Below the pieces are notes generated by a model. The model was not told the DNA's origin and searched no databases. It saw only the letters and a list, made by a program, of their open reading frames with translations. The position numbers and the translations under genes are program-made. A stretch of 64,000 nt of DNA, taken from NCBI GenBank assembly GCA_035236585.1, contig CP141135.1:2638001-2702000 (forward strand), read 5' to 3'. Source of the stretch: Warburgia ugandensis (taxonomy: Eukaryota; Streptophyta; Magnoliopsida; Canellales; Canellaceae). Of the stretch, positions 1-64,000 are shown one piece after another (position 1 is the stretch's first letter; every line of letters starts with the position of its first letter).

Positions 1-1235
1 AGGGCGGTGGACTTCTTCAAAGTAAGTTTTCAGTCAGATCCATTTATGGGAAGATTGCAGGAGCCTTTCAAGAGCGACATGGGTGATTAGTCCATGAAAG
101 ATTCCCCGGCCCACCTTGTGTCATTGTCTTTGCTAGCTTGCCTCCTTGAGTGGAATCCTCATGGTGGATAAATTGAAAATCTTTGCCTGGAAATTTCTAG
201 AGTACTGCTCTATGTTTGAAGTGGGGGAAGAATTCAGATAATTTACTTGTAGATAGTGGGTTTTCTTCCAAAACTTGGAGATTTGTATTTGTTTTATTTT
301 CAAGAGAGTGGGTAAGGCCTAGAACTAAAGCGACAGAAATAGTGCATGAAGGCATTTTCAGGCCTAGACAAAATGAAAATTTCTTGGTCGCTTCTGTGGG
401 CTGCCACCCTTTGGACTATATGGAATGAACGGAAAGGTCTCACCTTCATAAAATGAATCAAGAGAAGAGCATGGCTTGTTTGAGGAGATTTTTAGTCTCA
501 CTTGTTGGTGGGATCAAGAGGACTCAGAAGGGATATTCTGAATCTAAGTGAACACCACCCCCTTTTGACACTTCAAATCTAATTTTGATAGTTCAAGCAT
601 TAGTTATCTGAATCTTTGGGACTATAAGGGATATTTTTAGATATCACTTGGAGGTCTTGGTGTAACGGTAAAGTTGTCATTGTGTGACCTTGAGGTCAGG
701 GGTTCAAGGCATGAAAATAGCCTCTTGCAAAAATGCAAGGAAAGGCTGCGTACTATAGACACTTGTGATCCGCCCCTTCCCTAGACCCTCCATATGCAGG
801 AGCTTTGTGCACCAGGGCTGCCCCTTTTTTACTTGGAGGTCATGAACTTAGCACACTCAGGTCCTATTAGCACTGCTGATTCAAACAAGGTAGAGGTATG
901 TTCTCTTGGTCACTGGTTTGGAAATCTGGAATGTGGATGTTGTGGTTCCACTAGTGGTTTAAGGAGACTCTTTCAATGTGATTTGCGGGATCACAACATC
1001 TGAAAAACCTCTATGGATATTTCGAGATACTATTGATCAAGTTAATTCTATTGTGGAATCCCATGAGGATTCATTTCAATAATGTCAAGAGATTGGCAAA
1101 TGATAAAGCAGACGAGCTTACTAGAAAGTGGAATTGATAGATATGCTTTGTTGTTTGATTGTTGTACTCAGACCCTTTTAGTATGCTATTTTCTTTGTTT
1201 TTCACAATAAAATCATCACTGTTCGAAAGACAAAC
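1..1235 (+). mobile_element. 3' part of an L1-type LINE (zinc-binding and RNase H region), decayed
   Basis: Broken reading frames match the end of plant L1-type LINE open reading frames. Near 385-440 the frame reads LLWAATLWTIWNERK, typical of the zinc-binding region that follows the reverse transcriptase. At 1081-1137 the frame ends NVKRLANDKADELTRKWN and a stop, typical of the end of the RNase H-like (RVT_3) domain. An AATAAA-type signal follows near 1207. Stops and frameshifts interrupt everything between, and an Au SINE is inserted at 657-830. The left end lies outside the window. This is dead mobile DNA; the class is fairly sure, the exact family is not. Confidence 0.6.
657..830 (+). mobile_element. 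Au-type tRNA-derived SINE with 11-bp target duplication
   Basis: The 174-bp body starts TTGGTGTAACGGTAAAG (box A-like) and has a box B-like GGGGTTCAAGGC near 700, as expected of an internal RNA polymerase III promoter. The middle and 3' end match my memory of the plant Au SINE: the GCCTCTTGC segment, the GGCTGCGTAC segment, the CCCCTTCCCTAGACCC segment and a terminal T run. It is flanked by a perfect 11-bp direct repeat, ACTTGGAGGTC, at 646-656 and 831-841. It sits inside the LINE remnant, so it is younger than that LINE. Confidence 0.9.
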
Positions 1236-2516
1236 TCTAAATCTTGCTGATCTCGAATTTGTAATTTCTAAAAATGGTTGCCTCTAATACATCTGTTCAC
1301 CTCCTTTTTAAGCAATCTTAACTATCCAGGACAATGGCCTTAGCCGACCATTATGGTAGTAAATAATTCTATTCTTCTGGCTGGATTCAAGATAATTTGC
1401 AAGACGGTCAGATCCGAATTAATTTGGGTCAAGGTGTCAAGGATATGATCGGTGAAATTCAGGTTAGGAATTCTTTGATTAGGATTTGGTCAGATATTTT
1501 TTCCTTTTTTTCTTTGTATGAATGGTTTTTGAGCTGATTTTGATTGTGACATGGATCAGAATCCGACAGTGACAGACCAACTCAAACCAATGTATAACAC
1601 CCCACTCAAACCAAAGTATAACTTGGTAAACAACTGCTTAGAGAAGCTAATGTTTACACTTTTACATACCTAACATTACAACCGAACGTACTTTATACCA
1701 ATACTCCAAAACTTGAATCTTTAGAACCAAAATTACCACATATAGATCATTTTGAGTCAAAACTGCCTAACCTACATGCCCGTGTATTCATTCCAAAGCT
1801 TAAGAAACTTGACATGAGAAGAAGTTAATCCTGGCTAATTTAGTGCCAACTAGGTGAATAATCTGGTTTTGTTCTAAGTAATGATGTCACGCAAGAACTT
1901 ATAGAACCACAACCTATTGCAATACAATCCATACGGGCTATACTTAGCCCAATTATTTTCATTGTCAACGAACCTCCCAATTCTGTGAGGTTACTTGTTA
2001 ATGACTCAAGATGAATGGGCTTTATCTGGAGGATGCAATGTAGGTTCTGAAACAATTTATAAAGCTTGAAGATCAAAATAAATGAACTTGGCCAGATCAT
2101 GAGCAACGAGAGTTTACTTAAAACCATCGTCTTTGATATTCATATTTTCTGGAAACACTCACATGACACTATTTGAGACAGCTGATTAGAGTCTAATGGG
2201 CTATGAGGATGACAAAGAAAGCCATATCGGAGGTCCGTTTGCAGCTTAAGTCAAACTATCTCTTCTTAGTTCATATCTTAGAATACTTTCAGGGTTCTCT
2301 AGTCTTAACTTATTTCAGTGGTATAACTAAGTCAGTTTTAGGGTGATTATGTCTCTATATATAGTCACCAGAGGTGTGTATACATCTCATTAATTGGATA
2401 TGTTTTTTTTTTTTTTAATAGTTTGATTGTTGAAGTTGGCAAAATGTATGGGTCCCATAATCAGCTAATAAAGGTCTTTAATTCCAAATACTTGCTTTTT
2501 TTCTTATTATCAAATT
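1236..2516. other. No recognisable feature
   Basis: AT-rich DNA with scattered stops in all frames. The longest open frame (1840-2127, minus, 95 codons) has no recognisable domain and is probably chance. It may contain old LINE or downstream CRK-1 sequence, but I could not support either. Confidence 0.5.
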
Positions 2517-2815
2517 TCACCCATTGGTGATAGAGAAGGTGGCATTGGTTGCAGACGACCCAGTTGAGGAGGATGTGCCTTCATGAACTCTGTTGGTGTT
2601 ATCAATAAAGGTTGGTCTGGTTGGCCTCTGCATGGTCTGACCTTTGCTTAGCAGCAAAGCAACAGCTTCAGACATTCTAGGCCTTGAAGCAACAGCTGAC
2701 CGAGTACACGAGAGCTATTTCAATAGTCCTCTTCACTTCATCCCTTTGATTTACCTCTAGATCCAAGTTCTCATTCACCAAATTCATCAACATGTCCGAT
2801 TAAAATAGTCTCCAT

Positions 2816-4368
2816 GAGTGAAAACAGGCAGGGAATAAGCATATTTGTATGGTCAAATTAGTTGAGAAGAGTTTGTTTTGGAAAGCTGGTGGGCAGCGGG
2901 CTGGAAAAATGCAACCTTTGATTGAGGAACAAGTGCACATCACCACTAAGCCAACTGCTCATGCTCACTTAACGCAGAAGTAACATAAGACTCATAGATT
3001 CCAATTGTTTAAATATGCATGTACGTGTAGAAGAGAATAAATCCTTCAACGTCTTGAGATTCAAATGGAAGTGAAATGCAACAGTAGAAGCTCAGACTTT
3101 CCACTAAAATTTAAATGACAACAAGTGGGAAACTCATATGATTTGTACTAGTGATTTATGTACAACTTGATAGCTTTGTAGTAGCATTTGGATCAGTTAG
3201 AATGGATGGAATAGTTTATTTTATGGAAAAGATTAGAGACACAGAAATATCAAACAATTACAAGACATAACTATTTCAATGAGATGCATGTTGCTGTTCT
3301 TCTTGTACGGAATGAAAATTCTATGACACTATTTAAGAAAAGACCGCACTATGAAAATGCCACTCTGGGCAGTATGGCATGCATCGCCACACTTGCAAGA
3401 AGAGAACTAGTTTCATGCTTGAAGAATTCTCTAATCTAATAAGAAAACTAAACCTACAAGTCTAGATAAGTATTCTTGTTATCTCATTTCTTCTCAAACT
3501 TTCTGTCTAGAGTAGGTCAGTTCTACTAAAGTTGAAACTAAATATTTGTAGACTCTGCCGGTATGCATATACTACAGAGATAGGCCATGAAAGTATGGTT
3601 CATTTGCTATGCACTATCTACCTTGGCAAACATAGAATGGGAGGAAAATGCATGGAGTGCGTTTTGCAGAGAATACCCATTAGTTCTTATTTGGCTTCAG
3701 CTGTTTCAGATCATACATACATTTGTTTCTTGTTTCTTGTTTTGAAGTTTATTTTCATAGCTGTGTTTTTGAAAAGGGTTTCAATCTTTGTATGTGTATA
3801 GTTCTTTAAAACAAAACTCATGCTGAAGTACAAGAAAATTGAGCAAGCAGAAATTTAGACTGCAGTTGGGTTATAACAAGATTATCAATGGTCAGGCTAA
3901 AGATATTGAAGCCTTTATGGTTGTCGTCACAGGTAAAACTCACTGGTATGGCCTCTTTTGCTTCTTTGGTAAGTAATCTGGTAATTCAGTCAGAGGTATA
4001 ACTTCATTCTCTGTTCAAGCAAAAAACCTTGCAATTCTTTTGACTTCTAGAACATCAATTATAACAACTAATTATGAAAGTAGCTCTCCTATTGTCATAT
4101 CTTTGAAAATAGGAGAGCTACTTTCAAAATTTTCCTTGGTTCTGTCGGAATTGCTTATTCTAAGTTTCTTTATGGATATTATCTTTCCATTTTGCACAAC
4201 ACCCTACAATGGACACGACAACCGAGGTTTAAGATGGATATAGCATGAAAAATATAAACTTTGATAGGAAAAAGAGTTCATTTTTCTTAGAAATCCTCTA
4301 CTCCATGTATGAATGAAAACCATTATGGTGGCTATATTTAGTTACTTTTCACCAATTTCAGCATCTTA
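2816..4368 (-). other. CRK-1 interior without recognisable exons
   Basis: In CRK-3, CRK-4 and CRK-6 the equivalent interval holds three kinase exons carrying the catalytic Lys, HRD, DFG and APE motifs. None is detectable here. The stretch is AT-rich with stops in all frames and includes the hairpin at 4075-4126. The loss looks like a deletion or replacement rather than point decay, because the exons on both sides are still easy to read. Confidence 0.55.
4075..4126. repeat. Perfect 19-bp inverted repeat with 14-nt loop
   Basis: TGAAAGTAGCTCTCCTATT at 4075-4093 is followed after 14 nt by its exact reverse complement, AATAGGAGAGCTACTTTCA, at 4108-4126. It would form a strong stem-loop in RNA or single-stranded DNA. 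It is not followed by a T run and lies in the CRK-1 pseudogene interior, so a terminator role has no support. Confidence 0.85.
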
Positions 4369-5977
4369 CCTTGTACACTTCCCCGAAACCTCCCTCACCC
4401 AGTTTAGTTTCTTGACTAAAACTTTTAGATGCGGACTTAAAATCGTTGTATAGGAAATTCCACGGGCCACGTAGCTCAGTCTCCAACAAAATGCATCCTG
4501 CAGAAACACTAGTAGGCAAAGGACATCTGAAATTCTATTCTCGTCCAACTGGAATTTTGTAAACTGGTCATTGTAGTGATAATTGATTCTTTTGAGAAAC
4601 AGAGGCTGCTAGTAAAACTAGTTGTTAATGTTAGACAAAGCTTTTGCTGCAGAAGAATTCTTCAAGCTGCACAGAGATGCCCAAGAAATTGTGAAGGCAT
4701 GAACTTTGTTGAGCTAGGGAGTAAAATATTCGTAAAGGAAAGGATGACTTTATGAAAACACAACCTTTCATACGTTTGCAGGTCTTGTTATTTTTTCCGG
4801 AGTTTGAACTTAGTAGGAACAACAACAGAGCAAGAAACACAAGAAAGCCAATTCCTCCAACAATACCCACAATCAGGGCTGTCCTTGTGCTGGAACTTCC
4901 TGTAAGTTAGTCAAAATTCCATTTCAAAACTCATTAGTACAATCCCCCACTGATATACGTATAGAGAGTGAGGGAAAGGACTACTGTCCCTGAAGAGCTG
5001 TAATATGATACATGTGCAGAGATTTTCATGGTAAATTTCGAACTTTTCAATTAAAAGGGAGGGGCACAGAGTAATAACAATTTGAAATCATCCCATAAAG
5101 ATGTTTATAGAATTGGCAAATTCCTTTTAGGGTAGTGGAGCAACAAGGGCCTCTCCGGTGGTACCTAGGAGGTCAATATGTGTGTTAGATACTATATATG
5201 TAGACCCTAAGGATGAACCCATATATACTCTTTCCACATATACTGATCACCCCACATAAATTCTCATAATGCAGAAAAATAAAGACAGTGTAAGGTTCTA
5301 TGGAGTTTAGATCAGTCACCTTGGCCTACAAAAGGCTCCAGCTCCATGGTGAAAATGTCGCTAAAGAAAGCTCTATCCGAGTACCTCAAGAAACATCCTG
5401 CATCCGCAGCTCTCCCTTCTGCATAGTCCTGGCACACTCTTATATTATCACATGCCACTTTCAAGCACTCTCCACACCCGGCCTCGCTCACAGTGTGTGT
5501 ACGCTGTGCCACACCATACACAACATTCCCAGCACTCTCCCTCCTCTGCTTCAGCAAAATAACCATTCATCCTCGGCGTAGCTTCCAAAAGGTCTGCCAA
5601 CATGCTGTTAGTGACCTAATAGAATCAGCTTCGTTCTCGACAAATTGTAAAATGCTATATGAAAACTGTGTTTTACAAAAGAGAGAGCAGCCATCATAGA
5701 TGACTCGAGCCCCGTAATTGAATCTGCTGGAGCAGTTCTGGATCTGCAGACGAGCTGAAAAAAGGCAGGAGAGGTAGTCAGAGCGAATCTCTGCACTGGA
5801 AGAGGATGTAAACTGGGCTGGAACCCGGAAGACTTTGGGCAGTGGCGAAGGGTGTGGAACCATTGATTTGTGATTGAAGGGCAGGGAAGGTGGCGCTGCT
5901 GTTCTTAAGGAAAATGGGCGGGTTGGTGGCTTTGCTCGTCTGCAGGCACTGTAAAGGAGATTGGTTTCGGGGCAGAT

Positions 5978-6412
5978 GTTGCTAGCATTGAGATGAGGAG
6001 GACAGGAACGGAGGTGAAGCATTAGGTGATTTTGGTTTTCATTGTCTGGGTATTAGCTTGAGAAGAAGTAGAATGTGAATGCAAAAATTACTCCGAAATT
6101 CAAAGTGGATATATTGATGATGAAAGGAATGTGCAAGAGATTTGTTAACGGATCAAGAAAACAAAGATGATACGAAAACTAGTGGCTTTGGCTCGTGAGA
6201 TTGATTTAGAGGGGGGAAGTTGCTAGCATTGAGAAGAGGAGGAGAGTAGTGGAGTAGTAGTAGGTGATTTTGGTATCCATTGTCTGGGTATTTGTTTGAG
6301 AAGAAGTAGAATGTGACATGAAGTACATCTCCGAAATTGGAGCTGGATGTATTGATGATTAAGGAATCTGCAATAAATTCGTTGGCGGATTAAAACAAAC
6401 AGAGATGATATG
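5978..6412. repeat. Imperfect tandem duplication, period 241 bp
   Basis: The segment starting GTTGCTAGCATTGAG at 5978 recurs at 6219. The copies share the later blocks GGTGATTTTGGT, CATTGTCTGGGTATT and GAGAAGAAGTAGAATGTGA and stay alignable to about 6175 and 6412. Copy 1 overlaps the expected start of CRK-1 exon 1, so the duplication took in its 5' end and upstream flank. Differences between the copies show it is not recent. Confidence 0.8.
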
Positions 6413-7905
6413 AAGATCATAAGTCAAACTCTCAACTGGCAAGAAGACTAAGAAAGCTGAGTGTGATAATTATAAAGCTAACTTGATCAGATTATGGGAA
6501 CTGCAGTACAGTTGTGAAATATATATGGCGTAAAACTTCCAAAGAACAGTTACAACAAAATACTATCATAAAGAAGAGAGAGATGGAATGTGATGAATGT
6601 ATTTGAGAATCAGTTGTTACTTAATTTCAAACCCAACGATATGTTTATGGTGAAAAACATCCAGAAAGCAAGAGACTAGTAAAAGAGATCAGCAGAGCAT
6701 GAGAATTGTAATAGTTTCACCTTAATCTAGATCAGATATGGAAGAATCTAACTCAAGAAAAACAGTTTAAATAAGTAAAATACAATCAGAAAAAAGATAA
6801 AGGAGTGCACAAGAAGCAGCTAGTCGAGAGGCTCAAGACGGAATTGAATTCATATTAGATTTAACTTGTCATGAATTTACCTCGAACTCGAAAATCTTTA
6901 TCAATATGGTGCACTTCTGTTACAGGTGAATTCAAGGGTGCTTTCCATGAAGGCGTAGAATCCAGCATAGAATTTAATTCCAGCTTGACTACGGCTTGTT
7001 ACGCTTGTAAATGTAGAGCAAATACGCTAGAATTTAATGCAGTTGAATCCAAACAAGAAAGATGAAGGGAAAAGTAAGATCAAAATTCCAGTCGTATGTT
7101 TCATTTCCTGTTAAAAATCAGAATCAAGAGACAATCAAAAGGTGGAAGCAGAGCTCATGACAGTTTTGTTTTCTTTCCACATTGAATTTCAGCAGAATCA
7201 GCAAGAAACAAGAAGAAACTTGTCGCTGTCGCCTTTTCTCGGCGCATTCACGAAACATTTGATGCACCCGCGGAATGGTCTCAGTTCATGCACTTGAGGC
7301 ATGGAGAGGAATCTTCGATATAGACTAATAAAACAACTACAAAAGAGCAAAAGACCGCGAAAATCAAGAACCAAAATACACGGAACCGAAGCTTAATGAG
7401 ATACACTGATATGAGAAATGGAAATTCAATGCAATGAAGAGAAATTCGGTCTATATTAACCGAAAGCATACGAAAACAATTGAAAAAAATTCCAAAAAAT
7501 GAGTTTGTTTTGCATTTACTCATCTGAATTGTGATTTCAGATCAAGCATCAAGTTATTGACAGAAATTGAGCCAAAAACCCGCATTTGCAAGGCGATGTA
7601 CGAGTAAAAAGGGAGCTTAAAGATCTAGATAATCTGAAAAAATGGGAAAAAATAAGTTGAGTTTTGCTTAAACAAGAGCTGTGAAATCCATCATGGACAG
7701 CATGAAGAGAAAATGGAAGCTAAGAAATTGTCATTGGTCAGCCAACTGAATTATTTAAATGGAGAAATTGCTTCTAATCAGGAAGTGAACGGGAACGAGA
7801 AAAGGCCGCGTGTTGACATCCATGAACCCACGTTGTATGAGGAATTAAATGACGCGGGTGCCTCCAAGTACAAGCGGTTGCTCTCTGTTTTTATATTAAA
7901 CATAG
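6413..7905. other. No recognisable feature
   Basis: Upstream flank of CRK-1. It contains only short open frames, including a plus-strand frame at 7713-7928 (start MEAKKLSLVSQ) that is unrecognised and whose end runs into a SINE fragment. No domain, RNA gene or repeat was identified. Confidence 0.45.
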
Positions 7906-8020
7906 AAACAGCTTCTTGCAAAATGTAAGATACGGTTGCTTCCAATAGACTTTGTGGTCTGTCTTTTTTCCAAATCTCATATACGTGAGAGCTTCGTGAA
8001 CTGAATTATCTTTTTTTATC
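7906..8020 (+). mobile_element. 5'-truncated Au SINE fragment
   Basis: The segment has the 3' two-thirds of the SINE in order: GAAACAGCTTCTTGCAAAATG, an ATAGACTTTGTGGTCTG block, a CGTGAGAGCTTCGTGAACTG block and a terminal T-rich stretch. The tRNA-related head with boxes A and B is absent. Divergence is much higher than in the 657-830 copy. Confidence 0.6.
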
Positions 8021-9229
8021 TTGCAATCGCATCGAAAGAAAAACACTTTTAATAATTGATTTGCATTTTCTAAGACAGAAATGACTCGGGAGTATCATAT
8101 TTACCAAAAACTGATTTTTATCTTTCTATTTAAAAAATCTCGTAATTTTTTTTTATGGTCCTGGTGGTCGACTAATTTATATACGTATGTAGTTGAATTA
8201 GACAGTTCAAAATTGGAGGTACTCGATTTGGACGGTTCACCTAGGTAATTGTATCCATTGCCTAGTTGATTTGGAGATAATTTTATTCGATTACCTAGGT
8301 AGTTGATTTGAATGGTGCAAATTATTAAATCTAGTTGGGAAACATTGCTATATTCATGCCATTCTTGAGTAAGCCTTGTGTAACTTATTTTACTTTGTAT
8401 TGTAGGTAACCAACTCCCAGCTTAAAAGCTAGGCTTTAAGATTAGCTTAGCATCGTTAATAGTCTAGGATTAGGTCTCTCTCAAGGCTAAGTGTATATTA
8501 TTACTCTCTTGAGTTTAGACAAAAAGCAAAAAATAAAGAAGCCACAAGCTCTAGGAAGTGTGACTTTTCTCTGGAGGTCTTCTTGTGTGGTTCTTAGCTG
8601 TTGATGCTTGGTATTATGATCCAGTTTTTGGACTAAAGTTTGTGGTATTTCCTCCAAATCAATTGACTGCTACTAATAACCTAACAAAACTTTTAAAAAT
8701 GTGGGTTCTAAAACCACTTTGTAGGTTTGGGGTTGAGAAATGAGGGGCCACGCCTTAGCCTCCTTGCCATCACTGTTATTCTTTAATGTCTTGGTGTTTT
8801 CTCTTGTTTTGTTAGAGATAAAGAGATATTTTCATGAGGAAATCTTTGTTGGTCAATGGAGGTAAGTTTCACGTATTTCTACATCTATTCTTTTTGTGAT
8901 TTATGGCTTTCTTTTTTATTTTTTATTTGGGATAAACCAATTTATGGCTGATCTATATGCATGTTGTGAAGAAATTTATTGTGCTTACTTTGCATGTTTC
9001 TTATGGCTGGAAATCACCTTGGACTAGCTTTGGCATTAGAGCTCGGTTTCTCCAAATCTAATTGTAAAATTTTAGATGTAGGGATTGGTTCTTGTGTCAA
9101 TAATATAGGGCCAAAATTTTATTTTATATGCAATTTTGATATGAATTCTAGACCATAGATCATTCTAGATTTGGACAGTTTTAGGCTATAGTTTGATTTG
9201 ACTTTTACTAATTGAGAATCTTAGTTCCT
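8021..9229. other. No recognisable feature
   Basis: AT-rich intergenic DNA with no open frame of note. It may include the decayed 5' portion of the plus-strand RTE LINE that becomes readable near 9275, but no motif supports this. Confidence 0.4.
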
Positions 9230-9656
9230 AAGGTAAGTGATCGATTCATATCATGTTGCCATACTTTAGAGAAGTTGAAGATGAGGGAGTTGTAACAAAT
9301 GTTAAGACCATTGAGAGATATCGGTGATTTTTCTATCACTATAGGATTGCACCAAGGATCAGCATTGATCTCATACCTTTTCACGTTGGTTATGGATGAG
9401 TTATCAAAACATATGCACGAGAAGATTCCATGGTGCATGCTATTTGCAGATGATATAGTTTTAATTGATGAGACAAGAGAGGGTGTAAATACAAAACTAG
9501 AGTTATGGAAAGAAGCATTAGAACCTGAATAATTTAAAATTAGTTGAACCAAGACAGAGTATATGAAAATGCAATTTTAGCAAGGAGTGTAGGGGGAGTA
9601 GAGCACTAGTAAAGACTAATAACCAAGAAGTTCCTGTAAAAGACCACTTTTGGTCA
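9230..9656 (+). mobile_element. RTE-type LINE reverse-transcriptase fragment
   Basis: Frames at about 9275-9532 read like the RTE-clade reverse transcriptase: [12 protein letters not shown], then [13 protein letters not shown], then the catalytic box [17 protein letters not shown] frameshift separates 9275-9310 from the rest. After a stop at 9530 the equivalent of the EVPVKDHF segment appears near 9630. The same protein segment is present in the larger minus-strand LINE at 57.4-60.6 kb, which allows direct comparison. Neither end of the insertion is defined; it is a dead fragment. Confidence 0.8.
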
Positions 9657-11999
9657 TTTTATGGCTATCATCTTCTACTAACTATCCAGATGTTTATTTC
9701 AAATCAAAACCTTGCAATTGCAGTAGATATATTATACTAGGACAAGTATAAAGTGTTGTTGACCCTTTGGGATGGAGTAAATTATCAACCAAATCTATAA
9801 AAAAATTTGCTTTCAATTTAAGATCAAAAGTAAACTAAAATAAAATTAAAACTAGAATGAAAGTAAATTAAAAAAAAAAAACTAAGATATTGGAGAGTAG
9901 TTTTGGAATTAGAAATTCACTAATCCAATCATATTAATGTTTCTCATTATTTGAAATCACATGCAAACTAGAATCGTTCTTCACTACAAGTTAGAGCGTC
10001 TATAAAGAAAGAACAGATAATTATTCTCATGAAATGGAGTATAGGTGTGACCTTCTAATCCTATCATAACCCATCCAATAAATTAATCATTAACACATTA
10101 AAACCATTTCATGTTCATCTCTTCTAGATTATAAGTATTGGAATCAAAGTGAAATAAAATCTTAAAATCACTCTTCAAAGAACTTCTTATCATGGAATCA
10201 TTCATACATTAAATTTCAGAACTAAAAATCTATAAAATTGAATGAGAAAACACAAATACTCATCTGTTGGCTTCTTTCAATTCCTAAACTTTGATCATGG
10301 AATCATTCATACATTAAATTTCAGAACTAAAAATCTATAAAATTGAATGAGAAAACACAAATACTCATCTATTGGCTTCTTTCAATTCCTAAACTTTGAA
10401 TTTAGCCTTGCATGATGGATGATCCACGCAGCAAACTTGATGAACTCCCCATGGTCGATCTTGTTCTTCTCCTCGTCCTTCTAGAATATTTTTTAGATTT
10501 TCTTTGAGTCTAGGAGCAATAATAATCCCTCTTGAAAGTGGCATATTTTTTACTTATATAAATGGGTCATCTTCCTTGTTGATGAAAATGCTTGGGGAAT
10601 AAGTTAGAAAGTCTCATCTTTCAAAAATTTTCTTTTTCTTCTAACAACATCCAAAATAGCAAGCCCTCCAATTTCTTGCAAAAACAGTTCAAAAAGAGGA
10701 CTTTTCTACTTGATTAAATAATATGAACTTGCTCATTTAGGATACTTTCTACTTGAAAGTCTCCAAATAGAAAAGCTTTAGTGAAAGAAGAAAACTTTTT
10801 AAATTAAAAAAACTCATAATTAGGAACTTTCTAAAAATAGAAAGTGGAGACGTTTTTGCTCTAGCGAGTTTATGATGGCTAGATATTCATCATTCACATA
10901 ATCATCTTATGAACTTCTTGATCACTATAGCTAGATCTCGATCCACTGAATCCAATGACTATGACCAATTCTAAAATAAAAACACATAAAATTCACCATT
11001 TTAAAATCAAAACTATATATCTCAATCCTAAATGAATTAATTCTAATTTCTAATAATCTAAACTACTTTAACTCTCATTTCAGACTAGAAAATAAAGCAT
11101 AATAGTATAAATTACTACACAAATTCTAGGGAGATGCCAAGTTGTTTTGCTGCCAACTATGTTATACTTTGTTAGGAGAGAATTGTCTAGTTGATTGTTA
11201 ATAGAAGTCCAAATATGCATTCACAAAGTCATGGCTGTCTCATTCTCATAACGACACTATACACTTAAGCACTCTTTTATGGTAGTTGCAAGCCTCTAGC
11301 TATCTCTACATCCCTACCTACTTTATTGGTGCATGGCCATTTGGGGGGCCTGAGCTAGTGCTTCAATCTGGAATCCTCTCAATGATGAGGTTTATCCCAT
11401 CATCTCACTACCAAATTTGATCCTTGTTATTTTAAGATTGTATCTACTATTTAGAATTTGCCTCGATTTGGTACTACTTAGCCCATATTAAGTTAGTGAT
11501 TTATCCTAAGAAGTATGTAGTCAATTACTGCACCTCAATGCATTTCAACGAGAACCAACTAGCTTTGGGTTTGAGTGGCATTTTACTAAATCAACTAAAA
11601 ACTAGAAAGTGATAATTCTAATATAATATAACCTATATGCCTTTGAGGGGATGCTTTCTTTCTTCTTCTTCTTCTTTTTAATTCTTGTTATGAAGTGTTA
11701 AATAAAGTTGTATTAATTAGATCGTGGTGATCTATACCATTCAAAGTGCAAAACAAGAAAAGGATCAATAAATGGGAACAATTAATTGGAGTTAACATTT
11801 CTATTCTCATTTCATCTAAGCCAACAACCCTCTTTAGTGAGCACATCTATATCTTTATTTGACGATCTAAGAACATGCTTAAAATGGATCATTTTGTTAT
11901 TTCCATCATTAATTTACTAGTACATTTGTATGTGTGATACATGGGATACCCATTTATTCTTTGATCTAAACCACTAATTCAAGTGGGGCAACTTATTTT
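9657..11999. other. No gene; AT-rich intergenic DNA
   Basis: No coding signal, RNA gene or mobile-element protein was recognised in this 2.3-kb stretch. Its only clear structure is the 105-bp tandem duplication annotated separately at 10189-10398. Confidence 0.45.
10189..10398. repeat. Near-perfect tandem duplication, 2 x 105 bp
   Basis: The unit starting ATCATGGAATCATTCATACA at 10189 is repeated directly at 10294 with only about one difference visible across 105 bp (CATCTGTTGG versus CATCTATTGG). The near identity implies a recent duplication by slippage or unequal exchange. Confidence 0.9.
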
Positions 12000-12004
12000 A
12001 AAAA

Positions 12005-12410
12005 TAAAAATAAAAATAAAGTGAGTAAATTTTGGACTTTCTAGTTGGTATGTATAGAAAGACGTTTCCTTAGAACATAGTATATCTAGAAAGACTTATA
12101 AAAAACAAAGATAGATTCAAAATAGGATGAACATAAATATTAGAGTTTTCTTTAGAATCCCAATTGTTTAGTAAACATATACAATAAAAAAAAAATCAAA
12201 GAAAATAGAAAAAGTAATACTACAAAAATAAAAATAAAGTGAGTAAATTTAGGACTTTTTGATCATCATATATAAAAAGATGTTTCCTTAGAACATAGTC
12301 TATTTAGAAAGATAATAAAAAAGAAAGATATATTCAAAATAGGATGGACATAGATAAATATAGTTTTCTTTAGAAGCCCTATTATTTAATAAACATATAC
12401 AATAATAAAT
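12005..12410. repeat. Imperfect tandem duplication, period about 218 bp
   Basis: GTGAGTAAATTT at 12021 and 12239 begins two alignable copies. Each holds GTTTCCTTAGAACATAGT, an AAAATAGGATG(A/G)ACATA block and AAACATATACAATA in the same order. Divergence is moderate. The (GA)48 run follows directly downstream. Confidence 0.75.
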
Positions 12411-12495
12411 TGAAAAGTTCAAAAAAATATATAGAAAAAACTAACAGTATAAGATCATAATATGAGGATAATTAAGATAAGAAGAAATAAGGATA

Positions 12496-12600
<105 letters not shown>

Positions 12601-12659
12601 ATGGATTGACCATAGAGGAATTCAAGTAGAATTAGAAATTGAGATACAAATGCCATGAG

Positions 12660-13088
12660 GATGAAAAAGAAAGAATATACCTATTCATCCAACTAACTAC
12701 GTAGGATAACAATAAAATAATTAAAAATTTTAAAAATACCTCCATGATACTTAGTCTATGATTATAATATGACAATAATTAAAATTAGAATAAGATAATA
12801 AGAAATATGAGAGAGGATTCTAGGGATCGTAGAGAGAGAAACTCTAATCATTATCCAAGCATAGGGGATAGAAGCATAGATCATTAAGATAAGGTTGCTT
12901 TCCAATTAGGAAGAGATAAATGACTTGGATCATTAAGATAAGGGTTTTTTGTTTTTGTTTATAGAAAAAGTTATGAAGCAAACTAACTAGAAGCATATCC
13001 TAATTCCTATATCTAGTTTAAATCTTCCCAATTAAAATGAGGTTTAGAGAAACTAAATGTATCTCTTAATTGCCCATTATAGCAATAC
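12660..13088. other. No recognisable feature
   Basis: AT-rich DNA between the GA microsatellite and the CRK-2 relic. No kinase exon is detectable, although the 3' kinase exons of CRK-2 would be expected here. Confidence 0.45.
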
Positions 13089-13783
13089 TTAGTAGAAACC
13101 TCCTTCATCCAGTTTATTTTCTTGACTAAAACTTTTAGTTGCAGAGCTTAGATCCTTGTATTGCAAATTCCACGGATTACAAAGCTCAGTCTCCGACAAA
13201 ATGTCAGAAATTCTGTCCTCATATGTTTGGAATGATTGTAAATCGATTGTCCTAGTCCTCATTGAGCAAAACAAGTCCTTATTCTTAGATACAAAACTTT
13301 ACTGTAGCAAATGGACTTTTGTAGCTACAAAGAAAGAAAACTGAGAAATTGCTAAGGCTAGAATTTTATTGAGCTAGCAAGGAAAACATGGCTTATGTAA
13401 ACACAACTTTTCATACCTTTCCAGATCTTCTCAGTCTCTTTGGATCATGGTCGTAGTGGAAATAACAACACAATGAGATGCAAAAGAAAGGCGACTCCTC
13501 CAACAGCATACCAACCAATGGCATTCTCTTTCTGCGAACTTCCTGTAAACAATTGAATTTTACCTATTAAAACTCATTATCACATCTCCACTAATCTAAA
13601 TATATTAAAAGGAGGAGCTGGATGATGGCTTAACCATGCAAGCCATGTTACTTAAATTTACAAACCAAGGACTTTCCAAGGTTCATTAGACAAGAAACCT
13701 GACTTCAGGAAAGGTCCCAGATCCGTTGTGAAATTGTCGTTAAAGAAGGCTGTATCTGATACCCTCAAGAAACAGACTATATC
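13089..13783 (-). pseudogene. CRK-2: relic of a cysteine-rich receptor-like kinase, cut by a Copia element
   Basis: Three pieces remain in gene order on the minus strand. The end of DUF26-2 is at 13690-13783 (CFLRVSDTAFFND, then LGPFLKSGF). The membrane exon is near 13410-13545 (SSQKENAIGWYAVGGVAFLL, with a stop after FPLRP). The juxtamembrane and glycine-loop exon is near 13098-13207 and ends at GGFY plus a stop instead of GGFGxVYK. All catalytic kinase exons are gone. The DUF26 reading stops exactly where a Copia LTR starts at 13784. Like CRK-1 it has PWN where CRK-3, CRK-4 and CRK-6 have PVN, which suggests CRK-1 and CRK-2 are sister copies. Confidence 0.8.
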
Positions 13784-14207
13784 TATTGGAAGAGGATGGT
13801 ATTTTACAAGGGTATGAGAAAGGCTTTGAAGCTAGAAAAGGATTTACAAATGAAGAAGGGACTTGGAGGATTGAAAGGAAGAAAGAGCTTATATTGATTC
13901 TCAAAATTGCTTGATACAACTTGTGAGTAACCACCCCTATTTATACTAGTAGCACTCCTTAACCAATGGTTAGGATTGTGCCAACAGACCTTTAATCTTG
14001 TGGTTACAATTTGTTATTTAGATGCCTCTACAAAAATATCTATCTCTATTATCAAGGTACGTAGATATTTCTAATTGATTTTTGTAGCAATACTTTCTAG
14101 AAAGTGGGCTTTCTAGAATATGGGCTAGAAGAAGGGCTTTTAATGTGATCCTTCTAAAATATGGGCCCTTATTAAATTGGGCCTAAATCAAGTTTACATT
14201 TCCAATA
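13784..14207 (-). repeat. LTR of Copia lineage A (3' LTR)
   Basis: Ends are TATTGGAA and TTCCAATA, an inverted terminal pair. The family's usual TG...CA ends (see 43858-44336) are mutated at both ends. Internal blocks such as CTATTTATACTAGT and AACCAATGGTTAGGATTGTG are shared with the LTRs at 43.86 and 48.42 kb. Its outer edge interrupts the CRK-2 DUF26 domain. Confidence 0.85.
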
Positions 14208-16115
14208 CCCTCCCTGAAACTTGATTTGTCATCCCAAGCATGCTTTTCATCTTGATAAAGTCTTCAAACTTCAATAGCTTAGTAAAAATATCAGTTGCTT
14301 GATCTTGACACTTTACATATTCCAATTGAACTTCTTTTCTTCTGACGCACTCCTTTATGCAGTGATACTGCGTATCAATGTGTTTACTTTGACCATGAAA
14401 GACTGAATTTTTTGCCAGGGCCATTGTCGATTTGTTGTCAATGTAGACCTCGTTGGTTCTTCTTGCGGCATGCCAAGTTCTATTAGTAATCCTTTTAACC
14501 ATATTGCCTGACAAATAATACAAGATGTAGCAGCCGCATACCTTGCTTCACAAGTAGAAAAGGTAACTATTGGTTGTTTCTTTGACATCCAAGTAAAAGT
14601 GGTATCTCCCATGAAGAACACAAACCCGGTTGTGCTTTTTCGATCATCTAAGTCTCCAGCCTAATTGTTATTGCTGTATTCAACAAGCCTACAATCATTA
14701 GTATGAGAGTAAAACAAACCAAAGTCAATTGCACCTTTAATATATCAAAGAACTCTTTTTGCTGTCTTGAGATGAGTGGTTGTTGGTGCTTCCATATAGC
14801 AAATAATTAATCCTACAACATATAGAATATTGGGCCTCATGCAAGTTAAGTAGCGGAAGCTTCCAATCAATCTCTTGAAATTTGTTGCATCTACTCTTTC
14901 TCCTTCATCTTTCTTAGATAGTTTGATTCCACACTCCACTGACTTGCTAATGGGCTTGCAGTCATACATGTTGAACTTCTTAAGTAGCTCCTTTGCATAA
15001 CCTTCTTGAGTGATGAAGATGCCGTTTTCCTTTTGCTTTACTTCAATTCCAAGATAATATGACATGAACTCAATATCAGTCATCTCGAACTCTTTGATCA
15101 TTGCTTTCTTGAATTCTTCAAACATCCTTAGACTGCTTCCAGTGAAGATTAAGTCATCCACGTACAAGCATACAATCAAGATGTCTCCATCTTTGATCTT
15201 GACATATATTGCATGCTCATGAGGGCATCTTGTGAAACTATTTTCTTGAAAATATTTATCTATTCGACTATTCCATGCCCTTGGTGCTTGCTTTAAGCCA
15301 TATAGGGCCTTTTTCTTCAAGGAGTCCATTTAGGAAGGCAGATTTCACATCCATTTGATGAACCTTTCATCTATTTTGAGCAGTTAAAGAAATAATTAAT
15401 TTAATAGTTTTTAAGTGAACAACAGGAGAAAATACCTCGTTATAGTCCATCCCAGCTCTTTGATTGTAGCCCTTCGCAACCAATCTTGTCATGTATCTTT
15501 CAATTTCTCCTTTAGCATTCTTCTTTGCCTTGTATACCCACTTTACACCTATCACCTTGTGTCCTTTCGGTAGTGAAGCCAGTTGCCATGTATCATTCTT
15601 CATGATTGCTTTGATCTCCTCGTCCAAGGCATCTCTCCACCTTTTACTTTGTATAGCTTCTTGAAAACTCAATGGTTCATAATCAGTAAAGAGGCAGAGT
15701 AGGGTGAGATCTTCTTGCCTTTCTGTGACCTCATAGAGCTCTTGTAGGCTTCTTGTAAGTGGTGTCCTTGGACTTGAACTTGATGATGATGAGTCTTCAT
15801 GGTTACTTGAACTTTCACTTGCAGTTAATGAGGTTAGTGGTGTGACGTTCTCTTGTTGATTACCTCTTGTTTGCTCATCTTCATTTTTAGGAAGAAGTTG
15901 TGACTTTCTTCGTGAATGTTCCAATCCCATGAGCTTTCTTCATCAAATTCCACATATCGACTGATAACAGTCTTCTTATTTCTTGGATTGCATAATTTGT
16001 AGCCCTTTAAATTGGAATCATAGCCAATGAAGACAAACTTTTCACTTTTATCATTGAGCTTGGTTCTTCTTTCGTCTGGCACATGTGTATAGGCTATGCT
16101 TCCAAATACCTGCAC
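13784..16115 (-). mobile_element. Copia lineage A: 3' half (integrase C-terminus, RT, RNase H, 3' LTR)
   Basis: Minus-strand fragments in order: integrase C-terminal segment at 15834-16115 (VFGSIAYTHVPDERRTKLN, as in the element at 46.1-46.3 kb); reverse transcriptase at 15367-15640 ([20 protein letters not shown]) and 14745-15329 (ALYGLKQAPRAWN, catalytic CLYVDDL); RNase H at 14194-14620 (VYIDNKSTMALAKN). A polypurine tract (CAGGGAGGGTA) abuts a 424-bp LTR at 13784-14207. Frames are broken. Gag, protease and the integrase core of this lineage are absent; the sequence switches at about 16115 to a different Copia lineage. It is the same lineage as the complete element at 43858-48871. Confidence 0.88.
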
Positions 16116-19100
16116 TCATTTGCCCTTGTGTGCATGCATCAGGGCTTAGTGAAAATTCTCTGGCTTCCCCTCATAAGTGAGTATAATATATTTTGATTTC
16201 GAATAGTTTTGTGATGGAATCAGAATACGGCCTCCTATTGACATATTTGGCTGAAGCTCCACTTCTGACTGAGAAGTTGATCCACCATTTGATGTTCCTA
16301 CATCCTCTGGTGTAGGGGGTTGATACTCTCCTGCTTAAGTTCCTCTGCCTCTTCTTCAACATTTGGCACAGCTTCTAAGTCAACCTGTATGGGTGCAAAA
16401 TTAGGTACTAGATATGGAGCACTGACATCTTATTTATTAGTCATTCTTAATTCTTCATGGAGCTGATTCTCCTAAAACACTACATCTCTGCTTCGGATGA
16501 TCCTTCTTGCTTTAGGTTTTGATAATCTATATACAAGTTCTTCATCTTCGTATCTGATGAAGATACAAGGAATAGATTTCAAGCACAATTTTTGTCTCAG
16601 CTCCCTAGATACATGTGCAAAAGCTTTACACTAGAACATCCTCAAGTGTGAATAGGTCACCTTCTTGCTTCTCCGCTTTTGTTCTGAGACTTCAAAGTCT
16701 AATGGTGCTAATGGTGATCTATTGATCAGGTAGTAGGTGGTTCTCACAGCTTCACCCCAAAATAGCTTGGGTAGCTTAGCCATACTGAGCATACATCTTA
16801 CTCTTTCCACAATGTTTTAGTTCATTCTTTCTACTATTTCATTGTGCTGTGGGGTACGTGGGACTATTTTCTCTTGTCGAGTACCGCGTACTGCGCAGTA
16901 TGTCCTAAACTCCTTTGAGGTGTATTCTCCTCCTTTGTCTATTCGAAGACACTTTAGTTTTTTTTAGTTTGGGTTTCCACCATCGCATAGAATCTCTTGA
17001 ACCATTTTAATTCCTGATATTTATGAAATATACTCATATCCTCCTGGATGTATCATCTATAAAGGTTACAAAATATTTGTTCCCACCCAACTACTCTACT
17101 TCCATGGGACCACATACATTCAAGTATACAAAACTTAAAAATTCTTTTCTTTTATTACTAGAAGAAGAGAGAACAATACTATGTTGCTTGCCAAACAAAC
17201 AATAATTACACAGATAAAGAATTATACCCTTTGATTATTTTGATGAGCAGCTTCTTTACAAGTGTGAACAACCCTTTCTCTCCCATTTGACCAAGTCTTT
17301 TGTGTTAAAGGTTTGGTGATACTTTATCCTCCATTGCGTTAAGGCTGTCTCTAGATATTCTTGCATGGGTCTTGTATAGTGTGTTGCAAATATGTCCTTT
17401 TACTATGATCATTGCGCCTTTCATCAAATTTTCAGGTGCTGTTGTCGAAGTAGTTAGAGTAGCCTGGTCTGTCAAAAGCTGGAACTGAGATTAGGTTCAA
17501 CCTGAGTTCCTGTATGTGTCGCACCTCCTTTAGCACCGTTGTGCAGCTGATGTTTGTCTTTATATGTATATCACCGATCCCAATTATTCTTGAAGAACTA
17601 TCATTCCTAATCTTTACAGAGCAAAAGTCCCCTTCTTTGTAGGTGGTGAAGAAGTCCTTGTGTGGAGTGGTGTGGTAGGAAGCTACTATGTCTATTAACT
17701 ACTTTGCTTCACTATTCGCCTTGTACAGAAACAATTCCTCCTCAATAGTAAGCACTGCTATGTCTTAAGTGATGGTGATTAGGGTTTAACCATTGTCCTC
17801 CTTTGGTTTGCCTTGTCCCATCTGCCTTTGGAGTTTTCAACAATCCTTTTTCATATGGCCTAGAATGTTGTAGTAGAAGCACTTGAATTGCCCTCTGTGT
17901 TGACTCTTTGATTTGTCGCAAGTCTGCGATCTCCCTCTATGTCTACTCCCACTCCCCCCCGTGCTTGTCTCTCTTGATATGCTTTTTTATTATTATTATC
18001 AAAGCATGTGATTGGTCTGTGCTGACTTCTTTTCTTCTAGCCTCCATGGTTAGTTTTCCTTCTAGAGCTAAATTGCTAAGAGAGATTACCTGAGTCTCCT
18101 AGCTTTCAGGTAGTGAACTTAGTAGGGCCTGCCATTCATCTCCTAGTTGTAGTGCCACTGATCCTAACTGATTTGCTAGATTTTGAAATTGACTGGTATG
18201 TTCAACTACAGTCATTCCGTCCTTAGTTTGAGATTTACAAGCCTTTTCATTAGCAAGACCCTTTTTCAAGCGGTCTTTGCTTAATATATATTCTCTAACT
18301 TTTTCCAAAAAATTTAGGAATATTCTTCTTAGGCCACGTTGAAATAAGCTATGGTCGATCCACTATCTGATCTGACATATAGTTTTCTTGTTCATTTTTA
18401 TCCAGTCTTTTTTTAAGACTCCATTAGATCTTTCTCCCTGATCATCTAGTGGGTCATGGAGATCTTTGCAATATAAAAGATCATCCATCCCAGTCTCCAA
18501 AAAGTATAATTAGTGGCGTTGAGTTTTATCATGGCTCTAGCCACAATATTTTTTGAACCAGACTCCTCTATGGGTTCTTAAACTTTGTTTCTATATTTTT
18601 TTAGTCAAATTGTGAAAAATGGAGTGTATAGTTGAGTTAGAAACTGTCAAAAACCTTAGGAAGGGTGTTTTTGACACATTTAAGGGGTGCCCTAAATTTT
18701 CTGTGTGGTATTAATTTAGGCCGTATGAGGTGTACTTATCAATTTGTTGCTAGTTTATTTTTTGCCTTAGTGGGTGTTATTATCAAACTTAGACGAACAT
18801 ATTTTAAATACTAATATAAAAGGGTAAGAATTAGAAACCAAGAATTAGAACCCAACCTATTGGTTTCTTTTTTCTCCTTTATGCAGTAGCCCTTCAAATG
18901 ACCATCTTGGTTTCTGAGAATGTCTATTTTTGATGCCCGATCCACCTTCCAAGATCGCGCGTGTTGCTCATCTAGTTACCATTTGAAAAAAGGTTCTTTG
19001 ATCTGGGCTAGATGTGGACTTGGCTGCACCTAGTTTGGCTCTAGTCTGGGTCATTTCCTTGGCCTGGGTTTAGATTGGATATGGGCCACACTTCAGCCTG

Positions 19101-19173
19101 GGTCTAAACTGGATTTGGGCCAGGGTCTGAACTAAACTCCAATCTACCTCCGGTGCTCCTCATGTCTTCACCA

Positions 19174-19185
19174 GCTCGGATACCA
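19174..19185 (-). other. Primer-binding site (initiator Met-tRNA type)
   Basis: Minus-strand TGGTATCCGAGC, complementary to the 3' end of plant initiator Met-tRNA with one change from the TGGTATCAGAGC usual in Copia elements. It lies 2 bases inside the LTR and upstream of gag, as expected for priming minus-strand DNA synthesis. Confidence 0.75.
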
Positions 19186-19187
19186 CT

Positions 19188-19506
19188 TGTTATGTAGAAA
19201 CCAAACTTAAAACATCATCATAAACACACAACACAATAGATTTATGTATTTTGACCAATTTGGCCAACATTCATGAGAAGATGGAGAATATGATTTTTAC
19301 TACGAAGAGGCAATTACAAAGAATGCTCTCAACATTATCTCTGGCTTCAATTTATTGGAGTTAAGAGAAAAACAATCTTTTCTACATTAATTTGATTTTT
19401 ATCTGATGATCCTTGTATAGTAAGTTTGATAATCCTTATTTGACAGTTTCCTTTGCTTGTAGGTTTCTTAAGATTGGTTTTATCCATATGGGGATGGACT
19501 ATATCA
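19188..19506 (-). repeat. LTR of Copia lineage B (5' LTR)
   Basis: Begins TGTTATG and ends ATATCA on the plus strand, giving TG...CA ends. Its inner edge is fixed by the primer-binding site two bases away. It has no similarity to the LTR at 13784-14207, so the two LTRs do not belong to one element. The outer edge is inferred from the TG...CA rule and is less sure. Confidence 0.65.
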
Positions 19507-19578
19507 CCTATTAAGGTCGCAAATCAATTGAAATAAGATAACTCAACTAGCTAAAAGACTAAGAAAGCCGAAGAGAGT

Positions 19579-20140
19579 GAGCTCAAAAATCGAGAAAAGC
19601 TTCATAAATGCTATCTACGTGTCTAAATTCCGAAATCTCAGTGTAAAATTTGTGCTAGTTTCAGTTCAAAGATCAAACAATCATCTAGAACTTGCCCTTA
19701 ATCCAACACAAACAACCAAAATATGCATTCACAAAGGCCACGTGGAAACAAAACAGATTCTAGTAATATATGTGCACAAATGAAAACGACAGCGTGAAAA
19801 TCCGTATAATCAGCAAAGAAACTCTAAAAGTAAGCTCAGATTAGTTATAAGAGAAGTTCGCAGAGAAGAAGAGCTGAACATGAAGAGCTCACAAATCAAG
19901 AAAAGCTTCAGAAATGCATCTATCCTACATTATATCAGAAATACGAAATCTTAATGTAGAAATCCTAACAACTTCACTTCAAGCATCCAAAAATCGACTA
20001 GAACTTCCATTTAATCTGAACTTTGCATTCGCAGACGTGATATAGAATGAAACAGATTTAACACAAGTGAAAACGACAGCTTAGAAATCGGCATAATCTG
20101 CAAACGAATTCTGAAAGAAGCACAGATTTAATTAATATGA
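19579..20140. repeat. Imperfect tandem duplication, period about 306 bp
   Basis: GAGCTCA(A/C)AAATC at 19579 and 19885 starts two alignable copies sharing AGAAAAGCTTCA, GAACTT-CC and GTGAAAACGACAGC blocks. It lies upstream of the CRK-2 relic beyond the Copia block. The upstream flank of CRK-1 is also tandemly duplicated, and both flanks share AAGACTAAGAAAGC, so this may be old CRK promoter DNA. Confidence 0.7.
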
Positions 20141-21671
20141 GCTCAGAATTCCAGCAGTGATGTGATAACATTTAAAGTGAAATATATAGAGAAGAAGAGA
20201 GAAAAACTAACACTCAGAGATGCATTCACTTAAAAAAATGCATTGAAAGGAGCCACAAATTGCTCCAAAATTTCGGGCACTAGCCATATTTTAAATGAAG
20301 ACATCATCATCGTAATCAGGAAGCAATAATTATCTCAATGATTATCTCAAATCGCTATTTATAGTTACGAATTACTCTTTTCTTACCTGTCAGGTATGAT
20401 CACATAAGCCTTATAAGCCGTACGCAGAGGCCACTTAATTACCATTTTTGTCCTAATCAGTGTGGAACGATAATAACGTAACCAAACTAGCAACTACTGC
20501 CTTTAGTTGTAAAATGGACACCGAAATTTTTACCATCTATTTTACAATTCATGAAAACAGTATCTAAGGACTACACAATGGATGAGAATATCAGAGCTTG
20601 GCCATTTAAGTCACGGACAATATTGTGAACAATTTGAATTTTCAAAAATCTTACTCCACCAGGAGTTTGATAGGGATTTTGAGAAATCTTACCCCCTAGA
20701 GTTATAGCAGACCGTACTATTTAGTGAGGTGTTAAAGGGCAAAAACAAGGGGTGAAAAAAAGTTTGTCATGCATGAAGGGGTGAACTTCCTCCACACTCT
20801 TGAGCGTGGACTCTTACTAGGACTTATAAATAAATTGTACTTTCTAATCCAATCAAGTATTATTCTTTAATGTATATGACTCCAGTACACTTAATGAAAT
20901 TAGTTGTGTTGATACGCGTCTAAAAATAGGCTTTCACTATGTCACTTGGTACGTATGCAGTCGCATCCAAATGTATGTACTTGTGACTCCATTAAAGAAT
21001 GTATTTGGTGTTTCTAATTGATTATATTTATTTTCTAAAGCGGTGTTGTTTATCTACTTAATCATCGTGAACACAAAAGAAGTTCCAACTCCTGCAAACT
21101 GATGAATTTGGAAACCGTAGATCGCGATGGGCCAAGCTGATTCATTAATGATAATTTAAACTTAAATTCTACTCAAGAGGCTTTCAATGACCAGCTATAA
21201 AACCTCCAAGAGAGAGACACATACACCATCTTAAGTAACCCAACATAATATATGCAAATCAAAAGCACACGGTGATATATAAAATTGCAACTCTCAGAAA
21301 GGCTAAGATTTATACAGGCACACCCAGGACTACAAGTGTACTTACCATAGATCACACTTCAAACTCCAGAACGAAACACTATATTTGGGAAGAACAAAGC
21401 GACTTGACATGGAATGAAACTAATACTTGCTGGCTTGCCGCAGTGCCTTGTTGGATTCATGAACTGGATAGGCAAGCCAACTTAGTTTGTACAACACTAA
21501 ATCACACCACAACATAAGTAGCTGGCTTGACAAACTCTTGGAAGAAAAGATGCGGTTTTCTAAGGCCAAATGCCCCCATTATTTGATTTGATCCCATTTG
21601 TTCATTTTGCAGCACTCCTCTTATTGTCTTCCCTTACCTCAACAAGGCTGTAGGAGCTGCAAGCTCACCAC
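20141..21671. other. Downstream flank of CRK-3, no recognisable gene
   Basis: No coding or RNA feature was recognised. The part next to 21672 must contain the CRK-3 3' untranslated region, but no poly(A) signal can be chosen with confidence. Confidence 0.45.
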
Positions 21672-24600
21672 TCAACGACCCGAGCTCTGGGAGATCGAAA
21701 CAGTGGCATTGGATGCAGGCGACCCAGTGGAGTTGTATGTGTCTCCATTAACTCTAGCGCTAGTATCTATAAAGGTTGGTTTACTTGGCTGCTGTACAGC
21801 GAGATCTTTGCTTAGAAGCAAAACCACAACTTCGGACATTGTAGGCCTTGAAGCAACTGTCGTACTTGTACACCAGAGAGCTATCTCTATAATTCTCTTC
21901 ATTTCCCCTATTTCGTACTCATCTTGATCCAAGCTCCCGTCGACCAAGTTAATTAACATGTCGGACTCGTAAAGTCGCCATGTCTGTTAAACAAGGGAGA
22001 ATCAGCGTGAGTTAAATAAGGTTAGCTGAAAAGATCTGAAATCTTGGAAGCTCATACAATCAAAGAACTCGTATGTAAAAGAAGGACACGGTATCTAACA
22101 AGTGCTCAAATACAATTGAATGAACGGCAGTAGAAAAGCATACTGCAAGCAAGGGGACTAAAAGACAGAGCCGAAGGTCAAGGTTTTCAGTAGAAGTCAC
22201 AGCACCAATAAAATGGCACACTGAAGACTACACATGCTTCACGGTTGTACATTGCTGTACATATTGATTTATGAAATCAAATAACTCTGCACATTTCTTA
22301 ATCATTTAGCTGTCGATAGAGGGGAAGTTAGAAGAACTTCTGAATGAATTACAGGTTAGCTTGGATGAAGAAAAAGCAGGGGAAAGAATTGGACTTCATG
22401 GAAGGAAATATTGTCATAGAAATCTGATGCGTGACTTATTTGGTACAAGCCGATAGAGAGGACAGCAGCTCAATTTCACAAATGACTTCTTATGCAAAAA
22501 TATCAGCATACCTTTTACATTATTATCTCTTGTTTATCGGAGTTGATCTTTTGCCTCAATATGAGTATCTGTTGTTTTGTTTATTTAGATCCAAGCAGTA
22601 CTAGTTCAAAGCATGGCTATTCACCAAAGGTGGTGACACAAAGAACAGGAGTAAAATCAATAACGAAAATAATTACCCATTCAAGAAGGTGTTGTGTGAC
22701 AGGTTCGAACTTTGTATCGATGCTCTTTCTACCACTTATGATTTCCAGGATGACTATTCCATAGCTGTATGTGTCTGCTTTCTCGGACAGCTGCCCATGG
22801 ATTGCGTACTCAGGCGCTGTGTAACCCCTGTCCAACATGACTATGTGAATAGCTCTTGACCAAACTTTACAAGGTATAAGTACTGAAATTTCCTTAGAAA
22901 TGAATAATCTAAGCGTAACTTGGACGATCATTCCAGTTGCACACATGCAGGGATGTATCTTCTCCGTCGATGCAGAATTTAAGATACACAAGGTGAAAAG
23001 GGAAAATTATACTAATGATACTTCCAACTTACAAAGTTCCTGCAAATTTGGTGCTCAAATGACTCTTGTCCTCTGGGAGAAGCTTTGCCAGTCCGAAATC
23101 TGCAATTTTAGCTTGGAAATTTTCATCGAGCAGTATATTACTAGATTTAATGTCTCGGTGTATTACACAGGCATAGAACTCCTCGTGCAAATATGCAAGG
23201 CCACGAGCCGTCCCAATGATTATATCAAATCTCTGTTTCCAGTTAAGAGTTCCTCTTTTCGGACCTGTTTTGCATGATCACACAATTGTATTCAGCACAA
23301 GGCAGGAAAAATGAATGCATTTTTGCTTACCATGTTTGTAACTTCAGATTTGACGCATGTAACTCCATCTGTTAAACAGCATCAGAAATCATTGTTTTAG
23401 CTAATTTTGCTAAGAGAATAACTTACCAAATAAGAATTTGTCAAGGCTGCTGTTCGCCATATATTCATAGACAAGCAACAATTCCGAGCCTTTTTCGCAA
23501 CAACCAAGTAGACGAACAAGATTCCGATGATGGACATTGCTTATAAGCTTCACTTCGATTTCAAAACTTGCCTCAGCTCTGTTGGATTGATCTATCAAAA
23601 GTTTCTTGACAGCCACTGCTTTTCCATTCTTAAGGATACCCTGCAATTGGTACATGGAAGATGTAGATGAAAATATGATCCATTTGAAGCAGTATTACTA
23701 ATTTTCTGACCATCTCCAATTGAAGGGCATTACCTTGTATACATCTCCGAAGCCTCCTCCACCTAATTTGTTATCTTCGCTAAAATTTTTGGTTGCAGAT
23801 TTAAGATCTTTGTAATGGAAATTCACTGGGCCACGCAACTCGGTTGCTCCTAATATATCTTCTGCACAAATAGTAGTAGCTATAGGACATTAGAATATGT
23901 ATCCCGTCAGTATCAAATCCAGCTTACAACTTATTTTGAGATAAATGGTTCTTCGCATCAGCTAGTGCAATCTAAACCATAGTTCCCAGAGACCGGATAT
24001 GGGAACAGAGTCAGAAAGAGAAAAGTTTCCGAAATTCGTCTAGTTTTAACATAATGTTAATTAATTACAATAATTTTTAGATATGAAAATTAGTACATAC
24101 AACAAAATTTTTGAGGTAAAACTAAGAGATCCCTCTTGGGTGTTCGGGGAAAGCACTGGAATGCGCTTCTAAATAAAAGTGGTTCAGTACCAGTTTCTTA
24201 TATGGAAGTGTTCAATTGCCAAAATGAAGTTTTCCTGGTTACAGTGATTTAAATGGAAATTCTGAACATCATAGCACGTGATCATACCTTTAACAGGCTT
24301 CTTACTCTTTGTAGATCTCTGATTTACTAACACGTATAATAGAACAAGAAAAGAAACAAGGCCAACTCCTCCAGCAACACCTGCTACAATGGCAATCCTT
24401 CTGTTGCGCGAACTTCCTATGAAATAGTTAATTTTCGTTATCGACAATCAAGAGTTCTCATACAGTAGATGCAGGTATATTCATTTGGAAATTATCTGCG
24501 GTCAAAAGTACAAATTGGGATCTACAATTTGAATGATTCAGACCATTCGTCTAGTGGAGCTTCGCTATGGATGGGTCAAAATGACTTGGATCATTAAAAA

Positions 24601-25583
24601 GAGTAAGTTCCACTGGTTCTCTTGAGCCAGAAAATGATAAATGCGAGTGCGCCCTAAGCATATCCACATCAGTCTAAAGTCTGGGCATTTCAACTGATTT
24701 ACCAGCATCTGGTTGAAACACCACACCTGGAATTTAGGTTGACATGGATGCATAGTGCGCACTTGACATGGATAAATTGTAAGCATGGACTAACGAACCT
24801 GTCTCAAGAAAGGGTCCAAGATCCCTCGTGAAATTCCGGCTAAAGAAGGCAAAATTGGAGTACCGCATAAAGCACCCCCCATCCACAGCTCTTCCCTGTG
24901 TGTACTGCCCACACGCTCTTATATTGTTATAAGCCACTGTCAAGCAGTTCCTACACCCATCCTCAGTAGCCGTGCGTGTGCACTGTGCCAGGCCATGAAC
25001 TGCGCTCCTACCACTCCCCCTAGTTGCCACAGCAAAGTATCCTTCCATCCTTGGTGTAGCTTTGGAAAGATCCGCCATCAACCCATCCATGATCAAAGAC
25101 GAATGGTTTGAGGCCCGCGCGGTATCATTACCACAGACCAGGGCATTTCCTGTGAGAACTGTGTCACTGAAGAAGGCAAGGCTTTCGTACCTGAGAAAGC
25201 ACCCGTCTAAGATGACCCGGGCTCCGTTTGAACCTGCATTGGTGCAGTTTCCAATATCTACGCGAGCTCTCGAGAAGCAAGAGAGGCAATCGCTGAGGGA
25301 GAGATAGTCTCTGCACTGGAATAAGGCGTAGACGGGGGTTCCCTGCTCGGACACGTTGGGCAGTGGCAAACCGTGCGGAACCGTTGATTTGGGATCGGAG
25401 ATCGGAGTAGGTGTCGTTGAGATTTGTGAGGAAGACGGAAGGATCAGAGGCGTTGTATGAGCTGCAACCTCGGTTGATAAGATTTGCTTGAGGGGTGGAC
25501 GTAGCAGGGTTTACAAATAGGAGGAGAGTGATGGAGGAGAATAAGAAAAAGATATTGGCGTCTTTGGTTTGTCTTAGTTGCAT
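21672..25583 (-). CDS. CRK-3: cysteine-rich receptor-like protein kinase, seven exons, one frameshift
   Basis: Exons: 24799-25583, 24288-24416, 23734-23861, 23427-23640, 23033-23264, 22677-22827, 21672-21983, all with GT-AG borders. The product would be a plasma-membrane Ser/Thr receptor kinase of about 649 residues, normal for the family: signal peptide (hydrophobic [16 protein letters not shown]), two DUF26 domains with C-X8-C-X2-C ([26 protein letters not shown]), a membrane helix in exon 2, and a kinase with [31 protein letters not shown] and APEY. All catalytic residues are present and it is an RD kinase. Start chosen at 25583, the Met directly before the signal peptide. One extra base in a C5 run (25334-25338) shifts exon 1 between GN and PVYALFQC; removing it makes the seven exons divide exactly into 650 codons. 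It is either a very young pseudogene or a sequence error. Ligand and partners are unknown. Confidence 0.88.
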
Positions 25584-25728
25584 GTTTGGAGTTTGGTTTT
25601 GAGAAGAACCCAAGTATGAAGTGTAAGAATCAAACCTCAAGATGACGAAGGGGAAGGAAGAAGGAAATACATGCAGCAACAAGAGATCTGCAAGAATTTA
25701 CGTAAGAATTTGAGACAGCTAGCAGAGA

Positions 25729-25739
25729 TTATATAAAAA
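25729..25739 (-). promoter_or_regulatory. Probable TATA box of CRK-3
   Basis: Minus-strand TTTTTATATAA lies about 146 bp upstream of the CRK-3 start codon. This would place transcription start near 25700 with a 5' leader of about 115 nt, normal for a plant gene. No intron or upstream ATG assignment was attempted. Confidence 0.45.
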
Positions 25740-26789
25740 TTTGAAAGCAACCTTCAGCTGAATTTATATTACAAGGGTACTGGATCAGCTAATGGAAATT
25801 AAAATGCAATTTTGGCCGAATTTAAAATGGATGCAAATTCACTAAACATTCAAAGAAGCACAATATAGCAAAAATTTTCAAGGTAAAGCAAAATATACGT
25901 ATGCCATCAGAAACAAGACGCAAGGAAAAACTAAAATGTAGTGAATATATGTTAGCATAACCTTATGCGGGGCGAAGAACAGAAAGTAAGCTTCCATTGT
26001 GAATTATCGATCTTCTAGTACGAATGATCCGAAGAAAAGAGATCAACAAGCGGAAGCAACACTTCATAAATAGAATTCAGAATCCACAAGTGAACAGAAA
26101 GAAGAAAGTCATTGAAACAGTTTCTAATGTGTGTTGGTGTGGTGAGGGGAAGGGAAACTTACCCACGAGCAGCCTTCTAGCAGGCTCCTTGCAACCATTG
26201 CACTAAAAAGGCTTGTAACAGTCAGGGTCCAACAGTGTAATTTTGTCTATTTTAACAGATGTCCAAACTATTAAAGGTTCTGAACCGTTATAACCAGCCC
26301 AAATCCCTCTCCCTAGGCCATGTGGGACTAACTCTTGGATGCTTAGACATTGATTTTCCATCTAATCTAATGGAAAAGCTAGAAAGTAGAAGCTAGGTCC
26401 AGAAGCATGCCAATCATTTTTGCTGAAGAAGAAAGAGGATTTTACCATCGGTAAATAACTGAGCAGTAAATGAAAGAACATGATTAAAGATTAAATATAG
26501 TGAAAGAGTGAAAGATTAATGCAATTCAACTGACTCTTATATGAACATAAACTATCAGTTCAATAGGAAAGAAAGATGGAAAGTAGAAATTTGACTTTTT
26601 TCAAGTGGGATTGGATCAATATGGAAGAAAGCAAACAGATACAAACTAGGGAAGCCTTGTGAAATCTCACATGTATTAACAATGAGCGCTCCAAAGAAAA
26701 TCTCAAGATCAATTCCTACTAGTTTCACTTCAATCATAGATTCATCGTCGAATGGAGTTTCTGTTAGGTACAAGAGAGAGAGAGCCAAA
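25740..26789. other. Upstream flank of CRK-3, no recognisable gene
   Basis: AT-rich upstream DNA of CRK-3. Short open frames at 26024-26206 (plus) and 26555-26812 (minus) have no recognisable domain; the latter runs into the Mutator-like element. Confidence 0.45.
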
Positions 26790-26798
26790 CATTCGTTA

Positions 26799-27421
26799 GG
26801 CTTTTTGGCCAAAAAACCCGGAAATTTTCAACTTTTAATAAATGCCCAGTATTATTTCTTATTTTCTAAATATCCCCAAATTGCAAATCGTTAGCAATTG
26901 CGCTAGGATGGCTAACGGTCTGTAACTCCGGTAGAAATATGCCGACGTAGATGCTGAGCTGTCAGGTCAACGGTCTGTAACACCGTTAGCAATTGCACCA
27001 GAATCGCTAGTTACAGAATCACTGGGTCCAGTCATCCATGAACCGAGCCACAATCGAGTGCAAGGTATTTTAGCACCTCCAATTCCTTGGCGACTTGGAT
27101 GGATGCATCAAAATATGCAGAAACAAGAGCTGCTTCAATGGCTTCTTCTTCCACGGTTTTTTCGGCATGGTTCTCCCACATAAAGTTCTTCACAAAACTT
27201 CACTTACCCTTGTTAAAAGCAGTCAAGGCCAACTGAGCAATTCAAATAGCCATTGATCTTATACCTCAGCATCGGAATGTTTCCAACACAGTTACAGACC
27301 ATTAGCCATCTTGGTGTAGTTGCTAATGATTGGCAAATTGTGAGTATGTAAAAATTAAAAGATAATTCTGGGTATACTTGTTGAAAGTAAAATGATTCTG
27401 GGTTTTCTTGGCCAAAAAACC
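26799..27421. mobile_element. Mutator-like non-autonomous element (623 bp) with long inverted ends
   Basis: Inverted arms of about 130-140 bp lie at 26799-26935 and 27290-27421. The left starts GGCTTTTTGGCCAAAAAACC; the right, read inward on the other strand, starts GGTTTTTTGGCCAAGAAAAC, and both continue through alignable blocks ending in CAATTGC/CAACTAC and GGCTAACGG/GGCTAATGG. Flanking 9-bp direct repeats are CATTCGTTA (26790-26798) and CATTCGTAA (27422-27430), 8 of 9 identical. Long inverted ends plus 9-bp duplications are the hallmark of Mutator-like elements. There is no transposase. The interior (about 26936-27289) is richer in GC than the arms and contains a 56-codon open stretch, so it may be a captured gene piece. 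Confidence 0.8.
27032..27199 (-). pseudogene. Possible captured gene fragment inside the Mutator-like element
   Basis: A minus-strand stretch without stops (about 55 codons) reads VKNFMWENHAEKT and continues with an acidic helix-like EEEAIEAALVSAYFDAS and KELEVLKYLALDCGSVHG. It looks protein-like in composition, unlike the surrounding DNA, but I do not recognise the family. A donor-like AAGG|GTAAGT lies just upstream at about 27203-27212. It is bounded by stops and has no good start, so it is at most an exon fragment. Confidence 0.35.
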
Positions 27422-27430
27422 CATTCGTAA

Positions 27431-27774
27431 AGGCCAAACAAAAAGGGAGAACAGAAGAAGATAGATGCATAAACAGAAACAAGTGAAGTAGGTACCATTG
27501 CTAGAAAATGAATAAACAAGGTTCTTTAAGTAAAAAAGAGCTTCTAAATCTAGCATTTGAAGTGTGAAGGAACGGGAAGAGATTACAACCTCAATTAACA
27601 CTTAAGAGCTGCAGTCACTCAATCGGACTCGTCAAGTTGCAAATTAGTCGGCCATTTGCTGTATTTATAAGAAGAGGTTGGGGAGTCGAAATTGTGGAGT
27701 CAACAAAGGAAGAGAGAGAGAGAGGGAGGTAAATGTGTATTGGCTGGAAGTGATGATGGAATGTGACGAATGAG
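27431..27774. other. No recognisable feature
   Basis: Short spacer between the Mutator-like element and the tandem array. It includes a short AG-rich tract near 27710-27727. Open frames here have no domain. Confidence 0.45.
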
Positions 27775-30700
27775 AAGAAAGTTTTGTTTAAACTAATTTC
27801 AGGTATCTTTGGATGAAGTAAAGGGTTAGGGGTCATTGACCAAAATGTGTTACAAATTACTTAGGTATGACTTATTAGGATTTGAAGTCAATAGAGAGGA
27901 CTTGAACTAGAAGAGGAGACTTGGCACAACAATTGAGTTGTTGCTGTGTGACCTAGAAGTTATGGGTTTGAGGTGTGGAAATAGCCTCCAGCAAAATAGA
28001 AGGTAGGGCTGCATACTATAGGCCATTTGTGGTTTGCCCCTTCCCTAGACCCTGCATACACGGTAGCTTAAAGCACTGGGCTACCCAGAGAGGTCGTCAA
28101 TGCTAGTAGTTGGGAAGATTTTGATTCTTAATAGTTCAAAGAACCAAGGACTAAAATGAAAGTGCTTTTGTAACTAAAAATGCAACAGTCTGCAAATGTA
28201 AAAAGTGATATTTCATCCAGTCTATTCTTAAGTATTGGAGAAGTAAGAAGAAACTTTTATTTAAACTAATTTCAGGTATCTTTGGATGAAGTAAAGGGTT
28301 AGGGGTCATTGACCAAAAGGTGTTACAAATTTCTCAGGCATGACTTATTCGAATTTAAAGTCAATAGAGAGGACTTGAACTAGAAGTGGAGACTTGGCAC
28401 AACAACTGAGTTGTTGCCGTGTGACTTAGAAGTTATAGGTTATAGGTGTGGAAATAGCCTCCAGCAAAACAGATGGTACGGCTGCATACTATAGGCCATT
28501 TGTGGTCTGCCCATTCTGCAGACCCTGCAGACACGGTAGCTTAATGCACTGGGTTACCCAGAGAGGACTTCAATACTAGTAGTTGGGAAGATTTTGATTC
28601 TTAATAGTTCAAAGAACTAATGATTAAATGAAAGTACTTTGTAATAGAAAATACAGCAGTCTGTAAATGTAAAAAGTGATATTTCTTCCAGTCCCTTCTT
28701 AAGTATTGGAGAAGTATGAATTTTTTTTTATCTAAACTAATTTCAGGTATCTTTAGATGAAGTAAAGGGTTAGGGTAATTGACCAAAAGGTATTACAAAT
28801 TTCTTATGCATGACTTATTTGGATTTAAAGTCAATAGAGAGGACTTGAACTAGAAGAGGAGACTTGGAACAACAATTGAGTTGCTACCGTATGACCTAGA
28901 AGTTATGGGTTTGAGGCGTAGATATAACCTCCAGCAAAATAGAGGGTAAGGCTGTATACTATAGGCCAGTTGTGGTCTGTCCCTTACCCAAACCCTACAT
29001 ACACGGTAGCTTAATGCACCGAGCTACTCAGAGAGGACTTCAATACTAGTAGTTGGAAAGATTTTGATTCTTAATAGTTCATAGAACCAAGGACTAAAAT
29101 GGAAGTACTTTTGCAACAGAAAATGCAGCAGTCTACAAATGTAAAAAGTGATATTTCTTCTAGTCCCTTCTTAAGTATTGGAGAAGTAAGAAGAAACATT
29201 TATCTAAACTAATTTCAAGTATCTTTAGATGAAGTAAAGGGTTAGGGATCATTGACCAAAAGGCGTTACAAATTTCTTAGGCATGACTTATTCGGATTTC
29301 AAGTCAATAGAGGACTTGAACTAGAAGAGGTGACTTGGTACAACAATTGAGTTGTTGCCGTGTAACCTAGAAGTTATGGGTTTGAGGCGTGGAAAAAGCC
29401 TCTAGCAAAATAGAAGGTAAGGATGCATACTATAGGCCATTTGTGGTCTGTCCCTTCCCCAGACCCTGCATACACGGTAGCCTAATGCACAATGTACCCA
29501 GAGAGGACTTCAATACTAGTAGTTGGGAAGATTTTGATTTTTAATAGTTCAAAGAACCAAGGACTAAAATGAAAGTACTTTTGTAACAAAAAATGCAGTA
29601 GTCTGCAAATGTAAAAAGTGATATTTCTTCCAGTCCCTTCTTAAGTATTGGAGAAGTAAGAAGAAACTTTTAACTAAACTAATTTCAGGTATCTTTGGAT
29701 GAAGTAAAGGGTTAGGGGTCATTGACCAAAAGGTGTTACAAATTACTTAGGCATCACTTATTCGGATTTGAAGTCAATAGAGGGGTCTTGAACTAGAAGA
29801 GGAGACTTGGCACAACAATTGAGTTGTTGCCTGTGACCTAGAAGTTATGGGTTTGAGGCGTGGAAATAGCCTCCAGCAAAATAGAAGGTAAGGCTGCATA
29901 CTGTTGGCCATTTGTGGTCTGCCCCTTCCCCAGACCCACATACACGGTAGCTTAATGCACCATGTACCCAGAGAGGACTTCAATACTAGTAGTTGGGAAG
30001 ATTTTGATTCTTAATAGTTCAAAGAACCAAGGATTAAAATGAAAGTACTTTTATAACAAAAAATGCAGTAGTTTGCAAATGTAAAAAGTGATATTTCTTC
30101 TAGTCCCTTCTTAAGTATTGGAGAAGTAAGAAGAAACTTTTATTTAAACTAATTTCAGGTATCTTTGGATGAAGTAAAGGGTTAGGGGTCATTGACCAAA
30201 AGGTGTTACAAATTACTTAGGCATGACTTATTCGGATTTGATGTCAATAGAGAGGACTTGAACTAGAAGAGGAGACTTGGCATAACAATTGAGTTTTTGC
30301 CATGTGACCTAGAAGTTATGGGTTTGAGGCGTGGAAACAGCCTCCAGCAAAATAGAAGGTAAGGTTGCATACTGTAGGCCATTTGTGGTCTGCCCCTTCC
30401 CCAGACCCTGCATACACAGTAGCTTAATGCACCGGGCTACCCAAAGAGGACTTCAATACTAGTTGGGAAGATTTTGATTCTTAATAGTTCAAAGAACCAA
30501 GGACTAAAATGAAAGTACTTTTATAACTGAAAATGCAGCAGTCTGCAAATGTAAAAAGTGATATTTCTTCTAGTACCTTCTTAAGTATTGGAGAAGTAAG
30601 ATGAAACTTTTATTTAAACTAATTTTAGGTATCTTTGGATGAAGTAAAGGGTTGGGGGTCATTGACCAAAAGGCATTACAAATTTCTTAGGCATGGCTTA

Positions 30701-32173
30701 TTCGGATTTGAAGTCAATAGAGAGGACTTGAACTAGAAGAGGAGACTTGGCACAACAATTGAGTTGTTGCCGTGTGACCTAGAAGCTATGGGTGTGAAGT
30801 GTGGAAATAGCCTCCAGCAAAATAGAAGGTAGGGCTGTATACTATAGGTCATTTGTGGCCTGCCCCTTCCCTAGACCCTGCATACACGGTAGCTTAATGC
30901 ACTGGGCTACCCAGAGAGGACTTCAATATTAGTAGTTGGGAAGACTTTGATTCTTAATAGTTCAAAGAACCAAAAACTAAAATGAAAGTACTTTTGTAAC
31001 AAAAAATGCAGCAGTCTGCAAATGTAAAAAGTGATATTTCTTCTAGTCCCTTCTTAAGTATTGGATAAGTAAGAAGAAACTTTTATCTAAACTAATTTCA
31101 GGTATCTTTGGATGAAGTAAAGGGTTAGGGGTCATTGACCAAAAGGTGTTACAAATTACTTAGGCATGACTTATTCAAATTTGATGTCAATAGAGAGGAC
31201 TTGAACTAGAAGAGGAGACTTGGTACAACAATTGAGTGATTGCCGTGTGATGTAGAAGTTATGGGTTTGAGGTGTGGAAATAGCCTCCAGCAAAATAGAA
31301 GGTAGGGATGCATACTATAGGCCATTTGTGGTCTACCCCTTCCCCAGACCTTGCATACACGGTAGCTTAATGCACTAGGCTACCCACTGAGGACTACAAT
31401 ACTAGTAGTTGAGAAGATTTTGATTCTTAATAGTTCAAAGAGCCAATGACTAAAATGAAAGTACTTTTGTAACAGAAAATGCAACAGTTTGCAAATGTAA
31501 AATGTGATAATTCTTCCAGTCCCTTCTTAAGTATGGGAGAAGTAAGAAAAAACTTTTATCTAAACTAATTTCAGGTATCTTTGGATGAAGTAAAGGGTTG
31601 GGGGTCATTGACCAAAAGTTGTTACAAATTTCTTAGGCATGACTTATTCGGATTTGAAGTCAATAGAGAGGACTTGAACTATAAGAGGAGACTTGGCACA
31701 ACAATTGAGTTATTCCCGTGTGACCTAGAAGTTATGAGATTGAGGTGTGGAAATAGCCTCCAGCAAAATATAAGGTAGGGTTGCATTCTATAGGTCATTT
31801 GTGGTATGCCCCTTCCCCAAACCCTGCATACACGGTAGCTTAATGCACCGGGCTACCCAGAGAGTACTTCAATACTAGTAGTTGGGAAGATTTTGATTCT
31901 GAATAGTTCAAAGAACCAATGACTAAAATAAAAGTACTTTAATAACAGAAAATGCAGCAGTCTGCAAATGTAAAAAGTAATATTTCTTCCAGTCCCTTCT
32001 TAAGTATTGGAGAAGTAAGAAGAAACTTTTATCTAAACTAATTTCAGGTATCTTTGGATGAAGTAAAGGGTTAGGGGTCATTGAACAAAAGTTGTTACAA
32101 ATTTCTTAGGCATGACTTATTCGGATTTGAAGTCAATAGAGAGGACTTGAACTAGAAGAGGAGACTTGGCACA
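27775..32173. repeat. Tandem array of about 471-bp units (about 9.3 copies), each with a SINE-derived segment
   Basis: The landmark ATTTCAGGTATCTTTGGATG (with small variants) begins at 27796, 28269, 28740, 29212, 29682, 30152, 30622, 31095, 31568 and 32041, giving periods of 470-473 bp. The array breaks off at GAGACTTGGCACA (32173). Within every unit a segment of about 180 bp matches the Au SINE in order: box A-like head, GTGTGACCTAGAAGTTATGG (box B region, TGGGTTTGAGGC), AATAGCCTCCAGCAAAAT, GGCTGCATACTATAGG, CCCCTTCCCCAGACCCTGCA and a terminal GGGCTACCCAGAG. The other 290 bp is unrecognised. Copies differ by scattered substitutions and small indels, and no unit is coding. In effect it is a small satellite built on a SINE insertion. 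Confidence 0.93.
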
Positions 32174-34024
32174 TCATGCGTTTTCGGAATAATATCAATA
32201 GTTGAACAAATCAAATGAACGTGTAAGAACAAATATGTGTTCGCATGGTTGTTCTAACTCACAGTGAGGCGCAGCCTACTGCTGCTGTCTCGTGTTTCTT
32301 AAAGGCCGCTAACCCTTCCAACTGAATTTCTGGCACAATTGGTTTGTCGGCCACTGTGAACAGTGAATGCCCTAAAAAAATGTTCTTTAGTGGAGGATGC
32401 TAACCATTGACCCTTAATCCCATGAATAGGAGGATAATACCTTTCTAAAAATACCCAAATGCAGGATCTCAGCCATGTCCTACGCTGACTTTAAAAACAT
32501 ACCCGTGTTGAAAATTCCAACACCCTAGCATTAGAATGTTCAGAGTTTTGACCCGCCACCGAACCAGCTCAAGTGCATGTGCTAATCCGCCAAGGTTTTC
32601 TTTGAAGATTTGTTTATTATATTAAGCACGATTGGACCCGCTCAAAGCCTCAAACAAGTAGACAATAATCCAGTACATCATCACCATTCCATGAGTTAAT
32701 TAATCTTTTTAGCGTCATAACAGATATGGCGGCAGATATGGCGGCTAAGGACTTAATTATTAGTGAAACTGTAGTTAAATGGTAGGAGGCGCCTCCTCTA
32801 AGCGGGTCGCAGGTTCATGATAGCACTTTCTTCGCTGTTGGGGAGATTTCAACTTAGATTTAGGAATAGGATAACGTGTTAGCCAGTGGTTTGCTTAGAA
32901 AAAATACAATGAAACCAGCTAGCTCAACGCCGCAAAGGACGCTGCAAATGTCAAGCCCAGCTCCAGTGGGGACTTGCCCCTCAATGTAGCAAAGTCTGCC
33001 ATTAAGTCTGACAGGCCTCACCGAACACGGACCTGCTATTTGCAGCCCCTTACGGCAGCTTCATGTCATTTTCGAAATACGACATCCAATTCCACAGGTA
33101 ACAAGTGTGGCCGGCCCATTGTACATTGGGGTAGGCCCTGCTGATTTACGGCTTCCTATTTGAAATCCGGGTTCAGTATCCGTCTGGCACTTTTCTGCGT
33201 CCGGCTCGCTCGTCTCTCATTTTATCAGGGAGAGGGCCCCTATTAGTAAGTTTGCAAGGAGGTTCGCAGAAATAACCAATAATAAGACGATTCATGTATT
33301 GACATTTTATGCCTATTTCCATTGGTGTGGATCTCAATCAAGAACTACGAAGAAAAAAGAAAGATTCGTTTGCTTGCCTCCTTCCAGCCCATAATGCCTA
33401 ACTATTATGCCCCCTCGCTTCAGGGGGGAGAATTGAAGAGTTTATGTGAGATAACATACAAATACTCCAATAAAATAATGTCTAAGTAGTGTGCTTAAGT
33501 TTTTAATGAGCCGGCCGATAGCAGAGAAAATAATCCTTCGGAATAATGCTTAATGGAAAGGTTGCTCAACAAAGCAAATGTCTTGCATTTCTTCTCAGAA
33601 ACAAACAAAACAATAACCACGATAATAAGAAAAATTAATCATAAACTATAGGCCTCCTGTGGTTTTATACGTATTAGTCGTGAAAATCAATTGAATAATG
33701 GAAAGATAACGTCGGAGTTCTTAAAGTCATACCTGGAGTTCCAAATTTGTCATTCTCAACGTATTGACCAAGTCCTAAAAATCATAATAACTAAACCTGA
33801 TCTGAAAAAGTCTCATAAGATTTTGATAAGTTGTCTTACCCACATAGTAAAGTTCAAGTTATTATTTTTGGTCTAATAAATGGATCCCAAAGATCTTCAG
33901 AAGATGCTTTCCTTTTTATTTCTTGCATGCCTCCTTTAAGCAAATTATATTTATTTATTTGAATAATTCATCTTCTACATTTTCTTCCTTTAAAGTAAGG
34001 ATACACGAGTTACACGCTTGCAAA
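32174..34024. other. No nuclear gene recognised; part resembles organelle-type DNA
   Basis: The composition changes at about 32880-33440 to more GC-rich, low-bias sequence (for example CCGGCCCATTGTACATTGGG near 33111 and GGGAGAGGGCCCCTATTAG near 33227). Such texture is common in plant mitochondrial DNA, but I identified no mitochondrial gene. The remainder is AT-rich. The segment near 32500-32600 resembles 40500-40600 (TGTTGAAAATTCC-AACAC followed by ACCAGCTCAA), an old duplication. Confidence 0.35.
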
Positions 34025-34629
34025 TCAACGACCAGAGTGATGGGTGATCGATAAGACGGCATTGGATGTAGATGACCCAGTGGAAGTGGATGCGTCGCCA
34101 TGAACTCTGTTGGTGGAGTCTATAAAGGTTGGTCTGTTTGGCCTCTGCATAACTGACGCTTTGTTGAGCAACGAAACCACAACTTCAGACATTGTAGGCC
34201 TTGAAGCAACCACTGATTGAGTACACGAGAGAGCTATCTCTATAATCCTCTCCACTTCAGCCTTTTCTGTATCATCTAGTTCCAAGTTCTCATCCACTAA
34301 ATTCAACAACTTGTCCGACTCATATAGTTTCCATGCCTGTTAAACAATGCAGCTAATAAGCATATGTATTTGGTCAAGTTGATCGAAAAAAACTTGATTG
34401 GTCCTAGTCAAATGAAGAATCTAATAACTCATAGACGTCACTTTTCTAAAATTTCATTTGAAGTTTGGTCAAATAGAATCTGAACAAAGCAGTAGCGAAT
34501 CATGCTGCAAGGAGCCTTGAAGATGAAGTAAAGGCCTTCTGGTGAAGTAGAGCAAGAAGGCCCTCTCCTGTGGCTCGAGGTAATCGTGGGTGTGTGTGTT
34601 CAACATTCAGGAAAAAAAAGGAGAGAGAG

Positions 34630-34965
34630 AGCCTGAAAGTTAAAGCAGCATACGATCACTATGAAATGCACTTATCAGTGTATGAATATAGCCCATATGG
34701 GTGTATTAATGCATAAAATTAAACAACTTAACTGGACTTCCTTGGTATTCAAGCAGTAATTACAATAGTAGTGACAAGGAACTGAAACAAAAAGCAGAAT
34801 CAAGTCGTGCTGCAAGTAGCCTGAAACTTTGGAGCAGCATAAGATATATATGAGATGTTCTGACCGGTATATGAATATAGCACATGTCGGTCTGTGTTTG
34901 TGTCAATGTAGATAATTAAACCACTTAGCTGGAGTTTCTTCATAGCTAAGCAGTAAATAGTGCAG
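34630..34965. repeat. Imperfect tandem duplication in CRK-4 last intron, period about 189 bp
   Basis: GCCTGAAA at 34630 and 34819 starts two alignable copies sharing AGCAGCATA, TATGAATATAGC and AATTAAAC blocks and a GCTAAGCAGTAA/TCAAGCAGTAA block. It lies inside the intron between exons 7 and 6 (34337-35377) and partly explains why that intron is longer than the 693-bp counterpart in CRK-3. Confidence 0.65.
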
Positions 34966-37900
34966 TAGTTGGATATAACTGCAACTTCATTGCAACAAAT
35001 TACAGCTTAAGCTTAGGCGGAGAAGAACTTGAGGAAAGGTCACGAAGCCAAGGAAATGGTTTCACAGAGTTATGACCCTTGACTCATTTAAGTTAGAGAC
35101 ATTAGAAGGGCTAGACGAAGCCAACTCAATTATACAAGAACAATTTTATCAAAAATATTACTTTGAGTGAAACTGGTTTCCCTTTCTGATCATTGTTTCT
35201 TCTTGATTCAGGATGACTTTGTTTCCAAAAAAGAAGGTCCCCGCTACTTAAGTTTTAGGAACATTATTAGTTACAGGTATCACCAACATCCATCTGCTAA
35301 TAAGGTGGTCAGCTTCTCATTGAGACGATAACAACATCACAAGAAATGAGAGAAACTTAGTTACTGCAAATAATTACCCATTAAAGGAGGTATTGGGTGA
35401 CTGGTTCAAGCTCTGCATCATTTGTCCATCGGCCACTTATGATTTCCAGTATGACGACGCCATAGCTATACGTATCAAGCGTCTCAGATAGCTGTCCGCG
35501 GATTCCATACTCTGGGGCTGTATATCCTCTATCCAACAGGATAATATCAACAGCATTTAAGATGTAGGTACTAAATTTTCTAAGCACAGACACAACTCAT
35601 TGACCCTTTGAATAGTCATTCAAGCACCAAATGCATGTGGAGAATTAAATCATTTATAACAGCTTCTGTGCATTCTAGCATTGTTCTTAATCAGTGAAAA
35701 GGTATATACAGGGAAAAAGATGAAAATACTCGATAAGTTCATACAGTTCTGAATCTTGACTTACAAGGTTCCCGCAAATTTAGTGCTCATATGACTCTGG
35801 CCCTCGGGAAGAAGCCTCTCGAGTCCGAAATCTGCAATTTTGGGCTGCAGCTCATCATCAAGGAGGATGTTACTAGATTTGATATCTCTATGAATTATAC
35901 AGACATGGAATTCCCTGTGCAAGTATGCAAGGCCTCGCGCTATACCGACAATGATGTCAAATCGTTGCTTCCAGATAAGGCTTCCTCGTCTCTCACCTGT
36001 TATGCATGGAACCTAACTTTGTTCAGCGTAAAGCACAAAAGTAGGGCCACTTCAGTATTATGTTTGTAATTTCAAGATGACATACATGGCTTGAAATGAT
36101 TATTTTAGCTAGGTAATTATATAGGAATCACGAAACATGGAAAACTGAGATTATGTTTTATGCACATATGATAGGCAATGTACTAAGTAATATTTTGAAT
36201 CTTTCGACTCATGATGTCAGCCGAATCTTAAAGCACAGTCTGGCATAGTTGCTTCTATTCAACAGAAATCTCCAATCATCCATACAGTAATCTAGCTACA
36301 TTAGGAAAATGATAATACCAAATAAGAAGTTGTTAAGAGTGCTGTTTTGCATGTATTCATAAACAAGCAGCATTTCCGGGCCTTTTCCGCAACAACCAAG
36401 CAAACGAACAAGGTTCCGGTGATGAACTTTACTTATAAGCTTCACTTCAGCTTCAAAACTTTCCTCCGCTCTACTTGCTTGGCTTATCATGAGTTTCTTG
36501 ACTGCTACAGTTTTCCACTTTTAACAACACCCTGCAATTAACAAAGGAAGATCCATCCATCATATGTACAATCAAGTAACTCATCTTCTATTCAATCAAA
36601 TATTAATATTCTTTCTTAAATAAAAGAATGAATTTTCACGTAGCAACAATTAATTTCTTGATATTCACCAATTCGAGCACCTTACCTTGTACACATCTCC
36701 AAAACCGCCTTCACCCAATTTATTTTCCTCACTGAAATTTTTTGTTGCAGATTTAAGATCTTTGTATTCAAAATTTACTGGCCCACGCAGCTCAGTCGCC
36801 CCTAGTACGTTTTCTGTAGAGGAAATAACAGGTATAGCATGTCAAAAATGCTATTGTCCCAAGTATCCAATCCAACTGAAGCAAGTGAAATTCAATGGTT
36901 CCGGTCCTCATAGATTCTTTTGAGAAAAACAAAGGTGGTCTTACGGGCGTTTAATCAAGAGAGATTACAGAAATTCAATTCCCTCTTGATATAACCCATC
37001 GAAAATTCACCCACTGAAGAATGCTAAATAACAGAAATTTTAGATTCCAAGTAGAATAGTAGAATCATGACCTGAGGAATCTAGCATTATGAGTTTCACC
37101 TACAGGTGAATTCATGAATGCATTCCATGCGAACGTAAAAATTGTGCAATCCTCCATAGGAATCAATTCAGTCTTGACTAGTGGCCCATAGTATATATGC
37201 AATCTTCTCTTTCATTGTAGAATTGAAGGAATGTTAAACTTATGCAAATGTAACAGCACTTACTTTCCCACATCTTCCTCCTTTTAGATCGTCTACGAAG
37301 GAGAAACAACAGCAGACTGATGGACAAAAGAAAGCCAGCTCCTCCAGCAACACCTCCAATGATAGCGCCCCTAGTTTGGGAACCTTCTATGGATACAAAT
37401 TCATTCATAGAAATCATTAAAACAGTTCAGTTGATCCAAGGAGTAGGAAGGTCATATCTTAGGGGCTGTTCTATGATGGATGTCATGATCTAAATTCAAA
37501 AAGTAAAGTTGTTGTTAGAAATTCTGAAAGAGTTTGCGGACAATATTGAACTATGGGGACTCCCTGACTATAACTACTAGAGACATCACTCTTGGATGAT
37601 TCAAACTGCCCTTCTTCCAGGCCCATTCTTAGATAGACAATGCCTCGAAATTCTCTTCGGTTGCAAAAAATGAGTTGTAAAACATGTTTTGAATGAGTTT
37701 AGAGGGTGGTGCGCATGAGTGTAGAAGTTATTGTACCACAACGTAAAACGGACCATCGTACAAACTTCTCATGCTTAGACCACCTACCTCTCCTCAAAAA
37801 AGGAGCAAGATTTGTCGTGAAATTCTCACTAAAGAATGCTGTATCTGAGTACCTCAAGAAACATCCAGCATCCACAGATCTAGCCTGCACATCCCTTAGG

Positions 37901-38179
37901 CAAGCCTGTATGTTCCCATATGCCACATTCAAGCACACCGCACACCCACTTACACTCACCGTGTGCACACACTGAGCCACACCGTAGACGACATTCCCAC
38001 CACTCTCCCTCTTTGCAGCAGCAAAATAACCACGCATCTTTGGTGTAGCATCAGAAAGGTCTGCCAATAGTCTGTCAGCAACGGAACGAAATCCATGGCT
38101 TTCCGATGCAGTATAATTGTAACAAACCGGAACGTTGCCTAGGAGAGTCGAATCATTGAAGAAGGAAACGCTCTCATAC

Positions 38180-38752
38180 CTGTTACACTTGCGAGATAAA
38201 TCAAGCTTTGTCTTCGGTTAATTGTAAAGAGAGACATAACACAATTGGAAGGCAATGAATAAAACATGAACTCGAGCTAGCATATTTGCAAGATTAATAA
38301 AGGAATGCTACAGGAGCCGACTGCCCATTGATCTGATATCACGAATGAAGATATCTTGTAGCCCAAAAATCACAGCCATTTGATGATAGTGCCGCCCAAA
38401 ATCTGTGTTATGGTAGTTGAATGTAGACCTTCGTTTATACAAGGATTTTAATCATTTGTTTCCAGTGACCAAGATTTGGGCTACCAGAGGTGGGGCCATC
38501 ATATAAAAGCAGGAGTCCAAAGGGGCAGCCCTGGTACACAAAGCTCTCGCCTATGCAGGGTCTAGGGAAGGGGCGGACCACAAGGGCCTAAAGTACACAG
38601 CCTTACCTTGCATTTTAAGAGAGGCTGTTTCCACGCTTTGAACCCGTGACCTCAAGGTCACATGACAACAACTTTTATTGTTACGCCAAGGCTCTCCTTC
38701 AAAAGCAGGAGCCCACGGGAGCATATTGTTGGCCCTGCTACTAGTGTAATAG
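38180..38752. mobile_element. MITE-like insertion in CRK-4 exon 1, with splice-competent borders
   Basis: The insertion has short inverted ends, CTGTTACACTTG at the left and CTATTACACTAG read inward from the right, and is flanked by the 3-bp direct repeat TAC (38177-38179 and 38753-38755). It interrupts the DUF26-1 coding sequence between CFLR and YES. The host exon is otherwise continuous across it, as comparison with CRK-3 shows (CFLRYES with no intron). The interior has a pair of opposed GTAGCCCAAA segments (near 38372 and 38475) that would fold back. A SINE with its own target duplication is nested at 38519-38700. The superfamily is uncertain: a 3-bp duplication is seen in CACTA and PIF/Harbinger types, but the ends fit neither well. 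Confidence 0.65.
38519..38700 (-). mobile_element. Au-type SINE nested in the MITE-like insertion
   Basis: Reading the minus strand from 38700: box A-like AGCCTTGGCGTAACAATAAA, box B-like GGTCACGGGTTCAAAGC, then the GCCTCTCTTAAAATGCAAGG, GGCTGTGTAC, CCCCTTCCCTAGACCC and GGGCTGCCCC blocks in order. Target duplications are AAAAGCAGGAGTCC (38505-38518) and AAAAGCAGGAGCCC (38701-38714), 13 of 14 identical. It is one of the best preserved SINEs in the window. Confidence 0.92.
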
Positions 38753-39151
38753 TACCTGAGAAAACATCCGTCGTAGATTACTCGGGCCCCATTAGCAAAC
38801 TGTGCAGTGCAGTTTCGGATCTCTACCCGGGCCGTGGAGAAGCAGGACAGAATCGGAGAGGGAGAGATAGTCTCTGCATTGGAACAGTGCATAAACTGGG
38901 CTAGGGGGCTGGAGGCTTTGGGCCGTGGCAAAGCTTACTGACCCATTAATTTGTGATCGAAGTTCGGAGAAGGTGAGATTGAGGTTGGAAACGAAGATTG
39001 ATGAGCTGTTTGCAGTGTAGTCGCTGCAGCCTTGACTGAGGAGATTGGTCTGTGGGGTTGACGATGCTAAGGTTGAGAAGAGGAGACCAACAATGAACAA
39101 GAACAGGGAGGATGAGAAGATGTTGGTGGTATTGTTTTGTTTTGCGTGCAT

Positions 39152-41559
39152 CTTCGGGACTTCGGTTTGATACAATAAACAGAAAGAAGAAAAGCAAGGT
39201 GCATAGACGAAGATAACGAAGGACAAGCAGCCGAAAATCTGCTGGAAATTTGTTGAGAGAATAAGAAAACTGTAAAGATCTGTAATAAGTAGATAATGGA
39301 AAATGGACCACAATTTCAGCTGTACGTGGATTGAATATGGAGGAATTTTACTTATTGAAATCTGTTAATGAAGCAAAGTATACGATCAGAAAGAGGAGAA
39401 AGGAGAGACTGAATGCATGGGTAACATGTGAGTGGATCATCGACTGGAAAGTATGCAGAAACCAAGTTACTCGTTCAGTCGATGCACAGATTTGGAACCG
39501 CGAATTTCTCAGGCTGCAGAAAATTGGGCCATTTGCTAGTTAAACTGAGAGATTCGATTGTAATCATAGAGTAAATGGAGGAACGGAAAGCAAGAATGAG
39601 ACGGGCGTTGACATATTATAAAATCAACTCCGGAAGCCGTTGTTTATGGTTGTTCGTGATAGAAATATTAGGGAGAAAGGGTCGTTCTTGTGGTGGTTGG
39701 CTTGAATGATGAGAAATTTAATAGCAAAACGATCATTAGAAATTGTATGGTTTTTTATCAGGGTAAAACTTGGTGTGGCTCAGTCATTGCTTATCCATTC
39801 TAGAAAGCCTCTTACATGGGCCACCCGCGCTAAATGTCAAGAGCTGAAGTGGTAGTGGCCCCATTAACAAATATAATCGGTTAGATTTAGGCTCAGATTT
39901 TGGTGATCAATGCCGCTCATCCATTGGATGGTCCTAGGCTTTGCTGTTCTCAGATACATGATGGACAGCTCAAAACTTTAAAAGACAAATGGCATAAAGA
40001 ATTCACTGATGCATGTCATGTGGGTATGCATATCTAAAGAGTCCTGAGGAATATAAATGGTTTTGATCCCAGAAAATTGGATCCGCTCGTACTTTTTAGC
40101 TGCCAAGTTGAACCACAATCCCACCCAAACTATCCTCCAAATTGGCCAAGGTTTTATTAGTGGTTTTGAATCTTCTAAGCCATCCATATTACACACTGAA
40201 GTATCTGAGGAGGAAGATCGCTAAAGAGATCAACGGCTTAACCACCATTAAATGCTAATCATTGAATTAATTACTCGCTTGAACACCGTATAAAAAATCT
40301 TGACTCATAGGCTACAGAGCAGATCTATAGCTACTTGGAAATATATGAAGTCACAATTATTCCAGATGAATTCTGGAGACCAACTTGTTGCAGGAATGCA
40401 AATAATGAATCCGTCGGCGACGGTGAATTCCTGAAGTGAATAGAGGGTCCTAATCATTGATACGTTGACACAGAATCTTTTATCTTTAAATACAACATCC
40501 TATTGTTGAAAATTCCCAACACTCTGGCTAGCGTCAGAATATTTTAGCTTCACCCATCAAAGGACCAGCTCAAAGACACTGGCCGGCAGGTCAAACACAT
40601 AGGTCACTCAATAAATCTGTGAAACGATTTGACTAAAATCTCCATTTTACATCATCAAACGTGTGGGATATACCCATTTCTTAGTTACTCTTATTAAACC
40701 CCATAATGGACTTGAAAGAGCTTTTAACAGCGTCCAACATTTATCTATATTGTAGTATAAATAGTAGAAGATTTTCTGCATTCTCATTGATTCTAGATAC
40801 CAAATAGGCACGAACAATTTAGTACAAAATTTCATTTTAGAAAATAAAAAAATTTCTGCTTAACCCTCTATCTTAATTGCTTAAACGGTTACCCTTTTCA
40901 GATGCCTGAACTGCTAGCTCTTTTTCTCTCTTCAAAATTCCTATTTAGTTACAAATTTATAGCCAACATTAAGCTCTTTAAATAGAATTTTATATGTAAT
41001 ACTAAAATGTTTTATGTATGTATATCTTAAATAATGTTTATAAATATATTATAATAATATATGCATTTATAATAATCTGCAAGGGACAAATGCTAGTTAG
41101 TTATAATAGGAAAGCTCGCTAAACGACAGTGGACCACTTTTGAGTGTTGGGTATAGCATTTGAAAGAAGCCGTTCATATGACTGCAACTCTTTGCGTGTC
41201 TTAAAAAAAAATGCTGATTGAGTGATCCTAGCATCCTAATTAATACTTTTGTTCACAGGAAAAGAACGGGTTTTAGGAGGTTCATAATTTCTTCAAGAGA
41301 TGATCAAATCCAAACCAATTAGATGATTGGGTTGGATCATCAATAGGTGGAAACCAACATGGCCTGCTCTTCTCCCATCAATAAAATTTTATCAATTCTT
41401 CTTCTTCGAAAAATAAGGTTTCTACAGGTATGAAGCACAAGTGCGGACAGGAAGTGGCAACGGAAACAAATAGAGCTCCCCGACGTGAGGAAAGAGTCTT
41501 ATATAGCATCAGTTTGACGAGCTGTGATGGTAACCGATCTCATTGCACCAAATGGCCGA
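39152..41559. other. Upstream flank of CRK-4, no recognisable gene
   Basis: No gene, RNA or mobile-element protein was recognised. Short open frames at 39331-39543 (plus), 39978-40196 and 40647-40835 (minus) have no domain. Sequence near 40500-40600 is an old, diverged partner of 32500-32600. Confidence 0.45.
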
Positions 41560-41973
41560 CTCCTGCAGCCCCGATTTGTCTAGACTAGGCTTTTAATCAG
41601 CACCTTAATGAGCATGACAGCCAGTTTATTGTAGAGCACGGCTGAAATGTTTCTGAATGGCCATAAAACACAAAATCTAGCAATATGTCAAGAATTTTGA
41701 TGCTTGCTCCTTCCAAAATATGTAAATGTCATAAAGATGCATTTGCATGAAAGATCGATGCGAAGATTCATGTGCAATGCTCTGAAGTAAACCAGTTCGA
41801 GCATCATGTATCAGGAACTATTCTGGTGATTGATATCACTGAATTGAACCACTAGTGGGTGGACTAATTCTGTCTTGTTTAACCCTGATAATCTGATATT
41901 TAGCCTTGGATCAAGACCTAATGAAACATTATGGTTGTAATTGATCAAAGTCATAATGATACCTTTATCAAAA
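41560..41973 (+). repeat. Dispersed duplication, copy 1 (partner at 52440-52766)
   Basis: Shares ordered blocks with 52440-52766: GGCTTTTAATCAGCACCTTAATG, TTTGCATGAAAGATC, AAACCAGTTCGAG, TGATTGATATCACTGAATTG, AACCACTA-TGGG, and an ATCAAAGTCATAATGATACC block. Orientation is the same. The copies are diverged, so the event is old, and no coding capacity is visible. It may be a non-coding part of an ancestral CRK tandem block. Confidence 0.6.
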
Positions 41974-41977
41974 CGGT

Positions 41978-41998
41978 GGGGGGGCGGTGGGGGCGGGG
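41978..41998 (+). other. G-rich tract with quadruplex potential
   Basis: Runs of 7, 5 and 4 Gs separated by CGGT and C lie within 21 bases; the seven-G run can supply two GGG tracts, giving four. This meets the usual G-quadruplex pattern and stands out in AT-rich DNA. It lies beside a SINE and between CRK copies, with no promoter context. Confidence 0.6.
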
Positions 41999-42015
41999 AA
42001 ATTTTGGTAATGTTT

Positions 42016-42186
42016 AAAAAGGGCAGTCCCAGTGCACTAAGTTCCCGCGTATGCGGAATCCCGGGAAAGGGCAGATCACAAGGGTTAGTAGTACGCAGCC
42101 TTATCTTGTAGTTTACAAGAGGCTGTTTCCACTCCTTGAATCTGTGATCTCAAGGTCGCACGATGACAGCTATACCATTATGCCAA
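42016..42186 (-). mobile_element. Au-type SINE, diverged
   Basis: Plus-strand order from the left is the reverse complement of the SINE: AAAAAGGGCAGTCCC, GTGCACTAAGTTCCCGC, GGGAAAGGGCAGATCAC, GTACGCAGCCTTA, AAGAGGCTGTTTCCAC, the box B region (TTGAATCTGTGATCTC) and the box A region ending TATGCCAAAA. AATGTT flanks both sides (42009-42014 and 42189-42194) and could be part of a target duplication, but this is weak. Confidence 0.82.
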
Positions 42187-42749
42187 AAAATGTTACCAGC
42201 AAAAAGTGAGGGGTTATGGTTCATTCATAACAGGCCCATAATGTGTACAATTAACCTCTTGCCTACCTAACGTGTTTCCCGTACAACATTTTACGTGGAA
42301 GTCAATCCTGTAAAAAAAAGGTTATAAGACTCTGGATAACTACTTCGGATTACGCTTTTCGCCGAGGTCAGTTATGTTACCATTAATTCCAGGAGAGTAT
42401 GCAACTATATGAAAGCAGAATGTAAAATATCAACTACTAACATATAGTGCATCAAAGAGAAGGCCACCACAAACAGCCAACTTCCAACAATGAAAATCTG
42501 CTCAAAGTTGTCAAAATTTTCTTTTGAATATTTGTTGTATTAACGGAAGCATTAATACAAAAGGCTTTGATCAAGGTGATCAAAGCAAGGGAAAAAGAGG
42601 AAAGCCCCAAAACAAGACATGGTTACGCAACTTCAAATCCAAGTCTAACAAGAAAACAGGAAAAAAACAGCATATGAGCCGAACCCAGAAAAAACAAACA
42701 TCAAGAATGGCAGCAGGATGCATGGTCGACTCAAAGCATAAGAATTTCA
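42187..42749. other. No recognisable feature
   Basis: The open frame at 42524-42766 (plus, lysine-rich) is most likely the antisense of decayed LINE sequence that continues to the right. Nothing else was recognised. Confidence 0.4.
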
Positions 42750-43330
42750 TCCCGGATAAAAAATAACTTCATTTTCATCAATCACTTGCTGCGGCTGAAA
42801 GAGAGTTTTCCGAAAGCCCGACCAGTTTACTTCTTTCTTTTGTCAGATTATCGGCAGCTTGATTAGCCGTACTTTATCAGGATATCAACGAAACTGATAT
42901 CTTTCCCACCTGTACAGCAGTGGATTTTCTCCATAATGTTGAGGAACCTCCATGGGGACATTCTTCTTTTTCAGCCCTCAACAATCAGAGGGGGCATCTG
43001 CAAATCTTTCTAGATCTTAAGACCATGGTACTTCAGCTTCAGTAGGATCAGTTCTTTCAAACTTCTTGCCAGTTCAAAGAGAAATGACCAGCATGATTCC
43101 TGCAAATGGATCCCACACCAGCTGGTTCAGGATTACCAAAACTAGAAGCGTCAAAGTTGATCTTAAAGGCTGGAAATGGAGCAGGTTTCCATTGACGGAA
43201 GATTTTAGAATGTTCAGAATGGAGCAAAGGGATCAGAGACCAATGTCTGCAGAGCTGGAAGCTCTAGTAACGTGGGAAAAGATTGTGGCCCTTAGCCCGC
43301 CAACATAATCTGAGATTAAATAGAGCAACA
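42750..43330 (-). mobile_element. L1-type LINE RNase H (RVT_3) fragment
   Basis: On the minus strand near 43120-43200 the frame reads PAPFPAFKINFDASSFGNPEP, then AGVGSICRNHAG, the start of the plant LINE RNase H-like domain (FD at the first catalytic position). Downstream at about 42940-43000 the frame has LIVEG, a stop, then MSPWRFLNIMEKI, matching the usual VEGDS...PWR region with the catalytic Asp lost. The end of the domain (NWSGF, near 42815) follows. Stops and frameshifts break it. This is a separate insertion from the fragments at 1-1235 and 49641-50150. Confidence 0.65.
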
Positions 43331-43857
43331 CAAGACGAAACTGATCTTTTTGAGTTAGAGAAACACCTGCTGTTTCTCTCCTTCCGTAAACCCAAAATGA
43401 TCATGGGACCCCAAGCTTTCTAAAGCTTTTTTTGGAGATGAAAACCAGGAATTAAGGACAATGACAAAACAGATTACAAAGAGATTGTGGACCCACCAAG
43501 CAACGTAATAAGAGACCCACCAAGCAACCCAATCCCTGACACAACGAAAATGTGCTAATTTTCCAAATTTACCAAGGTCATTAGTACGCATAGATTAGCC
43601 AACTCCCGGGCTGGCGAGAGAGCTGAGGAAGGCATCAAGAGTCTGGATCTTTGGATAAACATCTATGATTAAGAAGGTGTTGGTTGGTTGTATTCTTGTA
43701 CGAGAATTTGGAGCTGCTGCACGTTACACTTGCACCTCCATTTTCTCTGTTTTTTAGTTTAGTCATAAGTTTTCTTGGCATTTCTCATGCTTATTAATAA
43801 ACTTACCAATCTTTCAAAAATACAAAAATAAAAATACTTTCAGCAAGATAGAGAAAG
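43331..43857. other. No gene; possible LINE 3' end beside the Copia element
   Basis: The stretch near 43740-43850 (TTTTCTCTGTTTTTTAG, then TTATTAATAAACTTACC and an A-rich run) resembles the 3' end of a plus-strand LINE. No protein segment of such an element was found to its left, so this is tentative. Confidence 0.3.
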
Positions 43858-44336
43858 TGTTGGAAGAGAGAGGTATTTACAAAACTTTGAAGAAGGCTTT
43901 TTGTGGCTGAAAAGTATTTAAAAAGGAAGAAGGGATTTGAAGACTTGAATGGAGGAGAGAGCTTATAGTAATTCATAAGCTTTGGCTTAATACAAAAGTG
44001 CGAGGAATCATCTCTATTTATACTAGTGGCACGTCTTAACCAATGGTTAGGATTGTGCCAACACACTTCTAATCTAATTGTTATAAATGACTTTGTAGAA
44101 AACTCTTCAAAAATATCCTACATATTACATCATTCTTTACATCATCTTTTCTAGATATGTTTTACTTCTTACATCATCATTGACATCGTCATCTTCTAGA
44201 TATCTTAGATATTTTTTACTATATATTTGTAATATTTCTAGAATTTCTAGGAAGTCTTCTAGAAATAGACCATGCGCTTGAACCAACAAATTGATTCTCT
44301 TAGCCCAATGAGTCAAATCAAGTTTATCCTCCAACA
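43858..44336 (-). repeat. 3' LTR of the Copia element
   Basis: Begins TGTTGGAAGAG and ends CCTCCAACA on the plus strand (479 bp), an inverted terminal pair with TG...CA. It is bordered internally by a polypurine tract read on the minus strand as AAGAGGGGG (44337-44345). Confidence 0.9.
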
Positions 44337-47300
44337 CCCCCTCTTGATTTTGTAACTCCAAGCATCATTCTTAACTTCTCAAAGACTTCTTGCTTAAGTG
44401 GCTTGGTGAGGATATCGGCAATTTGATCTTGAGATCTTGCATATTTCACATGAACATCCTTTCTTGCCACAGATTCTCTAATGAAGTGATAGCGTGTGTC
44501 AATATGCTTACTTCGATCATGATAGACTGGATTCTTTGTAAGAGCAAGAGCTTATTTGTTATCAACATAAATCTTAGTCGCATGTTCTTGTGGCATGTGT
44601 AATTCCTTCAACAAATTTCAAAGCCAAAGTGCATAACACATGCAAGAGGTAGCAGCAATGTATTCAGCTTCACAGTTGGACATTGTAACAATTTATTGCT
44701 TTTTTAAAGTCCAAATGAAAGTAGTGTCTCCCATGAAGAAAAGAAATCTAGTTGTACCTTTTCAATCATCTAAATCTCCGGCCCAATCGCTGTTGCTATA
44801 TCCAATAAGCTTGAAGTCTTCACATGAATGGTAAAAGAGACCATAATCAATAGTCGCCTTGATATATCGTAGAATTCTCTTAGCTGTCTTTAAGTGAGTT
44901 GTTGTAGATGCGTCCATAAAACGACAAACCAATCCTACAACAAATAGGATGACTGATCTTGTTCTTTTTAAATACCTTAGGCTTTCAACAAGGCTCTTGA
45001 ATTGAGTGGGGTTGACTCTTTCTCCTTCATCATGCTTAGAATGCTTTGCTCCACATTCCACGGGAGTGCTTATAGGCTTGCATTGCTCTATACCAAATTT
45101 CTTGAGAACTTCCTTTGTGTAGCTTTCTTGAAAGATGAAGATTCCATCATCCATTTGCTTTACCTCTATTTCAAGATAGTAAGACATGAGACCGATATCG
45201 GTCATCTCAAATTCTTGGCCCATTGCCTTCTTAAAGTCTTCAAATGCACTTGGATTATTTCCTGTAAAAATGAGATCATCCACTTACAAGCATACAAGCA
45301 AGACATCTTCATTTTTATAAGTCTTTATATAGAGAGCATGCTCACTTAGATATTTTATAAAGCCATTTTTCATAAAATATTTGTCAATTCTACTATTTCA
45401 TGCTCTTAGAGCTTGTTTTAAGCTATAAAGCTTTTTTAATCTAAAAACTTTATCTTCTTCTCCTTTAATCACATACCCCATGGGTTGCTCCACATAAACT
45501 TCCTCCTTAGGGAGGCCATTTAAGAATGTGAACTTCACATCCATTTGATGTATTTTTCAATTATTTTGTGCATCCAAAGAAATAATCAATCGTATAGTCT
45601 CTAAGTGAGCAACAGGAGCAAATACCTCTTCACAGTCTATTCCATACCTTTGCTTATAGCCTTTGGCTACTAATCTTACTTTGTATCTTTCAACCTCTTC
45701 TTTTGCATTCTTCTTTGCTTTGTAAACCCACTTTACTCCAATTACCTTTTGGCCTTTTGGAAGAGTTGTTAGCTCCCAAGTATCATTTCTTTGAATGATA
45801 TTGATTTTTTCATCCATAGCTTCTGTCCATTTCTTGCTTTATATCGTTTCCTTGATGCCTATAGGCTCACAATCAACAAATAGACAAAAGAGAGTTAGCT
45901 CATTTAAATTCTTCGTTATCTCATAAATTTCTTGTAGGCTTCTAGTTCGTGGCATTTTTTCACTTGAACTTAGAGATGAGTCTTGAAGGGAGGATGGCAA
46001 CGAAAACGATGTAGTTGGGCTTATAGGTTCTTAAACTCCATCTCTTCTTTGAGCTCCTTCTTCTTCTTCGTCTTAAAAAATGGGTAAGAAGTTATAGTCT
46101 TCATTGTTCTTCACATTCTAGTCCCATGTGCCTACTTCATCGAACTCTATATCTCGACTAATGACAATCTTTTTTGTGATTGGGTTGTACAGCTTGTATC
46201 CTTTTGAATGCTTATCATAGTCAATGAAGACATGCTTCTCACTCTTGTCATTAAGCTTTGTTTTCTTTTGATCCGGTACATGGACATAGGTGATGCTCCT
46301 GAACACCCTCAAGTAAGTAATGGTTGGCTTTCTCCCATTCCATGTTCTTATGGAGTCTTGTTATCAACACCTTTAGTGGGGCAACGATTTGAAAGGTAAA
46401 TTGCGCAATCTACCGCTTCGGCCTAAAATTCTTTAGGCATCTTCTTGCTCTTTGGCATACTACAAACTATATTTAGAATGGTTCTATTCTTCCTTTTCGC
46501 AACTCCATTTTGTTGTGGTGAGTAAGGAACTGTTAAAGGACGGCTAATTCCATTTACTTCACAAGATTTATTAAATTCTTTTGAGGTAAATTCACCTCCT
46601 TTATCGGATCTTATGGCTTTAATTTCATACCCACTTTCTTTTTCAACCATGGGTTTGAATTTTTTGAAGGCACCAAATGCTTCTGATTTTTCCTTCAAAA
46701 AATATATCCAAGTTTTTTGAGAAAAATCATCAATAAAGAGCAAGAAGTAATTATTCTTACCATGAGATCTTGGAGTAATGGGTCCACACAAGTCAATATA
46801 GACAAGTTGCAATGGCTCCTTAGCTCTTGACGTTGACTCTCTTAGGAAAACCTTTCTTGAATGCTTTCCTAAAAGACATCATTCACATAGTTGATTCGGA
46901 TGATCAATGGGAGGTAATCCATTCACCATGCCTTTTGCAGATATTGATTTCAAGCTACCAAAATTTAAGTGTCCAAACATTAAGTGTCAAAGCCAAGAGT
47001 CATCTTTTAAGCATGCTTTTAGGCACTTAGCCTTATCATGTTTGATTTCTAACAATAACATTCTATTTCTTGCCATTGGGACTTTTTCCATTAATCTTCC
47101 TTCATGATTTCTCAAAAAAAGACTATAATTTTTCAAGTGAACATCGTAATCTTTCTCAATACAGTTGCCTCAAACTCAAAATATTATTGTTGAGGTTTGG
47201 CACATAATATACGTCAGAAATAAATTGGTGGCTCCTATCTTTAAAGAGTACGAGTATTTTACCTATCCCTTTTAATGGTACCTTAGATTGATCTCCAAAC

Positions 47301-48400
47301 GTGACATGCCCATTTACTTGATCCATCTCCACAAACATGTTCTTATCTCCACTCATGTGATTACTTGCGCCGGTGTCTAAGTACCATATACTTTTCTCTC
47401 CTAATTCTTCTTTGTGGTTAGCAATCAGTAAGGTGAGCTCCACTTTATCTTTCATCTCCATGTGATTAGCTTTCTCATTCACATGATTAGTGGTTCTACA
47501 TCAGGAAGCATAATGTCCAAATTTATGAAAATTGTGACATCTAACTTATGATTTGTCATACCTTTGATTATTGTTTCCTCTTCTACGACCTCTTGAAGGT
47601 TGATAGCTTTGTATCCTTTCCTTAATGTTGGATTGATTATAGCCATTTCTACCACCTCTTCCTCAGCCTTGGCCTCGACCTTGAGTATAATTATGACCAT
47701 GTTCTCTATTTTTGTCATTTTCAAACCTATCGTCTCTTTCTTTGAATGAGAGTTTTGATTAAAGTGCCTGCTCCAATGGGTCTTCTTCTTTTTTAACCTT
47801 TCTTCATGGGCTTGTAGTGAACCCATGAGTTGATCAATAGTTATGGAGTCTATGTCTTTAGACTCTTCTATGGCAATAATAATATACTCAAAATTTGATG
47901 TTAATGAACGAAGAATTTTCAATCACTCTTGTATCATTTAAGCTCTCTCTATTTATTTTCATTTCATTAACAATAGTCAAAACTCTACAGATTCCTCCAT
48001 ATGTAATTTTTCAAACTCACTTCTTAGAGTTTGAAGATGTACCTTTTTTACCTTGTCGATTTCCTTATGAGCGTTGTGAAGAATCTCCCATGCTTGCTTG
48101 GAGGTGGTCGTATTTGCAACCTTCTCAAACATATCTTCATCAAGGCATTGATAAATGAGAGTAAGAGCTTGTTTATCTTTCTTCTTAGCCTTTTGCACAG
48201 CCGCCCTTTGGGTAGGAGTTAAAGAAGTCTCATTTTGAGGTTCTTCATAACCTTTCTCAACATTCTCCCATGCCTCTTGGGAACCCAGTAACACCTTCAT
48301 GCTAATACTCCAACTTCCATAGTTGTCTTTGGTGAGTCGAGGAAATTGGAAGGGAACCATTCCACTTGCCATCTTTTTTCTCCACAACAGGAATGAACCT

Positions 48401-48413
48401 GGCTCTGATACCA
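48401..48413 (-). other. Primer-binding site (initiator Met-tRNA)
   Basis: Minus-strand TGGTATCAGAGCC, the standard Copia primer-binding site complementary to the 3' end of initiator Met-tRNA, 3 nt from the inner edge of the 5' LTR and about 30 nt before the gag ATG. Confidence 0.92.
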
Positions 48414-48416
48414 CTT

Positions 48417-48871
48417 TGTTAGAAGAGCGAGGTATTTATAAAACTTTGAAGAAGGCTTTTTGAGGCTGAAAAGTATTTAGAAAGGAAGAAGGGACTTGAA
48501 GGCTTAAATGGAGGAGGGAGCTTGTATTGATTAACAAGTTTTGGCTTGATACAAAAGTGCGAGGAACCATCTCTATTTATACTAGTGATACATCTTAACC
48601 AATGGCTAGAATTGTTCCAACACACTTCTGATCTAATTATTATAACTGACTTTCTAGAAAACTCTTCAAAAATATCCTACATATTACATCATCTTTTCTA
48701 TATATTTCTTACTTCTTACATCATTATTTTCTAGATATCTTAGATATTTTTTACTATATATTTATAAGATTTCTAGAATTTCTAGGAAGTCTTTTAGAAA
48801 TAGACCAAGGGCTTGAACCAACAAATTGATTCTCTTAGCCCAATGGGTCAAATCAAGTTTATCCCCCAACA
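48417..48871 (-). repeat. 5' LTR of the Copia element
   Basis: 455 bp, starting TGTTAGAAGAGCGAGG and ending CCCCCAACA. It aligns with 43858-44336 throughout, with substitutions and some deletions. The visible divergence between the two LTRs indicates an old insertion. Confidence 0.9.
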
Positions 48872-49640
48872 AAAAGATGGCTACTATTGTGACTGTGGTA
48901 CTTGATTGGCTTCATCCTGTTGTGGTCGTATTGTATTATGTTACGTTACTAACCATGGGTCCAAGGGATGGAGCCCTTGAAAAGATAAGTAGATAGTTGT
49001 TTTCAATTTTGTAATATATGGGGGGCAATTGCATTTTTTGCCAGTATATATATGTATGTATATAGTCATACGACCCTAAGGTTTTTCATCTTTTTTCATC
49101 TTCTTAACAGCTACTTGATCTTACATTAAAAGGACAAAAAATGAAACAAATAGGTACTTGTAAATTCTATATATTAGGTTCCTCATCATTCAATAGTTGA
49201 ATAAGTGACACAAGTTAGAAGCACATGTGATACATGTGAAAAGTGCTTCTACAAATGAGGATTTTGTTTGTAGAAGTGTGATGTTTAATCTGTTACCAGA
49301 AGTAAAATTTTCTTTCATTGTCCATCCTGTTCTCAATATATTAGTTCGATAACCAAGCTAGCACTGGTTTGGACAAAATGGGAAAGAGAAGGAATTTGAA
49401 AGCCAGAACCTACCTTTTCTGGTCAAGTATGATGTTCTCAAGCTTATGTTTGGAGCATTTTACGTCATGCCATGTTCAAATTTGCCCCCTTTTCTTCCCT
49501 ATGCAATCATTTCCAATTGATTCATTTTCTTTCTCACTGTTTGACACTTTGGTTTTTTTGGTTTGTTAAGTTTAGAGAGAGACGCTCTTGTACACCTAAT
49601 GAGAAGATAAGAGAAGTAGACTTCTCATGTATATTTATGG
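48872..49640. other. No recognisable feature
   Basis: AT-rich DNA right of the Copia element. An open frame at 49369-49569 (plus) is hydrophobic with no recognisable domain. Confidence 0.4.
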
Positions 49641-50150
49641 ATGAATGAGTTACTTGGGCTAAGAGGAAGGAAAATAATGAAGTGGCATTGGAAGTGGGTA
49701 ATTCAAGACATTGGAAGAAAATCTAAACCCAAGTGTAGGTGGAATTCTCCCCCTCTAGGTTGGTACAAACTAAATTTTGATGGAGCATGCTTCTGTAATA
49801 TGGGACTAAGGGGAGTTGAAGCCTTATTATCTAATCACAACAGTCAGGAAATTTTCAATTTCTCAGGCCCTTTGGGGTACTACGAGTCCTTTAAAGAATA
49901 TATAGGCGGTAGCTTTGCCTCTTGCTATTCATACTTGGGGTTATCTAAAACTTCAAACAGTCATCATTGAGGAAGATTCACTTAATATTAATAGATGGCT
50001 CAAACATAAAAGAAAAAGACCATGGAGATTTGGGGAATACTTCGATAGAACTGATAGCAAGCTCAAAGGATCACAATTCATAGTCTTGCATGTTCATTGA
50101 TCTGTAAATTGCTGTTGCCAAGCTAGCCAGAGAAAAAGGGTGTTTCAAGA
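49641..50150 (+). mobile_element. L1-type LINE RNase H (RVT_3) fragment
   Basis: The frame at 49720-49800 reads KCRWNSPPLGWYKLNFDGAC, the start of the plant LINE RNase H-like domain. A shifted frame at 49915-50100 reads LPLAIHTWGYLKLQTVIIEE, then DSLNINRWLKHKRKRPWRF, the middle of the domain with the DS pair, ending near LHVH. At least one frameshift (near 49900) and a stop make it dead. No reverse transcriptase was found upstream. Confidence 0.7.
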
Positions 50151-52439
50151 TGACTGGAGCACTATCTTTCTACACATCCTAAATGAATTTATGGACCTGG
50201 ATTGGCTGTTACTTCCATTGGAGTTCTTAGTTTGTGTTTCAGGCAATGTATTGATATCTTTGTTTTTTGATGTACTTGTCTATGATATCATTTGGGAATT
50301 AGATCCTTTCTATCTAATTCCTAGTTGTTTTGCAAGGGAAGAGTTGTTGTCACTATTAATCAAGTTTTTATCTTTTCGTCAAAAAAGAATGAAGTGGCAT
50401 TTTCTTGCTAGCTGCAACCATGACCTTTTTAAGTTCCTTAAAGAGTGAGAGTTTAAGCCATAGAATCAAAGGTTTGTTCCTCAAATGAGTACTTGAGATG
50501 AATGACAAAATGGCTGGAAAGAGTATGTAAGTCTAGTTGGCTTTTTGAGACAAGAATAAAATGGCATAGTTCTATTGGTTGTAACTTCCGTCTATTTTTA
50601 TGAATGGAGAATTTAATTAGGCATAAGGAGTAAATATTACCTTTTTCTAATAAATGATAGAGATAAATAATGAAGTGACAAACGAAATATTTAAGTTATG
50701 TGAATTTGTGAACTAAAATAGGAAGAAATGAAATGAAAAGGATGAATTGGCGTGCTTTTATTGGCTACAACCATGTTCATGTAAGTATGATTATGAGGGA
50801 GAGTTCAATCTACGAGATCAAGGATTAACTAAAATGAACATCAATAAGTTGTTTGCTAATTTCCGTAGACTAGAAGCATTAAGAACTAAACTTAATAGCT
50901 CTAATATATATTTTATGCAAGATGGCTCCAGAATATCTGTCATGAGAATTTTCTCCTAAACCCAAAAAGATCTATAAAGGAACTTGACAGCGTTGCATTT
51001 GCTAGTCATTTGTTTTGCAAATTTTAGAATCAATATCACTAGCCATGAGTACAACTGGCATAACAGATAAAAATTCACAGATATCTATTTATCTATTCAA
51101 AATTAGCAATATTTAAATTCAATCTGCAAATACAAATATATTAAATTGATCTGACATGTTGAATTCATGATCCGCATGGATATATTCATGGATACCTATT
51201 CAAAAGGGCATTTTGAAAAAATTGAATTGAGAAATAATACACACTATCGGTATTGACTTCCTTGGAACAATATAAACCACTAATTTTGATGTCCCTAAAA
51301 TCGGTGATCAGAATTAACATTGTTGCATCTGGGTGATCCTAACCACTTATTTTGTTTCTTTGCAAAAAGAAAAATTAGTGGCTCTAGTTTTAAGCTTCTA
51401 TAACTTAAGCTATAAGAATATACTACACTTGAAATTTGGTATCTAGCCTATCGAAGTTTTATTTTAAATAGAATTAATGATTTAGATCTTTCAAAAGAGT
51501 TAACATTTGCAATTCCATGAGACTTATGTGTGATGGATGGACAATACGTAAATATGTGATGCTCACCCAGATTGGATATGGATTTGGGTTTTTTTATCTA
51601 CATCAACTTCGAACTCATTCCTCTAATTCAGCCACTTCCATCTCAGGCATAAGCAATTGAGTTGTAAAATGACGACTGTGTGTCTCACTACTGAGAAAGT
51701 ACTTGTTAAAAACATGAAATGGTTGTGCCAGTTTTTTGGCATAGAGGCATATCTTAGACATGACCTAGACGATGAATAGCTTAGATCACCCAAACTAAGG
51801 TGTACATATGCTTTGAAATTCTTCTATGATTCCCGTCTACACTTACCTATATGTTGCATTATGGTGCCTTTTATCCCAACCGTTAAATTGGACTTTGAAT
51901 CTAATGGTTAGTTTGACTTCTTAAAAATACCTCTTGTTTCTGGGATAATTGGCGGCTTCTCTTTGTAGTTCTTCCTCCGGGTTTGAGAGTGAAGGAGAAG
52001 GGTATACAAGAAGTCGAAAGGTCTGGCTCTAGGGATTTGATCCAATGGATTTTACTTGTTCTCTCTATTTTTGTGTGGTGAAGAAGATCGCATCACCCTC
52101 CATAAAAATAGGCTACAGAGCTGAATCAATTAACTCTATTATGTTGTTGCGCATTTGCTTATTTATGTTATTTTTATCTGCTATGGTTTCCGAAACTACA
52201 ACACTGCCACCTTATTATAGAAGGAATACATTATATTTATCAACTTGTAAATGCTTACTTTTTTATGATATTAAAGAGCTTATGAACTACATAGATTGAA
52301 CCAATAACCACGACAATGACACAAAGCTTAACGAGCCATGACTGAAAGAATGTCCCCATTGCTTAGTCTTGGTAAACTAGTTTGGCCACCACTGATGGAA
52401 CTTTATGGTTCTTGACCTCGTGCTCTAAGTGGCCAATTC
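50151..52439. other. No recognisable gene
   Basis: Open frames at 50140-50448, 50747-50959 and 52045-52299 (all plus) are AT-driven and hydrophobic or featureless; none shows a known domain. No repeat structure was noticed. Confidence 0.4.
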
Positions 52440-52766
52440 CAACATGTCCGACCCTGATTTATTCAAAGTAAGCTTTTGATCAGGAGCTTAATGGAAAAGA
52501 GAGCTTTCTAACACTTGTAAATGTCAAAAGAGATGCCTTTTCATGAAAGATCCGAGTTTCACGCGCCATCCTTGGAAAGAAGCAAACCAGTTCGAGTGTC
52601 GAACATCTGGAGCTGTCTGATGATTGATGTCACTGAATTGAACTACTAATGGGCGACGAATTCGCTCTTGTTTAATTCTGATATGCTGATCTTTAGTCTT
52701 TAATTAACGCCTAATAAACAGCACATTGCTTTAATTTATCAAAGTCATAAAGATAACTTTATCAAA
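52440..52766 (+). repeat. Dispersed duplication, copy 2 (partner at 41560-41973)
   Basis: Aligns in the same orientation with 41560-41973 through GCTTTTGATCAGGAGCTTAATG, TTTTCATGAAAGATC, AAACCAGTTCGAG, TGATTGATGTCACTGAATTG and ATCAAAGTCATAAAGATAAC. No coding content is visible. Confidence 0.6.
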
Positions 52767-53299
52767 AGAACAAATCAAGAACTTGGTATATCGGATCGTG
52801 TTTGAAGTGTAGGAAATGGCCTTAGCTAGTGGTGAACCACTCGATTGGGTGAGTGCCATTTGTAAAGGGACCAAAAGTGTTTCCTCCAGAAGAGAGATTA
52901 TGGTTCTTTCTACCAGTATCCGAACTTGTTTTGTCTTTGAAGATGGATCCCTTCTCCACATGAGTAGGATCCCTTTATAATTAGGCCTTTGAGCTCTTTG
53001 CATTCATAGAAATTTTTGTCTTGGTAAAGAGCTGAGAGTTGCACTCCCCCTCTTTGGATAATTAGGCCTTGTTATTCATTTTTAACATGAAAATGCATTT
53101 ACATAGAACTGACATACATGGTTTCATGGTTGTTAAGTGCCCTGTCTCACGCGAAGAGTTTTTGGGTTTGAGTCCAGTCACCATTCTGAAAAAAGAGAAG
53201 ATATGGTTTATTAGATTCTTTATCTCAACTTCGAGCGATTAAATTCTTTCCAATTAATTTGACTAATTTCGTATGCACATTTCCCTCAATTTTTAACAG

Positions 53300-53612
53300 G
53301 CATGTAGACTATATGAGTCAGATATGTTGATGGATTTGGTTGATGAGAACTTCGATGGAGAAGAACTATGAAAAAGATGAAGTTAAAGAGGACATAGAGA
53401 TACCTCTCTCGCGTACTCAGCTGTTTCTTCAAGTCCTACAATGTCTGAAGTTGTTGTTTTGTTACTAGGTGAAGCTCGTGTAAAACCAAGGCCATGTTGA
53501 CCAACCTTTATAGATACCACAGAGAGTTCATGGACGTACATCCACCTCAACTGGGTCATCTACATCCAACGCCACCTTGTCGATCTCCCAGATATATGGT
53601 CATTGACTTGTA
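53300..53612 (+). pseudogene. CRK-5: relic of the last kinase exon, on the opposite strand
   Basis: Starts at a good acceptor (TTTTTAACAG) and reads [20 protein letters not shown], then breaks; after frameshifts it continues [20 protein letters not shown] and PTFIDTTES, the conserved kinase C-lobe end and tail of CRK-3, CRK-4 and CRK-6. Several indels and stops are present. No other exon of this copy was found nearby. It is the only CRK piece on the plus strand, so a local inversion or a separate transposition moved it. Confidence 0.8.
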
Positions 53613-54775
53613 CACTTGGAACTACTGTATACTTCCTATAATGAAGAAGAAATGACAGAAGCAGCAGTGCAAAATAAATGGAAGGAATCAGATCGAGCGC
53701 GGGAAGTGTTTCACATTAGACATTTTTCTTTCGGCTGATTACGTGACATATACTTTCCAACAAAAGAAAGTCCGTGTCTTCAACAACTAAGCAAAAGAGA
53801 GAACAATTCAGCAAATCAAGGTCTGCAGAACTCATGTCACCAGATCTATGGACTTCCTATTGTGTGGCTGAATGGGCATGTGGTCTATTTGAGAAAGACT
53901 ATAATTTGCTAGGAGAAATTAGGGGAGATATTAGGCACAAAGAAGTATCAAGGAAATGAATTAAAGAAAGTAATGACTATCTCTATGTGCATCCGTCATT
54001 TTTATTTATTCATTGTTTTTAAGAATGTTGAACACACAAACCCACAAGCACCTCAAACCTGCGACTCCTACTCTACTAGGAACCACAGTAGAGGCTCTTC
54101 TTGCACCACCACACTAGAAGCATTTGCTCATGTGCATTCAAGACTCAGTTGCATCAAGTGCAAGAATGTCTCGAGTTGAGGTTGTTACTGCACAAGAGAA
54201 AGAATACAATGTAATGACGAAATAAGTTGCAATGAATCCACACAGAGAATTAGAGAATAACCCCAAAGAGAACACTTTTCTTTTCTCCTTTTGGTTGAAG
54301 AAAACTCAGATTTGATTCTTTGATACCGTATTCTATTGACTCTAGATTTCCAACATCAACTCATATTGAACTAGATTTTCTGAAATGGAAAAGAACCTTA
54401 AATGGTAAAAAGTGGTCAAAACAGTTAACACTTTCCCAGTTCACCAAAAAATTTCGCGAGTCATCTTAAAAGTCTTGGCTTCTTATATGGTGGATGGCAT
54501 ATTTTCAGTCGGAAAATAGAAGCGAACCAGGGCCGAAGCGAGGCTTACTCTTTTTCAATGATGCAGATTATATATCAATGTACCTTTCTTCAAAAGGAAA
54601 AAGAATGATGCGGATTGTCTAATCTCGTTGGTCATGCTCCAGATAAGACATGAACCAAATTCCTACCTATCAGAATCATTATGTCTCTTATTTTTGGCCT
54701 TTAAACGAACAGGTAGAAAATCACAATACCACAGTGGCCCTTCACGATAAATATTTGGAATGATAAAAAAAGAAT
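53613..54775. other. No recognisable feature
   Basis: No domain, RNA or repeat was recognised. Open frames at 53774-53959 and 53973-54179 (plus) are unrecognised. Confidence 0.4.
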
Positions 54776-55445
54776 AGCCCAGTATGCGGGTGTGGTGAAG
54801 GGCTGGACCACAGAGGGAACCTCATGCCAAAAAGAATTCTTGCACAGCTAGGCATATGGGTCTCTCGCTTGCAACAAAGCCACATAATCATCCAAGGGTG
54901 CAATCAGAATGAGCAATGCCTCTTGCTTGGGAAAGGTCATATTTAAGATCAAGTTTGGTGACATCATAGATGTTGATATATCTTACAACTCTCTTCTTGG
55001 TCGTTTTTGGATGCACGATCATCACATTGTGCCATTCACTTACCACCCATCAAATACCCCTGGATAGGTAGGCAAGGATACAGTGGCAGACAATGATCCC
55101 TTCAATGGGGCTGAAACAACTTATACGGATATCCGCTTCTATATAAAAGACATTTTGCCGAAAGAGATAAAAAAGGAGAAAGAGGCAGTAAAAGGTCAAA
55201 GCTTGGAGTCGTCAAATGGAAGCGAGACTCCAAAGAAGACCTTCCGGTCCCAAATCAAATAAGGGTATAGAGAGCTCACACTGGTAGACCCATCCAAGGC
55301 TCTCATGCCAGGATACACTGTCCCACTAAAGAAAACCAAGTGCACTGTGGTGGAGACCCACAAGAAATTGACGGTTGATACCTTGCATTTTGTAAGAGGC
55401 TGTTTCCATGCCTAGAACCCATAACCTCGAAGTCACAGGATAAAT
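54776..55445 (-). mobile_element. Au SINE split into two pieces by about 0.55 kb of other DNA
   Basis: The 3' piece at about 54776-54825 (AATAGCCCAGTATGCGGG, then GGTGAAGGGCTGGACCAC) and the 5' piece at about 55378-55440 (ACCTTGCATTTTGTAAGAGG, CTGTTTCCATGCCTAGAACC, then box B) are in the correct order and orientation for one minus-strand SINE. The DNA between contains a Gypsy-like protein fragment. Either a later insertion split the SINE or these are two separate fragments; no target duplication around the middle piece was identified. Confidence 0.5.
54930..55340 (+). mobile_element. Ty3/Gypsy-type polyprotein fragment (protease region)
   Basis: The plus-strand frame at about 54957-55062 reads DIIDVDISYNSLLGRFWMHD, then HHIVPFTYHPSNTP, close to the plant Gypsy protease segment with SYNxLLGRPWxH...VPSTLHQ. 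Further right the sequence is lysine- and glutamate-rich (near 55145-55200) as in the following linker. It is short, with stops. There is no LTR, RT or integrase. Confidence 0.55.
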
Positions 55446-56415
55446 ATTTGGAATGATCCGACAGTTAAAAAAAATTTTGTGTAGTAATCCACAGCAAGCT
55501 CTAACCATTTAATAGTGTGGATGATTGAAACAATGGGCTACATGCACTAGCTTGCCATGTAAGAACTCCATTACTTGATTGCGACTTCCAAGGTAGACTA
55601 AAACACTACAGTATGCTGAAGCACGAACTTATTGTATTTCCAACTTGGGCCTGGACCAATACGGCCATCGAACCAATGTCTTTGAGGTGGCCTAGATTTT
55701 GGAAAAGATGGTACAAATGTTCTGGCCATTGTTCCGGCATTTCTTGTAAACAAGAACTATTAGCTAGATTTCAGTTTTATTATCCCTCACTGCTGGAGAG
55801 AGATGAGAGCAAGAGGACAAGACTTCAGCTGCTTCCTACCTTAGAAGGCTACAACTATGTGCATTGACCTAATCCTATATGAATTTCCTTCTCTTACAGG
55901 AACAACAAAGGAAAACTTGTTCCAGGGCTCAGTGTATGCTCAATCCAGCAGACCAGTAACACTGCTGAATGGATAGCCATGGAAGAATATGTCAAACTTA
56001 TTACCCAGTTGGCTATCACCAACTTTCAGGTGTCTGGAGACGTACTTCCTCCTGAGGTCCCTTATAGAAGTCCCCGAGAGAATAGCGAGGTCCTCCATCA
56101 GAGATGGAAGATTAGTCATACAAAATTATCAATGGCCAGCCAGTTAGCATTATCCCACACCTTCAGAGAAGGCAAGAGGAAGTAGATGTCCTCACCATAT
56201 CTGCAGCAGCATCAAAACAACCAAACCAGTGGCTAGAAAGGCCGCCTAATTTCTTGTTACGTGTTAGATAATGACTGTAAATGTATACTTTCCTTTACGA
56301 AAGAAACAAATATAAATTTTATTTGATCTCTTACAAGATTACAAATCTAACCAGATATGTTGAACAATTTCTCTTATTTTATTTGATCTCATTTCATAAC
56401 TCGCAAGCTTACATG
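55446..56415. other. No recognisable gene; two unrecognised open frames
   Basis: Plus-strand frames at 55613-55867 (84 codons) and 55979-56185 (68 codons, EEYVKLITQLAITNFQVSGD at the start) look more protein-like than their surroundings, but I recognise no family. They may be further pieces of the Gypsy-like element to the left, which has the same orientation. Confidence 0.35.
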
Positions 56416-57369
56416 TCAACGACCAGAGGTCTGGGTGATTGACATGGTGGCATTGGATATCGATGACCCTGTTGAGGTGGATGTGCATGTGCTTCCATGT
56501 ATTCTGTTGGCGGTATCAATAAAGGTGGGTCTAAGTGGCTTTTGCTTGACTCTACCTTTGCTAAGTAACAAAAGAACAACTTCGGACATTGTAGGCCTTG
56601 CAGCAACCACTGACTGAGTACATGAGAGAGCTATCTCTACAATCCTCTTAACTTCATCTTGTTCATATTCATCTAGATCCAAGTTCTCATCCACGAAATT
56701 GATCAACATTCTTGACTCGTATAGTCTCCAAGCCTGTTAAACAAGGCAGGGAATATGTGTAGGCAGTCAAATTAAATGAAAAGAACTTCACTGGTCAACC
56801 TCAAAGTTGGAGAAAAGAATCTAAGAAGCTCTACACGTGATTTTCATGTTAGGAAGGAAGGACAAAGACTTACGAAGTGTTCAAATAAAATCCAAGAGTA
56901 AAAGCTCAAAGTTTCCAGTAAAATTAAAAAAACAATGCGATTAATGGGAAAAACTATGATATGCATATAAGAATATATGAATAAGAAAGAGAGATATGTA
57001 TATACATGAAACTGAATAATTCGTTGGACATTCCAGAGTGCTTAGCAGTATGGGAATGAGGCAGTCAGAAAGAACAAGATCTTTGTTCAACTACATACAG
57101 CTTTGCTTTGGGGAAGACAAAAAAAGGAATGGATTGGAACCCACACAGGGAAATGGTCCAACAAAACTATGGTACATAATTTATTAGACATTAAAAATCA
57201 AAACAGAGTAAACCAACTCAAATACAATAACAACTTGTATAATCATTAGCTTGTTAGATGCACAAACGGCTCTTATGCTTTATTTCATCTTATATACTCT
57301 GCTTTTCATGATTTGAGCTGATTTTGTGCCATAGTATGAATGCTCCAATATGCTCTTATTTTCAACTTT

Positions 57370-57407
<38 letters not shown>

Positions 57408-60400
57408 AGACCTTATCCTAATTAGGGGTCAGCCACATGAATCTTATTCATCCATTCTTCTCTATTAAGTATCATGACTTCATTTAGTCCCAAAGTTTTT
57501 AAATCTTTTCTCACCACTTCTATCTACGTTCTTTTGGGCCTTCCCCTTGTCATTTTAGAACCCTGTACTCGCATTGCCTCACTCCTTCTAAACGGTGCCG
57601 TTTTTGGTCTCCTTTGGACATGTCCAAACCATCTAAGTCTAATCTCCCTCATTTTGTTACCTATTGGAGCTACCCCTACGTTTCCTCTAATATTTTTATT
57701 CCTAATTATATCCTTTCTTGTCTTGCCACTCATCCATCTTAACATCCTCATTTTCGAGACAATCATCATATGAATATGATGTTCCTTAACTGCCCAACAC
57801 TCTGATCCATAGAGTATGGCCGGTCTTATGGCCATCTTACAGAATTTTCCTTTGAATGGCACCCACTAATCACACAAAACTCCAGATGTGCATCTCCATT
57901 TGTTCTAACCCGCTTGGATTCTCCGGGTAACCTCCCTCTCAATCTCTCCACTCTCATAAATCATTAATCTTAAGCATCGAAAGTGGTCTTTTATGGGGAT
58001 CATTAATCTTAAGCATCGAACGTGGTCTTTTACAGGGACCATTAATCTTAAGCATCGAAAGTGGTCTTTTACGGGGACTTCTTAGTTATCAATCTTAACT
58101 AGTATTCCACTCCTCCTCTCCTTGCTAAAATTGCATTCCATATATTCTGTCTTAGTACGACTGATTTTAAATCCTTTAGATTCTAATGCTTCTCTCCATA
58201 ATACTAGCTTTGTGTTTATGCCCTCCCTTATCTCATCAAGTAAGACTATATCATCTGCAAATAGCATGAGCAATGGAATCTCATCATATAGATGTTTTGT
58301 TAACTCATCCATAACCAACGTGAAGAGGTATGGGTTCAATGCCAATCCTTGGTGCAATCTTATAGTGATAGGAAAATCACCAGTATCGCCACTAGTGGTC
58401 TTAACATTTGTTACCGCTCCCTCATGTATATATTTAATTATGTCTATACACCCTCACGAAACCCCTTTCTTGCCCAACACCATCCATATTAATTCTCTAG
58501 GGACTCTATCATAAGCTTTTTCTAAGTCGATAAAAACCATGTGGAGACCTTTCCTTCTCGCCCTATATTTCTCTATCAATTGTCTTAGTAAGAAAATAGC
58601 TTTCATGGTAGACCTCTCATGTATGAAACCAAACTAGTTCTCTAATGCACTTGTCTCATGCCGTAGCCTCTTCTCAATCACTCTTTCAAAAAGTTTCATA
58701 GTATGGCTGATAAGTTTGATCCCTTGATAATTAGTGCAGCTCTGTATATATCCTTTATTCTTATAAGTTTGTATAATAGAGCATTTCCTCCATTCATCAT
58801 GCATTTTCTTTGATTTTATAATCTTGTTAAACAACTTGGTCAACCAAACTATCTCAGTATCTCCCATATGGTTCCAAACCTCTATTGGTATACCATCAGG
58901 CCCTACAACCTTTCTTAATTTCATCTTTTTCAAGGCCTCTTTCACTTCAGGTATTCTAATCCTACGTTCATATCTATAATGTCCAATGTTGTTTAAGTTT
59001 ATAATATTTTCAGTCCCTATATTCTTAGAGTCATTGTCATTTAATAATTTTTGAAAGTAAGTTTTCCACCTTTATTTGATCTTGTAATCTTTGACTAGTA
59101 CCATTTGATCATCACTTCTAATGCACCTAACATGATCTAAGTCCTAACCCTTTTGTTTTCTTATTTTTGCAAGTTTAAATACATTTTTCTCACTTTCTCT
59201 TGTTCTATATGCCTTAAGTTTAACCTCACTTACCATTCTCTTAGCAACCTTTTTAGCATTCTTATACTTTTCATACTTTTCATTATTTCTAGTATTTTGT
59301 CATGCATTAAAATACACCCATTTTTCTTTAATAACTTTTTGTATTGTTTCACTCCATCACCATGTTTCCTTTACTAATTGCCATTTACCTTTAGATACTT
59401 CTAAGACATCTTTTGCCACTTTCTTAATAGACTCAGCCATATTATCCACATGGTGTTTACTTCTGTTTTATAGTTTCATTTTCCTTCTACCATCAACTTA
59501 TTTGTGAATGAGGTTATTTTCCCTCCTTTTAAGTTCCACCACTTAGTTTTCGGATGCCTGTTACGTTCATTTCTTTTCTTCTTTATCTTTTAATATAGAT
59601 ATCTATAACTATTAACCTATGTTGTGAAGTTAATCTTTTAGTATTCCTAAGTAGAAAAAAGTCTATCTGGCTTTTACGAAGCCTAATTTTAAAGGTTATT
59701 AAGTGTTCATCTCTATTTTCAAAGAATATATTTGCAATAGCCAGGTTATATGACACAACAAAATCAAAGATAATTTCTGTCATCTCATTTCCTTCTCCTA
59801 TACCATACCCTCCATGTATCCTACCATATCTTTTCTTTTCTTTTCTTTTCCTACATGACCATTTAAGTTTGTTTTTATAAGTATCTCCTCAGTGTTAGAA
59901 ATTTCTTACATGACTCTCCATATCTTCCCAAAACTGTCTCTTAATTATATCTTCTAACCTTACTTGTGGTGTGTGTGCACTTATAACATTTATTATCTGC
60001 TCTACTAAAATAAGTTTAATTATTATAATTCTATCACAAATTCTTTTAACGTCTACAACTTTATCCTTTAATTCTTTATTCACTATTATTCCTATGTCAT
60101 TTATGTTATTATCCTTTTATATATACCAAAGTTTATACCCATCGATTTCTCTAATTATAGTCTGTTTCCACTTTGGTTTCTTGGATACAAGCGATGTTGA
60201 CTCTCCTACGTTTCATCGTATCTACTAACTCCAAACTCTCACCTGTCAATTTCTCTATATTCCATGTAGTGATACAAATCTTATGCTCTTGAGATACCCT
60301 ATTTACTCACGCACTTCTCAACCTTTATGGCATGAACCCATGCCCACTTTTCATTGCACCTGGGTTCTGATGCAGCGCGTTGCTTCTTAGGGGATGCTTT

Positions 60401-63400
60401 AGCAGCCCTTGCACATTTTCCACTACACCTGAGATCCAATGTAGCATGTTGCTTCTGGGCGAATGCCTTAGCAACCCTTGCGCATTTTTCATCGCACCTG
60501 GGATTTGATGCCATGCGTCACTTGTGGGGAACACCCTAGCTTGAGGGGATGTCAGTTTTCAATTAATGTCATGTTAGGGTTGCCATAGTTTGAAGAAGCT
60601 AGAAATGATTTTCATTTCTTACTTTTAAACTAATATAAAAATGCATATTCATTTGCAAGTATAAAAGAAATAACAAAATCATCATAAGTATCACTAACAG
60701 TAGATGATCAACCTCTAATTGAGACAATAAGAACGTAAGAAGAGGAGAAAATTGGCTATTGAGAAAATCACCCATTCAAGAAGATACTCAGTGACTGGTT
60801 CTAGCCGCATCTCATTGCTCCTTCGACCACTTATAGTTTCTAGGACAACTATGCCATAGCTGTATGTGTCAACCTTCTCAGACAGCTGTCCTAAGATTGC
60901 ATACTCAGGTGCTGTGTACCCCCTGTCAACAAGACGACTTGAATCACACCTGATAGAAATTTAATAGACATTTGTGCTAAAATATCCTTAGATCTGAAGA
61001 ACTGAATAATCCAAACTGAATTTTTTTTTCATTGATTCCATGAATTATCAATGAGTATGAATGAACCCACGAAAAGGCCTTGATATATGGCAACTGCTAT
61101 GCATATATATGTCATTTGTTCTTAGCAAATGAGAATATAGGAAGATACAAAGATGACAATGACTAACTGCAAACCATACACGTGTTTACTTACAAGGTTC
61201 CAGCAAATTTAGTGCTCAGATGACTTTGGCCATCAGGAAGAAGCTTTACCAGTCCAAAATCTGCAATTTTGGCTTGGAAATCCTCATCAATAAGTATATT
61301 ACTGGATTTGATGTCCCTGTGTATTATACAGGCATGGAATTCCTCGTGTAGGTATGCAAGGCCACGAGCTGTCCCGACGATTATATCAAATCGTTGTTTC
61401 CAGTCAAGGCTTCCTCGTCTCTCACCTGTTATGCATGATAGATAACTTTATTCACCACAAAGAAATGAAAGAGGCTACTTCAGTCCCAAAGGTTTGCTCA
61501 TCCCAGAATGATAGATAACTTTTATTCACGCCAAAACAGATAAAAAGGCCACTTCAGTACTGTCTGTAATTGCAAACTGGCACATATGACTGGTTCTGTT
61601 AGTTAGCAAGAACAACTATTTTACAATGTGGTGATACAGTAATTATGCAGCATCCAGTGCACGGAAATTACATCTTTTTTCTGAAAATGGAAATTACATC
61701 TTAGACAGGATGTGATGGGGTATTTTTCTTCTTATAATTACTTCAAGCTATTCTTCTCATGATGTAGGCCAATTGGATTCATCACTGACTTGTCCATAAT
61801 GGTGGGGGATTGGTTGGTTCTTGTAGTAGCAATTTTTTATGTTTCATAGGTGAAATTTCTAAGACAAATTCCGAACAAACAGATCAAGGTGCTACTCATA
61901 GAGGTAGGATCACCCTGGCATGCTTGCAACAAGAGAAATCAGTCAATGCTTGAAGACTTAGACATTGTTCTTTCTCATCTTAGTTTTCCTACTTTTCAGT
62001 TTAAAGCAGGTTAATTTTAGTTAAATCTTGAAAGTTAGAATCTCTAGATCATGATTGTATGTATATAGATAAAGGTAACTAATGAAGTGTGGTTCCTTCA
62101 GTAAGCCTTGGTGATTGAAGAAGTTCGGTGTTCTTTTCTCTGGCAATAGATATAATAGAAGGAAATTGCATGTGACTGGAATTTGTGGAAAATATCCATT
62201 AATATATTTACTATTAGTCTTCTTCTTTGGCTTTGGCTGTGTCAGATCATTTATATTGTTGTGTATATTTCTACTGGTCTTCCTTAGGTTCTTTTTATGA
62301 TTCCTTTGTTTTTGAGAGAGATCTTTGGACCTCTTTATGGCAATAATTCATTGAAAAAAATCACACGTGAAAGTACAAGCAGAAAATTTTCTTTTAGACA
62401 TCATTTCGTGAGTGCATAACTACTGTATCTTTAAACTTCAGTAAGCACCAATAGAATATTTTGTCCACAAAGCTGCTCTGAAGCTAGGTGGAGGCTCAAT
62501 ATAACTGGAGATAGGTATATATGCACCAAAAAGAAAGAAGAGACATTTACATAAGAAAACCAAATGTGATAGCTAAAAGGTTCCTAGAAGAAATTTACTT
62601 AAAGTGTATTTAGTTCTGCTAGAAAATATTGAAAGTGTGAAAAGTCCAGATAGTAGTTCCCTTATTGCAAGCTATCAGGGTCCGGTTAAAGACATATTCA
62701 AGCTTTTAAAGCAATTGTTCTAGTAAGTTGAAAAGATGATAATACCAAATAAGAATTTATCAAGACTGCCGTTCGCCATGTATTCATAAACTAGCAACAG
62801 TTCTGGGCCTTTTCCGCAACAACCAAGCAGACGGACAAGATTCCGGTGATGAACATTGCTTATGAGCTTCACTTCAGCTTCAAAACTTACCTGTGCTATG
62901 CTTGATTGGCTTATCATAAGTTTCTTAACAGCTACTGTTTTTCCATTTCTCAGAACACCCTGCAGTGGACAAAAGAAGATGCATCCAGTAGATTAGATGA
63001 AACATGATCACATATTCCAGAAGACCTACCACGAAGGTCTTGAGCTTACAACTTTTAATAGAAAGAATAGCTAATTACCTATCTTAATCCGCCGTTTCAT
63101 ATCTGATTATAGACCAATTTTAATTGGAAAAGTTTCTGGATAACCATCAGTTCGAGCACCTTACCTTGTAGACGGCCCCAAAACCTCCTTCACCCAACTT
63201 ATTTTCTTTACTGTAGTTTTTGGTTGCAGATTTGAGATCTTCGTATTTGAAATTTACTGGGCCACGTAGTTCAGTCATCGCAAATTTACTTCCTGCAGAA
63301 ACATAGTGGAATAAGATCTCATGAAGTCTAAGCTCATCCAGTTGGAAGGATAAAGACCAGTTCTAAATTTGCAAGGCTTCTTTTGAGAAAAGACAGTTCC

Positions 63401-63786
63401 TAGAATCAGCTAACAAGCTCATCCAGTAGTTAAAGAAAATTCCAGCTATCAAATGGATTGATTGAATTTCATGTTTTTTCCTGCTAAAGAGAATTCCTAG
63501 TATCAAACAGAACCATGTCGCGGCAGAAAAAGGATCCTGCAACCCAGGAGGATATCAAAGAAATTGGAAAGGCGTAAACATTTTTGTCCTAGGAATCAGA
63601 ATCATTCAAAGAAATCCAGGAACGAAGGAAAACTGTACTATGCAGATGTAACTGTCATACCTTCTCGGCCCTTTTTACTCTTATTAGACTGCTGATATAG
63701 TAAGAACAACAAGAGACCAAGAAGCAAAAGAAGCCCAGCTCCGCCAGCAACTCCTCCCTTGATGGCTGTCTTGGTGCTTGAACTTC
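56416..63786 (-). CDS. CRK-6: cysteine-rich receptor-like protein kinase, exons 2-7 (5' end outside window)
   Basis: Exons visible: 63661-63786 (membrane helix), 63165-63292, 62746-62959, 61194-61425, 60772-60922, 56416-56733. All have GT-AG borders and matching phases, and exons 3-6 have exactly the CRK-3 lengths (128, 214, 232, 151). Together with one base from exon 1 they give 390 whole codons including the stop. Kinase landmarks are complete: [35 protein letters not shown], then the conserved tail ending QTSGR. It is the only copy with no lesion in the window and probably a working membrane receptor kinase if exon 1 (signal peptide and DUF26 pair, beyond 64000) is intact. The last intron is 4,038 bp because it carries an RTE LINE. 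Ligand is unknown. Confidence 0.92.
57371..57406. repeat. (ATC)12 microsatellite, LINE 3' tail
   Basis: Twelve uninterrupted ATC units (GAT on the minus strand) directly at the 3' end of the RTE LINE. Simple-repeat tails instead of poly(A) are typical of RTE-clade LINEs, so this marks the insertion end. Confidence 0.92.
57961..58077 (-). repeat. Three 39-bp tandem repeats inside the LINE
   Basis: Units at 57961-57999, 58000-58038 and 58039-58077 share CATTAATCTTAAGCATCGAA and a GTGGTCTTTTA block. Being 39 bp, they keep frame and encode three copies of a 13-residue block ([13 protein letters not shown]-like). The RTE fragment at 9.6 kb shows one such block, so the expansion is a copy-specific event. 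Confidence 0.9.
60357..60535 (-). repeat. 69-bp tandem repeats (about 2.6 copies) near the LINE 5' end
   Basis: CACCTG(A/G)G-TC at 60357, 60426 and 60495 starts units of 69 bp. They are GC-richer than the surroundings and open on both strands, giving a 23-residue repeating peptide. They lie just upstream of the endonuclease start of the RTE LINE and may be its 5' region. Confidence 0.75.
61435..61580. repeat. Short tandem duplication in CRK-6 intron, period about 73 bp
   Basis: ATGATAGATAACTTT at 61435 and 61508 starts two alignable copies, each followed by TTCAC, an AAAG/AAAA-rich part and GGC(T/C)ACTTCAGT. It lies just upstream of exon 5. Confidence 0.7.
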
Positions 63787-64000
63787 CTATACACAGTCAG
63801 ATTCACCCGTTAGAAATAATTCATGACTATTACTCATAGATCATATATGAGATTAATGTGCATAGTTTTCATTGTACAATACGATCAGGCTCAAGTACAA
63901 TGAATGGATGACCATGTCTTCTTCTTGAACAATATGGACAAATGTAGAAGGAGAATCAAAAAGTAGAAAGATCAAATCGTTTCTCTTCTGGGGTATACTA
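63787..64000 (-). other. Partial first intron of CRK-6
   Basis: Follows the exon 2 acceptor at 63787-63788. No DUF26 coding sequence is present, so exon 1 lies beyond the right edge. Confidence 0.8.

Follow-up and report, generated by a model that had tools for sequence, protein, structure and literature searches.

How does a complete retroposon come to be repeated head-to-tail between two genes? The question is raised by a locus of Warburgia ugandensis in which nine copies of a SINE lie in one tandem array; the window here means the whole stretch of DNA that was analysed, 64,000 nucleotides long. We consider it very probable that one explanation covers the whole locus: a single Au-like SINE insertion was followed by tandem amplification of the SINE together with host DNA, and the product is a silenced passenger array.

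Tandem Repeats Finder reported one dominant array in the window (27773-32173), with a period of 473, 9.3 copies, 91% matches and a score of 7248, in agreement with the about 9.3 tandem units at 470-473 bp spacing described in the initial annotation. Repeat finding and unit-to-unit alignment, both proposed there as checks, led to the same single array, with nine full units of 470-474 bp each (mean pairwise divergence 8.7%) and a partial tenth unit of 156-159 bp (end at 32173-32176). The array and its units are as follows.

27773..32173, plus strand: whole array, nine full units and a partial tenth (Tandem Repeats Finder, unit alignment)
27773..28245, plus strand: unit 1 (473 bp), SINE 27911-28086, target-site duplications 27893-27910 and 28087-28106
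28246..28716, plus strand: unit 2, SINE 28384-28559, exact 11-mer in both duplications
28717..29188, plus strand: unit 3 (most diverged), SINE 28854-29029, exact 11-mer in both duplications
29189..29658, plus strand: unit 4, SINE 29325-29499
29659..30128, plus strand: unit 5, SINE 29797-29969
30129..30598, plus strand: unit 6, SINE 30267-30442, nearest to unit 5 (4.7% different)
30599..31072, plus strand: unit 7, SINE 30737-30912, exact 11-mer in both duplications
31073..31544, plus strand: unit 8, SINE 31210-31385
31545..32017, plus strand: unit 9, SINE 31683-31858
32018..32173, plus strand: partial unit 10, with the left host part, the 5' target-site duplication (32138-32155) and the first 18 bp of the SINE

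The SINE segment, expected to be about 180 bp per unit, measures 173-176 bp in all nine full units, beside a host part of about 297 bp; in the consensus it occupies 176 of 473 bp (unit positions 139-314). The array starts at unit position 1 and ends at about 156-159, so that the number of units is not an integer. The sequence beyond partial unit 10 is unrelated, and an extension of the array into its flanks was rejected, as no significant homology to the unit was found in the 500 bp on either side. As to the description as satellite-like DNA, similar units (91% alike) are placed head-to-tail, but the term "satellite" is generous for a single low-copy locus of 9.3 units in 4.4 kb. A protein-coding array was rejected as well, since the longest stop-to-stop frame wholly inside it has only 78 aa (81 aa for the longest overlapping frame, which lies partly in the flank). 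Besides, Rfam gave no match to the array up to E 1, ARAGORN (bacterial code) predicted no tRNAs, and an exact-pattern scan of viral contigs for the SINE core returned 0 matches.

To identify the repeated SINE, we ran BLAST with one array unit as query and kept every hit beyond the array with an E value of 1e-3 or lower. It turned out that there were four such matches, all inside unit positions 145-311, and a model of the dispersed copies revealed a further, decayed fragment, which makes five dispersed homologous SINE loci outside the array in 64 kb.

656..829, plus strand: dispersed SINE copy A (BLAST match 683-814), with ACTTGGAGGTC as target-site duplication on both sides and a T-tail
38519..38690, minus strand: dispersed SINE copy B (BLAST match 38700-38532), with the near-duplicate GGRCTCCTGCTTTT on both sides
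42016..42186, minus strand: dispersed SINE copy C (BLAST match 42136-42032), with a T-tail and only a weak repeat, no clear target-site duplication
55377..55450, minus strand: dispersed SINE fragment D (BLAST match 55439-55379)
7901..8003, plus strand: decayed SINE fragment (dispersed-copy model, E 1.1e-13)

The three long dispersed copies match over 171-174 bp, and A and C finish in T runs. By inspection, the target-site duplications agree at 11 of 11 positions in copy A and at 13 of 14 in copy B, whose flanks, read by eye, are GGGCTCCTGCTTTT and GGACTCCTGCTTTT, with CCCCTTT as the end of the element; copy B apparently sits within the extracellular-domain coding region of the CRK-type gene to the right of the array. 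A profile built from copies A-D recovered all nine array units with E values from 1.5e-26 to 1.6e-37; this family model is partly dependent on the array, as copies A-D were found with an array-unit query and aligned alongside array rows, whereas the target-site duplications of A and B are independent of that bias. On the reversed window, a profile of A-D plus the array consensus had no match at E up to 10. Thus the alignment to SINE sequences, on which the initial annotation had staked its reading, gave a significant match, in which the comparators are SINE copies of the window and not a published consensus. The units differ from the array SINE consensus by 6.4% on average; between that consensus and the one for the four-copy family, 41 of 167 sites (24.5%) disagree.

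The family looks Au-like, a name that rests on size and T-tails and not on alignment to a consensus; no printed Au consensus was found in open-licence PMC text, and the resemblance of both dispersed and array SINEs to Au is our presumption. Au SINE is given a length of 181 bp, with polymerase III boxes as in SINEs generally, in the relevant part of PMC5787218, and Au-like SINEs are described as terminating in a T tract in that of PMC3747384. By comparison, the three long dispersed copies come near in length (matches over 171-174 bp) and A and C end in T runs, while the array copies (173-176 bp) are unlike in having neither a T-tail nor the conserved C of box B.

The order of events can be read from the borders of the SINE. 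In the unit consensus an exact 11-mer, AGAGAGGACTT, stands at both borders and extends to about 18 bp (left AGAGAGGACTTGAACTAG, right AGAGAGGACTTCAATACTAG), with 1 mismatch and a two-base indel past the 11-mer. When placements were drawn at random from the window with the array left in, 118 of 200,000 gave an 11-mer match within 40 nt. All nine full units have both copies of the duplication around the SINE at an identical insertion site; the 11-mer is exact in both copies in three units (2, 3 and 7), and one copy is altered in the other six. Because the target-site duplication flanks the SINE in the unit consensus, one retroposition most likely preceded amplification, and the order from insertion to amplification is well supported. 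Accordingly, the proposal of one SINE insertion amplified with a host segment agrees with the common site and partly decayed duplication of all nine units and with the match to dispersed SINEs. The recognisable SINE tail that was also proposed is absent: no unit has a T-tail (0 of 9), and the consensus SINE end (...CTACCC) abuts the right duplication, which starts at once after ...TACCC. Over some 18 positions, the two duplications are set apart by no more than 1 mismatch and a 2-base indel, compared with 24.5% divergence of the array SINE from its family; since the duplications differ so little, much of the 41-site difference may be subfamily divergence.

The array was said to lie between two CRK genes, and matches to Stress-antifung and kinase domains do mark a CRK-type gene on each side. 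These domains, like the type of SINE, suggest a flowering plant.

21672..25697, minus strand: left CRK-type gene, with a Stress-antifung (PF01657) ORF at 24734-25510 and kinase ORFs at 22617-23694
34025..39364, minus strand: right CRK-type gene, with Stress-antifung ORFs at 37699-38217 and 38792-39364 and kinase ORFs at 35761-36012 and 36296-36520

For the left gene the Pfam scan reached 25510, and the overlapping ORF runs on to 25697. At the 3' side of the right gene, ORF 34025-34339 gave nothing in Pfam and was taken, from its translation, for the kinase C-terminus; similar DNA occurs at 21654-21994, behind the left gene, and in three further places. The last exon of the left gene (21672-21986) is placed by this similarity, without a Pfam match. 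Between the left gene and the start of the array, which lies upstream of that gene, there are 2.1-2.3 kb, and from the end of the array to the 3' end of the right gene about 1.85 kb if 34025-34339 is the last exon, or 3.6 kb counting only Pfam-supported exons. None of 10 flank ORFs matched Pfam up to E 0.1.

Beyond the array, the 64 kb contain no close copy of the host part of the unit; BLAST gave at best 26 bp (E 0.002) and 43 bp (E 0.007). With nhmmer, a distant relative of its left part was found.

22339..22467, plus strand: distant paralogue of the left host part at unit positions 15-133, lacking the SINE (nhmmer)

Its E value is 9.3e-7 with the left part alone and 2.1e-6 with the joined flanks, while reversed-window controls reached at best 0.13 and 0.42, respectively; for this region, chosen beforehand, none of 2000 base shuffles scored as well. 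Its position is towards the 3' end of the left CRK-type gene, past the kinase ORFs and before the presumed last exon; it holds no SINE and has a single AGAGAGGAC at the insertion point. For the right host part, there is no significant paralogue beside 22339-22467 (381 of 2000 shuffles as good). None of four plus-strand ORFs in or near the host paralogues matched Pfam up to E 10, and a PDB search with one host-paralogue ORF gave only two designed proteins (E 1.6 and 4.1). As a side observation, 34935-35158 resembles the stretch of the left gene around 22339-22467 at 61%, and its comparison with the host part gives a marginal hint of a third paralogue (3 of 2000 shuffles as good).

Could the units still be transcribed? 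We searched them for box A and box B with consensus motifs. The box B motif GTTCRA is found in none of the nine units, against two of four dispersed copies, and the C of GGTTC in the alignment is kept in all four dispersed copies and in no unit (T in eight units, A in unit 2). A box-A-like match with 2 mismatches is present at the expected place in eight of nine units and only elsewhere in unit 3. The first T4 run past the SINE begins at unit position 344-347 in eight units, about 30-35 bp downstream, and at 394 in unit 7, about 80 bp downstream; T4 runs come so soon after the SINE that any polymerase III products would be short. Of the box A/box B region called recognisable in the initial annotation, a box-A-like match remains in eight of nine units and box B is damaged, its C being lost in all nine; a usable promoter in every unit is not supported, given the loss of this key C and the T4 runs. 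Judging from these motifs, the polymerase III promoter of each unit looks broken and transcription of the array by polymerase III is unlikely; activity of the units was rejected on the loss of box B in all nine. The array copies are dead SINE copies, and their membership in the SINE by descent is unaffected. The array is probably inert, with no function now.

The age structure of the units was examined by pairwise comparison and by simulation. Among the nine full units, the closest pair (units 5 and 6) differs by 4.7% and the most distant pair (units 3 and 8) by 12.5%; the alignment of the nine has 107 singleton and 33 informative columns. In the FastTree phylogeny, internal branches are at most 0.0095, compared with 0.027-0.083 for terminal branches. 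Distance doesn't rise significantly with separation among the units (r 0.16; 4435 of 20,000 permutations as high), on which ground a unit tree clustered by position was rejected. Simulations of a pure star gave on average 24.4 informative and 135.9 singleton columns, and reached 33 informative columns in 31 of 1000 runs; under a neutral coalescent, an informative fraction no higher than the observed one came up in 57 of 1000, which weakly disfavours that model. The unit tree thus approaches a star but has somewhat more structure than one; the simulations speak firmly against neither extreme, and a single burst is not proven. At two columns of the SINE alignment (84 and 117), units 3-6 have the state most frequent among the dispersed copies, from which units 1-2 and 7-9 differ, and a small block is common to units 4-5. 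The pattern of units 3-6 is a sign of local exchange or of growth in steps.

The substitutions themselves are not evenly spread over sequence contexts. Compared with the consensus, CHG sites show more transitions than CHH sites both in the host part (21/126 vs 31/762; Fisher p 1.4e-6) and in the SINE (15/135 vs 29/619; Fisher p 0.007), p values that are optimistic because shared mutations are counted once per unit. Counted pairwise over the 36 unit pairs, the figures are 246/1639 for CHG and 577/10636 for CHH. Five pooled pairs of CRK exons, counted in the same pairwise way, have no CHG excess (CHG 22/206, CHH 90/664); three other control pairs have 8 to 24 CHG sites each, too few to judge. 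CG transitions are raised in the array pairs (82/474) and in the CRK exon pairs too (19/114), and therefore only CHG distinguishes the array. CMT3-type methylation of plant repeats would leave CHG-biased decay. The mutation pattern, with its surplus of C-to-T changes in CHG context, suggests that the locus was CG/CHG-methylated in the past.

The following course would account for the locus. An Au-like tRNA-derived SINE would have inserted once into non-coding DNA between the two CRK-type genes, and target-primed reverse transcription would have left a target-site duplication some 18 bp long. Both the insertion and the duplication are legible in the letters of the locus, and the enzymology is established SINE knowledge. 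Tandem duplication, by replication slippage or template switching, would then have acted on roughly 473 bp, namely the entire SINE, the target-site duplications on its two sides and some 297 bp of host DNA, and unequal exchange would have brought the number to 9.3 copies; these mechanisms, which we infer from the observed structure, are the most likely ones. The SINE would be the passenger and not the engine, because the array starts in host DNA and stops about 18 bp into the tenth SINE. Because the array stops partway through a unit, one simple duplication fails to explain both ends: a later deletion may have trimmed one end, or the seed may already have held a partial repeat. Afterwards, while the locus was CG/CHG-methylated, each copy would have accumulated changes almost on its own, apart from a little local exchange among units 3-6.

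Other explanations have to be weighed against this one. Growth by ongoing unequal crossing-over and conversion, that is, concerted evolution as in true satellites, would fit the majority dispersed-copy state of units 3-6 at two SINE sites and the block that units 4-5 have in common; a star rarely reaches the observed informative count (31 of 1000), and the neutral coalescent stays above the 5% threshold (57 of 1000). The very short internal branches and the lack of a significant relation between distance and similarity speak against it, and we regard it as unlikely, although it is the strongest of the rivals. It is less likely still that the 473-bp unit is a known longer repeat, be it a composite element or a satellite family found at many loci, with this array as one member. 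A distant paralogue of part of the host DNA is what such a repeat might leave, but no close host copy exists outside the array in 64 kb (best 26 and 43 bp), and the target-site duplication at the SINE borders marks SINE and host as separate units. An assembly artefact is hardly credible: tandem arrays are prone to misassembly, but units that are 4.7-12.5% different, with 107 singleton columns, don't look like one, and an assembly stutter of identical copies was rejected on the mean divergence of 8.7%.

Two readings would give the array a role. If it was transcribed by polymerase III or by read-through, small RNAs could silence or regulate the neighbouring CRK genes; the nine promoter remnants, the box-A-like match at the expected place in eight of nine units and a CHG-type pattern that fits a history of RNA-directed or CMT3-type methylation agree with this. 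Against it stand the box B C, lost in all nine units and kept in all four dispersed copies, the absence of GTTCRA from every unit, the T4 run about 30-35 bp past the SINE in eight of nine units, which points to short products, and the lack of an Rfam match up to E 1, so that we hold the reading to be very improbable. Slightly more doubtful still is the idea that the nine SINE copies nucleated an island of methylated heterochromatin with CHG marks, which suppresses the CRK gene that the array adjoins upstream or recombination in the CRK cluster; if it were true, copy number would vary between plants as a regulatory VNTR. The preferred reading remains the single insertion, amplified with its host DNA and silenced.

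SINE-derived tandem DNA is already known, and what is distinct here is the complete SINE body, the insertion scar and a unit that is mostly host DNA. As far as the part of PMC10702118 on squamates goes, SINE-derived satellites (sSats) are tandem arrays with SINE sequence, as here, of few to many units, with a mean unit similarity of 63-97%, less homogeneous than typical satellites. Found at many loci, the units described there consist of SINE parts of 67-215 bp, to which at most some tens of bp of unknown origin are added, whereas the unit here, seen at one locus of a plant, comprises the entire SINE with its two duplications and some 297 bp of host DNA. An sSat unit is essentially SINE, and here the SINE supplies 176 of 473 bp of the consensus. 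Several amphibian tandem families also contain a tRNA-related segment, namely Hy/polIII, Xenopus OAX/satellite I and Cynops PolIII/TAN (PMC10702118), the first two of which are also tabulated in the relevant part of PMC9659126, where many transposon-derived tandem repeats are reviewed. For these tRNA-related tandem repeats, SINE origin is judged inconclusive in the passage concerned of PMC10702118, in contrast to the present array, where it is documented by target-site duplications and dispersed relatives. A literature search for plant SINE satellites in open-licence PMC text led nowhere, and a plant case may be in print elsewhere.

As the array is probably inert, its general interest is modest. 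Its value lies in an unusually legible passage from mobile to tandem DNA, with the scar, the dispersed relatives, the SINE-less paralogue and nine diverged copies all within 64 kb.

Besides the SINE array, several other repeats lie in the window, which are the following:

43858-48871, minus strand: Copia-like LTR element with an integrase core (rve) and direct repeats
14745-15329: a relative, with an RVT_2 match
12501-12596: perfect (GA)48 microsatellite

The integrase core lies within 46423-46878, and the direct repeats (43858-44336 and 48417-48871) match at 87%. About 90 bp away from the microsatellite there is a 218-bp duplication (12006-12409). ORFs were also seen on the minus strand at 57524-59071, which seem to resemble LINE reverse-transcriptase fragments; neither of the two ORFs scanned from this region had a Pfam match.

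The two CRK-type genes share a stretch in their presumed 3' introns (22294-22503 in the left gene and 34935-35158 in the right), with 61% similarity. The left stretch contains an exon-like open frame of 48 aa on the opposite strand, and its counterpart in the right stretch is broken; no family match was found.

In the right gene, two Stress-antifung ORFs are separated by SINE copy B, a dispersed copy outside the array (38519-38718). Near-duplications are found on the flanks of this copy. Its site is apparently a coding exon, and the right CRK-type gene is probably either a pseudogene or a gene with a SINE-altered exon.
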